64,000 nucleotides of DNA from Anaerolineae bacterium (GTDB lineage Bacteria; Chloroflexota; Anaerolineae; Anaerolineales; Villigracilaceae): positions 56,207 through 120,206 of the forward strand of contig JAFLCE010000004.1 in the NCBI GenBank assembly GCA_017303655.1, given 5' to 3'. A program made the translations under genes and the position numbers. The notes under the pieces are model-generated. The model did no database searches, was not told where the DNA came from, and was given only the letters and a program-made list of their open reading frames with translations. Shown here piece after piece: positions 1-64,000 of the stretch. How positions within the stretch are numbered: the stretch's first letter is position 1; each line of letters starts with the position of its first letter.

Positions 1-905
1 AGAACATCCTCTTCACACGTTTTGCCAATACCATCTTCGAGCCCATTTGGAATCGCAATTACATCGACCATGTTCAGATCACCGTATCAGAAAAGGTCGG
101 CTTGGAACACCGCGCCGGTTTTTATGATGGCGTCGGCGTGTTGCGCGATATGTTCCAAAACCATCTGCTGCAAATCTTAACGCTGGTCGCCATGGAACCG
201 CCTGCCTCGTTCAGCGCCAGTCACTTGCGCAACGAGAAGGTAAAAGTTCTCAGCGCCATCCAGCCCATGTCGCCCGAACAGGTGGCGGCGAATACGGTGC
301 GTGCGCAATACAAAGGCTACAAAAACGAAGACAAGGTCAACCCAAAATCCACTACGCCCACCTATGCGGCGCTGCGCTTATTCATCAACAACTGGCGTTG
401 GAAGGGCGTGCCTTTCTATTTGCGCTCTGGAAAAAATCTCGCGGAGAAACAAACGCAGATTATTATCCAGTTTAAAGAACCGCCCACAACAATGTTTCCT
501 ATGCAGACCATGAAGCCAAACATACTTGTGCTTTACCTGCAACCCGATGAAGGCGTGCATCTGCGCTTTGAAGCCAAAGCGCCAGACACCGTCAATGAAA
601 CCCGCTCAGTCGATATGGAATTTCACTACGACGATGCCTTTGGCAAATCGTCCATCCCCGAATCCTACGAACGCCTCTTGCTGGATGCCCTACAAGGCGA
701 CGCATCCCTCTTCACCCGCGCCGACGAAGTGGAAACCGCTTGGTCACTGATCGACCCAATTTTGCAGACTTGGGATACGCATCAGACTCCGCCGTTAGCT
801 GTTTACAAACCAGGCAGCTGGGGTCCCCCTGAAGGCTACGACCTGCTCGCCCGAGACGGTCGCCGTTGGTTGAATGAAGAAGCCAGCATGATGCTGGAAA
901 AATAG
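1..905 (+). CDS. zwf: Glucose-6-phosphate 1-dehydrogenase, C-terminal part (5' end outside window)
   Basis: Oxidises glucose 6-phosphate to 6-phosphogluconolactone with NAD(P)+, the first step of the oxidative pentose phosphate pathway, in the cytosol. The frame is open from base 3, before any start codon, so the N-terminal Rossmann domain lies upstream. The visible part begins RFANTIFEPIWNRNYIDHVQ and continues GLEHRAGFYDGVGVLRDM and QNHLLQ, which are diagnostic of the G6PD C-terminal domain. About 300 residues are present, out of roughly 480-510 in the family. A strong hairpin follows the stop. No operon partner is visible on the 3' side. The family call is secure; cofactor preference cannot be read from this half. 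Confidence 0.95.
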   Translation, partial: NILFTRFANTIFEPIWNRNYIDHVQITVSEKVGLEHRAGFYDGVGVLRDMFQNHLLQILTLVAMEPPASFSASHLRNEKVKVLSAIQPMSPEQVAANTVRAQYKGYKNEDKVNPKSTTPTYAALRLFINNWRWKGVPFYLRSGKNLAEKQTQIIIQFKEPPTTMFPMQTMKPNILVLYLQPDEGVHLRFEAKAPDTVNETRSVDMEFHYDDAFGKSSIPESYERLLLDALQGDASLFTRADEVETAWSLIDPILQTWDTHQTPPLAVYKPGSWGPPEGYDLLARDGRRWLNEEASMMLEK

Positions 906-943
906 TTCTACAGAATGGGGTAAAGAACAGGTTAACAATACGC

Positions 944-978
944 AAAGAGCACAACCATGACGGTTGTGCTCTTTTATT
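944..978 (+). terminator. Rho-independent terminator after zwf
   Basis: Perfect 13-bp stem (AAAGAGCACAACC, 944-956, with GGTTGTGCTCTTT, 962-974) and a 5-nt loop, followed by a short T-rich stretch. It lies 39 bases after the zwf stop. Confidence 0.85.
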
Positions 979-1106
979 CCCGCAACCAATCAAAATAAAC
1001 TCCGTACATAAACAAGGAAAACCAACAACTCCAAGTTGAGTTGAATAGAACACTTCCTATTACTCATTGTCAAAATAAATCATATATGTTTACAAAGGAA
1101 ATTGCC

Positions 1107-2150
1107 ATGAAATCTCCAAAAATCATCATCACTCTTATCCTTGCCCTGGCGCTCGCAGCCTGCGGAACCACCACCGCAACACCCGAAGCCACGCCCATGC
1201 CCATCGTCGAAGCGTATGACACCATCATCGCCGAAGGTAAACTCGAACCGGTCTATTTTATTGAGGTTTCGCTCAATGCCAGCGGATTGGTCAGTGAAGT
1301 CAATGTGGCAGAAGGAGACACTCTCGCCACGGGAGATGTGATCGCCGCTGTGCAATCGGAAGAAGCACAGACATTGGAAGATGCACGTGCAAAAGCGTCA
1401 CTTGAATTAACGGAAGCGTATCAGGAATATCAAGTTGCTCAAAGCAAACTAGATGATTATTACGTCCCATCACAGTTCAATGGGATGACTCCACCCGAAG
1501 CCGTGGCAGCTATGTTGGAAAAGTTGAATGTAGAACGGACTAATTTTGAACCCTATCGTCATCTTGATGCAAAAAAGCTCAAACTTACAGACGAGGAAGA
1601 AAAGGGAGATAAACCTGTCCAAGGAATTGCCAAGGTCCGCAAAAAAGCATTAGACAACGCCTGGAATTTATATCGCACTGCCATCCGCTGGTTGGAATTG
1701 GAAACGAATTTCCAGAATGCACAGGTACGGCTCGCCAATGCTCAAAATGATTTCGATGCCTTACAAGATGCCTCGTATTCCGGTTTGCAAGCCGTACTTG
1801 CCAATGCAGAATTGCGCGCGCCGCATGCGGGTACGATTACAAATCTTGATCTACAAGTTGGTGAATACGCAGCCACAGGCACCCCGGTAGTGACCATTGC
1901 AGACACGTCCAAATGGGTTGTGAAAACTAGTGACCTGACCGAGATCGATGTGGTCAATATTGAAGAAGGTCAAGCTGTCACCGTCAAATTAGATGCGTTA
2001 GCGAGCATGGAATTCAAAGGCAATGTTCTTTCGATTAGTCAAGATTTTTCAGAAAATCAAGGCGATGTTGTCTATGAAGTTGCCATTCTCTTGACTGACA
2101 TCGACCCGTCGATGCGCTGGGGCATGACTGCCGTCGTTACCTTCGAATAG
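1107..2150 (+). CDS. HlyD/MacA-type periplasmic adaptor lipoprotein
   Basis: Predicted membrane-fusion adaptor that links a MacB-type ABC transporter to its substrate or to outer components. The chosen ATG has AAAGGAA 7 bases upstream; the frame extends to 1041, but nothing there looks like a start. The protein begins MKSPKIIITLILALALAACG, a lipoprotein signal with lipobox LAAC and Cys19 as the lipidated residue. A lipoyl-like half (SGLVSEVNVAEGDTL), a long helical coiled-coil hairpin (about residues 90-240), the second lipoyl half (LRAPHAGTITNLDLQVGEYA) and a beta-barrel domain follow in order. It is about 347 residues. The next two genes encode the ATPase and permease, so the three very likely form one exporter. 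Substrate unknown. Confidence 0.88.
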   Translation: MKSPKIIITLILALALAACGTTTATPEATPMPIVEAYDTIIAEGKLEPVYFIEVSLNASGLVSEVNVAEGDTLATGDVIAAVQSEEAQTLEDARAKASLELTEAYQEYQVAQSKLDDYYVPSQFNGMTPPEAVAAMLEKLNVERTNFEPYRHLDAKKLKLTDEEEKGDKPVQGIAKVRKKALDNAWNLYRTAIRWLELETNFQNAQVRLANAQNDFDALQDASYSGLQAVLANAELRAPHAGTITNLDLQVGEYAATGTPVVTIADTSKWVVKTSDLTEIDVVNIEEGQAVTVKLDALASMEFKGNVLSISQDFSENQGDVVYEVAILLTDIDPSMRWGMTAVVTFE

Positions 2151-2198
2151 CATACATCCCTAAAAGTATTTTTTCTTTAGGGAACGAAAGAGTTTTTT

Positions 2199-3341
2199 AT
2201 GGCAATTTCATTTTTCAAACCCAAAATAGATACGAGCAGCAATGACAAGCGTTCGATGATCGACTTAAGTCAGGTCAATAAGCTTTATAAAACCGCAGTT
2301 GGGAATTACCAAGCGCTTAAGAACGTGAACCTAAAAATCGAAGCAGGTGAGTTCGTCAGCATCATCGGCAAATCGGGCAGCGGCAAGACCACCCTATTGA
2401 ATATGATCACAGGCATCGACCGTCCAACAGATGGTGAAGTCTGGGTCAATGGCACCGGCGTGCATGGACTGAATGAAAATCAAATGGCACGCTGGCGTGG
2501 CAAGAACCTTGGCATCGTTTTTCAATTCTTTCAACTGCTGCCAATGATCTCAGTCATTGAGAACATCATGCTGCCCATGGATTTCTGCCGAACCTACCCC
2601 ATGCACGAGCGCCGCAAACGCGCCATGGACCTGCTCGAATTGGTGGATCTGGCAGACCACGCGCATAAACTTCCCACCGCCCTCTCAGGCGGACAGCAAC
2701 AACGCGTTGCCATTGCGCGCGCATTGGCAAACGACCCGCCAGTTGTGATCGCCGACGAACCCACTGGCAATCTCGACTCGAAAACGGCAGAGTCGGTCTT
2801 TGAGTTATTCAATGACCTCGTGGCAAAAGGCAAGACCATTATCATCGTCACTCACGACAGCGGGCTGGCAAAACGCACACACCGCACCGCCTTGATCGCG
2901 GACGGAGAGATCGTCAACGAATATGTTGCCAAAGCCATGCCCACCCTCAGTCACGGTCAACTTTTGCAGGCGAGTAAATCTGCAAAGAAAATGAATTTTG
3001 AAGCCGGAGCCATGATCCTTGCGGAAGGCACCAATGCAGATGCGTTTTACATCGTGACACACGGCACGGTGGAAGTGGTTTTACCGCGACCGAATCAATC
3101 GGATGTGATCGCGCTTCAACTCGGACCGGGAAAAGTATTCGGCGAAATGGAGTTTTTCCACGAGACGAAGCATCGTGCTTCCATTCGCGCCTCCGAGTCT
3201 TCTGCGGTGGAAGTGCTCGCCATCGGGTATGACCAGCTTTCAGAATTGCTGAATCAGTCTGACGTTACGCGTGAGGCGTTGAATCAAATGGCGAATAAAC
3301 ACAACGGTGAGAATCTATCCTGGCGGGGAGTCTCATCATGA
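2199..3341 (+). CDS. MacB/LolD-type ABC ATPase fused to a C-terminal cyclic-nucleotide-binding-like domain
   Basis: Energises the adjacent FtsX-type permease. Residues 20-245 are a full ABC ATPase: Walker A GKSGSGKT (57-64), Q-loop Gln109, signature LSGGQQQ (162-168), Walker B VVIADE (182-187) and switch His219. Residues about 260-365 add a cyclic-nucleotide-binding-like beta-roll: [22 protein letters not shown], then [18 protein letters not shown], which keeps the Gly-Glu (315-316) and Arg (327) positions of the phosphate-binding cassette. LolD/MacB ATPases normally end near residue 230-250, so the extra domain is unusual. It suggests allosteric control of export by a nucleotide or other ligand (inference). 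The gene overlaps the permease gene by 4 bases (ATGA), implying translational coupling. Confidence 0.93.
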
Positions 3342-5731
3342 TCGGCAGCCGTTGGAAAAAAGTCTGGGCTGATTTTTGGAGCAATCGCGGACGCACCTTG
3401 TTGACCATCGTCACCATTGCGGTTGGCGCTTTTGCAGTTGGCTTCAACAGCAATTTGGGGCTATACATGAACGAAAGTATGGATGTGGACTATCTTTCTG
3501 CCAACCCATCTGAAGCGGAGGTGTACGCGTACCCTTTGAATGATGATATGGTAAAGAAAGCAAAGGAAATCCCCGGTGTGGATACGGTGGAAGGGTTCTC
3601 AAACACCAATGCCCGTATTTTGCTTGCAGATGGAAGTTATGCAAATATTATTTTCACAGCAGTAGATGACCCAAGTACTCTGACGTTGAACACACTTAAA
3701 CCTGCACTGGATGGAACGAGCATCCCGACGTATGGTGAAAAAGAGACTATTCTCGATGCAAGCGCAAGTTCATTGGGATATGAACCTGGTGATACCTTAG
3801 TGATCGAACTTGCGAACGGTAAAAAACGCGAGATCAAACTTGGCGGATATATGCATGCAGTGACAGGCTTTCCTTACAACCTCGCGCAGCAAGTCAATGC
3901 ATATGTGACCAAAGATACACTCGAATGGCTGGGCGGCGATATTGAAAATTATGGTCAGCTTTCGATCAGCGTTTCAGAGAAGCAAACCGATGCCGAGCAT
4001 GTAACGACCGTAGCCCAAGCCGTGGCAGATGAGTTGAAACGTGCCGGTGCGACTGTGTATTTTGTCAGTGTCTATCAGCCAGGACATCATTTTGCATACA
4101 GCATTACGCAGGGTGTTTTCTTTGTATTGAATGTTCTTGGTTATCTAACAGTATTGTTGAGTGGATTTCTTATCGTTAATACCATTACGGCGCTGATGAC
4201 TCAGCATACTCGCCAGATCGGCATCATGAAAGCAACCGGCGGAAGTACCATGCAGATCTTCGGCATGTATCTCGTATTGATCCTTGCTTTCGGCGTTGGT
4301 TCCTTGCTGCTCGCAGTTCCGCTGGCAAATGCCGTGGCAAAAACTATCGGCGGCGGCATGGCGCAATGGTTGAATTTCCACGCTGCACCGTATCAAGGCT
4401 ATTCAAGTACGCTGATCCAGCAAGTGCTTGTGGCGCTCGTGGTTCCAGTACTGGCGGCGATCCTGCCGATCTATAACAGTGTCAAGATCACCGTCCGTGA
4501 GGCACTCAGCGATTATGGTTTGGGTGGCAATGCCAAACCCAAAGATGATTCGGTTAACAAGTCTTCGGTGTTAATTCCACGCCCGATCCGCATTTCGTTG
4601 CGGAATACGTTTCGGCGCAAGACAAGGCTAGGGCTAACCTTGTTCACATTGGTGCTGGGCGGGGCGGTCTTCATCGCCGTTTACAACTTATGGGAATCGT
4701 TCGATCAGGTGATCGAAGATATTCAAGGATATTTTCTGGCAGATATCAACATCTCATTCGACCGCGGATATCGATACGACAAAGTGGCGAATATTGCCAT
4801 GAGCATTCCCGGCGTGGAAGGTGCAGAAGGATGGTTGGAATATACCGGCACTTTGCAATCAGACGAAGAAGAAGCAGGCACACAGATATTATTCGTCGCG
4901 CCTCCTTCGACCTCGATCTTGATCGACCCCATCATCACATCAGGTCGCTGGTTACAGCCTGGCGATGAAAACGCGATTGTGATCGGCAATCACTTGCTAC
5001 AGATCTTCCCAGACCTCAAGGTTGGCGATACATTGACCATTGAGATCGATGGCAAAGATACGATCTGGCATATCGTTGGTACCTACAGCATTACCGGGAA
5101 TGTCAGCCCGCCGCTGTTGTATGTAAACTATGAATATTTGAGCGTACTGGTTGGGCAACCTGAGATGGCATATTCACTCCGCGTTGTGACATCCCAACAC
5201 GACTCACTAACCCAAAATCGCATCAACGATCAGCTACAGGCGGCGTTCGAAGAACGTGGAATCCAGATCCAATCAACCCAATTAGGCGCAGACTTCATCC
5301 GCGACCAAAAGGCGCAGACGGATGTCCTCGTCTATTTCATGCTGGTGATGGCATCGCTGATCGCCTTTGTCGGCGGACTGGGATTGATGGGCACCATGAG
5401 CATCAATGTGCTGGAACGCACTCGCGAGATTGGTGTGATGCGTGCCATCGGCGCGAGCAATGGCGATATCCAGTCGATTGTCATCACAGAGGGCATGGTG
5501 ATCGGCATCCTCAGTTGGGCAATTAGTATTTTGATTGCCATTCCCATCACGAATGTCTTATGTTTTGGTGTAGGTATGGCGATCTTAACCGCCCCCATGC
5601 CGCCCATTTATGGAAGTGCAGGCGTGCTTGCCTGGCTGATCTTCACCATCGTACTGGGAACACTGGCTAGTGCAATCCCGGCAAGGCGCGCGTCCAGTTT
5701 GACTGTCCGAGATACGCTGGCATATGAGTAG
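3338..5731 (+). CDS. FtsX/MacB-type ABC transporter permease with two FtsX units
   Basis: Membrane component of the export system with the preceding adaptor and ATPase. At 797 residues it is a duplicated FtsX architecture. It has an N-terminal helix (about 20-40), a large extracytoplasmic domain, and a first FtsX bundle around residues 255-395. A further helix lies near 435-455, followed by a second extracytoplasmic domain. A last FtsX bundle spans about 675-795, with the typical [19 protein letters not shown] cytoplasmic loop and a C-terminal [14 protein letters not shown]. The first bundle has the matching [17 protein letters not shown] loop. The start overlaps the ATPase stop. The family role is export of lipids, peptides or drugs, or envelope remodelling; the substrate cannot be inferred. 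Confidence 0.93.
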
Positions 5732-5737
5732 TTTTTT

Positions 5738-5769
5738 ACGCATCACGAAGTACATACTTCGTGATGCGT
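5738..5769. repeat. Perfect inverted repeat after the exporter operon
   Basis: Two perfectly complementary 15-base arms (5738-5752 and 5755-5769) separated by CA. The T-run precedes the hairpin on the + strand and no T-run follows it, so it is not a standard terminator. The following ATTCGTA-type bases resemble sequence in the gap before cofE near 54.5 kb, so it may be a dispersed palindromic unit. Confidence 0.7.
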
Positions 5770-5872
5770 AATTCGTAAAGAACCTCCCCACAACTTACAC
5801 ACAATTCCTCCATTTCTTTGAAATACCTATATGGCAAAATGAATTCAAGTTTACAAAATGGAGGTAAACATC

Positions 5873-6316
5873 ATGAAAAATACAAAATGGATTTGGCGAG
5901 TGCTCGCCGTTATACTTACTTTAGTCGTGCTTGCCGGGGTTGGGTTGGCTGGGTTTCGCTTCGGCGTGATGCAGTCCGCGAACCTGACTGGCGACGGAAC
6001 GGCTTTCATGTTCCATCACGGACGCGGCTTTGATAATAGTGACACAGCCATGAGATTGGGCAGTATGCATGACGGCTCTGGCTCTCATCACTCCAACCGT
6101 GGGCATGACTTTGGCGGTGGACGTGGCGGGTTTTCCTTCTTCGGTCCGATCTTCGGGCTGTTGCGCCTGGCAGTACTTGGCGGGCTGATCTGGCTGGGTT
6201 ACACCTTCTTGAAGCGCAGCGGCTGGCGAGTTGTGAACGTCAATACACGTCAACCGGTTGCTCAGGAAGCAGCACCAGTAGAACCGGAAGCCGAAGAGAA
6301 AAAAGACGAGGCGTAG
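5873..6316 (+). CDS. Small two-helix membrane protein with Gly/His-rich loop
   Basis: Uncharacterised protein of about 147 residues. The ATG at 5873 is chosen because GGAGG lies 8 bases upstream; an in-frame ATG at 5858 overlaps that site. A first membrane helix (about residues 8-30, VLAVILTLVVLAGVGLAGF) is followed by a loop rich in Gly, His and Ser (HHGRGF, GSHHSNRGHDFGGGRGG). A second helix (about 90-112) and a charged tail with EAAPVEPEAEEKKDEA come next. It sits directly before a response regulator and histidine kinase. A histidine-rich extracytoplasmic loop would suit metal binding or a sensor accessory role, but that is inference. A protein of similar layout is encoded on the other side of the two-component genes. 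Confidence 0.75.
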   Translation: MKNTKWIWRVLAVILTLVVLAGVGLAGFRFGVMQSANLTGDGTAFMFHHGRGFDNSDTAMRLGSMHDGSGSHHSNRGHDFGGGRGGFSFFGPIFGLLRLAVLGGLIWLGYTFLKRSGWRVVNVNTRQPVAQEAAPVEPEAEEKKDEA

Positions 6317-6401
6317 TCCACTGTTCGTAACGCCACACCCACACCCGGCTTGAAAGAGGCGGGTGTTTTCAATCCACATAATATCTTCACAGCATTTATG
6401 A

Positions 6402-6407
6402 GATAAT
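6402..6407 (+). promoter_or_regulatory. Candidate -10 element of a leaderless promoter for the response regulator
   Basis: GATAAT lies 6 bases before the ATG at 6414, with no Shine-Dalgarno sequence between. The predicted start of transcription would fall on or next to the start codon. No convincing -35 is visible. Confidence 0.4.
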
Positions 6408-6413
6408 CGCAAT

Positions 6414-7097
6414 ATGCCGCAAACTATCCTCATTGTGGACGACGAAAGACGCATGGTCTCGCTTTTGCAAAGTTACTTGCAGCAAGAGGGTTACCATGTA
6501 GTCACTGCATACAACGGACGGGAAGCGTTGAGCGTTGCCCAAACAGAAAACCCTGACTTGGTTGTGCTTGATATTATGATGCCTGAAATGAATGGCATTG
6601 ATTTCATGCAAGCCCATCGAGCCGAACGAAATACGCCCATCATCATGCTGACCGCGAAAGTGGAAGATGATGACAAGATTATCGGGCTGGAACTCGGCGC
6701 GGATGATTACGTGACCAAACCGTTCAAACCGCGCGAGTTGATGGCACGCATTCGAAATGTGTTGCGCCGCGCAGGAGTTAATGAACCCAAGGGCAAGGCG
6801 CTTAAAGCGTTGGATATTTCACTGGATCACGAATCACGCGAAGTGCTGGTGCGCGATCTCGCTATTGACTTGACCCCTTCTGAATTCGACCTGCTCGCAG
6901 CATTGATGACTTCACCCGGTAAAGTTTTTTCACGCCTCGACCTACTGGATGTGATCCAAGGCGTGCGCTACGAAGGCTATGAACGCACCATCGATACGCA
7001 TATCAAGAATTTGCGTGCCAAGATCGAAGCCGACCCGCGCAAACCAACTCATATTGAGACGGTGTACGGCGTGGGGTATCGTCTGCGAAAAGCATAA
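6414..7097 (+). CDS. OmpR/PhoB-family response regulator
   Basis: DNA-binding response regulator of 227 residues. The receiver domain (about 1-120) has the acidic pair Asp9-Asp10, phosphoacceptor Asp53 in VVLDIMMPEMNG, Thr80 and Lys102 (TKPF). The C-terminal winged helix (about 130-225) ends with the typical TVYGVGYRLRKA. The cognate kinase follows after a 57-base gap. Likely targets are the neighbouring membrane proteins or the exporter upstream, but no operator repeats were identified. Confidence 0.95.
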   Translation: MPQTILIVDDERRMVSLLQSYLQQEGYHVVTAYNGREALSVAQTENPDLVVLDIMMPEMNGIDFMQAHRAERNTPIIMLTAKVEDDDKIIGLELGADDYVTKPFKPRELMARIRNVLRRAGVNEPKGKALKALDISLDHESREVLVRDLAIDLTPSEFDLLAALMTSPGKVFSRLDLLDVIQGVRYEGYERTIDTHIKNLRAKIEADPRKPTHIETVYGVGYRLRKA

Positions 7098-7154
7098 TGG
7101 ATGGCGGACTGTAGACCATCAAATCGTCGTCCATCGTTTATCGTCTAAATAAAA
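7098..7154. repeat. Dispersed intergenic repeat (GACGAT-type), copy 1
   Basis: The gap between regulator and kinase contains an irregular sequence. Its reverse complement (GACGATAAACGATGGAC..., then GTCTACAGTCCGCCATCCA) resembles the gap at 21.89-21.95 kb (GACGATAGACGATAGAC..., then CAACAGTCCATTGTCCATGG). It may be a dispersed repeat; only two copies are visible here. Confidence 0.45.
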
Positions 7155-8492
7155 ATGAAACTAACCACAAAACTAATTCTCTCATTCTTACTGATCAGTG
7201 CCATCAGCACAGGCATTGTGATGCTATTAACGCGCGTCACTGCAAACCGCGAGTTTGATAATTTTATCAACAACCGCTATCAAGAAGAATTAGTAGAAGA
7301 ACTTACCTGGTATTACCAAAGCAACCAAACGTGGGATGATGTTGAAGAGGAATTTGAACGATATGAGCATAATGGAGAAGATCATGGACCCGACCGCGGG
7401 CTGGAATTCTATATTGTCAATGAAGATGGCGAGGTAATCGTGGCGGGCGGCGGGCGCACCACGGAAGAAAGGTGCAGCGCCGAAGAGCTTGCCAGTGGCA
7501 CGCCGATAAATGTGAATGGCAAAACTGCGGGCATTCTCATCATCGAAGCGCCGCTCAACCGCAGCCCGGTTGATTATGAATTTTTACGAAGGCTGAACAG
7601 ATCCATTTTCTTCAGTGCGATTGGCACATTTATGCTGGCGCTGATCCTTGGCATTTTGCTTTCGCGCAGCATTACACGTCCCATTCGTGAATTGACCCAA
7701 GCCACCCACAACATGGCGAACGGTGATCTCAGTCAACAAGTGCCAGTACGCTCACGCGATGAGATCGGTGACCTGGCACAATCGTTTAACAAGATGAGCA
7801 CTGACCTCGCGCGTTCCTTCAATTTGCGCAAACAAATGACGGCCGATATCGCTCATGAACTGCGCACTCCGCTCAGCCTGATCCTTGGGCATGCAGAAGG
7901 CGTTAAAGATGGTGTACTCGAACCTTCACGCGAGAACTTCGAGATTATTCGCGAAGAAGCCGAACGACTCGAGCAACTCGTCAACGACCTGCGCACCTTA
8001 TCGCTTGCCGATGCCGGTGAACTGGCAGTGGAATTCCAACCTGTGGATGTGAATAACTTAATGAGAGATGTCCACACCCATTACTTGACTCTCTTTACTC
8101 AAAAACGCATCACCCTTAATCTGGAGCTTGCTTCGGGTATTCTGAAAGCGAATCTTGACCCAAGCCGCTTTACTCAAGTCATCAATAATATTTTGAATAA
8201 TGCCCTGCGTTACACCCCCGAAGACGGGCGCGTGGAATTGAAAACTCAAGCTGCAGAAAACAAGATCCAACTCTCAGTTAAAGATAGCGGCGAAGGCGTT
8301 TCCTCCGAAGAAGCCCAGCATTTGTTTGATCGCTTCTACCGCGTAGACGAATCTCGCAACCGCAACGACGGTGGTTCTGGCTTGGGGCTTGCGATTGCCA
8401 AATCTATTGTTGAGATGCATAACGGGCGCATTTGGGCAGAGAGCGAAAAAGGCAAAGGCTTGAGAGTAGTGATCGAGCTTCCGGCTGGGTAA
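7155..8492 (+). CDS. Membrane sensor histidine kinase (HAMP, HisKA, HATPase)
   Basis: Partner of the preceding response regulator, 445 residues. Helix 1 spans residues about 7-28, a short extracytoplasmic sensor domain 30-148, and helix 2 149-171. A HAMP domain follows (about 172-225, SRSITRPIRELTQATHNMANGDL). The dimerisation domain carries phosphoacceptor His234 in IAHELRTPLS. The HATPase domain has the N-box NNILNNALRYT and G-boxes DSGEGV and GGSGLGLAI. The sensor domain is small with no recognisable ligand-binding fold, so the signal is unknown. A long bidirectional hairpin follows the stop. Confidence 0.95.
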   Translation: MKLTTKLILSFLLISAISTGIVMLLTRVTANREFDNFINNRYQEELVEELTWYYQSNQTWDDVEEEFERYEHNGEDHGPDRGLEFYIVNEDGEVIVAGGGRTTEERCSAEELASGTPINVNGKTAGILIIEAPLNRSPVDYEFLRRLNRSIFFSAIGTFMLALILGILLSRSITRPIRELTQATHNMANGDLSQQVPVRSRDEIGDLAQSFNKMSTDLARSFNLRKQMTADIAHELRTPLSLILGHAEGVKDGVLEPSRENFEIIREEAERLEQLVNDLRTLSLADAGELAVEFQPVDVNNLMRDVHTHYLTLFTQKRITLNLELASGILKANLDPSRFTQVINNILNNALRYTPEDGRVELKTQAAENKIQLSVKDSGEGVSSEEAQHLFDRFYRVDESRNRNDGGSGLGLAIAKSIVEMHNGRIWAESEKGKGLRVVIELPAG

Positions 8493-8500
8493 ATATTCTT

Positions 8501-8541
8501 TAAAACAAAAACTCACCTTATGTAGGTGAGTTTTTGTTTTA
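8501..8541. terminator. Bidirectional terminator between convergent genes
   Basis: Perfect 18-bp stem (TAAAACAAAAACTCACCT, 8501-8518, with its complement from 8524) around a 5-nt loop, with A- and T-rich arms on both sides. It serves the + strand kinase and the - strand gene ending at 8549. Confidence 0.88.
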
Positions 8542-8548
8542 AATTTGT

Positions 8549-8845
8549 CTATCGTGCGGCAGCCCGTTTGGCTTGCTTCCTAGTCCATACAATGACTGAG
8601 TAAATTCCACCCGCAATTGACATCAACGCAAGCGCCTTAATGATGCCGCCAGGGAAACCAAAGCCCCCGCGCTCGCCTCGTTCTTCATGTTCCTCATCAC
8701 CATCCGGGCGGAATTGTCCGCTCGGACGTCCTCCATCAAGCGACGATCCGTTTGATGAACTCGAGGCATTCACAGCCGCGTACATTAATCCGCTAATTAG
8801 GGAGGCGACAACTAAAATGATCAGAACGCGCAAGAGAGTTTTCAT
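8549..8845 (-). CDS. Small membrane protein with charged Gly/Glu-rich loop
   Basis: Uncharacterised, about 98 residues. The ATG at 8845 (MKTLLRVLIILVVASLISG) is preceded by AGGAGG, making it the best start. One N-terminal helix or uncleaved signal (about residues 3-22), a hydrophilic loop (SSSSNGSSLDGGRPSGQFRPDGDEEHEERGERGGF) and a second helix (about 62-84) before a basic tail (RKQAKRAAAR). The layout mirrors the small protein at 5873. It lies one base downstream of the DUF4405-like gene, so the two probably form an operon convergent with the two-component genes. Function unknown. Confidence 0.72.
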   Translation of the reverse strand: MKTLLRVLIILVVASLISGLMYAAVNASSSSNGSSLDGGRPSGQFRPDGDEEHEERGERGGFGFPGGIIKALALMSIAGGIYSVIVWTRKQAKRAAAR

Positions 8846-8846
8846 G

Positions 8847-9335
8847 TTATGCCTCCTGTTCCACAGCGACAGCCGCCGTCTTTTTCCCACCACTCAAGAA
8901 CACTCGTTTGAAAGTGGTTACGATCCAATTCCAATGCATGGCAAGGTGCAAACCCATGATGAGCAACGCCAAATTGGCTGATATATCGTGCAGTCTGCGC
9001 CATGCGAAATTCAACGGCAGGGCAATTCCCAATGCAGGCATGGCTGATTCAGAGATCAAGATGCCAGATACCATGATGAGGATGCCATCAATGAACAGCA
9101 GCCAATTCAGCACATAATTAACTCGAGCACCATTTGTCGCTTTGATGAACAAACGTTTGGTCACGTTCACGATCCAATCCCAGTTTAGTAGTAGATGAAC
9201 GACGATGGTTCCTGCCAACGCAATCGACAGCCATTCATGAATAGCAAGCCCGCTAAAGTGTGGATCCATCGTGATAAGGAAAGCTAGAAAGGTGACAATA
9301 TCCAGCAATAGTTTCGTGCGATTCGAAGTAGACAT
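8847..9335 (-). CDS. DUF4405-like (cytochrome b-type) four-helix membrane protein
   Basis: Integral membrane protein of about 162 residues. The ATG at 9335 has GGAG 6 bases upstream. Four hydrophobic helices are visible, with His in or near them (HEWLSIALAGTIVVHLLLNW, RRLHDISANLALLIMGLHLAMHW). That pattern matches DUF4405 proteins, which resemble b-type cytochrome subunits and may bind haem. No soluble partner or haem-dependent enzyme lies next to it. It is likely co-transcribed with the small membrane protein that follows. A redox role is inference from the histidines. Confidence 0.8.
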   Translation of the reverse strand: MSTSNRTKLLLDIVTFLAFLITMDPHFSGLAIHEWLSIALAGTIVVHLLLNWDWIVNVTKRLFIKATNGARVNYVLNWLLFIDGILIMVSGILISESAMPALGIALPLNFAWRRLHDISANLALLIMGLHLAMHWNWIVTTFKRVFLSGGKKTAAVAVEQEA

Positions 9336-9356
9336 ATATTCTCCAATATACAAAAT

Positions 9357-9381
9357 GACAGCCACTATTTCAGTGACTGTC
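9357..9381 (-). terminator. Terminator hairpin downstream of the YigZ/IMPACT gene
   Basis: On the - strand GACAGTCAC and GTGGCTGTC form a 9-bp stem (one G-T pair) around a 7-nt loop, followed by ATTTTGTA. Confidence 0.6.
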
Positions 9382-9457
9382 GCCTATTCTATAGAAACTC
9401 TATTTTTCCAGGTGATAAAAATGCGAATAGATTATGAAGAAGTTGTAAAAAGCCGAA

Positions 9458-10093
9458 CTAGATCTTAACGATCTCTTCCTTTGTCTCGATCACTTCCGCT
9501 TGAATTTTCCCTGCAGATAGTTCACGTACGTCCACTTGAAAGGCTTCATACTCCGCCACTGGGAATTGAAGCGTAAGCGTAATATCTCCTGCAAAATCTT
9601 CACCCAAGACCTTGCCATGATTTTTTGAGACGAGCAAACGCAGGCGTTCAAGAAAATTATATGGGATCGCCACCAATGCCACATGAACAGAAATACGCCG
9701 CCCATGTTCCACCACATTAACGACGGATTGCGCCGCTTCGGTATAGGCTTTGACCAATCCGCCCGTGCCGAGCAAGGTCCCGCCAAAATAGCGGGTGATG
9801 ACGAGAACAGCATCTCCAAGCCCACTGCCACGTAAAACCGTCAGCGCAGGTTTGCCAGAGGTGCCAGATGGTTCGCCGTCATCGGAAAAATATTCTGTGA
9901 CTGTATTCCCACCGCCAATAATGTACACAGGCACATTATGACTTGCATCGGCAAATTCTTTGCGAATGCGAGCCATGAAAGTCCGCGCTTCGTCGATGGA
10001 AAAAGCAGGTGCGAGCGTGGCAATGAAGCGTGATCTCATCACTTCATGCTCACGGCGAATTTCAGTCAGAGGGATGGTATATGGGCGACTCAT
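9458..10093 (-). CDS. YigZ/IMPACT-family protein (UPF0029)
   Basis: About 211 residues, starting MSRPYTIPLTEIRREHEVMRSRF. The frame continues upstream to 10144, but that part overlaps the kinase gene and looks non-genuine. The family signature SDDGEPSGTSGKPAL followed by VLVITRYFGGTLLGTGGLVKAY is clear. The C-terminal part is the second, ferredoxin-like domain of this family. Bacterial homologues are widespread; links to translation factors or proline dipeptidases have been proposed, but the molecular role is not settled. The start overlaps the 3' end of the upstream kinase gene by a few codons at most, so co-transcription is plausible. Confidence 0.9.
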   Translation of the reverse strand: MSRPYTIPLTEIRREHEVMRSRFIATLAPAFSIDEARTFMARIRKEFADASHNVPVYIIGGGNTVTEYFSDDGEPSGTSGKPALTVLRGSGLGDAVLVITRYFGGTLLGTGGLVKAYTEAAQSVVNVVEHGRRISVHVALVAIPYNFLERLRLLVSKNHGKVLGEDFAGDITLTLQFPVAEYEAFQVDVRELSAGKIQAEVIETKEEIVKI

Positions 10094-10107
10094 AAGTTGG
10101 TTGGAAT

Positions 10108-12294
10108 TTATACTGCGGGGGGAAGCGAGAAATAGAAAGTACACCCGTGATTATGTCCTTCTGATTCAACCCATACGCGCCCTCCATGGGTCTCAATAAT
10201 GCGTTTAACAAGTGCAAGCCCAATGCCAGTGCCGGTTGTAGAGGAATCTAGACGATTAAATAATCCAAAAACAAGTTCATGATATTGAGGGTCTATCCCG
10301 ATGCCATTATCTTGAACAAAAAAAATAGGATATCCGTTTTTGTCCATCCCAGATGCGCCGATAATGACATGCGGGGATTCCTGTTTGCCCATAAACTTAA
10401 TCGCATTGGCGATCAGGTTCTGCAAGACGCCGATCATGCGGGTCTTATCGGCTCGAACATCAGGAAATGGATACTGAAGGTAAACGGGGATTTTCTTCTG
10501 TTGCCCAGGCGACATGATCAGGTTGACTGTCTCCTCAGCCAGCTCTCCAAAGGAAATCTTTTCTATCGGGTTGATGACTCTGCCAACCCGTGAGAGTTCG
10601 AGCAGATCTTGCAACAGCTTCTGCATCGTTTGGGTGGATTTCACCACCCGCTCCAGGTCACGGTCGAAGCGGGTCATATCCCCTTTTTCTGCGTCGCTGC
10701 GTAAGTATCCCAAATAACCGCGAATCGTCACGAGTGGAGATTTCAAGTCATGCGAAACTGTATAGGTGAATTGTTCCAGTTCTGCATTTTTTGTTTCCAT
10801 TTCACGAAGCAAGCTGGTGCGCTCATCAAACAGACGTGCAGTATGAATGGCAATAGCGACTTGATCTGCCATGGTTTGCAAGGCATTGATATCCCATTCG
10901 GTAAATGCTGCCTCTTTTGCAGACTGGATCCCCATGGCACCGATCACCATGCCACGCGCGCGCAAAGGCAAGGCGATCTCAGAACGTGTGAGTGGGAGCA
11001 AAGGGTTTACAAAGCGGACGGCTTCTTTGCCGACATCGAGCGCAATGCGTGCCTGATCATTGGCAATACTCCAACCGATCATGGAAGAATTGCCGATCGG
11101 GAGAGCATGCCCCGCTGCCAGTAACGTTTCACCAACTTCCCCCGTCGCGGCACGTAAGACTGCTTTTTCATTTTTTGAGTCGGCAAGGAATATACATACA
11201 TAGTAATAATCAAAATGAGCGCGGATCAGCTCAACCACTTTGGGCAGTAACTCATTTAATTCAAGGATCGATGCCGCCGCAGAGGAGACTTCGCTGGCGG
11301 TCATCAATTGCATGGTGCGGGCGGTCAGGTCGCCAACCGTTTCTTCGCGGAATTGTTCGGCTGTTTTACGGTTTGTAATATCCGTCCACGCACCAAGCCA
11401 ATATTGAGGCTTCCCATCCAGGTCGTGAACCAAGCGGGCTTCATCTCGCACCCAGATCGTGTCACCGCTTTTTGCAATAAGGCGATAGTCCATATTGAAG
11501 GGCTCACCTGTTTCGGTCGTACGAAGGACTTCGGCAGTCACACTTGGCAAGTCCTCTGAGGGAATGAGCTTTGTCCACATTAGCGGATCTTCCATTAATT
11601 CCCGCTGTGAATAGCCGACTAAACCTTCCACCTGTGGGCTGACGTAAATAGTTAATGCACTTCCTGAAAGGTCATTAATATAAGTAATGACTGGAATATT
11701 CTCCAACAGCGAGCGATATTGTTCATCGCTATTTCTTGCGCGCGTCAGTGCATCGGTCAGAATCGCTTCCTGAGCGCGTTGAAATAAAAAAACAACTGCC
11801 AGGAAGAAAATATAAATGGCGAAGAGCGTCAATGGCGTATATTCTTCCCGCTCTGAAAGCATTCCGTTGATCTCTGCTAGATAGAGAATGCCACTAGAAA
11901 TCAGGCAGGCAATGATCGCGATCTGCCCACCCAGTTTTCCGCCTAGTGCCCAACCAGTCAGGATAACGATCAGACTGCCCATATATATGGGAGCATGCAA
12001 CCCACCGTTCGTTAATGCACCTACAAACGTTATCAGCCAAAGAAAGGTTACAACTAAAATTGAGGGTAATTGTTCATAGCCTTTATTAAGCAGGACCAGC
12101 GCCGCCACACCGACCACCACCACCCCAACGCCAAATGTCAGTGAACGAGTCAGAATTTCATGAAATGCTAGAAGTGCTCCAGAAATGAATAAAAGACTAA
12201 AGACCATCAAACCCACAATGATCGTACGGATCATTCTCAATCGAATTTCGCGGGCGATCGGTACGTTTGCAGGGGCGAATGGGTTCGAGGTCAT
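10108..12294 (-). CDS. Membrane sensor histidine kinase with PAS and GAF domains
   Basis: About 728 residues counted from the ATG at 12294 (MTSNPFAPANVPIAREIRLRM); the frame is open to 12336 without an obvious better start. About six hydrophobic segments (residues 20-180) form a membrane sensor region. A PAS domain with PAC motif follows (about 200-315, DEQYRSLLENIPVITYINDL), then a GAF domain (about 340-490). The dimerisation domain has phosphoacceptor His515 in YTVSHDLKSPLVTIRGYL. A HATPase domain ends the protein (DNGIGIDPQYH, TGTGIGLALVKRIIE). Family members of this design resemble phytochrome-like or NtrY-like kinases. No response regulator is adjacent, so it is an orphan kinase. Confidence 0.92.
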   Translation of the reverse strand: MTSNPFAPANVPIAREIRLRMIRTIIVGLMVFSLLFISGALLAFHEILTRSLTFGVGVVVVGVAALVLLNKGYEQLPSILVVTFLWLITFVGALTNGGLHAPIYMGSLIVILTGWALGGKLGGQIAIIACLISSGILYLAEINGMLSEREEYTPLTLFAIYIFFLAVVFLFQRAQEAILTDALTRARNSDEQYRSLLENIPVITYINDLSGSALTIYVSPQVEGLVGYSQRELMEDPLMWTKLIPSEDLPSVTAEVLRTTETGEPFNMDYRLIAKSGDTIWVRDEARLVHDLDGKPQYWLGAWTDITNRKTAEQFREETVGDLTARTMQLMTASEVSSAAASILELNELLPKVVELIRAHFDYYYVCIFLADSKNEKAVLRAATGEVGETLLAAGHALPIGNSSMIGWSIANDQARIALDVGKEAVRFVNPLLPLTRSEIALPLRARGMVIGAMGIQSAKEAAFTEWDINALQTMADQVAIAIHTARLFDERTSLLREMETKNAELEQFTYTVSHDLKSPLVTIRGYLGYLRSDAEKGDMTRFDRDLERVVKSTQTMQKLLQDLLELSRVGRVINPIEKISFGELAEETVNLIMSPGQQKKIPVYLQYPFPDVRADKTRMIGVLQNLIANAIKFMGKQESPHVIIGASGMDKNGYPIFFVQDNGIGIDPQYHELVFGLFNRLDSSTTGTGIGLALVKRIIETHGGRVWVESEGHNHGCTFYFSLPPAV

Positions 12295-12363
12295 AGGTTT
12301 AAATTTTACTTTAGAATGCCCGCACAACCATTTCAATTCATTAACAAGGCAGGCGATAAATAA

Positions 12364-12387
12364 AAAGACGGCAGTTACGCCGTCTTT
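12364..12387 (-). terminator. Terminator of the formate dehydrogenase operon
   Basis: AAAGACGGC and GCCGTCTTT form a perfect 9-bp stem around a 6-nt loop. On the - strand it is followed by TTTTATTTA, giving a U-tract. It lies just beyond the stop of the molybdopterin subunit. Confidence 0.85.
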
Positions 12388-12405
12388 GAAAATCTTTCTT
12401 ATGGA

Positions 12406-14622
12406 TCAATACCGCCCTCGGGTCACGACTGCTTCGGGGTTCGGCAGGTCGCTTTCCCTTGCCGGGAAAACCTGTACCGCACATGCCTTGAATTCAGGTA
12501 TTTTTGCCTGTGGGTCAAGCACGTCATTGGTCAATAGATTTGCGGCAGCTTCTGCAAAGTGCCAGGGAAGGAAGACAACGCCCACGGTGGTTTTCTCTGT
12601 TACTGTAGCGCGGACGATGATCTCTCCGCGTCGGCTCTGGACCTTGACCGGGTCGCCGTTTCTGATGCCGTGGATCTCGGCGTCGGCGGGATGAATTTCC
12701 ACACGTGCTTCGGGGTAAATTTCATTCAGCGCAGAATTGCGAGTCATGGTGCCGCCATGCCAGTGTTCGAGTAAACGTCCCGTCGTAAGGATAAAGGGAT
12801 ACTCATCGTTGGGTTCTTCCATTACTGGGATGTATTCCAGTTGATGGAACTTGCCGCGTCCGCGCGGGAAGGATTCTTTGAAAAGGGTTGGCGTGCCGGG
12901 ATGGTCCATCGTCGGCACAGGATAGATCAAACCGACTTTGTCGATACGATCATAGGTGATGCCAGCATAATCAGAATTGACACTCGCCATCTCGCGCAGG
13001 ATTTCTTCGGGGTTGGAATAGGTCCAATGGGCAGTGGCAAGCCCAAGTCGAGATTCGAGGCGGAGTGCCAAGTCGCACAGAATTTGCCAGTCGGGGCGGG
13101 CTTGTCCACGTGGCGGTTGCGCGGCGCGGACTCGTTGCACGCGTCGATCTGTGTTCGAGAAGGTGCCATCTTTTTCAGCGAAGGGCGTGGCGGGCAGGAA
13201 GACATCCGCAAACGCGCCGGACTCGTTGATGAAAATATCCTGCGCAACAAGAAACTCAAGATGCTGCATGTGTTTGCGCGTCTCATTGAGATTCGGCTCA
13301 GACATCATCGGGTTCTCGCCCATGATGTACAGTGCACGGATGCCGCCTTCGTGTGCATGGCTGAGAATCTCGGTGGTGGTGAGACCCAGTTTGAGGCTCA
13401 AGCCGCCTTCTTCGATGTTCCAAGTCTTTTCCCATTTGGCGCGGTTTTCAGGATTATCCACGCGCATGTAGCCGGGATAATGGAAAGGCATCGCGCCCAT
13501 GTCACTTGCGCCTTGCACGTTGTTTTGCCCGCGCAAGGGATTCAAACCAGTGCCATCACGCCCAATATGACCCGTGAGAAACGCGAGATTGATCAACGCG
13601 AGTGCGGAGGCGGTGCCGTGTGAAAGCTGAGAGATGCCCATGCCCCAATAGATCGCCGCATTTTTAGCATTGGCATACAAGCGTGCCGCTTTGCGAATAT
13701 CTTCGGCAGGTACACCGGAAATTTCTTCGGCATATTCAGGGGTAAAGGTTTCGAGCGATGAAAGGAATTCGGTGTAACCTTCGGTGCGATCATTGATAAA
13801 GTCGTGATTGACAAGGTTTTCTTCAACAATCACATACGCCATGGCAGTGAAGACGGGCACATTTGTGCCGGGCTTGAGCGGCAGCCACATCTCTGCCATA
13901 TCCACTAAATCAATACGGCGCGGGTCGATCACGATCATCTTCGCGCCGTGCTTTTGAACCGCTTCCTTCATCTGTAATGCAATGATGGGATGGTTCTCAG
14001 AAGTGTTCGAGCCAGTCACAATAAATACATCATTCATCACGACCTGACTTGCCGTGTTGCTCATGGCAGAAGAACCAACCGCCTGTTGCAGTGCAACCAC
14101 AGAACCTGCGTGACACAAACGCGTGCAGTGATCCACGTTGTTGGTGCGAAACAGAGCGCGGTACATTTTTTGCAAAAGATAATTATCTTCGTTGGTGGCT
14201 TTGGCACAGCAATAGACCGCCATTGCATCTGAACCCTCACGTTTGTAAATACGCGTGAGGTTATCCGCCACGAAGTTCAGGGCGGTGTCCCAATCGGTTT
14301 CGAGCCAATCCCAGTCATTCGAGATTTTGGAATCAGGAATCGGTTTTCCATCCACGCTTACGGCAAAGACTTGCTCGCGTCCTTCGGGTTTCGGTTTGCC
14401 TTCCAGCAAATAACGACGTACAAGTGGAGTCGTAATACGTTTGGGGTGATAGACAAAGTCGTAGCCAAAACGTCCCTTCACACATAAATTTCCATGATTG
14501 ACAGGCGAGTCGAACGGACTGGTCACCTTGTAAATAAAATCATCCTTGACGTGTAACTGCAATGTACAGCCCACGCCACAATACGGACAAGTCGTTGTGG
14601 TCACTCGGTCTGATTTGATCAT
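12406..14622 (-). CDS. fdhA: Formate dehydrogenase catalytic subunit (molybdopterin, Cys type)
   Basis: Catalytic subunit oxidising formate to CO2 at a bis-molybdopterin Mo or W centre. At 738 residues, the N-terminal [4Fe-4S] motif uses Cys12, Cys15, Cys19 and Cys47, followed by Lys50, which relays electrons in this family. The metal-ligand position is Cys170 next to His171 ([15 protein letters not shown]), so it is the cysteine and not the selenocysteine form. The C-terminal dinucleotide-binding domain (about 610-730) ends [17 protein letters not shown]. The gene overlaps the upstream iron-sulfur subunit by ATGA. The three-gene order (NuoEF fusion, iron-sulfur protein, FdhA) matches soluble NAD-linked formate dehydrogenases. 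A terminator follows. Electron bifurcation or reversal cannot be excluded. Confidence 0.93.
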
Positions 14623-15311
14623 CGCGGCTTCCTCTGTTTTTTGCCTGTATTCATAACGCTAATTTCAGCAGGCGATTTTCCTGATTCCAATAAAAATTCG
14701 CGTTTGGGTTTCAATGCGCCGGTCGGGCAGACGCCCACACATTGACCACACATCACACAAGTCGTTTCAGGAATGGGCTTATCGAAGAACGTAGCGATCT
14801 GCGTTTCAAAGCCACGCCCTTCAAAATTGATGGCAAAGGTATATTGCGCATCCTCCGCGCAGACTTGCACGCAGCGCCAACACAGCAAACACTTCGAATA
14901 GTCGCGGATGTACATTGGGTTGTCGTCTTTGACATCTGACTCGCGCCGCTCGGCATCGGGGAAGCGTTCGTGGCTCGCGCCGTATTCGTCCATCATCGTC
15001 AGGATATCGGGCGCGTCGGATAAGTCCATGGTGGAGGCGAGCATTTCGAGAATGGTCTTGCGCGCGCGGATGACTTTCTCGCTTCGCGTCTGGACCTTCA
15101 TGTTGGTTCCCGCTTTGACGATGCACGCAGGCTGGAGCACTCTCTGCCCCTCCACTTCGACGACGCACATGCGGCAAAGTCCATTCGCTGTGGTGGCTTC
15201 GTGGAAGCAGATGGTGGGAATGTCGATACCGTTATCGCGGGCTGCATCTAACAATGTCTGACCATCTTGCGCGGTAACTTCCTTGCCATCCATTACAAAT
15301 GTGACTGTCAT
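14619..15311 (-). CDS. Iron-sulfur subunit of the formate dehydrogenase (NuoG/HoxU N-terminal type)
   Basis: Electron carrier between the FdhA centre and the diaphorase subunit. The ATG at 15311 overlaps the stop of the upstream gene (ATGA), giving 230 residues. Residues 1-78 are a plant-type [2Fe-2S] domain with Cys35, Cys46, Cys49 and Cys63. A His/Cys-containing 3Cys-G-type segment may lie in the middle (about 80-140). Two [4Fe-4S] motifs follow, [11 protein letters not shown] and [14 protein letters not shown]. In many formate dehydrogenases this module is fused to FdhA; here it is separate. Its 3' end overlaps the fdhA start by ATGA, so translation is coupled along the operon. Confidence 0.93.
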
Positions 15312-16984
15312 GAGCTCACCTGCTTTTCGCTGAATAACTCGGGCCACAATTTCATTGCGGAGAGAACCGCACTCGCAGCGGTCTGACCTAAACCGCATAA
15401 CGAAGCATCGGTCATCGTCCAGCCGACATCTTGTAAGCGGACGAAATCACCGGCCTGAACATTTCCTTCCGCTACGCGGTCAAGGATCTCTCGTTGGCGT
15501 TGAGTTCCCATTTGGCAGGGATAGCATTTGCCACAGGATTCATGCGCGAAGAAGTGTCCGAGCCGTTTCAAAACATCTACCATATCACGGGTTTCATCGA
15601 AGACCATCACCACACCAGAGCCAAGCGGCAAACCAGTAGCCCGTAAATCTTCGAAGGTCATTTTCACATCGAGATGCTCAGAGGTAGCGAAGGCTCCTGC
15701 CGCACCGCCGAACAGAACGGATTTGAGTTTTTTCTCGTCTGTTACTCCACCTGCCATGTCAAGCACTTCGCGCAAGGTCGCGCCGAATGCGACTTCATAC
15801 AAGCCGGGCTTGACGACATCGCCCGATAAGCAGAACAGTTTTGGTCCGGGCGATTTCTCGGTGCCGATCTTGCGATATTCCACTGCACCCATCTCAAGAA
15901 TGAGCGGTACATTACACAGAGTTTCAACGTTGTTAATGACAGTTGGTTTGCCGAACACCCCATATGTTGTCGGGAAGGGCGGCTTCACACGCGGAAAACC
16001 GCGCTTCCCTTCGATGGATTCGAACAGCGCGGTCTCCTCGCCACAAATATAGGCACCCGCGCCAACGCGAATTTCAATATCAAAGTTTTCAAGATAGCCT
16101 GCTGTTTTGGCTTCTTGAATTGCGTTTTCCAAAACAGGGACAATATACGGATATTCCCCACGAATATAAATGTACCCTTTGGTCGCACCGATGGCATAGG
16201 CTGTGATGCACATGCCTTCTATCGTTTTATGCGGATCATCGAGCAACAAGATGCGATCCTTGAACGTGCCTGGTTCGGATTCGTCCGCGTTGCAGATGAC
16301 GTATTTTTGATCCGCTTCCGCTTTGAGCGCACCTTCCCATTTGATGCCAGCAGGGAATGCTGCGCCGCCGCGTCCGACTAAGCCGGAAGCTTTAATCTCA
16401 TTCACAACTTCTTCGCGACTCATGGCTTTGGCTTTTTTCAAGGCGGTATATTCGCCATATTTTTTCAGGGAAGTTGTTTCGCCGCCGCAATTTTTTGTCA
16501 GCAGACGAAGCGTCCCACCAACGGGAGATTTGGGACGATAGGCTTTGTCTACGCCAAAGTCTTCGAGGGCATGGTTGCCCTTCGTCACCAACATCGCCGG
16601 TACTTGGTCACACAGCCCCAGGCATGGACTCGGCTCAATGGTGAGATCCAACTCTGGGTGAGTCTGATGCGTTTCCAGGTCATATTTTTGACATTGCCGC
16701 TTTAGGAGTCCATCCCCATCTTTTAATCCACACGCCGGGTCGGCGCAGACGCGGATCACATTTTTGCCGGTCGGTTTGTTGTAGTACATGGCATAGAACT
16801 CGATGACGCCATGCACATCCGCAAGCGGAACGCGCAAGGTTTTGGCGACTTCGGCAGCCACGGGTTCGGGTAACCAGCCATAAATATTTTGAGCCGCATG
16901 CAAGGCTGGTAACAGCCCCGAGCGGCCCATGGGAACATACTTTTCGAGTGCAGGTTGTAATGGGGAGAGATCAATTTCAGGCAT
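15308..16984 (-). CDS. NuoE-NuoF fusion, NAD(H)-reactive diaphorase subunit
   Basis: Transfers electrons from formate oxidation to NAD+. Residues 1-150 are a NuoE-like thioredoxin fold with the [2Fe-2S] ligands Cys80, Cys85, Cys121 and Cys125. The rest is NuoF-like: the FMN/NAD region ([45 protein letters not shown]), an SLBB segment, and the terminal [4Fe-4S] site ([13 protein letters not shown] with a later LCGLGQ). Total 558 residues. NuoE and NuoF are separate in complex I and fused in many soluble dehydrogenases and hydrogenases. The gene is first in the operon, with GGAG upstream of its ATG and a promoter-like TATACT in the divergent gap. Confidence 0.94.
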
Positions 16985-17002
16985 GAATGCTCCGAGAATT
17001 TG

Positions 17003-17008
17003 AGTATA
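17003..17008 (-). promoter_or_regulatory. Candidate -10 element for the formate dehydrogenase operon
   Basis: TATACT on the - strand, 18 bases before the ATG at 16984, in the 91-bp divergent gap. A palindrome occupies the would-be spacer upstream of it. Confidence 0.5.
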
Positions 17009-17013
17009 ACCGA

Positions 17014-17026
17014 ATGTAATTTACAT
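17014..17026. promoter_or_regulatory. 13-bp palindrome, candidate regulator operator
   Basis: ATGTAA-T-TTACAT is a perfect palindrome between the two divergent starts. It sits just upstream of the - strand TATACT element, so a bound protein would block the formate dehydrogenase promoter. The adjacent GntR-family gene is the obvious candidate ligand-responsive protein (inference). Confidence 0.5.
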
Positions 17027-17061
17027 GACACGCGGCACTTCCGAAATCGACTAGGATTATA

Positions 17062-17067
17062 TATAAT
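17062..17067 (+). promoter_or_regulatory. Candidate -10 element of a leaderless promoter for the GntR gene
   Basis: TATAAT lies 8 bases before the ATG at 17076 and there is no ribosome-binding site between them. The -35 region (TTCCGA at 17-bp spacing) is weak. Confidence 0.5.
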
Positions 17068-17075
17068 ATACAATC

Positions 17076-17819
17076 ATGCCGTCAATAGCAATAAAAGAAC
17101 TCACCCACAAACCTCTAAAGGAAGAAATCTACGATGCGTTGCATCGTCAGATCATCGCGGGTAAATATACGCCCGGCGACTGGCTTCGACAAGAGGATAT
17201 TGCCAGTCAAATGGGCGTCAGTATGACTCCCGTCCGCGAGGCGTTGGATCTTTTGGTGGCAAAAGGTATCGCCGAACGGGTGCCATACCGTGGCGTGCGC
17301 GTTCGTGAAATGTCTGAGAAGGATATTGTGGAAGCGTATGGCATGCGCTTGATCCTTGAGGCGATGATCGCCAAAGAGGTGGCATTAAATATCACCCCGG
17401 AACAGATCGCGGAGCTTGAAGCCATTATGGCAGAAATGGATCGGCATGTGGAGTTAAGCGAAATGCCGCAGGAACGTCAACTGAGCCGCCAGTTCCATGC
17501 CGCGGTGGCAGCCGCTTCAGGAAATGATCTCCTGATACAGCTATATGCCATCGTTTCGAACGCCTTTCCAGATTGGTTGTTGTATGAAGCGTTGTACCGA
17601 AAACCGGAGCTGGTCTCTAGCAGTGTGGCGCAGACTCATGACGAGCACGCGTCAATGATGGAAGCCTTTAAGAAGCGTGACGCGGATAAGGCTGTGAAGG
17701 TTTCGCTTGAACATGTAATGGAATCAGGTCGCTGGCTGGAAACCTATCGAAACATCCCGGCGAATTTACTTAGAGAAAAAGAAAAACAAGTTTCGCACTT
17801 GATCAAAAAAACAAAATAA
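17076..17819 (+). CDS. GntR-family regulator, FadR/FCD subfamily
   Basis: Predicted ligand-responsive transcription factor of 247 residues. The N-terminal winged helix (about 10-80) shows the family pattern EEIYDALHRQIIAGKYTPGDWLRQEDIASQMGVSMTPVREALDLL in pieces. The C-terminal FCD-type helical domain (about 90-230) has the Asp and three His expected for a metal- or carboxylate-binding pocket (MDRHVE, QFHAAVA, THDEH and further Asp/His). It is divergent from formate dehydrogenase and is followed 13 bases later by the corrinoid protein gene. It is thus the probable local regulator of both, perhaps sensing the methylated substrate or a carboxylate product. That is inference from position. Confidence 0.92.
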   Translation: MPSIAIKELTHKPLKEEIYDALHRQIIAGKYTPGDWLRQEDIASQMGVSMTPVREALDLLVAKGIAERVPYRGVRVREMSEKDIVEAYGMRLILEAMIAKEVALNITPEQIAELEAIMAEMDRHVELSEMPQERQLSRQFHAAVAAASGNDLLIQLYAIVSNAFPDWLLYEALYRKPELVSSSVAQTHDEHASMMEAFKKRDADKAVKVSLEHVMESGRWLETYRNIPANLLREKEKQVSHLIKKTK

Positions 17820-17832
17820 TTCAGGAGGCAGT

Positions 17833-18492
17833 ATGTCGGAAGAACTTGAGAAATTATATAAGGATATGGCTCAAAGCATTATTGAAGGCGACTCGGATAT
17901 TTCTGTGGAGCTCGCGAAGAAATCCATTGAAATGAACGTTCCGCCCTTGGATGCGATCACAAAAGGATTTGTTATTGGCGTCAATTACATCGGCGATCAA
18001 TTTGGTGCCGGTGAAGCATTCTTGCCTGAGTTGGTGATGGCTGGTGAAGCCATGAAAGCGGCGGTTGCTACGCTCGAACCGGAATTGCTCAAACTCGGTG
18101 AAGCCCGCGAGACCATGGGACGAGTTGTGCTCGCCACGGTAGAAGGTGACATTCACGAGATCGGCAAGACCCTTGTCGGCACCATGCTAAGCGCCTCCGG
18201 CTTTGAAGTGACCGACCTGGGTGTGGATCAACCGGCGGATAAGATCATCGGCAAAGCGCTTGAGATCAACGCCAGCATCATCGGCATGAGCGCCTTATTG
18301 ACGACCACCATGGTACGTCAGCGTGAAGTGATCGAAGAGATGGATAAAGAAGGGCTGCGCCCGCAGATCAAGGTTATGGTTGGCGGCGCTCCCATCACCC
18401 GTGACTGGGCAGCCAAGATCAAAGCCGATGGATATTCAGAAGATGCCGTCGGTGCCGTAAAGCTCGCCAAGGAATTGGTCGGCAAGGCCTAA
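17833..18492 (+). CDS. Corrinoid (cobalamin-binding) methyl-carrier protein, MtbC/MttC family
   Basis: Small methyl shuttle, 219 residues, carrying a methyl group on Co(I)/Co(III) corrinoid between the MttB-type enzymes and the methyl-THF methyltransferase. An N-terminal helical cap (about 1-90) is followed by the B12-binding Rossmann domain with the base-off motif Asp106-x-His108-x-x-Gly111 (EGDIHEIGK). A conserved GMSALLTTTM and GGAPITRDWA complete the cobalamin pocket. A strong ribosome site (AGGAGG) lies upstream of the start. It is the second gene of the cluster. No separate activation protein (RamA-like) is visible nearby, so corrinoid reactivation must be supplied elsewhere. Confidence 0.95.
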   Translation: MSEELEKLYKDMAQSIIEGDSDISVELAKKSIEMNVPPLDAITKGFVIGVNYIGDQFGAGEAFLPELVMAGEAMKAAVATLEPELLKLGEARETMGRVVLATVEGDIHEIGKTLVGTMLSASGFEVTDLGVDQPADKIIGKALEINASIIGMSALLTTTMVRQREVIEEMDKEGLRPQIKVMVGGAPITRDWAAKIKADGYSEDAVGAVKLAKELVGKA

Positions 18493-18511
18493 AGCAGGAA
18501 ACGAACAACAT

Positions 18512-18555
18512 GGGATGAGGAATGAGGCGTGCCTTGTTCCTCATCCCTATTTCTT
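18512..18555 (+). terminator. Hairpin between the corrinoid protein and MttB genes
   Basis: An 11-bp outer stem (GGGATGAGGAA with TTCCTCATCCC) continues through two wobble pairs into AGGC/GCCT, then TATTTCTTTT follows. It could attenuate transcription so that the carrier protein is made in excess over the methyltransferase. Confidence 0.6.
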
Positions 18556-18586
18556 TTACCCAATAGAACTTAATTAGAGGTGTTGC

Positions 18587-20065
18587 ATGAGACCCAAACT
18601 TACTTTGCTTAGCGATGAGATCATCGCCCGCATATTTGCAGAAGCCTACGAGTTGCTTCTGAAGCCCGGCATCAAAGTTCAAAATGAAGAAGCGCGGGAA
18701 TTATTGATGCGCGAAGGCGTGGTCATCAACCCCGAAACCAATGTGGCTCAGATTCCCGCTTCGTTGGTGCAACGCGCATTGGAAAGTGTGCCGCGCGAGT
18801 TCTATTTGTATGATTATTTTGGGAATCCCACCGTCCATTATGGCGGCGACTCGGTTCACTTTGACCCCGGTTCATCGGGCATCACCATGCTCAATCCGGA
18901 TACCCTTGAGCATGACACCACCGAGACGGAACATCTGATCCGCTTGCTAAAAATAGCGGAGCAAATTCCACAATACGACGCACAATCCACTGCGGTTATC
19001 TGTCACGACGTGCCTAAAGATATTCAAGATTCATATCGCTTATATCTGGCGCTTTTGTATTCTAAAAAGCCCATCGTTACTGGTGCTTTCACGAACAAGA
19101 CCGTGCAAGAGATGATCGACATGCTATCCGTTTTTGCGGGCAGCCCCGAAGCCGCGCGCGAAAAGCCGCGTGCCATCTTTGACGTGTGCCCTGCTCCGCC
19201 ATTGATCTGGAGCAACTTCGGCGCTGGCAACCTTATCAAACTTGCGCGGGCAGGCATCCCTGCCGAGATTGTATCTGTGCCACTCTCAGGTGCTGCCGCA
19301 CCCGTGACCATGCTTGGAACGGTCACCCAGCATACAGCAGAATGTTTGGCGGGCATCACCATTCATCAACTTGCCCACCCCGGCTCCCCCATTGTGTGGG
19401 GCGGCGCAGCGGCAATCTTTGATATGAAAAAAGGCGCGACCCCCATGGGCGCCATCGAAACCGCCATGCTTGATTGTTCCTATGCCCAGGTTGCCAAAAC
19501 CCTCGGCATGCCCACGCATACCTACCTTGGTGCAACCGATTCAAAATTAGTCGATGCCCAAGCCGGGTTAGAGAGCGGCATTTCTGCCATGGTCGGCGCG
19601 CTCAGCGGCATCAATATGATCTCCGGTTCGGGCATGCTCGATTTCCTCGCCTGCCACAGCGCCGAAAAACTCGTAGTTGATGCAGAAGGCATTGCCATGG
19701 CAAAGCGCATGATCGGCGGCGTAAAACTGCATACCGATACGCTCGCCACTGGCTTCTATGATGACAAGATCAACTTCAAAGGCGGCGACTTCCTCAAACA
19801 AAAAATAACGATGCAACTCTTCCGTGAAGAACAGCACCTGCCCGGCGATGTCATCGACCGCAGTTCGACTCGCGCCTGGAAGGAAGCCGGTTCATTGGAT
19901 GCCTTCGGTAGAGCCAAACTACGTGTGAAGGAATTGCTCGCCTCCTACATCCGCCCAGAGCTGGACTCTGACCAGGAAGCGCGTCTCCACTCGTACATGC
20001 TCGACCTCGCCAAAAAGACTGGCGTCGACGAATTGCCCAAGCTCGAAGATTTTCAACCTGTCTAG
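18587..20065 (+). CDS. MttB-superfamily corrinoid methyltransferase 1 (non-pyrrolysine)
   Basis: Trimethylamine methyltransferase family enzyme of 492 residues that should demethylate a quaternary amine and methylate the neighbouring corrinoid protein. The frame has no internal TAG, so it lacks the pyrrolysine of true archaeal-type MttB and belongs with glycine betaine-type MtgB, proline betaine or carnitine enzymes. Sequence hallmarks include the N-terminal LLLKPGIKVQNEEARELLMREGV and a TIM barrel with VSVPLSGAAAPVTMLGTVTQHTAECLAGI. The substrate cannot be read from sequence. It is followed by a strong hairpin, and by a peptidase and a second homologue. A start at 18587 is supported by TTAGAGG upstream. 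Confidence 0.9.
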   Translation: MRPKLTLLSDEIIARIFAEAYELLLKPGIKVQNEEARELLMREGVVINPETNVAQIPASLVQRALESVPREFYLYDYFGNPTVHYGGDSVHFDPGSSGITMLNPDTLEHDTTETEHLIRLLKIAEQIPQYDAQSTAVICHDVPKDIQDSYRLYLALLYSKKPIVTGAFTNKTVQEMIDMLSVFAGSPEAAREKPRAIFDVCPAPPLIWSNFGAGNLIKLARAGIPAEIVSVPLSGAAAPVTMLGTVTQHTAECLAGITIHQLAHPGSPIVWGGAAAIFDMKKGATPMGAIETAMLDCSYAQVAKTLGMPTHTYLGATDSKLVDAQAGLESGISAMVGALSGINMISGSGMLDFLACHSAEKLVVDAEGIAMAKRMIGGVKLHTDTLATGFYDDKINFKGGDFLKQKITMQLFREEQHLPGDVIDRSSTRAWKEAGSLDAFGRAKLRVKELLASYIRPELDSDQEARLHSYMLDLAKKTGVDELPKLEDFQPV

Positions 20066-20074
20066 TAATTTATT

Positions 20075-20116
20075 AAGATAAAACCGAGTACTATACACAT
20101 TACTCGGTTTTATCTT
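20075..20116 (+). terminator. Strong hairpin after MttB-type gene 1
   Basis: Perfect 16-bp stem (AAGATAAAACCGAGTA, 20075-20090, with its complement 20101-20116), 10-nt loop. There is no following T-run, but the 3' arm is T-rich. It separates the first methyltransferase from the peptidase. Confidence 0.7.
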
Positions 20117-20137
20117 CAAGAAAGTATTGCCTCCTTC

Positions 20138-21904
20138 ATGCTCACTCTGCCTCAACTCCTTCAAATCCCATACGTAGATACCGGTCTGAGTTTTACGATC
20201 TCACCCGACGAAAAACATATCGTCTTTGCGTGGAATAAGACCGGCACCTGGGAGTTATGGGAATACTGCCAGGGTGAGACAAAAAAGTTGGAGAGTAGCT
20301 TGGAAGGCGCGAAGGGTTCGCCGCGCTTCTCGCCTGATGGAACGAAAATTGCTTTTGCCATCGACCTTGACGGCAGTGAGTCGTATCACATTGCCATTCA
20401 CGACCTGAACACGAACATCACCACTGATCTCACGCCGGATGTTCTGTACGCGCATCAACCTAATATTGCCTGGTCTGCAGATGGTCAAGCGTTAGCTGTG
20501 CTTTCCGATGCCAAGGGGACATTTGCCTTGTTTTTGCTTCCATTAGACGGCAGCTCAGCCCACATGGTTCGGAACTTCTTTCACCCAAGTTGGGATGTAG
20601 CCTGGTCACCCGATGGCATGTGGCTGGCAGTTGAGTCTGAATCCACGGCAAGTGACCGGACGCTTCACATCGTGCCAATGGGCAGGCGCAAAGGTCCACG
20701 TGTAAGCACGGTGCAATTGAGTATTGATGGAAAGCCGATCAACGCACAACACCCAGTCTGGTCGCCAGATTCAAAATCGTTGGCGTTCTCATGCGAGAAT
20801 AGCGAATGGTTCAATATCGGTGTCTATCATATTGACACAAAAGAAATTGAATGGATCTCTGATTCAGTTGGGGATGATACCCAGCCCACATGGTCGCAGA
20901 GCGGAGATATTCTCGGCTGGGTACACAGCGAAGGTGCCAAGACCAACTTCCAGTTTAAGGAAAGAGGCGCTGCCATTCGTGGAGTCAAAGTCGGTGAGGG
21001 AGTCCATGCTCACCCACGGATCACCGCCGATGGAGTCGTCATCCTCTTTGAAGATGTGAATCGCCCGCCTGACTTATGGAAGATCGATCTTGAGAGCGGC
21101 GTAGCCACGCAATTATCGAAGTCTTTGGATGCAGAGTTGAATTTTGTTCAGCCCGAAGAGGTTTGGTATGCGGGCATGGACGGCGTGCAAGTGCCGGCTT
21201 TGTTGTATCGCGGCGGGAATGAAAAAGCGATAGTAGACATTCACGGCGGACCGAATTGGCATTTACAATTTTTATGGAACCCGTTGCTGAGTTACATGGC
21301 GGCACAGGGGTGGACGGTGCTTACGCCGAATTATCGCGGCTCGACCGGCTACGGAAAGCAGTGGCAGAATGCCAGCCGCTACGATATGGGCGGCGTGGAC
21401 AACGACGATTGTGCCGCGGGTGCAAAATATTTATTGGAAAATGGTTTGGCGAAAAAAGTCGCAGTGACCGGGCGAAGCCACGGCGGATATTTAACGATGA
21501 CCTGTTTGACCGCGTACCCGGGTTTATTTGCAGGTGGGTCGGCGGTGGTGCCGTTCTTAAATTGGATCAAGTCTCATTATGAGTCGAGAGAAGATCTGCA
21601 ACATTGGAATATTGAGAACATGGGCGACCCAGAAGATAACCGTGATTTGTGGATCGCGCGTTCACCATATTTCTTTTTAGACCGAGTGCAAGCGCCTGTG
21701 CAAATGATCTGCGGAGAAAATGATCCGCGTTGCCCGGCGTCGGAGTCGATTGATGCACGTGATAAGTTAGTAGAATTGGGGAAGGAAGTAGAATTGTTGT
21801 TATATAAAGGAGAAGGTCATTCCTTTTTGAAGATCGAAAATGTGATCGACTCAGAATTAAAGCGGATAGAGTTTTTGGAAAAAGTATTAGACGATAGACG
21901 ATAG
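20138..21904 (+). CDS. S9-family prolyl oligopeptidase-like serine peptidase
   Basis: Predicted cytosolic acylaminoacyl- or dipeptidyl-type peptidase, 588 residues. The N-terminal part (about 1-330) is a TolB-like beta propeller with repeated SPDGT/SPDGM-type blades. The C-terminal alpha/beta hydrolase domain has the nucleophile Ser447 in GRSHGGYLT, Asp529 (CGENDPRCP) and His561 (GEGHSF). There is no signal peptide. The last codons (VLDDRR, stop) read into the GACGAT repeat. It lies between two MttB homologues, which suggests a substrate released from peptides or amides, for instance an N-methylated amino acid. Recruitment by chance is possible, as peptidases are common. Confidence 0.9.
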   Translation: MLTLPQLLQIPYVDTGLSFTISPDEKHIVFAWNKTGTWELWEYCQGETKKLESSLEGAKGSPRFSPDGTKIAFAIDLDGSESYHIAIHDLNTNITTDLTPDVLYAHQPNIAWSADGQALAVLSDAKGTFALFLLPLDGSSAHMVRNFFHPSWDVAWSPDGMWLAVESESTASDRTLHIVPMGRRKGPRVSTVQLSIDGKPINAQHPVWSPDSKSLAFSCENSEWFNIGVYHIDTKEIEWISDSVGDDTQPTWSQSGDILGWVHSEGAKTNFQFKERGAAIRGVKVGEGVHAHPRITADGVVILFEDVNRPPDLWKIDLESGVATQLSKSLDAELNFVQPEEVWYAGMDGVQVPALLYRGGNEKAIVDIHGGPNWHLQFLWNPLLSYMAAQGWTVLTPNYRGSTGYGKQWQNASRYDMGGVDNDDCAAGAKYLLENGLAKKVAVTGRSHGGYLTMTCLTAYPGLFAGGSAVVPFLNWIKSHYESREDLQHWNIENMGDPEDNRDLWIARSPYFFLDRVQAPVQMICGENDPRCPASESIDARDKLVELGKEVELLLYKGEGHSFLKIENVIDSELKRIEFLEKVLDDRR

Positions 21905-21950
21905 ACTGTGGAAGGTCTTACGGTCAACAGTCCATTGTCCATGGTCAAAT
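21893..21950. repeat. Dispersed intergenic repeat (GACGAT-type), copy 2
   Basis: The tandem GACGATAGACGATAGACTGTGG and the following CAACAGTCCATTGTCCATGG resemble the reverse complement of 7098-7154. The unit overlaps the last codons of the peptidase gene. Confidence 0.45.
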
Positions 21951-21969
21951 ATCTCAACGAGGAGAGCCA

Positions 21970-23388
21970 ATGGAGCCACTGAAGTTTTTATCGGATGCAG
22001 ACGTTCAAGCCATGCATGAAGCTACGCTGAAAGTGATGAGCGAGATCGGCATCATCTGGACGCATAAACCCAGCCTGGATATTCTATTGCAAGCGGGCTG
22101 TTCCATGAAAGATAATCGTGTCTTGATTCCACCGGATCTTGTGATGGATTCGGTTGCGAAGGCAAACAAACGCCCGAAGATCCGCGGACGCAATGGAACG
22201 GTTAACGAATTGGGCGGCGGGAATTTATTCTTCCATAACCTCGGCGGCGCGCGCGATGTCTTTGATGCACGCACAGGCACACATCGCGCCGCGACAAATG
22301 AAGATTGTATCAACGCCACACGCGTCTTGGACGCACTGCCCAACTGTAATAACATCACACCCTTCTTCACTCCGCCCGATGTTGCCAATGAAATGATGGC
22401 ATTGCATATGTTCCGGCATGCCTTATCGAACACGACTAAACCAGTACAAGGACCTGGCATTCAGTTTGGGCATGAAGTGAAATATGCCGTGGAGATGGCA
22501 GCTGTTCTCGGTATTCAACCGCATGAGATCACCCTGTCGCTTTCGCCGGTCAGCCCGTTGACGATGCATGACGTCGCGGCACAAGCCATTATGGATATGG
22601 CGAATGCAGGCGTCATCCATGCCAACTTGCCCGCCCCCACCGGCGGCGCAACGTCCCCGATGACGATCACCGGCAGCCTTGTGCAACAAAGTGCAGAGAC
22701 TCTGGCTCCGCTTGTGCTGGCGCAAATCATGAACCCCGGCTGCGGCGTAGTCTACTGCGGGCGGCTGGGTCTGCTTGAGCCACGTACGGGTCTCATTTGG
22801 GGCGGCGTGGAACTTGGCATCTCATCGGCTGCCACGGTGCAACTCGGGCACTATTACGGATTCGCCGTCAACGTGTATGGATTTTCCACCAACGCGCATA
22901 CACTGGATGCACAAAACGCCTTCGAACGTGGACTCAACGCCTCTCTCCCCGCTCTGGCTGGGGCAGATGAACTCTCGGGCATTGGTGAAATGGAAGCCGG
23001 AGTCATGGGCTCCTTTGCCCAAATGGTTTTGGATAATGAATTAGCAAAAAGCGTGCATCGCCAACGTCAGGGTTTATCAGCGGATGCTGAACATCTGGCA
23101 CTTGAAGTCATCAACACCGTAATGGATACCAACCGGAATTATCTGGCAAGCAAACACACCCTCAAACATCTCCGCGCCGGTGAAATGGCACTCACCAAAC
23201 TCGCCGAACGCAACTCCTGGGACACCTGGGAGGAAAAATTGGGTCGTAAACAAATGGCAGATAACGCCACAGACGAAGCCGAACGCATCCTGCGTGAACA
23301 CGTCGTCCCGCCGTTGGAAGCGGCACAAGAAGCTGAATTGGACAAGATCCTCGCATCAGCAGAGCGTGAGACGGTGAAGAAGAAGTAG
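21970..23388 (+). CDS. MttB-superfamily corrinoid methyltransferase 2 (non-pyrrolysine)
   Basis: Second trimethylamine-methyltransferase-family enzyme, 472 residues, clearly divergent from the first. It likely acts on a different or partly demethylated substrate with the same corrinoid protein. No in-frame TAG interrupts it, so no pyrrolysine. Motifs include DAEAL-like start MEPLKFLSDADVQAMHEATLKVMSEIGI, a glycine-rich GGAT segment (LPAPTGGATSPMTITG) and SGIGEMEAGVMGSFAQMVLDNE. The ATG has CGAGGAGAG upstream. It is followed after 21 bases by an amidohydrolase and then the methyl-THF enzyme, which completes a methyl transfer chain. Substrate unknown; family members in Anaerolineae genomes are numerous and mostly untested. 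Confidence 0.9.
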   Translation: MEPLKFLSDADVQAMHEATLKVMSEIGIIWTHKPSLDILLQAGCSMKDNRVLIPPDLVMDSVAKANKRPKIRGRNGTVNELGGGNLFFHNLGGARDVFDARTGTHRAATNEDCINATRVLDALPNCNNITPFFTPPDVANEMMALHMFRHALSNTTKPVQGPGIQFGHEVKYAVEMAAVLGIQPHEITLSLSPVSPLTMHDVAAQAIMDMANAGVIHANLPAPTGGATSPMTITGSLVQQSAETLAPLVLAQIMNPGCGVVYCGRLGLLEPRTGLIWGGVELGISSAATVQLGHYYGFAVNVYGFSTNAHTLDAQNAFERGLNASLPALAGADELSGIGEMEAGVMGSFAQMVLDNELAKSVHRQRQGLSADAEHLALEVINTVMDTNRNYLASKHTLKHLRAGEMALTKLAERNSWDTWEEKLGRKQMADNATDEAERILREHVVPPLEAAQEAELDKILASAERETVKKK

Positions 23389-23409
23389 ACAAGTACAGGA
23401 GAATGTATC

Positions 23410-24567
23410 ATGATCAAACAAGCACATTCAATTTCAGAAGAACTCATCGAGTGGCGGCGGGATTTTCATCAACATCCCGAAACAGGCTTTGACGTTTTTC
23501 GCACGGCAGGGATTGTGGCAGATGAACTTGAAAAGATGGGCTACCGCGTCACACGCAGCGTAGGCAAAACAGGCGTGGTCGCAGAAATAGGCGAAGGCGG
23601 CAAGCTCGTCGCTATCCGCGCAGACATGGACGCCCTGCCCATCTTCGAACAGAACGAGACGGAATACGTCTCCCTGAACGAAGGCAAGATGCATGCCTGC
23701 GGACATGACTCGCATACGGCGATGGCATTGGGTGCGGCAAAGATCCTTGCAAAAGAAAAACTAAATGGACGGATTCGCTTTCTCTTTCAGCCTTGTGAAG
23801 AGACCGCAGACGATGAAGGCTTGAGCGGCGCACAGCGCATGTACGCCGAAGGCGCAGTGGCGGGCGTGGATTATGTCATTGCCCAACATGTAGACCCGAG
23901 CATGCCCGTTGGAACCATCTCCATCAACGAAGGTCCGAGCGGCGGCGGCGTGACCTCATGGCAAGCGACGATCTACGGAAAAGGCGGGCATGGTGCCTAT
24001 CCGCATGCATCCAATGATCCTTTCGTTCTGTTAACGCATGTCATCATGGGCATTAATGCGATTGTCTCACGCAGGCTGGATCCATTTGAACCGGCTGTGA
24101 TCAGCATTGGTGCTGTCAACGGCGGCTTCACGGAAAATGTCATCCCCGATAAAGTGGAACTTAAAGGCACCATCCGCTTCACTTCGCTTGAAGTGGAAAA
24201 ACAGATCCGCGAAGAATTGACGCGCGTCTTCGAGATCGTCAAGACTCTCGGCGGCGATTACAAATTAAATGTCCTCTTTGGTGGCATGCCCACCATGAAC
24301 GATAAATTTGTCTCGGATACGATTGCACAGGTTGGCAAAGACCTGCTGGGCGAAGGCAGTGTTCATCCGCTGGCAAAAACACTCGGCGCAGAAGATTTCC
24401 CCGAGTTTCTAAAAGATGCGCCCGGTGCGATGTATACCCTGGGCACTAGGATCGAAGGTCGCCCGATTTATGAATTGCATCACCCCAAATTTGACCTCGA
24501 TGAACGCGCCTTGCCGGTTGGGACCGCCGTTCTGGCAGAGACGGCATTGAGGTTTTTGAAATCTTAA
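23410..24567 (+). CDS. M20-family amidohydrolase (hippurate hydrolase-like)
   Basis: Zinc-dependent aminoacylase/carboxypeptidase, 385 residues, hydrolysing an N-acyl amino acid or amide. The catalytic domain shows the metal-ligand regions IRADMDALP, MHACGHDSHTAMAL and QPCEETADDEG, with a dimerisation domain inserted from about residue 180 to 290 (GGHGAYPHASNDPF), then LGAEDFPEFL and HHPKFDLDE near the C-terminus. The start has CAGGAGAATG close by. Position directly before the methyl-THF methyltransferase gene suggests it frees or processes the methylated amine substrate, or handles a product of the S9 peptidase (inference). Confidence 0.92.
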   Translation: MIKQAHSISEELIEWRRDFHQHPETGFDVFRTAGIVADELEKMGYRVTRSVGKTGVVAEIGEGGKLVAIRADMDALPIFEQNETEYVSLNEGKMHACGHDSHTAMALGAAKILAKEKLNGRIRFLFQPCEETADDEGLSGAQRMYAEGAVAGVDYVIAQHVDPSMPVGTISINEGPSGGGVTSWQATIYGKGGHGAYPHASNDPFVLLTHVIMGINAIVSRRLDPFEPAVISIGAVNGGFTENVIPDKVELKGTIRFTSLEVEKQIREELTRVFEIVKTLGGDYKLNVLFGGMPTMNDKFVSDTIAQVGKDLLGEGSVHPLAKTLGAEDFPEFLKDAPGAMYTLGTRIEGRPIYELHHPKFDLDERALPVGTAVLAETALRFLKS

Positions 24568-24572
24568 TTCAT

Positions 24573-24606
24573 AGACCTGACAGGTTTTCGAAAACCTGTC
24601 AGGTCT
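24573..24606. repeat. 34-bp perfect palindrome (AGACCTGACAGG type)
   Basis: AGACCTGACAGGTTTTC followed directly by its complement forms a 17-bp stem without loop bases. The core resembles palindromic intergenic repeats reported from several genomes. It lies between the amidohydrolase and the methyl-THF enzyme and is not followed by a T-run. Confidence 0.75.
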
Positions 24607-24628
24607 GAATATCCTTCGGAGGGCACCC

Positions 24629-25501
24629 ATGCATACCATTCTTAAGTCAGATAAAAAAGAAGTTGTCATCGGCATCGATAAGCCATTCGTGATCATCGGC
24701 GAAAAACTGAACCCGACCGGCATCAAAAAGCTGGGACAGGCGCTGGTGGAACGCAATATGGATTACGTCAAGCACCTTGCCAAACGTCAAGTGGATTGGG
24801 GCGCGGATGTTTTGGATGTCAATGTGGGGCATCCGCAAATTGAAGAAGCCGAAGTAATGCCATTGGTGGTGGAAGCCGTGCAATCCGTGGTGGATGTGCC
24901 ACTGTGCATCGACTCGAATGAGCCGAAAATTCTTGAAGCTGGGTTGAATGCCATCAGAGGTGGCAAGCCGTTGGTCAACTCGGTCAACGGGGAAGAAAAG
25001 CAATTGAGCACGGTGCTGCCCATCGTCAAAGCAAGAGGCGCGGCTGTGATCGGGTTGACCATCGCCGATGATGGCATCCCCGCCACGGCGGAGGGTCGCC
25101 TGGCTGCAGCAGCGAAGGTGATTGAACGGGCGGCGAAGATCGGCATTCCAATTGAAGACATTATTATCGATCCGCTCGTGATGACGGTGGGACATAACAG
25201 CAGTGCGGCGCTAGTCACATTGAAAGCGATTGAGTTGATCAAGAATGAGTTCGGGGTGAACATCAGTCTCGGCGCAAGCAATGTTTCGTTTGGTCTGCCA
25301 GACCGACACTCGGTCAATGCGGCGATGCTTTCCATCGCCATGCTCACGGGGGCAACCACCTCCATCACCGATCCTATCAAGCTGGGCAACACCATCCGCG
25401 CTACAGACTTATTGATGGGCAGGGATGCAAATTCGATGCGCTATCTGAAGTACTTCCGCACCACTGAAAAACTGCGCGAAGCAGAAGCTGCTACAAAATA
25501 G
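24629..25501 (+). CDS. Methyltetrahydrofolate:corrinoid methyltransferase (MtgA/AcsE-like)
   Basis: Pterin-binding TIM-barrel enzyme of 290 residues that moves the methyl group from the methylcorrinoid protein to tetrahydrofolate, giving 5-methyl-THF, or runs in reverse. Family sequence is clear: IGEKLNPTGIKKLGQALVERN, WGADVLDVNVGHP, SLGASNVSFGLPDRHSVN. It closes the cluster, after two MttB-type enzymes and the corrinoid carrier, as in glycine betaine systems (MtgB/MtgC/MtgA) of other bacteria. The GGAGGG before the ATG is a good ribosome site. A classical terminator follows. Direction in vivo is probably demethylation of a growth substrate. Confidence 0.94.
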   Translation: MHTILKSDKKEVVIGIDKPFVIIGEKLNPTGIKKLGQALVERNMDYVKHLAKRQVDWGADVLDVNVGHPQIEEAEVMPLVVEAVQSVVDVPLCIDSNEPKILEAGLNAIRGGKPLVNSVNGEEKQLSTVLPIVKARGAAVIGLTIADDGIPATAEGRLAAAAKVIERAAKIGIPIEDIIIDPLVMTVGHNSSAALVTLKAIELIKNEFGVNISLGASNVSFGLPDRHSVNAAMLSIAMLTGATTSITDPIKLGNTIRATDLLMGRDANSMRYLKYFRTTEKLREAEAATK

Positions 25502-25508
25502 ACTATGG

Positions 25509-25538
25509 CTCCGGGTCTGTATGACCCGGAGTTTTTTT
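25509..25538 (+). terminator. Rho-independent terminator of the C1 cluster
   Basis: CTCCGGGTC and GACCCGGAG form a 9-bp GC-rich stem around TGTAT, followed by TTTTTTT. It ends the methyltransferase cluster. Confidence 0.93.
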
Positions 25539-25551
25539 ATGAGGACTAAGC

Positions 25552-25632
25552 ATGAAACCTCAAACGTTCGGATTCAAGTTAATGATCGTCAATATCGAAT
25601 ACGGCGGCACCTAAGTCAGTATCGGTCAATAA
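25552..25632 (+). pseudogene. Remnant of an endonuclease/exonuclease/phosphatase-type gene start
   Basis: A short frame reads MKPQTFGFKLMIVNIEYGGT and then stops, with VSIGQ after the stop. The pattern F-x-x-N-I-E-Y-G-G-T-x-V-S is like the first strand of EEP-family phosphatases and nucleases. About 20 residues remain, so if this reading is right it is the 5' end of a gene truncated by the AT-rich insertion that follows. The similarity is short and could be chance. Confidence 0.3.
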
Positions 25633-25639
25633 ATTTTAC

Positions 25640-26098
25640 CTAGTGTTGCAAATCTTCTCTAGTAACAACAAATCTTATAACATTATCTTCAAGGGTACCA
25701 TCAAAGAAAGGCATTAAATCATAATTACCATCTCGATTTATATCGTAGAGAGCCACAATAACAACAGGTTCTTTGTCTACTCTTAAGCTAATTTGATATT
25801 GAGAAAATACATGTTGAAAATCTTGGTAGGTTGTTGTAGGTGTCTCAAATTTTTCTTTTATAAAATCCGAGAAATCGGATGGATAGACTTTCTCAGTACT
25901 ATAACAAATAGGTTCTTCTTCAATATTCAGCCTTTCACACAAATATGTGACATCCTCTATTGGCACCGGTTTGCCTAGGTTTCTAAAATATCCTCTTGGT
26001 GATAGCCAAAGTAACGCACCGCATAAAACACAGAACAAGATAAAGCCTAAACTATAGAAAAAATATTTCGAATTGATTTTGAACTTTTGAGCTGTCAT
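25640..26098 (-). CDS. Hypothetical membrane-anchored protein, AT-rich
   Basis: I do not recognise this 152-residue protein. It has a short basic N-terminus, one hydrophobic helix (about residues 11-32, YFFYSLGFILFCVLCGALLWL), and an extracytoplasmic domain of about 115 residues. Two Cys (CERLNIEEEPICY) could pair in a disulfide, and VVIVALYDINRDGNYDLMPF resembles a calcium-loop-like Asp-rich turn. GC content is well below that of the flanks and codons are AT-ending. It is flanked by apparent gene remnants, so it probably arrived horizontally. It has no visible operon partners. Confidence 0.55.
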   Translation of the reverse strand: MTAQKFKINSKYFFYSLGFILFCVLCGALLWLSPRGYFRNLGKPVPIEDVTYLCERLNIEEEPICYSTEKVYPSDFSDFIKEKFETPTTTYQDFQHVFSQYQISLRVDKEPVVIVALYDINRDGNYDLMPFFDGTLEDNVIRFVVTREDLQH

Positions 26099-26111
26099 AG
26101 TTACGCTTGTG

Positions 26112-26279
26112 TTACCGCATTATACGCCACAAAATGACCGGTGCGGCTTTGCGCAGGTTTGGGATGGGAACTGCAGAAAGCAAGTCCTTGGTGTACGGAG
26201 GAAATGGATTCTCGTAAAGTTCGTCCCAGTTGGCAAACTCGACCGTGACGTCAAAATCTGTTCTTTCACCCGATCCCAT
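26112..26279 (-). other. Short open frame, possible gene remnant
   Basis: A 55-residue reading (MGSGERTDFDVTVEFANWDELYENPFPPYTKDLL, then VPIPNLRKAAPVILWRIMR). The residue composition looks protein-like, but there is no ribosome-binding site and no recognised family. It lies between the AT-rich hypothetical gene and the lipoprotein gene. It may be a broken C-terminus. Confidence 0.22.
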
Positions 26280-26333
26280 TCCAAGGCGTAAGTTTATTTC
26301 CCCAATTGACTTCTTAATACTCAAGGAGTACTC

Positions 26334-27401
26334 ATGAAACAAAGCCTTCTTGTATTTTTAACTTTAGCGGTTCTTATCTCTGGCTGCGCACCCCAGGCGG
26401 CGCCACCACCTACTCAAACCATTCCCCCGCCGACTGAAACAGCAACTCAAACCAGCACGCCAGACCCCACAGCCACGTTTACATTAGTACCAACTGCCAC
26501 TCCGATACCAAACCCGATGAGCATCGTTGCCCTTCGAAATCAGGATTACCCCGGCAGTGAAATCACCATCGTCAGGGAACTGGAGCGCGGCGTAAATTAT
26601 CGCCGCTATTATGTGTACTATCTTTCTGAAGGGTTGAAGATCTACGCATTACTTACCATTCCAAATGGAGAGAAACCTGAGGGCGGCTTCCCAGCGATTG
26701 TGTTCAATCATGGCTACATTCCCCCAGATGTTTATAAAACCACCGAGCGCTACATTGCCTATGTGGATCAACTTGCACGCGCAGGCTATGTCGTCTTCCG
26801 CATTGACTATCGCGGACATGACCAATCGGAAGGCGAGGCAACTGGCGCCTATGGCAACCCCGGCTATCAATTCGACGTGATGAATGCACTAGCATCTCTC
26901 AAGCAACATCCCGATGTAAACCCCGAAAAGATCGGCATGTGGGGTCATTCCATGGGCGGATACTTAACCCTACGAGCCATGGTCATCTCAAGCGACATCA
27001 AAGCCGGTGTGATCTGGGCGGGCGTAGTCGCTTCTTACCCCGACCTGTTATATAACTGGCGACGAACAGGCGCTTTCACGCCGTCACCAAGTTCCACAGG
27101 CAGAGGCTGGCGCGGTGCATGGATCGAACAATACGGCACGCCGGAAGAAAACCCAGCTTTTTGGGATTCTGTCTCCGCAACCTCTTACCTCACGGATCTT
27201 TCGGGACCGGTGGAGCTGCATCATGGAACCACAGATGACGATGTCCCTGTGGAGTTTTCGATCCGCCTGGCAGAGTTGGGACGACAGAATGGTCAGATCA
27301 TCAACTTATATACGTATGATGGCGATAATCACAACATCTCGAAGTATTTCACCCAGGCAATGAATCAGACAATAGCTTTCTTTGATATTTATTTGAAGTA
27401 A
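26334..27401 (+). CDS. Lipoprotein alpha/beta hydrolase (S9-like esterase or peptidase)
   Basis: Secreted, lipid-anchored hydrolase of 355 residues. The signal MKQSLLVFLTLAVLISGC has a lipobox with Cys18. A Pro/Thr-rich spacer follows (PPPTQTIPPPTETATQTSTP, about 22-60). The hydrolase domain has the oxyanion region FPAIVFNHGYIPP, nucleophile Ser206 in WGHSMGGYLT, an acid in LHHGTTDDDVPVEFS and a His in YDGDNHNI near the C-terminus. AAGGAG lies before the start. The Thr/Pro spacer is typical of surface proteins in Chloroflexota. Substrate unknown. The convergent repeat region follows the stop. Confidence 0.9.
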   Translation: MKQSLLVFLTLAVLISGCAPQAAPPPTQTIPPPTETATQTSTPDPTATFTLVPTATPIPNPMSIVALRNQDYPGSEITIVRELERGVNYRRYYVYYLSEGLKIYALLTIPNGEKPEGGFPAIVFNHGYIPPDVYKTTERYIAYVDQLARAGYVVFRIDYRGHDQSEGEATGAYGNPGYQFDVMNALASLKQHPDVNPEKIGMWGHSMGGYLTLRAMVISSDIKAGVIWAGVVASYPDLLYNWRRTGAFTPSPSSTGRGWRGAWIEQYGTPEENPAFWDSVSATSYLTDLSGPVELHHGTTDDDVPVEFSIRLAELGRQNGQIINLYTYDGDNHNISKYFTQAMNQTIAFFDIYLK

Positions 27402-27407
27402 CCTTCT

Positions 27408-27505
27408 GTCATTGCGAGGGCGATGCTCTTCCGCCCGAAGCAATCTCATGGGCATGTTTGGAGATTGCTTCGCCGCAAAGAGAAAAATCGCGGCTCGCAA
27501 TGACG
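27408..27505. repeat. Imperfect long palindromic repeat (CATTGCGAG type)
   Basis: Outer arms TCATTGCGAG and CTCGCAATGA, with inner complementary blocks GAAGCAATCTC and GAGATTGCTTC. The whole fills the gap between two convergent stops. CATTGCGAG...GAAGCAATCTC-type elements recur in intergenic DNA of many bacteria. It could act as a terminator or a transposase-borne palindrome. Confidence 0.8.
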
Positions 27506-27512
27506 GAATACT

Positions 27513-29480
27513 TTACTTATCAAAATGCAATATCGCCAGATTACCGTCGAAAGATTTAGCGATCTGCTCGGGGATATTCCCAAGTGTATCCTGCACACGT
27601 TTGCGAGAGCCAAAACCCGGCAAAACGATGAAGTCGCTCACGGCTTCATGTTCCAATTTTTCTGGTTTAAGTTGGTCGTTGAGGACTTCCAGCTTCCATT
27701 CCTGTTCTGGCTCCATGGCAGCAAATAAGGCTTCAAGGGTCTGCACGTAGCTCTTATCTGCTCGCACAAGCAAAGGGACGTTCAACGCCTTGGCAATGGC
27801 AAAGTTGGCTTCGAGCATACGGCGTAAGGCAATTGGCGGGACAGCTTTCGCAGGGACAATAAAGATCACCCGTTGCATACTATTTAAAGGTAGGGATAAT
27901 TTCCCTGCCACCACGGGTGTATCTGAACCCCAGATCACTTCATCCAAGACCGAGCCCAGTACATTTTCACGGAAAGTGCGTTTACCGCGCCAACCCATGA
28001 CAATCAATGAAGCGTTCTCTTCATTTGCCGTGTGTAAGATGCCCTGGGCATGCGTAGCCGCAAGCCGTGGGATAAGTTCCAATTCCGCTTCGGGGTCGTG
28101 CAATGCCTCGTTGACTTTGCCAAGCAATTCCTTGTGGAACATCAAGCTATTATGTTCATGCGGTCCATTATCTTGGGCAACACTAACCGCCAGCACCTTT
28201 CCTTTGGAACTGCGTGCGAGCAGGCTTGCCAATGCCACCAAGCCTTCAGAATGATGTGCTTCAGAAACAGGGACGAGAACCCGCCCAAAGAGTGGAATCG
28301 CTTCATCGTCAGTCGAGGCAGTTTGCAGGTCAGGGGCGAAGCGCTGGACGATGAGAGGCGAAGTGATCGAGGTGAGGAGAATCATCAAGATGGCAGCATT
28401 GAACAGGGTGGTATCAAAAAGTCCAGTTTCCAAACCGATGACTAATGTTGGAATGGTGACAGCAGCTTGGGCGTGAGACAAACCATAGACCGTCCAGAAT
28501 TCGGCTTTGGTGTATTTGTAGATCTTGGACGTAAGCCATGCCGCGATGAATTTTGAAACATAAGCAACGATCGTTACGCCGCCAGCGACGATAATGGTTT
28601 CAGGGCTTTTAAGGAAAGTCAGCGGGTCGGTGATGAGACCGCTATAAAGTAAAAAGACGGGGATGAAAAATGACTCGCCGATGAAAAGCACGTGTCCTGC
28701 CACCGGGCTGTGACGCGGCAACATGGAGTTGACCGCCAAGCCAGCCAGAAATGCGCCGACCACTTCATGCACGCCAATGACTTCAGCGACGAAGGCAGCC
28801 ACAAACAAGGCAACGATCACAAATTGAAATTCAACCGCACGCCCGGTCAACTTTTGAAAAATCAGTTTACCAAAACGCGGCAAACCAAAAATGATTGCGG
28901 CGGTAAAGAGAGCCAACAAGATGAATAATTGAGCGAAGTACCCGAAGGAAAGCCCGCCCTTATCCGCGCCGAGGACAACAGCCAACACGATAAAAGCACC
29001 AATATCGGTAAGGACGGTGGCACCAGTGGTTACTGCAACGGCTTCGTTGCGAGTCACCCCAAGCTTTGTAAGAATGGGAAATGCGATCAAGGTATGCGAT
29101 GCAAACGCAGAACCAAGCAAGATCATACCCAGCCAGTCGAGCCCAAGGATGTAACCAAGCCCCATGCCCATTAACTGCGGGAATGTAAAAGTAATGACCC
29201 CAAATACCAACGCGCGCGTGCGAACTTTCATAAACTGATTAATGTCTACTTCCAGCCCGGCGCTGAACATAAGATAGACCAAGCCAATGGTGGAAAGGAA
29301 TTGGATGCGGTCGTTATCTTCGAGCAACCCGAACCCATGCGGACCGATGAGCATGCCGCCAATGATGATACCGATAATGCCGGGCAGTCTCAGCCGTTCT
29401 GAGATGAGCGGCGTAACAAGGATGATCGCCATGACGATCAAAAAGAAACCAACAGGCTTGGCAAAAAGTTCTTCCAGCAT
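27513..29480 (-). CDS. CPA2-family cation:proton antiporter with C-terminal USP-like domains
   Basis: Na+ or K+/H+ exchanger of 655 residues. Residues about 1-385 hold roughly 12 helices of a Kef/GerN-type exchanger domain (VTPLISERLRLPGIIGIIIGGMLIGPHG, GAFLAGLAVNSMLPRH). The tail (about 400-650) is cytosolic and carries two tandem UspA-like units (VLVPVSEAHHSEGLVALASLLARSS, IVMGWRGKRTFRENVLGSVLD). It lacks the Rossmann TrkA/RCK domain usual in KefB/KefC. Regulation by ATP or nucleotides through the USP units is inference. GAGGAGAAAAATG precedes the start. Confidence 0.92.
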   Translation of the reverse strand: MLEELFAKPVGFFLIVMAIILVTPLISERLRLPGIIGIIIGGMLIGPHGFGLLEDNDRIQFLSTIGLVYLMFSAGLEVDINQFMKVRTRALVFGVITFTFPQLMGMGLGYILGLDWLGMILLGSAFASHTLIAFPILTKLGVTRNEAVAVTTGATVLTDIGAFIVLAVVLGADKGGLSFGYFAQLFILLALFTAAIIFGLPRFGKLIFQKLTGRAVEFQFVIVALFVAAFVAEVIGVHEVVGAFLAGLAVNSMLPRHSPVAGHVLFIGESFFIPVFLLYSGLITDPLTFLKSPETIIVAGGVTIVAYVSKFIAAWLTSKIYKYTKAEFWTVYGLSHAQAAVTIPTLVIGLETGLFDTTLFNAAILMILLTSITSPLIVQRFAPDLQTASTDDEAIPLFGRVLVPVSEAHHSEGLVALASLLARSSKGKVLAVSVAQDNGPHEHNSLMFHKELLGKVNEALHDPEAELELIPRLAATHAQGILHTANEENASLIVMGWRGKRTFRENVLGSVLDEVIWGSDTPVVAGKLSLPLNSMQRVIFIVPAKAVPPIALRRMLEANFAIAKALNVPLLVRADKSYVQTLEALFAAMEPEQEWKLEVLNDQLKPEKLEHEAVSDFIVLPGFGSRKRVQDTLGNIPEQIAKSFDGNLAILHFDK

Positions 29481-29510
29481 TTTTCTCCTCGAGGTACTAA
29501 AAATATAAAG

Positions 29511-30398
29511 TTATGACACGAGCGTGGATTTTAATGCAGCAATATGCTCAGGGGTAGTGCCACAACATCCCCCAATTATCTTAGCGTCCCAATGAGAAGC
29601 ATGCCCACAATAGGCAGTTGGGTTTTCAGCATCGGTATTGATCCAGCCTACTTTTTCATCGGCATAACCAATATTGCCATACGAAATCAAAGGGAAGTCT
29701 TTGCCGCAAGCAGCACGCAGTTCATCCAACGGATGATGAAGCGTGGGAGTGGGTCCGCAGTTCACGCCAATGGCACATACGCCTAGAGGCATTAATTCAC
29801 GAGCGGCAGTAGTCAACGTTTCGCCGGAGAGAAGTTTGCCATCCGCACCGCAGACAAAGCTCACCACCACTGGCGTTCCGGTAATGGTGGCAAGTTTCGC
29901 AATAATCACTGCCTCACGAATGGTGTTGATGGTTTCGATCAAGAACAAGTCCACGCCGCATTCTAGAAGATGATGAACCCGTTCGGAGTGTTCGGCACGA
30001 AGCGCATCATCCGATGGGACCAGGTCTGGGCGATAACAATCCTCGAGCGTGGATATGGAACCGGCGACAAAGCGGCTCGTTTCCGCCGGGACAGCTGTCA
30101 GCGCTCCCCGAGCCGTAGCCACCGCCCGGCGAGTCAATTCGAGCGCGCGTTGAGCATTTCCACTTGGCACCAAAGCACGATGATGAGTCCTGAATGTGTT
30201 CGTTGTGATGATATCAGCACCCGCCCGTAGATAATCTTCGTGAATGGTCTGCAAAATTTTTGTATCGCGGTCATTCATGAGCGCATTGGCAGACCAGAGT
30301 GGCAAGCCTGTATCTACGCCGCGACGGTTAAGCTCCGTGCCTGTGGCGCCATCGAGTATTAGTTTTTTTGGTTGAGCAAGTGCAGTTAGAAACGTCAT
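29511..30398 (-). CDS. Homocysteine S-methyltransferase family protein
   Basis: Zinc-dependent methyltransferase, 295 residues, transferring a methyl group from S-methylmethionine, betaine or a similar donor to homocysteine. The N-terminal LDGATGTELNRRG and ADIITTNTFRTH are family hallmarks. The zinc cysteines lie in VNCGPTP and GGCCGTTPEHI. It is single-domain, not part of a full-length MetH. The presence of betaine-type methyltransferases nearby makes a betaine donor attractive, but distance (4 kb) argues against an operon. Overlap or linkage with the GNAT gene on the same strand is short (21 bases), so the two may be co-transcribed. Confidence 0.9.
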   Translation of the reverse strand: MTFLTALAQPKKLILDGATGTELNRRGVDTGLPLWSANALMNDRDTKILQTIHEDYLRAGADIITTNTFRTHHRALVPSGNAQRALELTRRAVATARGALTAVPAETSRFVAGSISTLEDCYRPDLVPSDDALRAEHSERVHHLLECGVDLFLIETINTIREAVIIAKLATITGTPVVVSFVCGADGKLLSGETLTTAARELMPLGVCAIGVNCGPTPTLHHPLDELRAACGKDFPLISYGNIGYADEKVGWINTDAENPTAYCGHASHWDAKIIGGCCGTTPEHIAALKSTLVS

Positions 30399-30419
30399 GA
30401 GAAAGTTTTTCCAATTCTT

Positions 30420-30845
30420 TTATTTTGTTGTGTCATATTTTTCCATCCAACGTATAGGGTCTTTAAGTTCTGTAAACCCAAATTGTTCATAGAGTCCATG
30501 TGCATCTTGCGTTAGTAAACACCAACGTCTTAAGCCTTGCAGATCGGGGTGAGCCAAGATGCACTGCATCATCCATTTACCAAGGGCTTGTCCGCGATAC
30601 TCTTCGTGAATAAAAACGTCACAGAGATAAGCAAAGACGGCGCGATCTGTGACCACACGGGCGAAGCCGATCTGCCTTTCACCATCATATACACCGAAGT
30701 TCAATGAGTACTGAATGGATTTTTCGATCGCATCTCTTGGGCGTTTATTTGCCCAATAAGAACGCGAGAGAAACTCACAGATCGCATCCATATCGAGGCG
30801 GGACGTGTCATCTGAAATCGTAAAAGGGTCGCGTTTGAATTCCAT
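30420..30845 (-). CDS. GNAT-family N-acetyltransferase
   Basis: 141 residues. The acetyl-CoA-binding fold is recognisable: VVTDRAVFAYLCDVFIHEEYRGQALGKWMMQCILAHP gives the beta4-alpha3 motif with Q/R-x-x-G-x-A/G. It resembles the small YjgM/AAC-type N-acyltransferases. The C-terminal LLTQDAHGLYEQFGF is typical. Substrate unknown. There is no ribosome-binding site; TAAAAT lies 6 bases before the start codon (30852-30857, - strand), which suggests a leaderless mRNA. It is divergent from the proline-racemase-family gene. Confidence 0.87.
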   Translation of the reverse strand: MEFKRDPFTISDDTSRLDMDAICEFLSRSYWANKRPRDAIEKSIQYSLNFGVYDGERQIGFARVVTDRAVFAYLCDVFIHEEYRGQALGKWMMQCILAHPDLQGLRRWCLLTQDAHGLYEQFGFTELKDPIRWMEKYDTTK

Positions 30846-30851
30846 TCAAAT

Positions 30852-30857
30852 ATTTTA
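30852..30857 (-). promoter_or_regulatory. Candidate -10 element of a leaderless promoter for the GNAT gene
   Basis: TAAAAT on the - strand, then six bases, then the ATG at 30845. No Shine-Dalgarno sequence is present. Confidence 0.35.
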
Positions 30858-30959
30858 TCAGGCAGAAATCAAATAAGGTAAACTTGGCAAAACATTCTTT
30901 CCTCTTTCTTATTTCAGCAACTGCAACTATCCACTTCCTAAATTTTATGGAGCCTTCCC

Positions 30960-32012
30960 ATGCGACTCAGCAACCTTATCACCGCCGTTGACTTGCACGC
31001 CTGCGGCGAACCCGGACGAGTCATCACCGGCGGCGTGCTCGACGTACCCGGCAAGACAATGTTCGAGAAGATGAAATATATGGAAAAGAATCTCGACAAC
31101 CTGCGCCTGCGTATGTTGCGTGAGCCGCGTGGGTATCCGGCGCTGTGCTGCAATGTCATCATGCCGCCCACCCATCCCGATGCCGCTGCGGGTTTCATCA
31201 TCATGGAACAGACAGAGTATCCGCCTATGTCTGGCACGAATACCATTTGCGTAGCGACGGCACTGCTGGAAACCGGCATGATCCCCATGATAGAACCCGT
31301 CACCGAGTTTATGCTCGAAGCACCTGCAGGGTTAGTTGGCATCCGCGCCGAGTGCAAAGATGGCAAGGTCACAAAAGTAACGTTCAAGAACGTCCCTGCT
31401 TTTGCGGTGCATCTGGATGTGAAAGTTGAAGTCCCCACCCTCGGCACGGTCACCGTGGATGTGGCTTGGGGCGGCATGTTCTATGCCATCGGAGACGCTT
31501 CACAATTTGGCTTACAGCTCACTCCCGACGAAGGCAAAGACATCACGCGTATCACCGAGATGGTCAAGACTGCCACGGCGGAGCAATACCCGGTAACGCA
31601 TCCGGATAACCCAGAAATTACCGGTCCCACCATTGGTCAACTTTCCGCGCCGCCAGTGAATCCACAAGCGCACCGCAAAAATGTAGTCACCGTTTCGACC
31701 GGCAAAATTGACTGGAACAAACCCTCCACATGGACAGGAGTGATCGACCGTTCTCCCTGCGGAACTGGCACATGTGCAAAGATGGCAACACTGTATGCAC
31801 GTGGTCAACTCGGCTTGAATCAAGATTTCATCCACGAAGGGATTCTTGGTACGCTATTCACCGGGAGACTCATCGAAGAAACACAAGTCGGTCCATACAA
31901 AGCCGTTGTCCCTACCATTGGTGGTACAGCCTGGATCACGGGCATCAATCAATTTGTGGTGGACCCAAGTGATCCATTCCCAAATGGGTTTACAGTTGGT
32001 GATATCTGGTAA
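30960..32012 (+). CDS. Proline racemase-family enzyme with Ser/Cys active-site pair
   Basis: Two-domain PLP-independent racemase/epimerase/dehydratase fold, 350 residues, acting on proline or hydroxyproline-like amino acids. The first catalytic position is Ser91 (PPMSGTNTICVATALLETGM), not the Cys of proline racemase, and the usual following His is Thr. The second is Cys267 in DRSPCGTGTC. Ser/Cys members include hydroxyproline epimerase-type enzymes and uncharacterised subgroups, so racemase activity on proline should not be assumed. An ornithine-cyclodeaminase-like gene lies 0.7 kb downstream on the same strand, a combination typical of hydroxyproline or proline catabolism. GGAG precedes the ATG. 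Confidence 0.9.
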   Translation: MRLSNLITAVDLHACGEPGRVITGGVLDVPGKTMFEKMKYMEKNLDNLRLRMLREPRGYPALCCNVIMPPTHPDAAAGFIIMEQTEYPPMSGTNTICVATALLETGMIPMIEPVTEFMLEAPAGLVGIRAECKDGKVTKVTFKNVPAFAVHLDVKVEVPTLGTVTVDVAWGGMFYAIGDASQFGLQLTPDEGKDITRITEMVKTATAEQYPVTHPDNPEITGPTIGQLSAPPVNPQAHRKNVVTVSTGKIDWNKPSTWTGVIDRSPCGTGTCAKMATLYARGQLGLNQDFIHEGILGTLFTGRLIEETQVGPYKAVVPTIGGTAWITGINQFVVDPSDPFPNGFTVGDIW

Positions 32013-32035
32013 TTGCTAGTGACTGGAGAGTATAT

Positions 32036-32683
32036 ATGATGGAAAAGCCGTTGGATGAAACCGTCAATCGTCAAATAGATTCAAACATCCAAAAATGGGG
32101 CAGCATCGCAGCCTTTGTGTTGGCGATCGCATTTTTTGTTCCGGGGTCGATCTACCTTGTTGGGAATTTGCGAACAGCCATCGGTCCATTTGCTTATCAC
32201 CTTGCTGACTTCCTGTATGGACCTGTTTGGTCTGTGAGTCTCATTACAATGATTTTTGCACTTCGCGAAAAAATAGGCAACCACGCGCAGCGCCGCATGT
32301 CTCTGGCATTGTTGTCCGGCTTCATTTCTGCAGGGATGATGGTAGCCGTTGCCTTTATCCGTTCATCCAATCGCCAATATCACATCCTACATCCCGAATT
32401 AAATTTGCAAGACTCCGTTCCTGTCCTCCTCATCTGGGGTACTTTGATTACAGGTTTAACTTCCGTTGGCTGGCACTTCCTTGGATGGGCACAAATTCTG
32501 ATCGGTTCTGCTAATTATGGGCTTCATCAAATGCCCCGCCAATTAAGTTTGTTGTATTTTGCAGCAGGCCTTGTTTCACTTTTCGTCTATTTATTTCCAT
32601 TTGCTGAAGGATTGGGAATATTGCTAGGTATGGTAATTGGCATTTGGCAAGGCGTTCTGCTTTGGAAAGCGAATTCAAATTAA
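32036..32683 (+). CDS. Six-helix integral membrane protein
   Basis: I do not recognise this 215-residue protein. About six hydrophobic helices are visible (residues 24-43, 58-77, 89-110, 130-150, 165-187, 193-211) with few charges between. It lies between two amino-acid metabolism genes on the same strand, 23 bases after the racemase-type gene and 21 bases before the cyclodeaminase-type gene, so it is probably in their operon. A transport or membrane-anchoring role for a hydroxyproline-type substrate is speculative. No transporter signature was found. Confidence 0.72.
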   Translation: MMEKPLDETVNRQIDSNIQKWGSIAAFVLAIAFFVPGSIYLVGNLRTAIGPFAYHLADFLYGPVWSVSLITMIFALREKIGNHAQRRMSLALLSGFISAGMMVAVAFIRSSNRQYHILHPELNLQDSVPVLLIWGTLITGLTSVGWHFLGWAQILIGSANYGLHQMPRQLSLLYFAAGLVSLFVYLFPFAEGLGILLGMVIGIWQGVLLWKANSN

Positions 32684-32704
32684 GAAGCAGGCAAAGGAAC
32701 TCTC

Positions 32705-33637
32705 ATGCTCGTTCTCTCACGCAAAGAAGTAGAAGAACTACTCGACCCCCAAGAACTTCTCACCGCCCTTGAAGAAGGCTTCAAGGCATTGAGCGCTGCT
32801 CAACTCAACGTGCCGCCGCGCAATCAGGCAATTGCGCCGAAAGGTTTACTGGTGGGCATGCCTGCTTTTATGCCAGGTCAACTCATGTCGGTCAAACTCG
32901 TTACCGTCTTTCACGAGAATAAAACTGTCCCTGCACATCAAGCCACGATTACTCTCTTCGACTCTGAAACCGGCACTCCCGTCGCTTTCATGGACGGCGA
33001 ATACATCACTGCCATGCGCACTGCCGCCGCCGCGATCCTCTCCATAAAACATCTTGCGCGAAAAGATAGTAAACGTCTTGCCATTATTGGTGCAGGCGTT
33101 TTAGGGGATGCCCATTTAAAAATGATCGAGACTCTGGGTGGGCTCGATGAGATTTTCATTGCCTCGAAAGATTTTTCCAAAGCCCAAGCCTTGGCAGTGC
33201 ACGCCTCAAACGTCCATGCAGTTGATTCCGTCCATCAGGCAGTTTCCCACGCGGACATTGTTTGTCTTTGCACCTCATCGCTCGAGCCTGTCATTCAAGC
33301 GGATTGGTTAAAAGAGGGCGTACATGTCACCTCCGTGGGGTACCGCCCACCTGGAGGCGAATTACCGCGCAATTTGGTTGAGACGAGTCATATCTTTGTA
33401 GAATCAAAAGTTGCTTTCAACGCTCCCCCAGTTGGTTGCAGTGAATTGCAAGGTCTGGATCCAGAACTTGGCACCGAGCTTGGCGAAATGCTCCTGAAAC
33501 AAAAACCAGGCAGAAGGTCGGAGAATGAGGCGACGATCTATAAATCCATGGGTCATGCCATGGAAGATCTTGTTGCTGCAAACTTGGTGTATGAAAAAGC
33601 AAAAGCTAAAAATACTGGTCAGACCATCGAACTATAA
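32705..33637 (+). CDS. Ornithine cyclodeaminase/mu-crystallin family protein
   Basis: NAD(P)-binding enzyme of 310 residues. The family reaction set includes ornithine cyclodeamination to proline, and pyrroline-2-carboxylate or imine reduction. The N-terminal part (LVLSRKEVEELLDPQELLTALEEGF) and MDGEYITAMRTAAAAILSIKHLA are family marks; the Rossmann motif is IIGAGVLGDAHL. Beside a proline-racemase-family enzyme, delta1-pyrroline-2-carboxylate reductase is the most sensible reading, since 3-hydroxyproline dehydratases of that fold make its substrate. That is pathway inference. GGAAC before the ATG gives a weak ribosome site. Confidence 0.9.
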   Translation: MLVLSRKEVEELLDPQELLTALEEGFKALSAAQLNVPPRNQAIAPKGLLVGMPAFMPGQLMSVKLVTVFHENKTVPAHQATITLFDSETGTPVAFMDGEYITAMRTAAAAILSIKHLARKDSKRLAIIGAGVLGDAHLKMIETLGGLDEIFIASKDFSKAQALAVHASNVHAVDSVHQAVSHADIVCLCTSSLEPVIQADWLKEGVHVTSVGYRPPGGELPRNLVETSHIFVESKVAFNAPPVGCSELQGLDPELGTELGEMLLKQKPGRRSENEATIYKSMGHAMEDLVAANLVYEKAKAKNTGQTIEL

Positions 33638-33639
33638 CA

Positions 33640-33996
33640 TCAGGCTTTCATTCGTTCAGCAAATTCACGAAGCTGAATCGGGCTAATCGGTTTTAGCAGC
33701 ACAATATCTGATTTTTCACGAAGGAATTCAGCTTCTTGTGAGTTGGCAGTTGCAAGGATCACCCGGGTAGTATGGAAGCGCTTTTCTTTTCGAATGACCT
33801 CAAGCACCTGTGCGCCCGATGCACCGGGCAGGTTGATATCCAAAATGACTAATTTGGGCGTCACTTCTGCGAGGCGTGCAATGGCATGTGAGCCATCAGC
33901 AAACGTTTCGATCTCGAAAGAATCCTTAAGGGCAAGCGCAAAGATCTGATTCTGTAGCGGGTCATCTTCTACAACAAGGGCAAGTGGTTTCGACAT
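33640..33996 (-). CDS. Single-domain response regulator (receiver only)
   Basis: 118 residues, only a CheY-like receiver: acidic Glu10-Asp11-Asp12, phosphoacceptor Asp53 (VILDINLPG), Thr/Ser (ATANS) and Lys101 (LLKPISPIQL). There is no output domain, so it probably acts through protein contacts. The neighbouring 1536-residue kinase lies 63 bases upstream on the same strand and is the likely partner. GGAG precedes the start in AAAGGAGATTT. Confidence 0.93.
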   Translation of the reverse strand: MSKPLALVVEDDPLQNQIFALALKDSFEIETFADGSHAIARLAEVTPKLVILDINLPGASGAQVLEVIRKEKRFHTTRVILATANSQEAEFLREKSDIVLLKPISPIQLREFAERMKA

Positions 33997-34059
33997 AAAT
34001 CTCCTTTAGCAAATCTTTTAATTTTCACACAAATGCAGCAGCGGGCATTTTTGCCCATG

Positions 34060-37000
34060 CTATCCTTCAGGAACGGGAACCAATGGGAATGAGATCGTGA
34101 ATGTGCTTCCATACCCCATTTCACTTTGCAGGGAGATCATCCCGCCCATTAATTCAACCAACTGCTTTACGATGGCAAGCCCCAACCCAGACCCGCGGTT
34201 CTCGCGTGTGATCGAGTTGCTCAATTGCTGGAAGGGTTCGAAAATATTTTTCCGTTCCTCTTCTGGGATGCCCACACCCGTATCACTTACTACTAAAGAC
34301 CAATGATTAATATCTGGCTTGGTAAAGCGGAGATGCACTCCACCTTTGGCGGTGAACTTGATCGCGTTGCCAGCCAGGTTCACGATGATCTGCTGCAAGC
34401 GATTCTCATCCGCGTATAACTCCAGCGGGAAATCCGGAGCGATCTCGGCGTGAAACTCCAAACCTTTTTTGGCAGCCAGCACAGACATGGTGGTAGCTAC
34501 CCGTTCCATCAAGGCAGAAGGTTTGAAATTAAAATTATGCAGGCTGATCGATTTCGATTCGATCCGTGCCTGATCCAACAAGTCATTGACGGTGTGGGTC
34601 AGGTAATTTGTGCTTTCAACAATATTCGAAACAGCCTGTTGTTGATTTTCATTAAGCGTTCCAAATGCTTCATGTTGCAGCAATTCAGCAAAGCCTAGAA
34701 TTCCTCCAAGCGGTGTGCGTAACTCATGGCTAACCCGTGAAACCAACTGGCTCTTAAAACGACTGGCTTCCAACGCCTGGTCACGTGCGAGAAGCAGCGA
34801 TTCCTGCGCCTGCCTTAATTGGGTAATGTTTCTTGCCAACGCCTGAAAGCCGACGATCTTGTCACCGTCCATGATGAGCTGAACATTCTGCCCAACCCAG
34901 ATAATCTCCCCTTTCATGGTAATAGCAGGGAATTCATAGTACGTATTATTTTTTCTGCTGAGGAATTGATGATCATACGTGCGTTTCAGTCTACTGCGTG
35001 CTTCGGGTGTGGTCAGGTCTAGATAACTTTTGCCGAGTACTTCCTGCTCACTTTTGAAGCCCATCATATTAAGTGCAGCCGGGTTTGCATAAGTGAACAT
35101 GCCTTTCAGATCGGTTCGATAAATAATGTCACTGGCGTTTTCAACGATCTGCCGGAAGAGGATCTCACGTTCCTGCAAGAGTGCTTCAGCTCGTTTGCGT
35201 TCATCGATCTCACGCACAGCGGACTCATACAGATTAACGTTATCCAGAACCAGTGCCACCAGGCGGGCAAACAAAATACCAGTCTGGATCTGTTCGTCCG
35301 TGAATGTGTGCCCAGCACGATCCCGTCCCAAGGCAAGGACACCGATACAACGCGAGCCAGCCATAACGGGGATATCAGCAGTGGCATGGATCGGATTCGG
35401 GTCATAGACATCTCGCCGGAATTCCCATGTCGCATAATCTTCAAGCACCACAGGTTCGTGCCCATCAAAAGCCTGCCACGAAAGGATCGCCTGCCCACGT
35501 TTGACACGGTCTCCCTTCAAATTAGGCTGGTTGGCAGTAAATGCTTTTACGACCAAATCGCCATCTTCCTCCAGCATAAGTTCACTGAACGGGGCATCTA
35601 GTAAAGCCGAAGAACGATCTACAACAACCTGAAGCAAATCATCCAAATCGCGGCGGTCCAAAAGATCCAATGTAATCTGATGCAAGATCGACAAATATTC
35701 ATTTCGCCTTTGCAACTGATCCCGTAATAGCGTTTGTTCTGTGACATCCTGCTTGATCTCAATAAAACTGGTGATCTCACGATCCGCATTCAAAACCGGG
35801 GCAATGCTGGCAGACTCCCAGAAGACTGAACCGTCCTTGCGATAATTACGAAATTCGCCGCGCCAGATATTACCGGCATTGACGGTTACCCACCAATCCT
35901 CCTCGCGGAAACGATCTCGCTTTGCGAGAGGATTCATGAGACTCTCTGGTGTTTTTCCGATCGCCTCACTAGAAGAATAGCCCGTGATCGCAGAAAACGT
36001 TGGGTTTACATATTCAATGCGCCCATCACGATCCATAATGATGACCGTATTCGCACTTTGCTCCACCGCCTGCGACAATTTGCGCAACTGTTCTTCCGCG
36101 TCTCTTCGCGCAGTAATATCTTCTTTGATCGCCACATAATTTGTGACCTTGCCGGTATGGTCGATAACAGGAGCAATGGTCGCATTTTCCCAATACAACG
36201 ACCCATCCTTGCGCATATTATGGAAGGCTCCATGCCAAACATTTCCAGACGAGATCGTGTCCCACAATTTTTCATAAAATTCCTGGCGCTGCCTGCCAGA
36301 TTTCAAAATCCTGGGATTTTTACCCTTTATTTCCTCAAAGGAATAACCCGTCACTTGTTCAAAGGTCGGGTTCACATATTCGATATCACCGTTCGTATCG
36401 GTGATAATGATGGAATTTCCGCTTTGCTCTACAGCACGAGATAGCTTTCTAATTTGCTCTTCGGCTTTCTTGATCTGTGTAATATCCTGCAAGATGCCTT
36501 GCACGAACAGCGGCTTTCCGGCTGGGTCGCGCACTACGAGAGATTCATCACGTACCCAAACCACTCGTCCATCCACATCAAAAAGACGATATTCAGACAT
36601 GGAATGCCCGGCACCAAGGGTCTCATTAATGGTTGCAACGGCATACTCCCGATCTTCAGGGTGCAGAATGCTATGCCAATGCATGCTATCCTTTTCCCAA
36701 CTGGACATGGGATATCCAAGCATCTTCTCAACTTGCGGGCTGTAGTAATTATTATTTCCACCCATATCAGCATCATCGCGATACAAGACGGCAGGCAGTT
36801 GTTCAACCAGAGTACGGAACTTAGACTCCGCCTCCTGCAAATCATGCGTTCGCTCTTCTACACGCTGTTCCAACAAGTCGCGCTCTTGTTGTAATAAATT
36901 CGATACCTGCGATTCTTTTTGCCAGGCAGAATTTAAATTCTCCATCAACACGACCGTAGCATTTGCAATAGCAGAAGATGTGGCTAGGAAGACTAATAAA

Positions 37001-38670
37001 TTCGTTAATCCCATTGCAATGGACTGCGGTCTGACAGTTGCTGCAGTCATATTTAACGGAATGAAAAAATCTTCTCCAATGAACCAGGCAAAGAAAAGCA
37101 GAGTAACAAAACTAAATATAGAGGCAATCCGAATACCCCGCCGCCCGGTCAACAAGGTCGCGATGGTCACGAAGGCTGTAAAAAACAGAAAACTCTCAAC
37201 AGAAAAACCATAACTGGCTGTCTCATTCACAGCCATGAAATAGATCAGGAACAAAAAGAGATTTGCACGAGTTTCAAATTCGACCTTTCGCGCACTGCCA
37301 AGAAACCACAAAAAAGCCAGAATGACCCCAAAGAAAAAACTTGTCAAAGTGAAACGCGACTCTGGGCGCATCACTGGCAAGGTAAAGATATAAGCAACCG
37401 TTCCGATCAGGGCACCAATACGCAAGATAATGGTAAACGAACGCTCACGTGCCCGGAACCATACCGGGCTAATGGTAGGCGGTACGACCAGATCCGTTCT
37501 AATGGGAGTATAAAAATAAAGAAAAACCGCCTTGATCCACGAGTATGAATTCAGCCACTGCGGAATATTTACAGAGGCATCCACACTTTCTGAAACAGAA
37601 ACAGCTGCGGTCGGGCGTGATGCGGGCTTTTGTCTGATCGCGTGTGAAGCCAATTCACGCACGATCATCACTCTGCCTACATTTCGTCCCTGCGCATCCT
37701 GGATGTGAGAAACCGCCGCCTCATACTGACGTTTGGCCTGCTCGACCCCTATGGAAAATCCCTCCACCCAATCCTGATCCTCATTAAGGCGTTCAAGCAA
37801 AATCTGCCAAGGAGTGAAAATATCCGCAGCAGGAAGCCCAATTGCATGAGAAATTTGCACCCCGAAGATGCGCGCTGCAGACAAGTTCATGTCGGCGATC
37901 CTACCGCGTGAGTCAAAGACCACCATACCTTCTTGAAGTGAATCGATGACCAGATCACGCGCAACCGGCGTAACATCTACAAGATGAAACCCAAAGATCG
38001 CCCAAGCCAATGCGACGACTGTTACTGCGAAAGAGAAAGGAGTCAGATCCAGATATGGGATGGGGCTATTACCGGTAAGATACAGGATATTCCCCACCCA
38101 TGGTGTGACGACTGCGACTAACATCGCCACAACTTGTCCGCGATACAAGCCCTGTAAACGCAGCAAGGCACGCGCCAACAGCACTGTGCCGATCAGGAGC
38201 ATCAGATAGGAATAAGCCGTGTGTGCGTAAAACCAAAGTCCTTTTTGTGTGCTTAAAGCAGAAAACCCCTCAACTATGCTGATATCATATTTTGTCCAGA
38301 TCAACCCATGCCAACGAGTTGTCCAAGCCAGAATCACCGTTGTGATCGGAAATAAAGCTGTCCACACATAAAAACGCTTGGTAAGAACTTTTGAATAGCC
38401 CGCAAAATCGATCGCAAAAATCAGCCAAGCATACGGCGCAAAAGCGATGCCCAAATATTGGCTTACTCCCCAGATATACATCGTGCCGAGGTCTACACTG
38501 GATATCTCCATGATGTAGCCGACCATCCATTGCGCAATGGCAACTGCAAGGAGAGTCAACGCTGAGGCGCCGGTAGAAGAACGGTGCCTCCACGCATAAA
38601 ACGCCACAAAAATAGAAAGCATGGCAGCCGCGATCAACGGCAGAGAATAAGGCGTATACGAAAAATTCAT
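34060..38670 (-). CDS. Giant multi-PAS membrane histidine kinase, 1536 residues
   Basis: Multi-input sensor kinase. The N-terminus has about seven helices (residues 1-225) of the 7TM-type sensor seen in several kinases, then a PAS (about 235-340). A second group of about six helices follows (about 400-575) with a coiled segment (580-630). Three consecutive PAS/PAC domains (about 635-1010) follow, the later two with repeated YVNPTFEQVTGYS / YVNPTFSAITGYS. A GAF domain (about 1030-1175) and a further PAS (about 1190-1305) precede the HisKA domain with His1315 (RVSHELRTPLGGILGF), and the HATPase domain ends GSGLGLAIVKQLVELMGG. The duplication of the PAS units is recent-looking. The receiver-only gene downstream is a likely partner. 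Confidence 0.93.
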   Translation of the reverse strand: MNFSYTPYSLPLIAAAMLSIFVAFYAWRHRSSTGASALTLLAVAIAQWMVGYIMEISSVDLGTMYIWGVSQYLGIAFAPYAWLIFAIDFAGYSKVLTKRFYVWTALFPITTVILAWTTRWHGLIWTKYDISIVEGFSALSTQKGLWFYAHTAYSYLMLLIGTVLLARALLRLQGLYRGQVVAMLVAVVTPWVGNILYLTGNSPIPYLDLTPFSFAVTVVALAWAIFGFHLVDVTPVARDLVIDSLQEGMVVFDSRGRIADMNLSAARIFGVQISHAIGLPAADIFTPWQILLERLNEDQDWVEGFSIGVEQAKRQYEAAVSHIQDAQGRNVGRVMIVRELASHAIRQKPASRPTAAVSVSESVDASVNIPQWLNSYSWIKAVFLYFYTPIRTDLVVPPTISPVWFRARERSFTIILRIGALIGTVAYIFTLPVMRPESRFTLTSFFFGVILAFLWFLGSARKVEFETRANLFLFLIYFMAVNETASYGFSVESFLFFTAFVTIATLLTGRRGIRIASIFSFVTLLFFAWFIGEDFFIPLNMTAATVRPQSIAMGLTNLLVFLATSSAIANATVVLMENLNSAWQKESQVSNLLQQERDLLEQRVEERTHDLQEAESKFRTLVEQLPAVLYRDDADMGGNNNYYSPQVEKMLGYPMSSWEKDSMHWHSILHPEDREYAVATINETLGAGHSMSEYRLFDVDGRVVWVRDESLVVRDPAGKPLFVQGILQDITQIKKAEEQIRKLSRAVEQSGNSIIITDTNGDIEYVNPTFEQVTGYSFEEIKGKNPRILKSGRQRQEFYEKLWDTISSGNVWHGAFHNMRKDGSLYWENATIAPVIDHTGKVTNYVAIKEDITARRDAEEQLRKLSQAVEQSANTVIIMDRDGRIEYVNPTFSAITGYSSSEAIGKTPESLMNPLAKRDRFREEDWWVTVNAGNIWRGEFRNYRKDGSVFWESASIAPVLNADREITSFIEIKQDVTEQTLLRDQLQRRNEYLSILHQITLDLLDRRDLDDLLQVVVDRSSALLDAPFSELMLEEDGDLVVKAFTANQPNLKGDRVKRGQAILSWQAFDGHEPVVLEDYATWEFRRDVYDPNPIHATADIPVMAGSRCIGVLALGRDRAGHTFTDEQIQTGILFARLVALVLDNVNLYESAVREIDERKRAEALLQEREILFRQIVENASDIIYRTDLKGMFTYANPAALNMMGFKSEQEVLGKSYLDLTTPEARSRLKRTYDHQFLSRKNNTYYEFPAITMKGEIIWVGQNVQLIMDGDKIVGFQALARNITQLRQAQESLLLARDQALEASRFKSQLVSRVSHELRTPLGGILGFAELLQHEAFGTLNENQQQAVSNIVESTNYLTHTVNDLLDQARIESKSISLHNFNFKPSALMERVATTMSVLAAKKGLEFHAEIAPDFPLELYADENRLQQIIVNLAGNAIKFTAKGGVHLRFTKPDINHWSLVVSDTGVGIPEEERKNIFEPFQQLSNSITRENRGSGLGLAIVKQLVELMGGMISLQSEMGYGSTFTISFPLVPVPEG

Positions 38671-38776
38671 TGGGAGGTTTTCCTTTACAAAACCAGCCCA
38701 ATTATATTCACAATCCCCCTACTCTTTACATTACAAAGCTATTAGGTTTTATTCAGGGAGTATCTCATTTGAAGTT

Positions 38777-39640
38777 TTAGCGTAGCCAAAAGGTTAGAGT
38801 CAAAAAGTAGGTGGTTAACCCAAAGACCGCCAACGCCGTGGACGTGAGCAACCGCCAGTTGGGTGGATTACCTTCCCCTATGGACCGTAGTTGAAAAATT
38901 TGAAAGATGGCGAAAGGCAGCGTGAGAAAAGCCGGAGCAACCAGGTTGAAAGCAAAACCAAACAGCGGCACGAGGGCGAACATCAAATAGGCGAAGACGA
39001 CGAGACTATGATGGAATGGAACGGCTCGTTCCCAGGTGAGGCGACGGAGCAAGGTGCCACGTTCGTATTTTTGGTCTTCAGGGAAGGTAATGAAATTACC
39101 GATGAGAAAATAGGCGAGTGCAAGCACTGTGAGCGGTAGAAGCAAAAGAGTCAACAACCGGGACGTTTCCCCGGCTTGAAGGACAAATCCAATTGACGGA
39201 ATGATGTATGCAATATGCAGGGCAAGGATAAGCTCCCCGAAACCACGGTTGACGAGATGAAAGGGTGGAATGGAGTAAACAAGGACGAGGAGGATGGAGG
39301 AAAGAAGAAAGAGGAAAGAAGGAAGGGTAAGTGTGAAGTTTAAGTGGATGATGAAGGCGGTACCACCAATTGTTCCGATCATGCCAACCGCGATATAAAG
39401 CAAGTTATTGCGGATAGTCTCTTTTTGCTGGGGAGTTTCACCATCGATCAGCACCTCATTGTGCGGACGAAAAACTTCGCGTAAAAACGACATGCTGGTT
39501 TGTGCAAGCAGGGTCATCACCAAGCCTAGAATAAACGGCGTGACTAGTAAAGGCTTGCCTAAATAAGCCGAGATACTCGCGCCGAGGAGATACGTCAGCG
39601 CGGCGAGAAGTAGGCGGAGAGGATGGGTGAGTTTTAGCAA
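38777..39640 (-). CDS. UbiA/MenA-like prenyltransferase homologue
   Basis: Membrane protein of 287 residues with about nine helices. YSIPPFHLVNRGFGELILAL matches the MenA-type YSxPP-R-Y-G-GEL segment. The first Asp-rich motif (NDxxDxxxD) is not evident; instead FLREVFRPHNEVLIDGETPQ is found at the expected place. It may be a divergent or inactive member, or use a different allylic substrate. The 3' neighbour is a kinase gene on the same strand and the 5' neighbour an aminotransferase, 15 bases away, so co-transcription with the latter is likely. Menaquinone synthesis is not otherwise represented here. Confidence 0.72.
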   Translation of the reverse strand: MLKLTHPLRLLLAALTYLLGASISAYLGKPLLVTPFILGLVMTLLAQTSMSFLREVFRPHNEVLIDGETPQQKETIRNNLLYIAVGMIGTIGGTAFIIHLNFTLTLPSFLFLLSSILLVLVYSIPPFHLVNRGFGELILALHIAYIIPSIGFVLQAGETSRLLTLLLLPLTVLALAYFLIGNFITFPEDQKYERGTLLRRLTWERAVPFHHSLVVFAYLMFALVPLFGFAFNLVAPAFLTLPFAIFQIFQLRSIGEGNPPNWRLLTSTALAVFGLTTYFLTLTFWLR

Positions 39641-39655
39641 TTTAGGATTTCTGAT

Positions 39656-40771
39656 TTACGATTTTAGATTGACGAGATAGTCTTCCAACCGCTCTACGGC
39701 TTGCGGAAGATTTTTCCTTCCCAACCCCAAGCGGAAGTGATTGCTTGCGTCATCATACATGGAAGCAGGCAACAGGAGCACGCCTGCTTTTCTGACAAGG
39801 TCATCACAAAAGGCTTCAACGTTACCTTGCAAGAGTTTTGGGAAGCCCATCGAACCGGCTTTGGGACGAGACCACGTGAAGAGTGAAGAGTGACGCATGA
39901 AAAGTTCGTCGATAATAATCAGGTTATTTTTGATAATTTGCAAATTTCGCTCGGCAAGTTTCGTGCGGTTACGAATCGCAAGCTCGGCAAGGAATTCACT
40001 CGGCGCGGAATTACAGATGGTGGTGTAGTCTTTCAGCGAAGCGATCTTGTTGTAGAGGTCATGGTTTTTTGTGGCAAGCCAGCCAATACGCAGACCCGCC
40101 AAGCCGTAGGTCTTTGAGGTCACACCCAGCGAAACGGCATGCGGACCATAGTCCACGGCTGCAGGGAGACGGTCCGTAGGGTCATATTCAGATTCGCGAT
40201 AGACCTCATCAGAAAAAAGCAGGATATTCTTCTCCTGTGCCAGACGGTTAAGCGCGTCGAAGTCCGCGCGCGGCATGAGATACCCCGTGGGGTTATGCGG
40301 CAGGTTGACAATGATGGCTTTGGTATTCAATTGAATTAAAGATTTAAGTTCATCCAGATCCAACCCCCATCCATTACTTTCACGCGCCTGCCATGGACAT
40401 ATCTCACAACCAATCGATTTTGCCACTTCACTCAACGCCTGATAATGCGGCGTATGCACGATGACATGGTTATTCTTTTTCAATGCCGCCATCATAAAGA
40501 GATAGATCCCCTCATTCGCGCCAGTGAAAACCAAAATATCTTCAGGCTGGGTCGTGGAATACATACCCGCGATTTCTTTACGCAGGGTTGGAGAGCCCAA
40601 CGACTCCGTATACCCAAGCCAGACGTTCTGGAACTTATCTGCCGCACCATCTTCAAATGCAAGTAGGTCCGCAATGGAGATGGATTCACAATCGGAGGAA
40701 CAAAGTAAGTATTCAGTATTGAATTCGTATTTAGCAAAGAAACGTTCGAGTTTGAAGGGAGAGAGTTGCAT
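39656..40771 (-). CDS. PLP-dependent class I/II aminotransferase
   Basis: Fold-type I aminotransferase of 371 residues. The PLP lysine is in VTSKTYGLAGLRIGWL. Other marks are FTGANEGIYLFM, VNLPHNPTGYLM and LLFSDEVYRESEYD. It is short for the family and lacks an N-terminal extension. Homologues include aspartate- and histidinol-phosphate-type enzymes and uncharacterised 'capreomycidine synthase-like' ones, so the substrate is open. The gene is preceded by a DinB-type gene on the same strand. Confidence 0.9.
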   Translation of the reverse strand: MQLSPFKLERFFAKYEFNTEYLLCSSDCESISIADLLAFEDGAADKFQNVWLGYTESLGSPTLRKEIAGMYSTTQPEDILVFTGANEGIYLFMMAALKKNNHVIVHTPHYQALSEVAKSIGCEICPWQARESNGWGLDLDELKSLIQLNTKAIIVNLPHNPTGYLMPRADFDALNRLAQEKNILLFSDEVYRESEYDPTDRLPAAVDYGPHAVSLGVTSKTYGLAGLRIGWLATKNHDLYNKIASLKDYTTICNSAPSEFLAELAIRNRTKLAERNLQIIKNNLIIIDELFMRHSSLFTWSRPKAGSMGFPKLLQGNVEAFCDDLVRKAGVLLLPASMYDDASNHFRLGLGRKNLPQAVERLEDYLVNLKS

Positions 40772-40808
40772 AGGAAGTTCCAGTTTCCAGTAAATAGTGA
40801 GGAGTTAG

Positions 40809-41279
40809 CTACTTCAAAGCCCGTTTGACATCACGATAATGCAATTGATTGTGCAGGTACAACATCTTTATCATTTCGCGAATCACCGTCTCGCCGAGGA
40901 AGGGATGACGTCCCTTAATATCCAGTTCTTCATCCTTCAAGCCACTAACCCACTGCACCGACTCTGCGCGGATTTGTTTATACTGCTCCAACAATTCAGC
41001 AGGCGTCAGGTCTTTGGTCTTTTCTTGCTGGGCAGTGTTGTAACGGTCAATCGAGAAATCGTCTGCCGCGCCTTCGCCTGTGGTGCGGATACGCTCAAAG
41101 AGTCGCACCAATCCACGCTCTGAGGTAACGTAATGCGCAAGCACATTGCGAATCGTCCATGTTTCACCTTCGGTATAAACTTCACCCACCCATTGTTCAT
41201 CCGTCAGTTCAGCGAAAAATGCAAGCATACGCTCGCCCTCAGTTTTAAGTTTCTCAGCAAGTTCAGCAGTCTCAGTCAT
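40809..41279 (-). CDS. DinB-like / mycothiol maleylpyruvate isomerase-fold protein
   Basis: Four-helix protein of about 156 residues. The ATG at 41279 has GAGGAG upstream. The sequence MTETAELAEKLKTEGERMLAFFAELTDEQW, TIRNVLAHYVTSERGL and the late MLYLHNQLHYRDVKRAL fit the DinB/DUF664 superfamily with likely metal-binding His (LAHYV, LHNQLHY). Members are metal-dependent, thiol-linked enzymes of varied function, or stress-induced proteins. No partner gene is evident. I cannot name a reaction. Confidence 0.8.
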   Translation of the reverse strand: MTETAELAEKLKTEGERMLAFFAELTDEQWVGEVYTEGETWTIRNVLAHYVTSERGLVRLFERIRTTGEGAADDFSIDRYNTAQQEKTKDLTPAELLEQYKQIRAESVQWVSGLKDEELDIKGRHPFLGETVIREMIKMLYLHNQLHYRDVKRALK

Positions 41280-41300
41280 GATTTTCTCCTCAAAATGATT

Positions 41301-41370
41301 AACCGCTATGCTCGCGAAGAACGCCAAAAAAATCTACTTTATCTTAGCGACCTTAGCGCTCTTCGCGGTT
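41301..41370. repeat. Imperfect inverted intergenic repeat (TTAGCGCTCTTCGCGGTT type)
   Basis: AACCGC...CGCGAAGAACGC pairs with GCGCTCTTCGCG...GCGGTT (11 of 12 in the inner block). Sequences of the form CTTAGCG-x-CTTCGCGGTT recur in intergenic DNA of some bacteria. It fills the gap upstream of the DinB-like gene. Confidence 0.6.
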
Positions 41371-41376
41371 CAATAG

Positions 41377-43005
41377 TTACGGCTCGGGAAAACCTGCATA
41401 ATTGATCGAACGCTTGCCTGTGGTGGGATAAAAATAATCGCGAAATTCAGAGATACGTTCGATCAGACGCTCGCTGTCTTCAAAATCTGTCCGCACATAA
41501 AAATAATGTGTATCATACGGGCTATCCCCAAACACAGCCGCAAGCACATAGCCGTTATTTTCTGCATAGGTCTTCAACAAGATCGTCATGCTAAACCAAC
41601 GTTGCGCAAGGTTGGCTTCGGTCAACTTGGGCGGCACAAGCGGCGAATAATAATCATGGAACATGATGATCTCAGGTTTGTACTTGTCCAAGTACTCTAC
41701 AGTGATCTGACCGTTGTGCGCAATAAACTGATCATTCAAGCCCCAGGTATCGATCGCATCCCAACCTGAATAATACGGCAACAAGCCCGCCTCGGTCACT
41801 GCCATCACATAACCTTTGCCGCGATAATCCGCCAGCATCTGCGCCATCTCCAGGCGACCATCGCGCTCATAGGGTCGGTCACAAGATTGTTGATACAAAG
41901 CGAGGAAGCAATTCTGAAACCAAGAATAATAGACCAGACTCGCAAACAGCGCGACTCCCGCAACGAGATACACGCCTCTTTCTTTAACTGAAAATTGATT
42001 CAGCGCTTCGAATTTTAGATTCACCACCAACGGAATCCACGACATGAGCGCAATAGGCACAATCGCATATTGGAATCTCGCGCCATAATTCATCTCGTCT
42101 GAGACCAAACCAAATGCTAATGCAAACCCAAGAATGGGAATGAGATGGGCAATTGTCCGCTTGAGAGTGTCGTTGGAGCGAAAGCCGAGGATGAACGCAA
42201 AGATCATTGGCAAACACAAACGCAAAGCATTCAACATGGATGCATTCGCCGTACCCCAACTCCAGCCGCCTTCACCTTTCTTGTAAAACGGATTTGGTAA
42301 TGGGTAGCCAAAGTAATCCCAGCGCCAGAGGAAGTAAGCGCCACCAAGAGTCAGGAAGACAACGCCAAAAATAACAATGATCGAAACTGAGTTCTTGAGT
42401 CCACGCATAAGGATGATGGCAAGCAGCATCAACGAAGCGAGGATGACGCCTTCAGGACGGATGAGCCCGGTGACAAGTCCGCTGAGGGCGAAGGTGAGAG
42501 AAAGCCACCAGCGAGGATTCTCTTCCTTCATTAGGATCAAGCCCAGGCTCCAGGTTGAGGCGGCGGCGAGGGCAAAGAAAGGCGTCCCGAAATAAGCGGA
42601 TACGTAGGAGAGTCCCGTTCCAACGACAAGATAAAGTCCGCTTAAAAAAGAGAAGGGAATATTGCCGTTATGAATACGTCGATTCGTCCAGTAGATAATG
42701 AGGACGGTCAGCAAGTGCGATGCAAAACCAATGCCGCGCACCGACTGCCCCACTGTGAAACCAAGTTTGATAAGCGCGGCAGATGCCGCCATGAATAGAA
42801 AATCGGTTGCGCCGTCTACGGGGGCTTCGCCGATATTCCAAACGATGCCATGCCCGCCTGCCAAATGTTGGGCATAACGCATGACCATGGCTGCATCTTC
42901 AAAGGGTGGGATGGAAAAGTCTATGAAGTTGAAAGCATAATAGAGAGTTGAAAGGAGTAAGAGGAAAGAGATGAAAATATCAGGGAGGAGTTTTTTAGAG
43001 GTCAT
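41377..43005 (-). CDS. Multi-spanning glycosyltransferase family 39-like membrane protein
   Basis: Integral membrane protein of 542 residues with about ten helices (residues 10-385) and a C-terminal soluble domain of about 150 residues. The layout resembles polyprenyl-phosphate-linked mannosyl/arabinosyl transferases, with a charged first loop after helix 1 (FEDAAMVMRYAQHLAGGHGIVWN), the usual site of the catalytic Asp/Glu. Family transfers a sugar from a lipid carrier onto an envelope glycan or protein. Substrate unknown. Single gene, no glycan locus around it. Confidence 0.75.
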   Translation of the reverse strand: MTSKKLLPDIFISFLLLLSTLYYAFNFIDFSIPPFEDAAMVMRYAQHLAGGHGIVWNIGEAPVDGATDFLFMAASAALIKLGFTVGQSVRGIGFASHLLTVLIIYWTNRRIHNGNIPFSFLSGLYLVVGTGLSYVSAYFGTPFFALAAASTWSLGLILMKEENPRWWLSLTFALSGLVTGLIRPEGVILASLMLLAIILMRGLKNSVSIIVIFGVVFLTLGGAYFLWRWDYFGYPLPNPFYKKGEGGWSWGTANASMLNALRLCLPMIFAFILGFRSNDTLKRTIAHLIPILGFALAFGLVSDEMNYGARFQYAIVPIALMSWIPLVVNLKFEALNQFSVKERGVYLVAGVALFASLVYYSWFQNCFLALYQQSCDRPYERDGRLEMAQMLADYRGKGYVMAVTEAGLLPYYSGWDAIDTWGLNDQFIAHNGQITVEYLDKYKPEIIMFHDYYSPLVPPKLTEANLAQRWFSMTILLKTYAENNGYVLAAVFGDSPYDTHYFYVRTDFEDSERLIERISEFRDYFYPTTGKRSINYAGFPEP

Positions 43006-43040
43006 GAGTGTGAGAAATGAGACAAAAGAAATAAGGAATG

Positions 43041-43070
43041 AGTTACGAGTTATGAGCCTTACTCGTAACT
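43041..43070 (-). terminator. Hairpin downstream of the SDR gene
   Basis: AGTTACGAGT and ACTCGTAACT form a 10-bp stem around a 10-nt loop directly after the SDR stop. The T-run is short. It may also be a copy of the dispersed TTACGAGT-type repeats. Confidence 0.45.
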
Positions 43071-43793
43071 TTATATCAAAGAATAACCACCATCTACAAC
43101 AATGGTCTGCCCCGTAATATACTCGTTTTTGATGAGAAATTCGAGAGTGGAAGTGATCTCTTCAAGTTTGGCAGCACGTTTAAGCGGAAGTCTTTCGACA
43201 AGGCGCTGCCACTGTTCTTCTGTGACCACATCCGACGGCAGGACCAGCCCCGGTGCAATCGCGTTGACTCGAATGGTCGGGGCTAAAGCACGAGCCAGCA
43301 TTTTCGTCAGTGACTCCAAGCCAGCTTTGCTGACCGTGTAAGAGGGATAACGACTCCAAGCTTTTTGTGCGCCAATATCAGAGATATTGATGATCAGCCC
43401 GCCATCATGCATACGTTTGGCAGCTTGTTGAGCGATAAGAAAGGGTGCGCGCAAGTTCAGGTCGAGCGCCGAGTCCCAATCTTTTAATTCCAACTCGCGC
43501 GCTTTACCCACAGGCATGATCGCCGCCGAATTGACGACGACCTTCAACTTCGCATTGATCTCATCAACAAGCGAGAAGAGAAATTCAATTTTTTCGGGAG
43601 CAGTCAAATCTGCGCGGATGGTGAGACAATCCACGCCGAATGCGCGAATCTCGTTAGCTGTCTGCTCGGCTTCGTCCGCAGAGCCGTGATAATGCAACGC
43701 GATGGTATATCCCATACGGGCGAGTGACAAGGCAAAGGCTTTGCCAAGTCGGTGCGCGGAACCAGTCACAAGGGCAAGGATGGGTTTGGTCAT
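43071..43793 (-). CDS. Short-chain dehydrogenase/reductase
   Basis: NAD(P)H-dependent oxidoreductase of 240 residues, from the ATG at 43793 (MTKPILALVTGSAHRLGKAF); the frame runs on to 43880 without a plausible start. The glycine-rich motif TGSAHRLG, the NSAA motif (VVNSAAIMPVG), Ser (NISDIGAQ) and the catalytic pair Tyr-x-x-x-Lys (YTVSK) are present. The TGSAHRLG start resembles pteridine reductase-like members. Substrate unknown. Its promoter shares a symmetric -10 with the divergent gene. Confidence 0.9.
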   Translation of the reverse strand: MTKPILALVTGSAHRLGKAFALSLARMGYTIALHYHGSADEAEQTANEIRAFGVDCLTIRADLTAPEKIEFLFSLVDEINAKLKVVVNSAAIMPVGKARELELKDWDSALDLNLRAPFLIAQQAAKRMHDGGLIINISDIGAQKAWSRYPSYTVSKAGLESLTKMLARALAPTIRVNAIAPGLVLPSDVVTEEQWQRLVERLPLKRAAKLEEITSTLEFLIKNEYITGQTIVVDGGYSLI

Positions 43794-43808
43794 GAGAATT
43801 ATGCGGAG

Positions 43809-43816
43809 AGTATAAT
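43809..43816. promoter_or_regulatory. Overlapping divergent -10 elements (bidirectional promoter)
   Basis: TATAAT on + (43811-43816) overlaps TATACT on - (43809-43814). One near-palindromic sequence could fire both ways, toward the SDR gene (-) and the small membrane gene (+). Confidence 0.45.
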
Positions 43817-43872
43817 GGACATGTTGGATTTTAACCCATCGAAAAAACTTGACGTTAAAATGGGAGAAGAAG

Positions 43873-44308
43873 ATGAACAACTTTCAACACCAAAAGCTCT
43901 ATAACACCCTGAATAAAAAAGACTCAACTGAGTTGCTAAAAATCTGGGAGTTAAATAATCGCCTTGCATGGTCAGAGGAGGCATTTCAAGTAGTGAAGCA
44001 AATTCTACAAGAAAGGCAAATCACTCCTCCAGAGCAGTCTTCACAGGCTCATAAACCTACTGAAGTCCCCAGCAAAAAACATCCGTCAAAGACGAAAAAC
44101 ACTTTAGTCCTTCTCAAACATACAATAGCCGAACTCCGCCAAAGATATTCCTACTTAATTGCCTATATTTTCTATATCAGCCTAACAACAGTCTCAGCTT
44201 GGCTGCTTTCTTTCTTTACCGATTTTTCTTCACATCCTATTGGTAGTTATCATCAATTATGGTATTTTCATTATAGCCGTCCAACGACATATTCTTCCCT
44301 ACGAATAA
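43873..44308 (+). pseudogene. Small two-helix membrane protein, frameshifted in a T-run near 44223
   Basis: A 452-base frame runs from ATG 43873 (MNNFQHQKLYNTLNKKDSTELLKIW) and holds a first membrane helix (YLIAYIFYISLTTVSAWLLSFF), after which the frame reads unlikely residues and stops at 44325. If one T is dropped from the run at 44223-44227, the reading becomes FFTDFLHILLVVIINYGIFIIAVQRHILPYE with a stop at 44306-44308. That is a second good hydrophobic helix and a natural end. The intact protein would be about 144 residues. Either a sequencing or assembly error or a genuine frameshift. Function unknown; GGGAGAAG precedes the start. The AT-rich stretch suggests acquisition. Confidence 0.6.
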
Positions 44309-44330
44309 CAGGAATCAGCAGATAGCCGTG

Positions 44331-44350
44331 CCAAGCGACTCGCCGCTTGG
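44331..44350 (+). terminator. Short hairpin after the frameshifted gene
   Basis: CCAAGCG and CGCTTGG form a 7-bp stem around ACTCGC, followed by ATAAAACC. Weak terminator candidate. Confidence 0.35.
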
Positions 44351-44434
44351 ATAAAACCAAATCAGAATCTTGTTATCCTTTCAGCCTCTGGAAAGGATAA
44401 TGTACATGAAACCGCGAAAGGATTTTATATTTCC

Positions 44435-44740
44435 ATGAATACAAATCCCTGGCATTCCCTCTCACTCGGTGACGGTATCATGGCGGCGGAACCATCTGAG
44501 GAAATCCGTGAGGCGTTTCAGGCGTTACACAAGTCCGCGGGCGAACCTGCGGATATGGCAGTCTTCACGCGGCACGAATCGGAAGGTCGGCTGCATTGTG
44601 AAGTCATCGCATATTTCTCGCCGTCGGCTTCAGAGTTGGCGAGGCTCTTCGAGGCAGAACCCTGCCAAAGACCGTCACGAGGCGGACTGGGTCTACTTGC
44701 AGGGAATGAAGTCAGTTGGTCGGTTTTATATCCAGAATAA
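44435..44740 (+). CDS. Small hypothetical protein
   Basis: 101 residues: MNTNPWHSLSLGDGIMAAEPSEEIREAFQ, then HKSAGEPADMAVFTRHESEGRLHCEVIAYFSPSASELARLF and GGLGLLAGNEVSWSVLYPE. No family is recognised with confidence. No signal or membrane segment. It starts 13 or so bases after an AAAGGA and lies between the frameshifted gene and the DMT exporter gene. The frame is also open upstream to 44309, but there is no start there. Probably a real soluble protein of unknown role. Confidence 0.55.
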   Translation: MNTNPWHSLSLGDGIMAAEPSEEIREAFQALHKSAGEPADMAVFTRHESEGRLHCEVIAYFSPSASELARLFEAEPCQRPSRGGLGLLAGNEVSWSVLYPE

Positions 44741-44825
44741 AAATCAGTTCGTAAGGGGAATAAATTTCATATCACGCCCATCTTAAATCGCGCAATAGCC
44801 GCACCCATCCCTTTAGGAGTCTTTC

Positions 44826-45761
44826 TTGTCTCGTCTGATCGCCATCGGAGTACTTGCTTCTCTTTTCTTCAGCAGCACATTCGTGCTTAATCGCGGTATG
44901 AGCCTGGCTGGCGGGCATTGGGCATGGACGTCCAGCCTGCGGTTCGGGTACATGCTCATTTTTCTCGCACTCATTCTTTTGCTAACACAAGGTAAAAAAG
45001 CGCTCGAACAAGTTTTGGAAGTCTTTCGTCAATATCTTATGTTTTGGATCCTTGCAGGCAGCATTGGCTTCGGTGTTTTTTACGCTGCCATTACCTTCAG
45101 CGCCACGTATTCAGCGGGCTGGGTCATCGCCACCACCTGGCAGGTCACCATTCTTGCCACGCCCATCATTCTAGCTATCTTCGGCAGAGCCGTCCCCACC
45201 AAAGGCGTTCTGCTTACCCTGCTGATCTTTACAGGCATCGTCCTTGTCAACATCGAACAAGCCAAGCTCGTTAGTTTACAAAACGTTATCCTCAGCGCTC
45301 TCCCCGTCCTAATCGCCGCGTTCGCGTACCCCATCGGCAATCAACTCGTATGGGAAGCACGCCTTGGTGAAATAAAACGCATCCCCCACATTCAACATCC
45401 TATTCTAGAAAACGGATTTGCGCGAGTGCTGCTTCTGACTCTCGGCTCGATTCCCTTCTGGGTCATTCTACTCTTCATGACAAATCCCCCGCCGCCCACT
45501 TCGGGACAGTTGCTCAGCACTGCATTGGTGGCTTTACTCTCTGGCGTAGTCGCAACTACTTTATTCCTCTATGCCCGCCACTTGAGTAAACAACCCTACG
45601 AGATCGCCGCCGTCGATGCGACCCAGTCTATGGAGGTAGTCTTCTCTCTCGCTGGAGAAATTCTCTTCTTGCAAGCAGCCTTTCCCGGAATATTGGGAAT
45701 CACAGGCATCGCTCTAACAGTCATCGGGCTAATCGCCTATATTGTCATTCAATCAAAGTAA
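44826..45761 (+). CDS. EamA/DMT-superfamily transporter (exporter-like)
   Basis: Integral membrane protein of 311 residues with ten helices in two EamA halves. TTG start at 44826, supported by TTAGGAGT seven bases upstream. The first half begins LIAIGVLASLFFSSTFVLNRGMSLAGGHWAWTSS, the second near residue 150. DMT family members export amino acids, sugars or nucleobases, or import metabolites. The substrate cannot be inferred. No operon partner; the downstream methyltransferase has its own long leader of about 110 bases. Confidence 0.9.
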   Translation: MSRLIAIGVLASLFFSSTFVLNRGMSLAGGHWAWTSSLRFGYMLIFLALILLLTQGKKALEQVLEVFRQYLMFWILAGSIGFGVFYAAITFSATYSAGWVIATTWQVTILATPIILAIFGRAVPTKGVLLTLLIFTGIVLVNIEQAKLVSLQNVILSALPVLIAAFAYPIGNQLVWEARLGEIKRIPHIQHPILENGFARVLLLTLGSIPFWVILLFMTNPPPPTSGQLLSTALVALLSGVVATTLFLYARHLSKQPYEIAAVDATQSMEVVFSLAGEILFLQAAFPGILGITGIALTVIGLIAYIVIQSK

Positions 45762-45870
45762 ACAATAAATTGAAACGAATCTGCCCACCTCGGTGTTTTC
45801 CCTGTATCAGTCCAAACTGATCGTTCGGCGCCCATCGCCCGGACGAAACCAATCCTAAAAGGACATATGC

Positions 45871-46446
45871 ATGATACCGAAATGGGCATCGATCCACATT
45901 GAACGTCCGCGTGCAAAACGGCTGGCAAATTACCTGCTGGAACTCACCGAGCCAGATCATACGATCCTCGACTGCGGTTGCGGCACCATGTATGTGGCAA
46001 ACCTGATCCATCAAGAGTCAGGGGCAAAAATAATTGGGACAGATATCCTGGACTTCAACGAGACAAACCTTGAAATGTGCGTCTGCCCGGGCGAACACCT
46101 GCCCTTTGCAGACTCAAGCGTGGATGTGGTCATGTTGATCTTCGTCCTGCACCATAGCAAAGATTCAATGAAGATACTGAAAGAAGCCGTGCGTGTGGCG
46201 CGCAAACGAGTCATTATCTTTGAAGATGTCTATGAGACTTCTTTTGAGTTGGGCATTCTCAAAGTGTTTGATTGGCTCGGGAATCGTACGATCTCGGCTG
46301 CCATCCCATTACCCTTTGCCTTTAAACCCGAAGCCGAATGGAAGCGCATCTTTCATGAGTTGGGCACAAAGTTAATTTCGGTGAAGAATATCCGCCCGTT
46401 ATTCTTTCTGCCGTCAAAGCACAGAGGCTTCGTATTGGAAGTTTAG
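45871..46446 (+). CDS. Class I SAM-dependent methyltransferase
   Basis: 191 residues, Methyltransf_11 fold. Motif I is HTILDCGCGTMYVANLI (SAM-binding), then TDILDFNETNLEM, the acidic FADSSVDVVMLIFVLHH and later KRVIIFEDVYETS. The upstream gap (about 110 bases) contains GC-rich inverted blocks (GTTCGGCGC and CGCCCGGAC) but no riboswitch class I recognise. Substrate unknown; small-molecule or lipid targets are typical of this subfamily. The ATG has AAAGGAC upstream. Confidence 0.86.
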   Translation: MIPKWASIHIERPRAKRLANYLLELTEPDHTILDCGCGTMYVANLIHQESGAKIIGTDILDFNETNLEMCVCPGEHLPFADSSVDVVMLIFVLHHSKDSMKILKEAVRVARKRVIIFEDVYETSFELGILKVFDWLGNRTISAAIPLPFAFKPEAEWKRIFHELGTKLISVKNIRPLFFLPSKHRGFVLEV

Positions 46447-46525
46447 CAAGACTATGCTTCGGCGTTGACAGTGTGGATAAAAACTAGAGAAACAGAATCA
46501 AGCCAAAACATATTTTGAAGCGCAG

Positions 46526-46572
46526 TTAAATCAAAATCCCTCGGGTTATATTTCCGAGGGATTTTGATTTAA
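46526..46572. terminator. Bidirectional terminator between the methyltransferase and proline dehydrogenase genes
   Basis: Perfect 19-bp stem (TTAAATCAAAATCCCTCGG, 46526-46544, with its complement 46554-46572) around a 9-nt loop. The right arm overlaps the last codon of the convergent proline dehydrogenase gene. Confidence 0.8.
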
Positions 46573-47528
46573 CCTTTTAAGAAGTTTGAAATAAAGAACC
46601 AGACGTTGGCAGGGCGTTCTGCAAGGCGGCGCATAAAGTAGGGATACCAATGGGTTCCAAATGGAACGTAGACGCGGACGAGATAGCCATCCCTCACTAA
46701 TTTTTCCTGCAGGTCGCGGCGAATGCCATATAGCATTTGGAATTCCAAACCGGTTTTGGGTAAGCCGATCTTTTCAGCATAGCTTTTGGCAAAGGCAATG
46801 CGTTTTTCGTCATGTGTACCAATGGCAGGGATGGGTGGTGTGCGTCCATCTTCACTAAGATTGGAATTTTGCGCCAGTGCCGCGTCGAGCAAGATTTTGG
46901 TGATGAGATCGTAATTGGCATCAACATCTGCTTTTTTAGGGAAGGCTTTATCAGGCGGTTCGTTATAAGCGCCTTTTACATTGCGAATACGTGTGCCATC
47001 TTGCAACATACGGCGCACATCCGCTTCAGTGCGGAAGAGGTACGCCTGGATCACCATGCCCGCATTCTCATAGCCTTTTTCGCGCAAGGCATAATAAAGG
47101 TTGATCGTCTTATCCGTATAGGGAGTGTCTTCCATATCAATGCGAATGAAGGTCTTGGCAGTCTTGGCACGCGCCAGGACGCGTTCCAGTGTCTCAGCAC
47201 AATAACTTTCATCCAACCCCATACCGATCTGTGTCAATTTGATGGACACATTACTTCGCAAATTTTGGTCTGCGCCGATGGCATCTAAAGTAGCGTAAAT
47301 ATTTTCAGCGGCTTGCTGGGCCTCTTCGGGGGTACTGGTGTGTTCACCGAGATGGTCAAGCGTGGCGTTGATGCCTTTTGCATTCAACTCGCGCACCACA
47401 CGGATCGCGTCTTCCAATTTGGTCCCTGCAATAAACCGAGAGGCAGCCCGCCAGGCAAAACCCCAACTTGTGACCAAATTTTGTGCCCAGGCAGCTTTAG
47501 AAAGGTAGACGAAGAATGAGCGCAGCAT
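46569..47528 (-). CDS. putA: Proline dehydrogenase (FAD-dependent)
   Basis: Oxidises proline to delta1-pyrroline-5-carboxylate, passing electrons to a quinone through FAD. About 319 residues counted from the ATG at 47528 (MLRSFFVYLSK). The AAAGG lies 6 bases upstream of that ATG but abuts the ATG at 47534, so 47528 is the better start. A barrel core is present with ATLDHLGEHTSTPE, VSIKLTQIGMGLDESYC and IRIDMEDTPYTDKTINLY, and the conserved C-terminal YGIRRDLQEKLVRDGYLVRVYVPFG. It is the single-domain PRODH form, not a fused PutA, so a separate P5C dehydrogenase must exist elsewhere. The gene symbol is used loosely; prodh is equally common. Confidence 0.9.
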   Translation of the reverse strand: MLRSFFVYLSKAAWAQNLVTSWGFAWRAASRFIAGTKLEDAIRVVRELNAKGINATLDHLGEHTSTPEEAQQAAENIYATLDAIGADQNLRSNVSIKLTQIGMGLDESYCAETLERVLARAKTAKTFIRIDMEDTPYTDKTINLYYALREKGYENAGMVIQAYLFRTEADVRRMLQDGTRIRNVKGAYNEPPDKAFPKKADVDANYDLITKILLDAALAQNSNLSEDGRTPPIPAIGTHDEKRIAFAKSYAEKIGLPKTGLEFQMLYGIRRDLQEKLVRDGYLVRVYVPFGTHWYPYFMRRLAERPANVWFFISNFLKG

Positions 47529-47597
47529 AGCCATCCTTTGATGGGAAGAAGTATTAAAGCAAACTAATTCTAGCACAGGGTCGTTTTTTCGGTATGT

Positions 47598-47603
47598 TAT
47601 ACT
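47598..47603 (+). promoter_or_regulatory. Candidate -10 element for the serine hydrolase gene
   Basis: TATACT about 35 bases before the TTG start, with GGAGG in between, so this would be a normal leadered mRNA. No clear -35. Confidence 0.4.
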
Positions 47604-47638
47604 TTTTACGTGATATTCGTCCTTATTTTGGAGGAAGT

Positions 47639-49129
47639 TTGAGAAACCGTAATACCAATACAATCCTTCGGGGTATATCCATTCTTTTCTTGCTGGGCGC
47701 ATTCGTTCTAACGGTCGTATCGTTAATCTCTTACAGCCGCCAGCGCAATAACTATCCTGCCGGTATGACCATTGCAGGCATCCCCGTGGATGGGTTATCC
47801 CCTGCTGAAGCTTCGCAACGTCTGCTCGAAGTGTACACCTCTCCCATTGAAGCGGAATACAACGGCGCATTATTTCATATTGATCCCGGTGCCGTCGGCT
47901 TTACGATCGACGTAGAAACCATGCTCGCCGCCGCCGACCTGACCCGTACGGGCGGCTCTTTTTGGGCGGGGTTCTGGGATTATCTCTGGAACCGCAACCC
48001 AACCGTTAGTGAAATTCCATTAAGTGCCAGCATTTCGGAGGATCGTCTGCGAGAGTTTCTTCAGAACGAGATCTCATCTCGCTACGATCAGCCGCCCGCT
48101 CCCGCTCAACCGATTCCAGGCGGGACCTCATTCCTGCCTGGCGCACCCGGGCAGATTCTTGACCTCGACCGTGCCCTTATCATTCTGACGAATGCTTTAA
48201 GATCACCGTCGAATCGATCTGTAGCGTTGTCGTTCAACCAAACCTCTGCAGCCCGCCCGACCCTTCAAAATTTAGAGATCTTGCTTAAACAGCTCGTCAT
48301 CACGTCTGATTTTGATGGTTTGATCGGCTTCTATATGATGGACCTGCAAACCGGGCAAGAGATCCACTTTGCGATCGACAATAAACAAGAAACCACCGTC
48401 GAACCAGATATTGCCTTTACAGCTTCCAGCACCATCAAAGTCCCAGTCGTTGCATCCTATTTGATCAACCGCGGCAGCGATCTCGATGCCCAAACCGCAG
48501 ACATCATCTCGCGTGTGCTTGGCAAATCAGATAACTCCGCCACCGACCTAGTCCTGCAACGCATTGACGAATTCAACGGTCCCATCATTGTGACTCAAAA
48601 CATGGAAGCTCTCGGTCTACGTAGCACCTTTTTGGGCGGCATGTTCTATCTTGGTGCGCCCAATCTTATACCCGGGCGAGTCACCCCCGGCAACTCCCGC
48701 TCCGATATCTTCGTAGACCCGGATCCTTATTCCCAGACCACACCCGCAGAAATGGGCTCCCTGCTTGCCGATATTTATCAGTGTTCGCAAAACTCTGGCG
48801 GCGCTTTGATCGCTGCATTCCCTGATAAAGTAACTCCAGCAACTTGTCAATTGCTGATCGATTTCATGGCACAAGACAAACTCGGCTCCCTGATCCAAGG
48901 CGGCGTGCCTGATGGAACGCTAGTGCCCCACAAGCATGGCTATGTACTCTCGCGTGATGGCGTTTTGCACGACACTAGCGACGTGGGCATTGTCTATTCC
49001 CCCGGCGGGGATTTCGTCCTCTCCATTTATACCTATCATCCCGTCCAGAATATATGGGATATCACCAATCCGCTTTTTGTGAAGCTCACCGAAGCCACCT
49101 ACAATTACTTCAACGTTTCAACTCAATAA
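47639..49129 (+). CDS. Class A beta-lactamase-like serine hydrolase with N-terminal VanW-type region
   Basis: Secreted or membrane-anchored enzyme of about 496 residues. TTG at 47639 is chosen because GGAGG lies six bases upstream; the ATG at 47594 overlaps no good site. A signal anchor (about residues 8-32) is followed by a YoaR/VanW-like domain (YPAGMTIAGIPVDGLSPAEA, then HIDPGAVGFTIDVETM). The catalytic domain has Ser264-x-x-Lys267 (STIK), Ser297-Asp-Asn (SDN) and a KHG triad in place of KTG. It resembles peptidoglycan-active or penicillin-interacting hydrolases more than a resistance beta-lactamase; the KHG variation makes that uncertain. A perfect terminator follows. Confidence 0.87.
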   Translation: MRNRNTNTILRGISILFLLGAFVLTVVSLISYSRQRNNYPAGMTIAGIPVDGLSPAEASQRLLEVYTSPIEAEYNGALFHIDPGAVGFTIDVETMLAAADLTRTGGSFWAGFWDYLWNRNPTVSEIPLSASISEDRLREFLQNEISSRYDQPPAPAQPIPGGTSFLPGAPGQILDLDRALIILTNALRSPSNRSVALSFNQTSAARPTLQNLEILLKQLVITSDFDGLIGFYMMDLQTGQEIHFAIDNKQETTVEPDIAFTASSTIKVPVVASYLINRGSDLDAQTADIISRVLGKSDNSATDLVLQRIDEFNGPIIVTQNMEALGLRSTFLGGMFYLGAPNLIPGRVTPGNSRSDIFVDPDPYSQTTPAEMGSLLADIYQCSQNSGGALIAAFPDKVTPATCQLLIDFMAQDKLGSLIQGGVPDGTLVPHKHGYVLSRDGVLHDTSDVGIVYSPGGDFVLSIYTYHPVQNIWDITNPLFVKLTEATYNYFNVSTQ

Positions 49130-49131
49130 CC

Positions 49132-49167
49132 AAATGCCCCGTTCTCAAAACAGAACGGGGCATTTTT
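49132..49167 (+). terminator. Rho-independent terminator after the serine hydrolase gene
   Basis: AAATGCCCCGTTCT (49132-49145) pairs with AGAACGGGGCATTT (49152-49165) around a 6-nt loop; TTTTT follows. Confidence 0.9.
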
Positions 49168-49179
49168 ACACTCTTCGTA

Positions 49180-49185
49180 TATAAT
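49180..49185 (+). promoter_or_regulatory. Candidate -10 element of a leaderless promoter for the zinc-ribbon gene
   Basis: TATAAT lies 7 bases before ATG 49193 with no ribosome-binding site, directly after the terminator of the preceding gene. Confidence 0.45.
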
Positions 49186-49192
49186 TCAACCT

Positions 49193-49894
49193 ATGAGCGC
49201 ATCGCTGGGACTTTTCCGCCTGCAACAAGTAGACCGCCAGATCGATCGTGCCAGAACACGTCTCGATGTCATCCAAAAGACGATTGAAAATGATAGCGAA
49301 ATGCGATCGGCGCGCGCCCAACACGATGGCACAAATAACGAGAATCAACGTGCTCAGCATGGTGCAAAAAATGCCGAAGCCGAAGTAGACAGCTTAAGGA
49401 TCAAGATCGAACATACCGAAGCCAGCCTCTATAGCGGCGCTGTAAAAAACCCAAAGGAACTGCAAGACCTGCAGCGAGATGTCGCTTCGCTCAAAAAACA
49501 CCTCATCGTGCTTGAAGAACGTCAACTTGAAGCCATGCTGCTCGCTGAAACGACAAGCGCAGAATTCGATAAAGCCCAGTCAAACCTCGTCCTCGTTCAA
49601 TCTCGCCTGGGAGTTGAAAACCAAAAATTAGTTGAAGAACAAGCAGAACTGACGAAGCAAATGGAAAGCCTGATCCATGAGCGTGAAGCAGCCTTGGCTC
49701 CCATTGAAGCAAACTTATTGGCGTCGTATGAAGACCTGCGCAAACAAAAACGTGGAGTCGCCGTCACCGAAGTTTCAGATGATGCCTGCGCCTCCTGCGG
49801 TACCACCATCAATGCCTCGTTGCAACAACATGCACGTTCGCAAAAACAACTCGCGTATTGTCCCTCATGCGGAAGAATCCTGTTCGCAAACTAA
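49193..49894 (+). CDS. C4-type zinc-ribbon coiled-coil protein (CdsZ/CT398-like)
   Basis: Soluble protein of 233 residues: a long helical coiled-coil hairpin (about 1-180) and a C-terminal zinc ribbon with CASCG and CPSCG (four Cys about residues 199, 202, 222 and 225). Family members (CT398, HP0958-like) bind RNA polymerase sigma factors or flagellar or secretion proteins as adaptors. Here no flagellar or secretion genes are near. The NACHT-type gene starts three bases after the stop, so the two are probably translated from one mRNA. Confidence 0.86.
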   Translation: MSASLGLFRLQQVDRQIDRARTRLDVIQKTIENDSEMRSARAQHDGTNNENQRAQHGAKNAEAEVDSLRIKIEHTEASLYSGAVKNPKELQDLQRDVASLKKHLIVLEERQLEAMLLAETTSAEFDKAQSNLVLVQSRLGVENQKLVEEQAELTKQMESLIHEREAALAPIEANLLASYEDLRKQKRGVAVTEVSDDACASCGTTINASLQQHARSQKQLAYCPSCGRILFAN

Positions 49895-49897
49895 GCC

Positions 49898-52429
49898 ATG
49901 TTCCTAAACTTAATTGACCCCTTCTCCTTCCTTATAGGTTTTGCAACCGCCAGCATCTTATGGTTCGTCGTTTCGCGCGCCCGTCCGCTCTTAAATGAAT
50001 TGCGAGAAGGATTAAACGAACGCCGTGAACTTGCTCAAGTCCGCAAGTCCAGTTCGGTTGAAGAAAATCATCGCCGCCTCACGCTTCGCCGCGCTCAAGG
50101 CATGCACCTTGCTTCTCAGTTATTCGCACTGGATGAAATTTTGCAAGAGCCACTGGTGCTCTCTCCACCACCGCCCGTGGAGCCGGGCATACCCGCCCGC
50201 TATGAAGACGTCGTCACTCAAACCTTGCCATATCTACCCGCCTGGCCCGAGCTTGCAGCCGTCTACCAACCTCAGGCACTTAACCTCTCACAGGCATTGG
50301 CAGGTGATTCAAACATCGTCATCATTGGTCAGCCGGGCATCGGCAAAACCGTGGCGCTTGCCCACCTTGCCAGTTTGGCAGCCAATCGCAGTGAGCGGCT
50401 CGGCGCATTACAAGAAATGATCCCCTTCCACTTTCACGTGGCAGACCTCAACCTGCCAGTGAAAGACTCCAAGAATATCCTCAACCCCATCATCGAAGCC
50501 GCCTCAGCAAATGCGCCGATGTTCGACCTCAACAAGATTCCCCCCTTTGTTCAGTCTGCTTTCAAAAGCGGCAGCGTCCTGCTATTGGTGGATGGGTATG
50601 ATGAGATCACACCCAACGAACAAAGCCTGGTCTCTGAATTCTTCAAAACGCTTTTACAAAATCATCCGGAAATTCGCATTGTCACCACAGGTGCGCCAGA
50701 ATATCTGGATGGATTGATCTCACTTGGTTTTGTGCCGTTAACACTTTGCGCCTGGACCGACCGAGACAATCAACATTTTATCGAACAATGGGGACAATTA
50801 TGGCAACGTACAGTTGCGATGGAAGCCTGGGCACAGACGGGTCCTGAACAAGTGGACCCGCTTCTTATCAACACCTGGCTTGGTTCTGATGGTTTGAACT
50901 TATCGCCCCTTGAGCTGACTCTTAAAGTATGGGGTGCATATGCAGGCGATAGTCTTGGCCCGCACACACTTGAAGCGATTGCCACTCATATCCGCAGGGT
51001 TGCACCACCCAACACACCATTGGCAGCCTTAGAGACTCTTGCTATGCAAGTGGTCGTCAGCGCTATGCCAGTGTTCGATCCACGCAAGGCGAGAGAATGG
51101 GTGAAGTCGTTTGAAGTGGCAGAAGAAACTCCAGAAGGCGAGCCAGTTCAAAATCCAGAAGAAGAGGCGGAAGCCGATCCCAAAGCCAAAAAAGGCAAGA
51201 AGGTCGAGAAAGTCTCCACGCCAAATACGGGTCTGCTTGGCAAAATGACAACGAGCGGCTTGCTGGTGGCATATCCTAATAACCGCATGCGCTTTGTGCA
51301 TTCAGTATTTGCGGGTTATCTTGCCGGGCACGCGCTGACGAGCTACAACGCCGATGAAACGCTTATCAATCAACCAGATTGGTCGGGCAAATATCTAACC
51401 ATGCGTTTCCTTGCCGCCCATGGTGACGTCAGCCGCTTGGTGCAATCGCTGTTGGAATTTTCACGCCTGCCCATGCACCGACCCCTGTTTGCGGCGGCAC
51501 GCTGGTTGCGCGATGCGCCACGCAACGCTCCCTGGCGCGGAAAGATGTTCGGAACACTTGCCGCGATTTTACAAACGGAAGGTATTCCACTTAGCGTACG
51601 TGCACAAGCCATGGCTGCCTTTGTGTATAGCAATGACCCAAGTGCTGCCACGTTATTCCGTCAACTTGCGACATCGAATTCGTTTGAATTGATCCACCTT
51701 GCGATTCTGGGTGCCGGTGCTATGCGCGATACAAAAGCCATTAAGATTCTTGAAGCTGCACTGCAAGCTCCGAGCTTATCTGTAAAACGGGCCGCATGCA
51801 TGGCATTGACTGCCATTAACACCAATGAATCGCTTGAGATTGTGGCGCAAGCTCTTCTGACCGGTGAAGAAGCCGTTCGCAGAGCCGCAGGTGAAGCGCT
51901 TGCCAATGACCCACAGGAAGGTCATGCTATGCTGAAAGATGGCATCACGATTAATGATATTCTCCTACGTCGTGCAGTCATCTACGGTTTGGGACGTGTG
52001 CGTGAGCCATGGGCAATTGACATGTTGAAGAAGGTTCAGATCGAAGACGAGCAATGGGTGGTCCGCAACGCTGCTACAGAAGTTCTCGATATGCGTATGC
52101 GCGATAATGCCTACTCGCCCATGAAACTCAAGCCGCCTTCAGAAACACCATGGCTGATCGAATTCGCCGCCAAAAAAGGCGTTGGTATCTCTCCAGGTGT
52201 GCCCGCCACGGATATTCTTTTGCTCGCATTGAAAGAAGATGATCCTGATGTTCGCCTGGCTGCCTTGCAGTTCTTAAAATTCACGCCTCAGGATATCGTC
52301 TTGAAGACTATTTACGAAGCTATGTATAAAGATGACCCCGAACTGCGAGAAGCCGCATACAACGTCCTTTGGGAGATCGGCGTCTCCGGAATTAAACTGC
52401 CGCACCCCAGCGAATATGGATTAAATTAA
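49898..52429 (+). CDS. Membrane-anchored NACHT-type NTPase with HEAT-like repeats
   Basis: Uncharacterised STAND-type signalling NTPase, 843 residues. Helix 1 (about residues 8-26) anchors it to the membrane, and residues 27-130 form a basic/Pro-rich linker. NTPase core: Walker A GQPGIGKT (144-151) and Walker B LLLVDGYDEI (228-237), with the DGxDE signature of NACHT domains. A Lys/Glu-rich linker (about 405-440) follows. The C-terminal half (about 560-830) is built of helical pairs typical of HEAT repeats, e.g. LSVKRAACMALTAINTNESLEIVAQALL and VRLAALQFLKFTPQDIV. Bacterial NACHT proteins include anti-phage sensors, but HEAT-type anchored ones like this have unknown roles. It overlaps the zinc-ribbon gene's operon and is followed by an amidohydrolase two bases after the stop. 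Confidence 0.85.
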   Translation: MFLNLIDPFSFLIGFATASILWFVVSRARPLLNELREGLNERRELAQVRKSSSVEENHRRLTLRRAQGMHLASQLFALDEILQEPLVLSPPPPVEPGIPARYEDVVTQTLPYLPAWPELAAVYQPQALNLSQALAGDSNIVIIGQPGIGKTVALAHLASLAANRSERLGALQEMIPFHFHVADLNLPVKDSKNILNPIIEAASANAPMFDLNKIPPFVQSAFKSGSVLLLVDGYDEITPNEQSLVSEFFKTLLQNHPEIRIVTTGAPEYLDGLISLGFVPLTLCAWTDRDNQHFIEQWGQLWQRTVAMEAWAQTGPEQVDPLLINTWLGSDGLNLSPLELTLKVWGAYAGDSLGPHTLEAIATHIRRVAPPNTPLAALETLAMQVVVSAMPVFDPRKAREWVKSFEVAEETPEGEPVQNPEEEAEADPKAKKGKKVEKVSTPNTGLLGKMTTSGLLVAYPNNRMRFVHSVFAGYLAGHALTSYNADETLINQPDWSGKYLTMRFLAAHGDVSRLVQSLLEFSRLPMHRPLFAAARWLRDAPRNAPWRGKMFGTLAAILQTEGIPLSVRAQAMAAFVYSNDPSAATLFRQLATSNSFELIHLAILGAGAMRDTKAIKILEAALQAPSLSVKRAACMALTAINTNESLEIVAQALLTGEEAVRRAAGEALANDPQEGHAMLKDGITINDILLRRAVIYGLGRVREPWAIDMLKKVQIEDEQWVVRNAATEVLDMRMRDNAYSPMKLKPPSETPWLIEFAAKKGVGISPGVPATDILLLALKEDDPDVRLAALQFLKFTPQDIVLKTIYEAMYKDDPELREAAYNVLWEIGVSGIKLPHPSEYGLN

Positions 52430-52430
52430 C

Positions 52431-53783
52431 ATGCTCATTACCAATGCAAACCTCATCACTTGGGAAGCTACCAATCGGGTCCTGTCAAACTATGCCATCT
52501 TTATTGAAGGCGGCGTGATCAAAGAGATCGGCACTACAAAATCGTTGACGGCGAAACACCCCAAGGTCAAGCCCGTGGATGCCAAAGGTCAATATGTGAT
52601 GCCCGGCGGCATTTGCGCGCACACGCATTTTTACGGCGCTTTTGCACGCGGCATGGCGATCCCTGGCGCTGCGCCAAAAGATTTCCCTGAAATTCTCAGA
52701 AAATTATGGTGGCCTCTCGACCGCTCACTTGATGCTGAAGGTGTGCGTTATTCTGCTTTAGTCTGTCTTATCGATGCCATCAAGCACGGCACCACCACCC
52801 TCATCGACCATCATGCCTCACCTAACGCCATCGACGGTTCTTTGGATGTCATCGCCGACGCAGTGGACGTTAGCGGCTTGCGCGGTGTTTTATGCTACGA
52901 AGTAACTGACCGTGACGGCACCGAAAAAGCGAATGCAGGGATTCAGGAGAATGTCCGCTTTTTACGACGCCTCGCCTCAAACCCACACCCACGCCTGGCA
53001 GCTGCTTTCGGGCTGCATGCCAGTCTGACACTTTCTGGTGCCACCTTGCAAGCCTGTGCCGCCGCCGTTCCCGAAGGGACAGGCTTTCACGTCCACACGG
53101 CTGAGCATGAATCAGATGAATACGACAGCCTGCAAAAATCGAACATGCGCGTCGTGGACCGCCTGCAAAAGCACGGCATTCTGGGTCCCAATACCATTGC
53201 AGCGCATGGCGTTCATTTCGACGCCCGCGAAATGGAGATTCTCAAAGAGACGGGTACCCGGCTCACCCACCAACCACGCTCCAATATGAATAACGGAGTC
53301 GGCACGGCCCAGATCGAATCCATGTTACGGCTGGGAATCAAAGTCTGTCTCGGCAACGATGGCTTCAGTAACTCGATGTGGGACGATTGGAAAGCGGCAT
53401 ATCTTTTGCACAAAGCCGAACACCGTGATCCGCGCCGCATGGGCGGATATGATGTTCAACAAATGGCAGTTTATAACAACGCAGCGCTTGCTCAGGTTTT
53501 CTTCCCGAATGCAGCGATTGGTCAACTCACTCCCGGTGCCGTTGCAGACTTGGTCTTTGTCGATTATCAACCCTATACGCCGCTTACCGATGGCAACCTG
53601 CCCTGGCACATTATCTTTGGGTTTCAGCAAAGCATGGTCACCAGCACCATGGTAGCTGGCAAGTTTCTCATGCGCGATCGTGAATTGCTGACGCTCAATG
53701 AAGCTGAGATCACAGCTCGCGCCAGAGAGATCGCTCCGCGCATCTGGAAAAAATACGAAGAAGAAATTGCAAAGAGTTCATAA
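52431..53783 (+). CDS. Amidohydrolase, SsnA/TrzA-type (deaminase/chlorohydrolase superfamily)
   Basis: Metal-dependent TIM-barrel hydrolase of 450 residues acting on an N-heterocycle or side-chain amine. Metal ligands lie in CAHTHFYGAFARG (HxH), HGTTTLIDHHAS, HVHTAEHESDE and GNDGFSNSMWDDWK (Asp). The C-terminal composite domain includes PGAVADLVFVDYQPYTPL. It resembles the putative selenium metabolism protein SsnA and other guanine/cytosine-deaminase-like enzymes; the exact substrate is unknown. The ATG follows the previous stop directly. It lies at the head of the F420 gene block, so a link to F420 or purine turnover is possible but unproven. Confidence 0.88.
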   Translation: MLITNANLITWEATNRVLSNYAIFIEGGVIKEIGTTKSLTAKHPKVKPVDAKGQYVMPGGICAHTHFYGAFARGMAIPGAAPKDFPEILRKLWWPLDRSLDAEGVRYSALVCLIDAIKHGTTTLIDHHASPNAIDGSLDVIADAVDVSGLRGVLCYEVTDRDGTEKANAGIQENVRFLRRLASNPHPRLAAAFGLHASLTLSGATLQACAAAVPEGTGFHVHTAEHESDEYDSLQKSNMRVVDRLQKHGILGPNTIAAHGVHFDAREMEILKETGTRLTHQPRSNMNNGVGTAQIESMLRLGIKVCLGNDGFSNSMWDDWKAAYLLHKAEHRDPRRMGGYDVQQMAVYNNAALAQVFFPNAAIGQLTPGAVADLVFVDYQPYTPLTDGNLPWHIIFGFQQSMVTSTMVAGKFLMRDRELLTLNEAEITARAREIAPRIWKKYEEEIAKSS

Positions 53784-53802
53784 TCTTTAACTCGGAGAAT
53801 CA

Positions 53803-54474
53803 ATGGAAGATCATATCCTCTTAACTATTGCAGTACTCGGCGGGACTGGCAAAGAAGGCAAAGGTCTCGCCTACCGCTGGGCGCGCGCTGGTTACCATGT
53901 GCTGATCGGTTCCCGGTCTGAAGAAAAGGCTGTGGCAGCTGCAAAAGAAGTGACGGACTTGCTTGGGGATGGAGTCTCTGTCGTTGGAATGACCAACTCC
54001 AAGGCGGCGCAAGATGCGAATATCGTCGTGTTGACCGTTCCTTATGCGGCACATCGCGATACGCTTGAATCCGTCAGAAACGAAGTGCAAGGCAAGATCC
54101 TTGTGGATGTCACCGTGCCGCTCGTGCCGCCAAAAGTTTCCACGGTGCAAATGCCTGTCGCTGGTTCTGCCGCTCAAGAAGCGCGCGAGATCCTCGGCGA
54201 AGGCGTGGAAGTTTGTGCTGCCTTCCAAAACATCTCGCATGAACATTTACTGGGTGAAGCGGGCGTGGAGTGTGATGTGCTGGTGACAGGCACGAGCAAA
54301 GATGCCCGGGCAAACGTCATCATTCTCGTCGAAGCCGCCGGTTTACGCGGCTGGGACGCAGGTCCACTGGAAAACTCGGTTGTGGTTGAAGGATTAACCA
54401 GCGTGTTGATCGGCATCAACAAAAAATACGGTTCCACCCATGCCGGCATCAAAATAACAGGAATATCAAAATAA
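53803..54474 (+). CDS. npdG: NADPH-dependent F420 reductase (F420H2:NADP oxidoreductase)
   Basis: Transfers hydride between F420 and NADP+. 223 residues. The Rossmann motif is IAVLGGTGKEGKGLAYRWARAGYHVLIGSRSEEKA, the signature of the Npd/Fno family, followed by VLTVPYAAHRDTLESV and VDVTVPLVPP. It directly precedes cofE with only 13 to 55 bases between, linking cofactor synthesis and its use. GGAG before the ATG. Confidence 0.93.
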   Translation: MEDHILLTIAVLGGTGKEGKGLAYRWARAGYHVLIGSRSEEKAVAAAKEVTDLLGDGVSVVGMTNSKAAQDANIVVLTVPYAAHRDTLESVRNEVQGKILVDVTVPLVPPKVSTVQMPVAGSAAQEAREILGEGVEVCAAFQNISHEHLLGEAGVECDVLVTGTSKDARANVIILVEAAGLRGWDAGPLENSVVVEGLTSVLIGINKKYGSTHAGIKITGISK

Positions 54475-54529
54475 TCCATAAAGCGTAATGCGTAATCAAA
54501 TGCGTATTGCGCATTATGGAATACGCATC

Positions 54530-55297
54530 ATGTCACTTACTCTCACCTCACTTCAAAACATTCCCTTCATCCGCCAAGGCGACCCTCTGGCGGATATTCT
54601 TCTTAAGTCGCTCAAAGAGCAAAGCCTGAATCTGGAAGATAACGACATCCTTGTGCTGGCGCAAAAGATCGTCAGCAAATCTGAAGGGCGGCTGGTAAAC
54701 CTTGCAAACATTCAGCCTTCTCCACGCGCCATTGATCTCGCGCCCGAGATCGAAAAAGACCCACGCCTGATCGAATTGATCCTTCAAGAAAGCAACGAAG
54801 TCTTACGCGTGCGCAAAGGGGTCATTGTCGTTGAGCACAAACTTGGTTTTGTATGTGCCAACGCAGGCATTGATCATTCCAACGTGATGGGAGAAGGCAA
54901 TACAAATGAAGATTTTGTCCTATTATTGCCTGAAGACCCAGATGCTTCAGCGAAGAAACTCCGCGAAGAAATAAAACAACGAACTCAAAAAGATATTGCT
55001 GTCATGATCATCGACTCGCACGGGCGGGCATGGCGTAACGGCACGGTCGGCATTTGTATTGGTCTCAGTGGCATCCCGGCGCTTATCGATGAACGCGGCT
55101 GGAAAGATCTCTTCGGCTACACCCTCAAAGCCACCATCGTCGGCGTGGCAGATGAACTTGCAGCCGCGGCATCTTTAGTGATGGGACAGGCAGCCGAAGG
55201 CACACCCGCCGTACACGTACGCGGCTATCCTTATCCGCTGGGCGAAGGTTCACTCAAAGAACTCATCCGCCCAAAAGATATGGACATGTTCAGATGA
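54530..55297 (+). CDS. cofE: Coenzyme F420-0:L-glutamate ligase
   Basis: Adds gamma-linked glutamate to F420-0 with GTP. About 255 residues, from the ATG at 54530 (MSLTLTSLQNIPFIRQGDPLADILLKSL); the frame runs to 54488, but upstream lies in a repeat-like region. Marks include NDILVLAQKIVSKSEGRLV, CANAGIDHSNVMGEG and IDSHGRAWRNGTVGICIGLSGIPAL, all typical of CofE. The mycobacterial FbiB fuses this domain to a nitroreductase; here the latter is a separate gene two positions downstream. No ribosome-binding site is visible, as the leader contains inverted GCGTAATGCG blocks. Confidence 0.94.
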   Translation: MSLTLTSLQNIPFIRQGDPLADILLKSLKEQSLNLEDNDILVLAQKIVSKSEGRLVNLANIQPSPRAIDLAPEIEKDPRLIELILQESNEVLRVRKGVIVVEHKLGFVCANAGIDHSNVMGEGNTNEDFVLLLPEDPDASAKKLREEIKQRTQKDIAVMIIDSHGRAWRNGTVGICIGLSGIPALIDERGWKDLFGYTLKATIVGVADELAAAASLVMGQAAEGTPAVHVRGYPYPLGEGSLKELIRPKDMDMFR

Positions 55298-55391
55298 CTC
55301 AGAGAGTCGGGCAAGCGTACGAGAAAACTAACGCGAATCTTATACGGGCTTGATATAAACTGCCTGCACCAAAAAAATCTCTGGAGACAGC

Positions 55392-55781
55392 ATGTCCTTC
55401 CCCGAAGAATTCCTCGATCTGATCAAACCCGAAACAAAGTCTTTTCTCTTTCTCGCCACCGTCAATAATAAAGGTATTCCGCAAGTCACTCCCGTTTGGT
55501 TTGATGCTGATGGTGAATACATTTACATCAACACCAACGAAGGTCGCCTAAAAGACCGCAACATGAAATCACAGCCTGATGTTGCCATGGTCATTCAAGA
55601 CCCCAAAGACCCGTATCGTTATCTTGGCATCCGCGGCAAGGTTATCTCTCACACCACCGAGGGCGCAGACGAACATATCGATATGCTCTCCAGGCGCTAC
55701 TACAACAAGCCTTGGACTTACCGCGAAGGGCAAAAGCGGATCATCTTCAAAATCCAGCCAACTCACTTTGACATCCATTGA
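55392..55781 (+). CDS. PPOX-fold, probably F420-dependent oxidoreductase
   Basis: Small flavin-fold reductase of 129 residues of the class that often uses F420 rather than FMN. Split-barrel features: KSFLFLATVNNKGIPQVTPVWFDADGEYIYINTNEGRLKDRN and PYRYLGIRGKV. A position within the F420 synthesis operon supports cofactor F420, but family members exist with FMN, so the assignment is mixed. GGAGACAGC before the ATG. The nitroreductase gene overlaps its end by 14 bases. Confidence 0.86.
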   Translation: MSFPEEFLDLIKPETKSFLFLATVNNKGIPQVTPVWFDADGEYIYINTNEGRLKDRNMKSQPDVAMVIQDPKDPYRYLGIRGKVISHTTEGADEHIDMLSRRYYNKPWTYREGQKRIIFKIQPTHFDIH

Positions 55782-56376
55782 CCTGCACACCTTTCTGCGG
55801 ACAAGGCGCTCGATCCGGCGCTTCAAGCCGGACCCGGTGCCTGATTCTGCCATTCGGGAGATTCTTCACACTGCCACCTTCGCCCCATCCGCGCACAATC
55901 GCCAACCTTGGCGCTTTGTGGTGCTGACCAACCCCGCCGCCAAAGCTCAACTGGCAGATGAAATGGAAGCCGAATTCCAACATGACCTACAAAAAGATAA
56001 TCTTGCCACTGAAGAAATTCAAAAACGACTCAAGCGTTCACGCGAGCGCATCACCAATGCGCCGGTCGTTATCCTCCTCTGTGTTGATATGACCGAGATG
56101 GATGCATACCCCGATGTAGAGCGCAAACAAGCAGAATATTTAATCGCCTCGCAATCGGCTGCCAATGCCGGAATGCAGCTCCTGCTGGCAGCTCATGCCG
56201 AAGGGCTGGGCAGCGTCTGGGTATGTAGCCCGATGTTCGCCCAGAAAACCGTTCAACAGGCATTAGATCTTTCATCGCAATGGGAACCACAAGCCATGTT
56301 CCTGATTGGGTATGCGTTAGAAACCCCGGCAGTGAGAGAGCGAAAGCCTTTAGAGGAAATAACTAGATTCATATGA
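55768..56376 (+). CDS. FbiB C-terminal-like nitroreductase (candidate dehydro-F420-0 reductase)
   Basis: Stand-alone FMN nitroreductase of about 202 residues. The start is taken as TTG at 55768, because the earlier open frame overlaps the PPOX gene. RRSIRRFKPDPVPDSAIREIL, TFAPSAHNRQPWRFVVL and LLLAAHAEGLGSVWVCSPMFA match the C-terminal domain of FbiB. That domain reduces dehydro-F420-0 in the phosphoenolpyruvate-based route of actinobacteria and Chloroflexota (established for FbiB and the thermophile route). Its place between cofE and cofD supports the same role here. It ends in ATGA overlapping cofD. Confidence 0.85.
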   Translation: MTSIDLHTFLRTRRSIRRFKPDPVPDSAIREILHTATFAPSAHNRQPWRFVVLTNPAAKAQLADEMEAEFQHDLQKDNLATEEIQKRLKRSRERITNAPVVILLCVDMTEMDAYPDVERKQAEYLIASQSAANAGMQLLLAAHAEGLGSVWVCSPMFAQKTVQQALDLSSQWEPQAMFLIGYALETPAVRERKPLEEITRFI

Positions 56377-57287
56377 AAATCACTGCTCTCGCGGGCGGAG
56401 TCGGTGGCGCGAAACTTGCGCATGGACTCGCTCACGTTTTGCCGCCCGAAGACCTAACCATCATCGTCAATACAGGTGACGATTTTGAGCACCTTGGCTT
56501 GTCCATTTGTCCAGACTTGGACACGGTCTGTTATACACTGGCAGGGCTTGCCAACTCTGAAACCGGCTGGGGACGCGCAGGCGAAACATGGAATACGATT
56601 GCAAATATTGAACGACTCGGTGGTCCAGCATGGTTCCGGTTGGGCGACCAAGATATTGCGACCCATCTCGAGCGAACTCGACGACTTAAAGAAGGACAGT
56701 CTCTTTCAAGCATTACGCGTGAGTTCTGCCAAGCTTGGGGCATTCAACCTACAGTGTTGCCCATGACGGATGCGCCCGTGCGAACGATGGTTAATACCAA
56801 TGAAGGCGAACTGGCGTTTCAAGAATATTTTGTTCACAGACGCTGTGAGCCAATAGTCAAAGGCTTCAGGTTCGACGGAGTCACAGAAGCGAAACCAGCT
56901 CCCGGCGTGAGAGAGGCACTTGACACCGCCGATGCAGTCATCTTCTGTCCATCCAATCCCTGGGTAAGCATCGATCCCATTTTGAGCGTCGTTAAAAAAA
57001 TCACAAAGCCGGTTATCGCAGTCTCACCGATCATTGGCGGCAAAGCCGTGAAAGGACCGGCGGCAAAGATGTATACCGAGCTGGGCATTGAGCCTTCGGC
57101 GCTGGCAGTGGCAAAACATTACCGCACCACTTTGGCAGGTTTCGTGTTGGATACTACAGACCGTGAAAGTGAAGCCCAGATCATCGCCTTATCAATAAAA
57201 ACCCAGGTCACGGATACACTTATGAATCACCTTACAGAACGTGTGCGGCTCGCAAACGATGTGCTACACTTTATCGGGAGTTTATAA
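56373..57287 (+). CDS. cofD: 2-phospho-L-lactate (or PEP-derived) transferase CofD
   Basis: Transfers the phospho-lactyl, or enolpyruvyl, group from a guanylylated donor to the deazaflavin Fo, giving F420-0 or its dehydro form. 304 residues. MKITALAGGVGGAKLAHGLAHVLP is the N-terminal nucleotide-binding signature. IVNTGDDFEHLGLSICPDLDTVCYTLAGL and SNPWVSIDPIL are CofD marks. The start overlaps the preceding stop by four bases. FoS (CofG/CofH, FbiC) is not in the window. Confidence 0.95.
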   Translation: MKITALAGGVGGAKLAHGLAHVLPPEDLTIIVNTGDDFEHLGLSICPDLDTVCYTLAGLANSETGWGRAGETWNTIANIERLGGPAWFRLGDQDIATHLERTRRLKEGQSLSSITREFCQAWGIQPTVLPMTDAPVRTMVNTNEGELAFQEYFVHRRCEPIVKGFRFDGVTEAKPAPGVREALDTADAVIFCPSNPWVSIDPILSVVKKITKPVIAVSPIIGGKAVKGPAAKMYTELGIEPSALAVAKHYRTTLAGFVLDTTDRESEAQIIALSIKTQVTDTLMNHLTERVRLANDVLHFIGSL

Positions 57288-57289
57288 AT

Positions 57290-57898
57290 ATGTCACTTTG
57301 GGCAATCGTCCCTGTAAAACCTTTACGACGAGGAAAGTCGCGCCTCGCCGGAACATTAACGGAAGAAGAACGAGCGGCTCTGAATCAAGAATTGCTGGAG
57401 CGAACCCTCAAAACTTTATCTTCGCTGAAAGAGTTGGATAAGGTTCTGGTCGTCAGCCGTGATACGCAAGTGCTGACCATTGCTCGCAATCACGGCGCGA
57501 AAACGGTTCAAGAAGATGGACAGCCACATCTCAACACAGCATTGGCACGTGCGACAGTAGTAGCACAGGTCCATGCGACGCAAGGCGTTTTAGTCTTGCC
57601 AGTGGACTTGCCGCTTTTGAACCCAGATGATGTGCTGGCATTGATCGACCGTGCTACCAAACCGCCGGTGGTTGTGATCGCACCAGACCGGCATCACAAA
57701 GGCACGAATGCATTGTTGATGGTGCCAGCCGGGCAGATCGAATATGAATTCGGTGAAGGTTCCTTTCAACGCCATTGTGAGCGGGCACTTCAATCGGGTG
57801 CAAGGCTTGAGATCGTAGACCTGCCAGGGCTCGGCTTAGACTTGGATGACCCGGAAGATCTCGAGCTCATTCGAAAAATGGAAGCCTCAAAAGTATAG
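57290..57898 (+). CDS. cofC: 2-phospho-L-lactate (or PEP) guanylyltransferase CofC
   Basis: Makes the guanylylated donor for CofD from GTP. 202 residues. MSLWAIVPVKPLRRGKSRLAGTLTEEER is the typical nucleotidyltransferase start; LVLPVDLPLLNPDDVLAL and VVIAPDRHHKGTNALLMVP hold the metal and nucleotide sites. Two bases separate it from cofD. Whether it prefers phosphoenolpyruvate or 2-phospho-L-lactate is not visible; the adjacent FbiB-like reductase argues for phosphoenolpyruvate. Confidence 0.94.
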   Translation: MSLWAIVPVKPLRRGKSRLAGTLTEEERAALNQELLERTLKTLSSLKELDKVLVVSRDTQVLTIARNHGAKTVQEDGQPHLNTALARATVVAQVHATQGVLVLPVDLPLLNPDDVLALIDRATKPPVVVIAPDRHHKGTNALLMVPAGQIEYEFGEGSFQRHCERALQSGARLEIVDLPGLGLDLDDPEDLELIRKMEASKV

Positions 57899-57994
57899 AC
57901 ATGCGTTTTGCTGTAGGCAAGCAAACCCTCTCAAGTTTACGAAACCTGCGCGCCTTTAGCGAAATTATTTATTCCACAAGCGAAGGAGAATGTC

Positions 57995-58996
57995 ATGACC
58001 CAAGACCGTGTTGCTCTGTACCTGCAAGACTCGCACGACCTGCGTGACGGATTGGATTACGCAAAGTACGCAGAGGAAAAAGGCTTTGAAGCTGTGTGGC
58101 AGGCAGAAAGCCGCCTGGTGCGCGATGCGATCGTACCGATGGCAGCCTATGCCGCTGTGACTGAGCGCATCAAGGTTGGCTCAGGCGTGATCAACAATTG
58201 GACGCGCAATATTGGTTTGCTAGCCGCTACATTTTTGACTCTTGATGATCTTGCTCCGAACCGGGTTATTTGTGGGTTGGGTGCCTGGTGGGATCCGCTA
58301 GCCAAGAATGTGGGCATTGACCGCAAGAAACCATTGACGGCAATGCGCGAGACGGTCATGGTGATGCGAAAATTGCTCAACCTCGAACGTGTGAGCTTCG
58401 ATGGCGAATTCATTCATGTCAAAGATATTGAGTTGGACGTGGTGTATGGTCGCCGTGAGCCGCGCAATGTGCCGATCATGATCGGCGCTACAGGTGACCA
58501 GATGATGGAGCTGACCGGCGAAGTGGCAGACGGTGCTGTATTGAATTACTGCGTGGCACCCGAATATAACGATAAAGCCATGGAATTGCTCGATAAAGGT
58601 TTGCGAAAATCAAGTCGCAAGATGGAAACCTTCGACCGCCCACAGTTGATCGTATGTTCGGTGGATGAAGATCATGACAAAGCCATTGACTATAGCAAGA
58701 TGTTGTTGTGTCAATACATTGCCCAACAGCCGCATATTGCCAAAGCGTCGAACGTGTCAGATGAAGTGGTGCAAAAGATCCAGTCTATTTTGGGGTGGCC
58801 CGCCACGAAGGAACAGGTGATGAAAGCCAAAGACCTGGTGCCCGATGAATTGGTTTTGAAGATCACTGCTTCGGGCACACCCAGTGAAGCCAAAGCCAAG
58901 GTGGAAGAGTATAAGAAACGCGGCTGCACTTGCCCAATTCTTTATCCGGTTGGCGGGAACTTCAAACTGCTGATCGATACCTTTGCTCAGAGTTAA
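57995..58996 (+). CDS. Luciferase-like (LLM) F420-dependent oxidoreductase
   Basis: TIM-barrel flavin/F420-dependent enzyme of 333 residues: [80 protein letters not shown] is the classic N-terminal half. The family includes methylene-H4MPT reductase, F420-dependent glucose-6-phosphate dehydrogenase and many unknown members. A position just after cofC points to F420. The ATG has AAGGAGA upstream. A terminator follows. Confidence 0.92.
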
Positions 58997-58997
58997 T

Positions 58998-59037
58998 AAA
59001 AAAAGACGACCTGTGTCTACACAGGTCGTCTTTTTTT
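58998..59037. terminator. Bidirectional terminator between the LLM and pseudouridine synthase genes
   Basis: GACGACCTGTG and CACAGGTCGTC form an 11-bp stem around TCTA, flanked by A-run and T-run (58998-59004 and 59031-59037). Confidence 0.93.
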
Positions 59038-59057
59038 ATCTATATGCTAGAAGATGT

Positions 59058-59612
59058 TTATTTCAGGGAATTTATTTCGTTTGTTTTTAACTCACGCCAC
59101 GAGCCGACGGGCAGATCATGCAGGGTCAACTCGCCAATGGCGATGCGAAAAATTCGCAGGGTGAACAAACCCACGACTGCGGTCATGTGGCGGATCTGAC
59201 GTTTTTTGCCTTCACGCAATTTGACTTCGAGCCAGTGAGTCGGTCCATGCGGGGTGACAGGCTTGGGTCTGGCGGGCAGGTTCGGGTCCGGGATGAGCCG
59301 GAAGGAGGCGGGACGCGTGAAATGCTCTTTGAGTTGGACTCCGTTCGAGAGTTGAGTCAATTTTTCTTGAGTCGGGTCGCCCTCCACCATCACCAGATAG
59401 GTTTTTTCAATATGATGTTTTGGGTCGGTGAGACGTTTGATGAGTGCGCCATCATCCGTGAGCAGGAGCAGACCTTCGCTGTCGCGGTCGAGTCGCCCGG
59501 CGGCGTAGACGTTTGGAATGTTGATGAATTCTTTGAGGGTAGGGTGACCCGTGCCTTCGTCGGTAAATTGGGAAAGCACGCCATACGGTTTATTGAAGAG
59601 AAGGTAACGCAT
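59058..59612 (-). CDS. RsuA/RluB/RluE-family pseudouridine synthase
   Basis: Converts a specific uridine in rRNA to pseudouridine. 184 residues from the ATG at 59612 (MRYLLFNKPYGVLSQF); another ATG at 59624 is four codons earlier. The catalytic Asp lies in YAAGRLDRDSEGLLLLTDDG. RQIRHMTAVVGLFTLRIFRIAIGEL is the C-terminal signature of the family. It lacks the S4 N-terminal domain of RsuA, like RluE. It has no ribosome-binding site and TATGAT lies seven bases before the start, consistent with a leaderless mRNA. Confidence 0.92.
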   Translation of the reverse strand: MRYLLFNKPYGVLSQFTDEGTGHPTLKEFINIPNVYAAGRLDRDSEGLLLLTDDGALIKRLTDPKHHIEKTYLVMVEGDPTQEKLTQLSNGVQLKEHFTRPASFRLIPDPNLPARPKPVTPHGPTHWLEVKLREGKKRQIRHMTAVVGLFTLRIFRIAIGELTLHDLPVGSWRELKTNEINSLK

Positions 59613-59628
59613 GGGTATAATCATACCC
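59593..59628. promoter_or_regulatory. Compact divergent promoter region with palindromic -10s
   Basis: GGGTATAATCATACCC (59613-59628) contains TATAAT on + (59616-59621) and TATGAT on - (59620-59625). Both lie 7-8 bases from their start codons. TTGAAG (59593-59598) gives a 17-bp-spaced -35 for the + direction. Only 17 bases separate the two start codons, and neither has a ribosome-binding site. Confidence 0.65.
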
Positions 59629-59629
59629 G

Positions 59630-60265
59630 ATGAATGAATTCATTTTTGAGATACGCATTTGTGAAAGCTGTGGATTGCGTTACCCATTGCAGCGCGGGCA
59701 TACTTTTGGAATACGTTGCCCGCATTGTTTGGGAGAAACGCGGATGGTATTGGAAAAGGTCATCGGTGAAGAAGAGCGGATGAATGCCAAGCCTGCGGTA
59801 AAGAAGGCTGGCTTTCGGGCTGTGCTGCTGGATAACATTCGCTCGGCGTGGAATGTGGGTTCGATCTTGCGCAGTGCCGATGGCTTCGGGTTCGATCATG
59901 TTTATTTATGCGGGATCACGCCCTCGCCGGAGCAAGATGCGGTGACGAAGACTTCGCTCGGCGCAGAAGATACGATTCCCTGGTCGCTTCATAAAGATGC
60001 GGTGAAGCTTGTGGCGGGGTTGAAAAAAGAAGGCTGGCGGATCATCGCTTTGGAAGAAGGCAAAGGCGCAAAAGAAATTGACAAACGCTCAAAAACACGT
60101 TTTGAAAAATCGGTGTTGATCCTCGGCAGTGAAGTGACGGGCGTGGACCCAGACCTGCTAGCGCTGTGTGATGAGATGGTTTCCATCCCCATGCGTGGAC
60201 AAAAACGTTCGTTGAATGTGGCAATCGCTTTCAGTGTGGCGGCATTTGCGTTGGAAAACTCGTAA
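59630..60265 (+). CDS. SpoU/TrmH-family RNA 2'-O-methyltransferase with N-terminal zinc ribbon
   Basis: SAM-dependent, knotted SPOUT methyltransferase, 211 residues. Residues 1-40 carry two CxxC pairs (CESCG and CPHC) that form a zinc ribbon. The SPOUT domain follows (AVLLDNIRSAWNVGSILRSADGFGFDHVYLCGITP, VLILGSEVTGVDPDLL, IPMRGQKRSLNVAIAFSVAAF). It modifies a ribose in tRNA or rRNA; the exact target is unknown. An N-terminal zinc ribbon is not usual for TrmH proteins and may help RNA recognition. The gene is expressed from a compact promoter with a probable leaderless mRNA. Confidence 0.93.
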   Translation: MNEFIFEIRICESCGLRYPLQRGHTFGIRCPHCLGETRMVLEKVIGEEERMNAKPAVKKAGFRAVLLDNIRSAWNVGSILRSADGFGFDHVYLCGITPSPEQDAVTKTSLGAEDTIPWSLHKDAVKLVAGLKKEGWRIIALEEGKGAKEIDKRSKTRFEKSVLILGSEVTGVDPDLLALCDEMVSIPMRGQKRSLNVAIAFSVAAFALENS

Positions 60266-60276
60266 CGAAAAGATAC

Positions 60277-60282
60277 TATAAT
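60277..60282 (+). promoter_or_regulatory. Candidate -10 element for the cyclophilin lipoprotein gene
   Basis: TATAAT 32 bases before the ATG at 60315, with TTGGAA upstream at 20-bp spacing (weak) and AAAGGT before the start. Confidence 0.4.
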
Positions 60283-60314
60283 TTGTTTCAACTATTTCTA
60301 TAGAAAAGGTCCTC

Positions 60315-61025
60315 ATGAAAAAACAATGGAATGGATTTCTGTTTTTGTTTGTAGTATTTGCCGCGGTTTCGCTGGCATGCCAATCGTTGACAAGCGGAAG
60401 TGAAGAGCCGCCTCTGACTGGGGATAACGGCTCCCCCACAGAAGAAGCTTTTGCTACGCCCGGGCTGCCTAGTGGTTCATCTGGTCAAGGATGTGAAGTG
60501 TTTGATGACATTCCGGCTGCCGCACAATACACATCTGCGCCAGAGATTCGGATCAACCCTGCTGGACAATATACTGCCACGATCCGTATGGCAACAGGCG
60601 GAGACATTGTCATTGAGCTTTATGCAGACAAGGCACCGATCACAGTCAATAGTTTTGTCTTCCTCACCTGCAAGGGATTTTATGATGGCACTACCTTTCA
60701 CCGAGTGCTGCCAGACTTTATGGCACAAGGCGGCGACCCCACCGGAACCGGCATGGGCGGACCCGGCTATGAGTTCGTGAACGAGTATAGTGACCTGAGC
60801 TTCAATGAAGCTGGCATCCTCGCCATGGCGAACGCGGGACCTGACACGAATGGCAGTCAGTTCTTTATTACATTTGGTGCCGCCGAATGGCTGGATGGAG
60901 GCTATACGATTTTCGGAAAAGTCATTCAAGGCATGGATGTGGTTATGGGCATCACCCTGCGCGACCCGGAAACTAATCCTTCCTTTGAGGGAGATGTGAT
61001 TGAGAGTATTACGATTAGTGAGTAG
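60315..61025 (+). CDS. Cyclophilin-type peptidyl-prolyl isomerase lipoprotein
   Basis: 236 residues. Signal MKKQWNGFLFLFVVFAAVSLAC with lipobox ending at Cys22, then a Pro/Gly/Ser-rich spacer. The cyclophilin domain (about 85-235) has the marks FVFLTCKGFYDGTTFHRVLPDFMAQGGDPTGTGMGGPGY, NAGPDTNGSQFFITFG and WLDGGYTIFGKVIQGMDVV. It should act on extracytoplasmic proteins. It is separated from the next gene by 26 bases, but that gene has a very different base composition. Confidence 0.94.
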   Translation: MKKQWNGFLFLFVVFAAVSLACQSLTSGSEEPPLTGDNGSPTEEAFATPGLPSGSSGQGCEVFDDIPAAAQYTSAPEIRINPAGQYTATIRMATGGDIVIELYADKAPITVNSFVFLTCKGFYDGTTFHRVLPDFMAQGGDPTGTGMGGPGYEFVNEYSDLSFNEAGILAMANAGPDTNGSQFFITFGAAEWLDGGYTIFGKVIQGMDVVMGITLRDPETNPSFEGDVIESITISE

Positions 61026-61051
61026 TGATTGGTGAAAAGTGAAAGGCAACC

Positions 61052-61489
61052 ATGACTAACCGCGATGATTTAATAATTCAACATTTTGCATATTTGGTTA
61101 ATGAATATGGATTCCGCGTTACCAAAAAAGAGCGCGACCCTCGTCCAAACTGGAATGCATATGTAGTTTTTGAATCCTCTAATATTGGAATTCGAGTGGC
61201 TGTAGAAATGAATGAGGTCGGGATTGATATGGGTAATTACTCTGATACTGTGTACGATTGGTCTGATTTTAGAAATATTATGAAATATTATGCTCCACAA
61301 ATAAAAGAAGTATATGTGCTTACTCGGAAAACACCAGAAACTACGTGGGATGACGCGGTTGAAACTCAACTTGTGAGATTATCTGGGCTTTTGCGTGAAT
61401 ATTGTGAGCCATTATTAAGAGGAGAAAAACTGGCAAAAGATGAAATAAAAAAGATTGGAAAAGATCAAATATCTGGTTGGTTTAAATAG
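61052..61489 (+). CDS. Small AT-rich hypothetical protein, candidate immunity protein
   Basis: 145 residues, soluble, no recognised domain: MTNRDDLIIQHFAYLVNEYGFRVTKKERD, then SSNIGIRVAVEMNEVGIDMGNY and a helical C-terminus with WDDAVETQLVRLSGLLREYCEPLLRGEKLAKDEIKKIGKDQ. GC content drops sharply here relative to the preceding gene. Its stop lies at the exact base where RHS-like sequence begins (AAATAG followed by AGCGGACAAGTC). In rhs loci the immunity gene of one tip is commonly followed by a displaced core fragment and another tip, so this may be an immunity protein. That is inference from layout only. Confidence 0.6.
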   Translation: MTNRDDLIIQHFAYLVNEYGFRVTKKERDPRPNWNAYVVFESSNIGIRVAVEMNEVGIDMGNYSDTVYDWSDFRNIMKYYAPQIKEVYVLTRKTPETTWDDAVETQLVRLSGLLREYCEPLLRGEKLAKDEIKKIGKDQISGWFK

Positions 61490-62480
61490 TAGCGGACAAG
61501 TCATCTCTGAAACCAAGTACAAAGCCTGGGGTGAAGTTCGCTTCACTTCCAATCCGAGTCCCACCAACTACACGTACACGGGACAATACTCCTACACCGC
61601 AGATTTCGGCTTGATGTTCTATAATGCCCGCTGGTACGACCCGTCACTGGGACGCTTCGCCCAAGCGGACACGATGGTTCCCGGTGGTGTGCAGGGGTTG
61701 GATCGCTACGCGTATGTAAACAATTCGCCGATGAATTTTGTCGACCCGAGTGGGCATGAGCCGGGAAATCATTGCGATAGAGGCTATTGTGACGCAGATG
61801 GTAATGTGATAATGGCTAATCCATTAATGGGGTGTGGCACAACTTGCGCACTAGAAGTAATTGAAGAAGCTTCACTTGATGAACGTTTAGAATGGCTCAA
61901 TTCAATGCAAAACGATATGAATGAAACTATTGGTCAAGGTGCTGGGGATTGGTTTATAAATATAGCAACTGTAGTTACAGGCTTTAATGTTGTTGGACAA
62001 GGGAACAATGAGTGGGCAATGAATGTTGATGCAGTAATATTGTACGAATTACAGGAAGGGTACAATGGATATTTGAACAACAATCGCGAAAACTTAACAA
62101 ATGGTGGAGAGGAATGGTATGACTTTTTTGAACTTCTCTCCAATCCTGGCTCATCTACAAAGGACTTAATATCTCAATGGGGTGTTGCCGAATTCACCGC
62201 CACAAATGACGCACTGTTGAAGCATGGAATTTCATTAAGTGGTGATGATTTTAATTTTTTGATTATTGGTAGTGTTTATCGCGGTGTACAAGGTACTGCA
62301 TGTTCCCTATTAGATTGTAGTTCAAGTCTTTACGGTTTTTTCGACCCGCGAGCCAGTTTTAGCGATGTATTTGGGACAACGTTTGGAGGGCCATACAATA
62401 ATATGTCTCCTGTAGCCGCCGCATTAGGACCCATCTATGCTGGTAGATATATTGGCACAGAAATATCGAGGAATAGATAA
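61455..62480 (+). CDS. Orphan RHS core fragment with variable C-terminal tip
   Basis: 341 residues from TTG 61455, but real RHS homology starts near 61486. The first part is the end of the RHS shell: SSGQVISETKYKAWGEVRF, YTYTGQYSYTADFGLMFYNARWYDPSLGRFAQAD and LDRYAYVNNSPMNFVDPSGH, the conserved boundary before the toxin tip. The remaining about 240 residues (from EPGNHCDRGYC) are AT-rich and match no family I recognise. RHS tips are usually toxins released into competitors. The long N-terminal YD-repeat shell is missing, so it is an orphan module that could be swapped into a full rhs gene. It overlaps the next gene by one base (TAATG). Confidence 0.75.
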   Translation: MEKIKYLVGLNSSGQVISETKYKAWGEVRFTSNPSPTNYTYTGQYSYTADFGLMFYNARWYDPSLGRFAQADTMVPGGVQGLDRYAYVNNSPMNFVDPSGHEPGNHCDRGYCDADGNVIMANPLMGCGTTCALEVIEEASLDERLEWLNSMQNDMNETIGQGAGDWFINIATVVTGFNVVGQGNNEWAMNVDAVILYELQEGYNGYLNNNRENLTNGGEEWYDFFELLSNPGSSTKDLISQWGVAEFTATNDALLKHGISLSGDDFNFLIIGSVYRGVQGTACSLLDCSSSLYGFFDPRASFSDVFGTTFGGPYNNMSPVAAALGPIYAGRYIGTEISRNR

Positions 62481-63472
62481 TGAAAAAAATATCTTTACTA
62501 TTTGCGTTCTTATTCATGGTTGCTTGTCAATCAGCAAATACAAGCATTGATGCTAAAAAGCTAGACTTTCAAAACATAGAATTAGAACACCTAATATGGG
62601 TTGGAGATAATTTAGTGGCATTAAAGAATAGCCCTATTGAATATCTGGAAGAGGGTGTTAATTATGCCACCCCATTAATATTTCCTGATGACTCAACTTG
62701 TATTCACTCAACAAAATACTTTGCGACAGGGTCTCTTCCCGATGGAAGGTTAGAAGTATGGAAACAATGTTTAACTGATCCAGAAACTAAGACGACTCTG
62801 ATGGCTTATGATTGGTTTACTGGAACTCTTACAGAAGTGGCAACAAATCTCCCATTGGGTTCAGGTCCATCGACTTGGAATCCTGAGCAGACTACAGGTA
62901 TTGTTTTTTTAGATAATAAATATGATAAAAAAACACTTTATGTTATTGAAGACAATCAACCACGCCGTCTTGATGTAACTATATCAGTAGATAGTGTTTC
63001 ATGGAATACATCAAATTTTTATCCGAGTTTTTCTGATACAAAAGTATCGAACACGGGAAATACTGGAATGGCAGATTGGTCAAACGATGGAAAATCTATT
63101 GCATTCTTTGCTTCGACAGAATCAATAGAAAAAGAGGGACTTAATAGAATGTATGCTGAATACAAACTTTACATCATGGATGCTAAAAAATATTCAACTT
63201 TGCCTTTTGTAGAAAATATTTATTTTCCATCCACCATTAAATGGTCACCAAACTCAGACAACATTGTATTCATTGGAGAATATGGGACAGAAAAACAGGA
63301 AGGGTTATGGCTTTATTCAATAAGTAAAAAAGTTGTATTAGAGATCGAAAATGGAATATTTCAAGACGTTATATGGGATAAAGAAGGTACTCATCTTATA
63401 GCAATAAAATGCAAAAATCGTGATGTTTGTTCAGATGTTTATAAATACAGTATTAGTGAATTAACCAAGTAA
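62480..63472 (+). CDS. AT-rich lipoprotein with WD40/TolB-like propeller pattern
   Basis: 330 residues. MKKISLLFAFLFMVACQSANTS has a lipobox with Cys16. The rest shows repeated propeller-blade pieces such as MADWSNDGKSIAFFAST and IKWSPNSDNIVFIGEYG, typical of TolB/PD40 folds. It starts on the last base of the RHS tip gene (TAATG), so it is translationally coupled to it. It may be the cognate immunity lipoprotein, or an unrelated surface protein carried along. AT-rich like its neighbours. Confidence 0.7.
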   Translation: MKKISLLFAFLFMVACQSANTSIDAKKLDFQNIELEHLIWVGDNLVALKNSPIEYLEEGVNYATPLIFPDDSTCIHSTKYFATGSLPDGRLEVWKQCLTDPETKTTLMAYDWFTGTLTEVATNLPLGSGPSTWNPEQTTGIVFLDNKYDKKTLYVIEDNQPRRLDVTISVDSVSWNTSNFYPSFSDTKVSNTGNTGMADWSNDGKSIAFFASTESIEKEGLNRMYAEYKLYIMDAKKYSTLPFVENIYFPSTIKWSPNSDNIVFIGEYGTEKQEGLWLYSISKKVVLEIENGIFQDVIWDKEGTHLIAIKCKNRDVCSDVYKYSISELTK

Positions 63473-63486
63473 TAGGAAATAAATTA

Positions 63487-63522
63487 TTGAAAGGGACAGC
63501 CTCTCGGCTGTCCCTTTCAATT
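63487..63522. terminator. Bidirectional hairpin between convergent genes
   Basis: Perfect 16-bp stem (ATTGAAAGGGACAGCC, 63487-63502, with its complement 63507-63522) around TCTC. T-runs are short, but the position between two stops suits termination. Confidence 0.8.
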
Positions 63523-63531
63523 ACTAAAACT

Positions 63532-64000
63532 CTACGGCAATATCGTAATCAGCGCCTTGTACCATGCTTGCGTGATCAAGTCATACCCGGCGGCGTTAGG
63601 ATGATTACCGTCGTCTGCCAGGGTGGCGGGGATGATGAAGATGTCGCTGTTGTAAAAGTCTACGGTGAGAGCGCCGTATTGCGCCGCCTGTGACTGTATG
63701 ATCGCATTGTAGCGTTTTACCTGTTCTGACATCATCGCGAGTTCATCGGGCGTAATGGCGGTAAACGCTTCTCCGCGTAATGCCACTGGGCGTTGTGACT
63801 GATCGTCTAACAAGGCGATGATCACTTGTGCGCCTGTGGAGCGTAAGTCGCTCAAGATCGTTTCGATATTCGGTTCACTTGTTTTCCCTGAAGGATCTAT
63901 AGTTGAACCGCTTAGCGTGAGAATTTTAGTATCTTTGTTATAGTCACCTTCACCGGTAACTGCATAAGTGCCCATTTCATCAATTCCGTAGTAAGTATAC
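63532..64000 (-). CDS. SGNH/GDSL-like hydrolase, C-terminal part (5' end outside window)
   Basis: The frame is open from the window end to a stop at 63532 and reads YTYYGIDEMGTYAVTGEGDYNKDT, then NIETILSDLRSTGAQVIIALLDD, and DGNHPNAAGYDLITQAWYKALITIL. The D-G-N-H-P-N-A-A-G-Y block is the C-terminal catalytic region (Asp and His) of SGNH hydrolases. The nucleophile Ser and oxyanion blocks lie upstream of the window. An ATG at 63975 is within the frame but is not the start. Esterase or lipase activity is family inference. Confidence 0.75.
   Translation of the reverse strand, partial: YTYYGIDEMGTYAVTGEGDYNKDTKILTLSGSTIDPSGKTSEPNIETILSDLRSTGAQVIIALLDDQSQRPVALRGEAFTAITPDELAMMSEQVKRYNAIIQSQAAQYGALTVDFYNSDIFIIPATLADDGNHPNAAGYDLITQAWYKALITILP

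Follow-up and report, generated by a model that had tools for sequence, protein, structure and literature searches.

We propose, with moderate confidence, that a seven-gene cluster in an Anaerolineae bacterium serves to harvest methyl groups anaerobically from peptides that contain permethylated amino acids. Its gene content, clades and conserved neighbourhood are observed directly, and from these we infer the reactions, the transport and all of the substrates. In our model, methylated peptides would be imported, a step assigned to an OppABCDF transporter that the clusters of related genera encode, and cut by an S9 acylaminoacyl-peptidase-like enzyme and an M20 amidohydrolase. Two methyltransferases, MttB-A and MttB-B, would demethylate the freed quaternary amino acids and transfer the methyl group to a Co(I) corrinoid carrier, from which a methyl-THF:corrinoid methyltransferase would pass it to tetrahydrofolate; from there the methyl group would enter oxidation, a formate dehydrogenase being encoded next to the cluster, or synthesis. 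We suggest that the substrate of MttB-A is Nε-trimethyl-lysine, while MttB-B would be the enzyme of the peptide module, and one guess is that it acts on an Nα-permethylated residue released by a peptidase acting on blocked N-termini.

Gene content and conservation of the cluster

The window, i.e. the whole stretch of 64,000 nucleotides that was analyzed, contains the seven genes as intact ORFs, all on the + strand at 17076-25501 (ORF list, Pfam, NCBIfam), and on either side of them two further features of interest:

17076..17819, + strand: GntR/FCD transcriptional regulator, 247 aa (PF07729 82 bits, PF00392 70.7 bits)
17833..18492, + strand: corrinoid (cobalamin-binding) carrier of the MtgC/MttC kind, 219 aa (PF02310, PF02607; DIHEIG motif in the translation)
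18587..20065, + strand: MttB-A, non-pyrrolysine MttB-superfamily methyltransferase, 492 aa (PF06253 275.6 bits)
20138..21904, + strand: S9 acylaminoacyl-peptidase-like serine peptidase, 588 aa (PF00326 154.8 bits)
21970..23388, + strand: MttB-B, second non-pyrrolysine MttB-superfamily methyltransferase, 472 aa (PF06253 227.1 bits)
23410..24567, + strand: M20 amidohydrolase of the N-acyl-amino-acid hydrolase or carboxypeptidase type, 385 aa (TIGR01891 338.4 bits, cut-off 153.75)
24629..25501, + strand: methyl-THF:corrinoid protein methyltransferase with an MtrH/MtgA-like role, 290 aa (PF00809; NF005719 283.4 bits, cut-off 259)
26334..27401, + strand: S9-like alpha/beta hydrolase with the lipobox LISGC (lipoprotein signal), 355 aa (PF00326 70.5 bits; translation)
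12406..16984, - strand: divergent formate dehydrogenase genes for FdhA, a 2Fe-2S/4Fe-4S protein and a NuoE-NuoF fusion (TIGR01591 779.8 bits, over the cut-off; Pfam)

The original prediction of seven genes on one strand with two divergent non-pyrrolysine MttB proteins is borne out by the intact ORFs, by the family assignments, including that of the M20 amidohydrolase at 338.4 bits against the TIGR01891 cut-off of 153.75, and by an identity of 22% between MttB-A and MttB-B. The partners that an MttB protein requires are encoded alongside, at 17833-18492 (corrinoid protein; nearest solved chain, MttC 7xcn) and 24629-25501 (methyl-THF:corrinoid methyltransferase; nearest solved structure, 2yci).

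For comparison, 40 loci of the window's family with MttB-A were picked by hand from 95 matching genomes and 16 more were picked on MttB-B; gene presence was scored by tblastn because shadow ORFs make the ORF predictions for L125-L133 and L099 poor. The corrinoid carrier is present in all 40 MttB-A-selected loci and the GntR/FCD regulator in 27. The arrangement of the cluster recurs in related genomes and is thus more than chance. The lipobox hydrolase, found in 15/40 of these loci, is a possible extracytoplasmic partner of the cluster, and FdhB adjoins in 9/40; formate dehydrogenase is a possible route for oxidation of the methyl group.

The cluster resembles the MtgB-MtgC-MtgA glycine betaine system of Desulfitobacterium hafniense, which likewise consists of an MttB-fold methyltransferase, a corrinoid protein and a methyl-corrinoid:THF methyltransferase and lacks pyrrolysine. 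However, MttB-A and MttB-B are only 28% and 27% identical to MtgB and fall in separate clades, the window's corrinoid protein (218.6 bits) scores below the MtgC cut-off of 310, and the MtgB-type loci compared are without the hydrolases of this cluster (0/80).

The two MttB-superfamily methyltransferases

Both MttB-A and MttB-B are members of the MttB superfamily, with scores far above the PF06253 gathering score of 25, and the MttB fold of both is clear from sequence. Because neither frame contains an internal stop and because the alignment column of MttB pyrrolysine-334 holds mostly A, M or L in the MttB-A clade and S in the MttB-B clade, both are assigned to the non-pyrrolysine kind; in MttB-B, moreover, NAH replaces the DSK/DAK motif. 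In-frame stops in some MttB matches of the family might have indicated pyrrolysine, an idea that was rejected since the open frames are full length and the stops were assigned to match ends. True amber codons occur in loci L291, L292, L364 and L372.

As the original prediction had proposed, both proteins were placed in a tree with known relatives, including 41 of the 42 MttB homologues of an Acetobacterium-family genome that is presumed to be Eubacterium limosum-like. In a first tree of 135 rows, MttB-A needed three changes and MttB-C, a relative of MttB-B, needed four. Eighteen rows were then dropped: one read in the wrong frame (L125), seven near-duplicates, two labeled MttB-A (28 and 31% identity) and eight labeled MttB-C (28-31%), the labels having come from the best hit only. 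In the second tree (117 rows), MttB-A, MttB-B and MttB-C each form one clade at an SH-aLRT of 100, the MtgB rows form a separate branch (99) away from MttB-A and MttB-B, and MttB-B and MttB-C group with Pyl-MttB (97); both trees come from rapid searches in which SH-aLRT was the sole measure of support, and they have several long end branches. The MttB-A and MttB-B clades hold no MtgB, Pyl-MttB or E. limosum-like homologue, and the highest identities to the 41 E. limosum-like proteins are 29% (MttB-A) and 28% (MttB-B). The tree and these identities led us to reject both proteins as the known glycine betaine, carnitine, proline betaine, butyrobetaine or phosphocholine enzymes, and, as judged from sequence, neither belongs to a known MttB type.

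MttB-B and MttB-C share their grouping in the tree with the pyrrolysine MttB for trimethylamine of Methanosarcina barkeri; however, MttB-A, MttB-B and MttB-C have no pyrrolysine codon, and MttB-A (350.4 bits) and MttB-B (338.2 bits) score below the TIGR02369 cut-off of 525. According to PMC8604678, MtpB, MtcB and MtyB of E. limosum share MtqC/MtqA, so that several MttB proteins with different substrates feed one corrinoid protein, as is proposed for the window. None of the 41 E. limosum-like homologues, a set presumed to include MtpB, MtcB, MtyB and MthB, lies in the MttB-A or MttB-B clade. PMC8604678 also states that the substrates of most MttB-superfamily members remain unknown; one MttB clade now has a specific, testable substrate proposal.

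Peptidases and peptide transporters in the neighbourhood of MttB-B

The enzyme originally described as prolyl-oligopeptidase-like does belong to family S9, but it is closest to acylaminoacyl-peptidases (nearest solved chains, 5l8s and 1ve6) and not to prolyl oligopeptidase proper. It has PF00326 catalytic and propeller matches, and its translation contains GRSHGG (nucleophile), GENDPR and GEGHSF; with a predicted Ser-Asp-His triad plus propeller, it is classed by sequence as a putative acylaminoacyl-peptidase of the S9C type. No signal peptide was seen on the 588-aa protein. The M20 enzyme is nearest to the solved chains 1xmb and 1ysj, an IAA-amino-acid hydrolase and YxeP.

Both hydrolases track MttB-B. 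Among the MttB-A-selected loci, S9 is present in 30/32 with MttB-B vs 1/8 without it (Fisher p 1.5e-5) and M20 in 31/32 vs 1/8 (Fisher p 3.3e-6), p-values that are overstated because the loci are phylogenetically related and thus not independent. In the 16 MttB-B-selected loci, of which several end at a contig edge, M20 is present in 15 and S9 in 12. The result to be expected if the original prediction were wrong, i.e. both MttB proteins in a characterized single-substrate clade and relatives without the hydrolases, is thus not what we see.

A third component points in the same direction. In other genera of the window's family, OppABCDF, an oligopeptide ABC transporter, lies inside the cluster in 9/40 loci (8/40 at a stricter threshold), and Opp genes also occur in the MttB-B-selected loci L149 (OppBCDF), L150 and L154; the Opp families were confirmed in locus L101. 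At the same cluster site, the transporter is only 26-49% identical in L089 and L154, and in L367, from another phylum, Opp genes (28-48% identical) follow an MttB-A homologue, from which we conclude that the pairing arose more than once. The window's own cluster has no Opp genes; the nearest ones found adjoin another MttB, located on contig C126. That MttB was considered as a phosphocholine MthB on account of a nearby EamA and RIO-type kinase, a candidate that was rejected since neither matched the neighbours of E. limosum-like MttB loci.

As controls, 80 MtgB loci from phyla other than the window's had no KamA, KamD, KamE, Kce, OppA-C, S9 or M20, and five loci of the window's family with MttB of other types had no S9, M20 or Opp. 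The link of the hydrolases with MttB-B, the transporter in other genera and the absence of all of these from the MtgB loci support a peptide source of the substrate, in line with the original prediction of release from a peptide or amide, for which a permethylated amino acid was the example. KamA, Opp, S9 and M20 are missing from all nine loci of family f33, which counts against a universal link.

These data bear on two other explanations. The methyl donors might be ordinary free betaines (e.g. ergothioneine, hercynine or beta-alanine betaine), with an adjacent scavenging cassette made up of the peptidases and the peptide transporter. Genes for M20 enzymes and for the transport of peptides are common, and the characterized MttB-superfamily members named in PMC8604678 and PMC12155760 all use free small quaternary amines. 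We nevertheless consider free betaines unlikely, because S9 and M20 follow the presence of MttB-B, because S9, M20 and Opp are absent from the 80 MtgB loci and the five other-type loci, and because the transporter changes in identity while keeping its place. Alternatively, the hydrolases might cleave conjugates in which a quaternary amine is held by an amide or ester bond (e.g. N-acyl or acylated carnitine-like compounds) instead of peptides. The nearest relatives of both enzymes would fit this idea, these being IAA-amino-acid hydrolase and N-acyl-glutamine aminoacylase for M20 and acylaminoacyl-peptidases for S9, yet an OppABCDF-type transporter suits peptides better, even if the solutes of family-5 binding proteins are not limited to peptides, and the lysine-fermentation context of MttB-A homologues described below points to an amino acid; such conjugates thus appear quite unlikely to us.

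The peptide-fed system that we favour is comparable to MthB-MthC-MthA-MthK of E. limosum, which acts on choline and in which an ancillary enzyme also readies the substrate for a non-pyrrolysine MttB-superfamily enzyme. There a kinase adds phosphate, according to PMC12155760, whereas in the window peptidases would free the substrate.

Lysine catabolism genes near MttB-A homologues

Independent support for a substrate released from peptides comes, besides Opp, from the neighbours of MttB-A homologues in other lineages. The gene for lysine 2,3-aminomutase (KamA) lies near MttB-A homologues in 10/33 loci outside the window's family and in 0/40 inside it, the latter counting against the lysine link. 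The ten include 6/15 loci in the phylum to which Ca. Formimonas warabiya belongs and 4/9 loci of family f11, whose six closest MttB-A proteins are 62-64% identical to that of the window; KamA is absent from the three f11 loci with MttB-A at 50-51% and from the nine f33 loci. The KamA proteins of L291 and L134 pass TIGR03820. Loci L291 and L364 contain KamD, KamE, Kce, KamA, a CoA-transferase, an MttB-A homologue, a corrinoid protein and, with amber codons, MtbB and MttB; the lysine exporter LysO adjoins in locus L369. MttB-A homologues are found within or beside the lysine fermentation operon (kamA, kamD, kamE, kce, CoA-transferase) in other lineages, whereas MttB-A of the window's family has no such operon nearby. 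To our knowledge, no known lysine fermentation operon includes methylamine methyltransferases. The words "lysine" and "aminomutase" do not occur in the main text of PMC9768040, a Formimonas proteomics study.

A KamA gene is present in 113/120 genomes of the window's family, one of them without MttB-A, so that adjacency alone is informative. A search for lysine 5,6-aminomutase was negative in all 120 of these genomes, a weak result since no control genome gave a signal; fermentation of lysine by that route is thus unlikely in the family.

This gene context makes Nε-trimethyl-lysine:corrinoid methyltransferase the best-supported, albeit unproven, candidate function of MttB-A. A different possibility is that the substrate of MttB-A is not trimethyl-lysine itself but a product made from it or a further betaine derived from lysine, such as trimethyl-beta-lysine, 5-trimethylaminovalerate or lysine betaine. 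KamA makes beta-lysine, and class III aminotransferases recur beside MttB-A homologues (L291, L369, L370 and f11 loci), in line with such a substrate. The lysine fermentation pathway, however, uses unmethylated lysine, and the methyltransferases of L291 and L364 sit with this whole pathway; we regard such alternative substrates as quite unlikely.

Starting from trimethyl-lysine itself, we tentatively suggest, at somewhat less than even confidence, that MttB-A founds a family of Nε-trimethyl-lysine methyltransferases. The operon found in Ca. Formimonas warabiya and in one relative would demethylate the lysine side chain completely, with MttB-A acting on the quaternary, pyrrolysine MttB on the tertiary and pyrrolysine MtbB on the secondary amine, after which the lysine would be fermented. 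In the window's family, MttB-A would instead be coupled to peptide import and peptidases, making protein-bound methyl marks the methyl source, and its partner MttB-C, related to Pyl-MttB yet free of pyrrolysine, would replace that enzyme. If so, protein methylation marks such as trimethyl-lysine would be a source of energy and carbon for anaerobes, and the substrates of pyrrolysine methyltransferases may extend beyond methylamines to the side chain of an amino acid. Gut studies also discuss trimethyl-lysine as a precursor of trimethylamine, so that a route by which it is demethylated instead would be of wider interest. A literature search, mostly of papers accessible without subscription, found nothing linking trimethyllysine with MttB, nothing on trimethylamine methyltransferase in Chloroflexi/Anaerolineae and nothing on MttB with an oligopeptide transporter or methylated peptides.

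Intergenic hairpins

Three gaps within the cluster and its 3' end contain potential secondary structures:

18512..18547, + strand: 16-pair hairpin between the corrinoid and MttB-A genes (terminator-like scan)
20083..20108, + strand: hairpin core between the MttB-A and S9 genes, a possible attenuator or terminator (read from sequence)
24574..24605, + strand: 32-base perfect palindrome between the M20 and methyl-THF methyltransferase genes, single copy in the window (fold z = -4.84)
25507..25533, + strand: terminator-like stem-loop with a T run, 3' of the last cluster gene (terminator-like scan)

Folding gave z = -4.35 for the gap between the corrinoid and MttB-A genes and -20.1 kcal/mol (z = -6.35) for that between MttB-A and S9; with hairpins at these two sites, a single transcript is no more than a possibility, although the gap between MttB-A and S9 is 13 nt or shorter in 9/20 relatives. 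An Rfam search of the window gave no match, and thus no cobalamin riboswitch was found.

Gene content and modules of the cluster

The original prediction of seven clustered genes on one strand was confirmed: in the draft genome (4.6 Mb, 172 contigs), positions 17076 to 25501 of the window carry seven intact, co-directional genes, and each assignment is upheld by Pfam and NCBIfam profile matches. The corrinoid carrier (CorrC) is similar to MttC and the last gene to methyl-THF:corrinoid methyltransferases; the whole genome holds four PF06253 genes. The enzyme predicted to be prolyl-oligopeptidase-like is present as an S9 enzyme, but its nearest solved structures are 5l8s and 1ve6, and it is best described as acylaminoacyl-peptidase-like. 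The M20 enzyme has 1xmb and 1ysj as its nearest solved structures and best fits the N-acyl-amino-acid hydrolase or carboxypeptidase type. Hairpins in the CorrC–MttB-A and MttB-A–S9 gaps of the window may interrupt the putative operon; in 9 of 20 relatives the latter gap, taken between match ends, is ≤13 nt. A perfect 32-base palindrome (24574-24605) occurs once in the window, with no exact copy in any fetched locus of other genomes.

Among 40 loci of the window family selected on MttB-A, all 40 contain a corrinoid protein, 32 MttB-B, 32 M20, 31 S9, 28 an MtrH-like gene, 28 MttB-C (a pyrrolysine-free relative of the pyrrolysine methyltransferase Pyl-MttB), 27 GntR, 15 a second S9 and nine OppA. 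S9 and M20 accompany MttB-B in 30/32 and 31/32 of these loci, and each is found in 1/8 of those lacking it; in 16 loci selected on MttB-B, M20 is present in 15 and S9 in 12, with MttB-A nearby in only five. Because S9 and M20 thus track MttB-B across both selections, the genes are two modules, corrinoid-[C]-A and [Opp]-S9-B-M20-MtrH. The first is present also in families f11 and f33 of the phylum. Across 400 genomes of the phylum, MttB-A (E ≤ 1e-90) occurs in 34, in families f1, f11 and f33, and MttB-B (E ≤ 1e-100) in 17, every one in the window's family.

Placement of MttB-A and MttB-B

MttB-A is 28% identical to the solved glycine betaine methyltransferase MtgB and 30% to solved MttB; MttB-B is 27% and 29% identical, respectively. 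Characterised E. limosum enzymes were sought by an MtgB scan of named genomes (80 loci) and then in the Acetobacterium bakii family (40 genomes), where none of the matches listed exceeded 31% identity to MttB-B. One 4.4-Mb genome, G523, has 42 MttB homologues and was taken as E. limosum-like from that number. In a tree of 117 rows with 41 of these 42, MttB-A (42 rows), MttB-B (11) and MttB-C (13) each form a single group with support 100, and no G523 row falls inside any of them; the tree check proposed for both MttBs thus places each in a group of its own. MttB-B, MttB-C and Pyl-MttB group together (support 97). The closest of the 41 G523 homologues reach 28.6% identity to MttB-A and 27.7% to MttB-B. 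Of seven named genomes, Ca. Formimonas warabiya has the match closest to MttB-A, at 41%, and the others give ≤33%.

Four conserved aromatics of the MttB-A clade, F168, F198, F278 and Y313, are absent from other clades; our guess is that they might form a quaternary-amine cage. Separately, ten loci (L065, L067, L068, L070, L073-L078) carry a tandem MttB-A duplicate, the second copy ~70% identical to MttB-A of the window.

Lysine-fermentation genes beside MttB-A homologues

In Ca. Formimonas warabiya (locus L291), a sigma-54 regulator, KamD, KamE, Kce, an amino-acid permease and the lysine 2,3-aminomutase KamA precede an MttB-A homologue, which is followed by a CoA-transferase, MtbB with an amber codon, a corrinoid protein, MttB with an amber codon and an aminotransferase. 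L364 repeats most of this set, KamA lies near MttB-A homologues also in L366, L369 (which has a lysine exporter as well), L370 and L371, and L375 has KamD, KamE and Kce nearby. In f11, from the window's own class, KamA adjoins MttB-A or lies one gene off in four of six loci with MttB-A at 62-64% identity; of the other two, one is without KamA and one ends at a contig edge. Altogether, KamA is near MttB-A in 6/15 loci of the phylum of Formimonas and 4/9 of f11, and in 0/9 of f33 and 0/40 of the window family.

KamA is found in 0/80 MtgB control loci, which come from other phyla; the within-family control, which concerned S9, M20 and Opp, comprised five loci. The contrast between 10/24 (f33 left out) and 0/80 gives a Fisher p = 7.5e-8, which is overstated because the loci are related. 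Since 113 of 120 genomes of the window family have a KamA gene somewhere, only adjacency counts. KamD matched in 0/120 family genomes, and control genomes gave no match either. Literature searches of partial coverage returned no paper linking trimethyl-lysine with MttB. We propose, with moderate confidence, that Ne-trimethyl-lysine is the substrate of MttB-A.

Going by what enzymes of each kind are known to use, the genes present in L291 and L364 would match three degrees of N-methylation, with non-pyrrolysine MttB-A acting on quaternary, Pyl-MttB on tertiary and Pyl-MtbB on secondary amines. Among 33 loci with MttB-A homologues outside the window family, Pyl-MttB is present in four (L291, L292, L364, L372, compared with L365, L371, L375 and the f11 and f33 loci) and MttB-C in 17. 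The two never occur together, suggesting that MttB-C may replace Pyl-MttB.

Proposed peptide uptake and adjoining genes

Between MttB-A and S9, locus L101 encodes SBP_bac_5, two BPD_transp_1 permeases and two ABC_tran + oligo_HPY ATPases, and several further genera have orthologues of this transporter inside the cluster. L089 and L154 carry at this place a transporter that shares the architecture but is only 26-49% identical. Locus L367, of the Formimonas phylum, has the oligopeptide transporter OppABCDF after its MttB-A homologue. The prediction that the substrate is released from a peptide or amide is supported. Alongside the observed gene content, clades and conserved association, we envisage a route in which methylated peptides would be taken up, S9 and M20 would free permethylated amino acids from them, MttB-A and MttB-B would transfer methyl groups to the corrinoid in its Co(I) state, and methyl-THF would be the product of the cluster's last enzyme.

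Elsewhere in the window genome, contig C126 (1535-15313) carries an unrelated MttB, type D, with an EamA transporter, a RIO-type kinase and a creatininase, accompanied by an OppABCDF-type transporter and two S9-like hydrolases. Downstream of the cluster, 29511-33637 encodes a homocysteine S-methyltransferase and a proline racemase family protein, as well as an unassigned ORF of 215 aa and a member of the ornithine cyclodeaminase/mu-crystallin family; L079 and L082, both near relatives, also have the racemase-type gene. Two large genes lie further on:

34060-38670, histidine kinase with a 7TM region and several PAS domains, 1536 aa
49898-52429, NACHT domain and HEAT repeat protein, 843 aa
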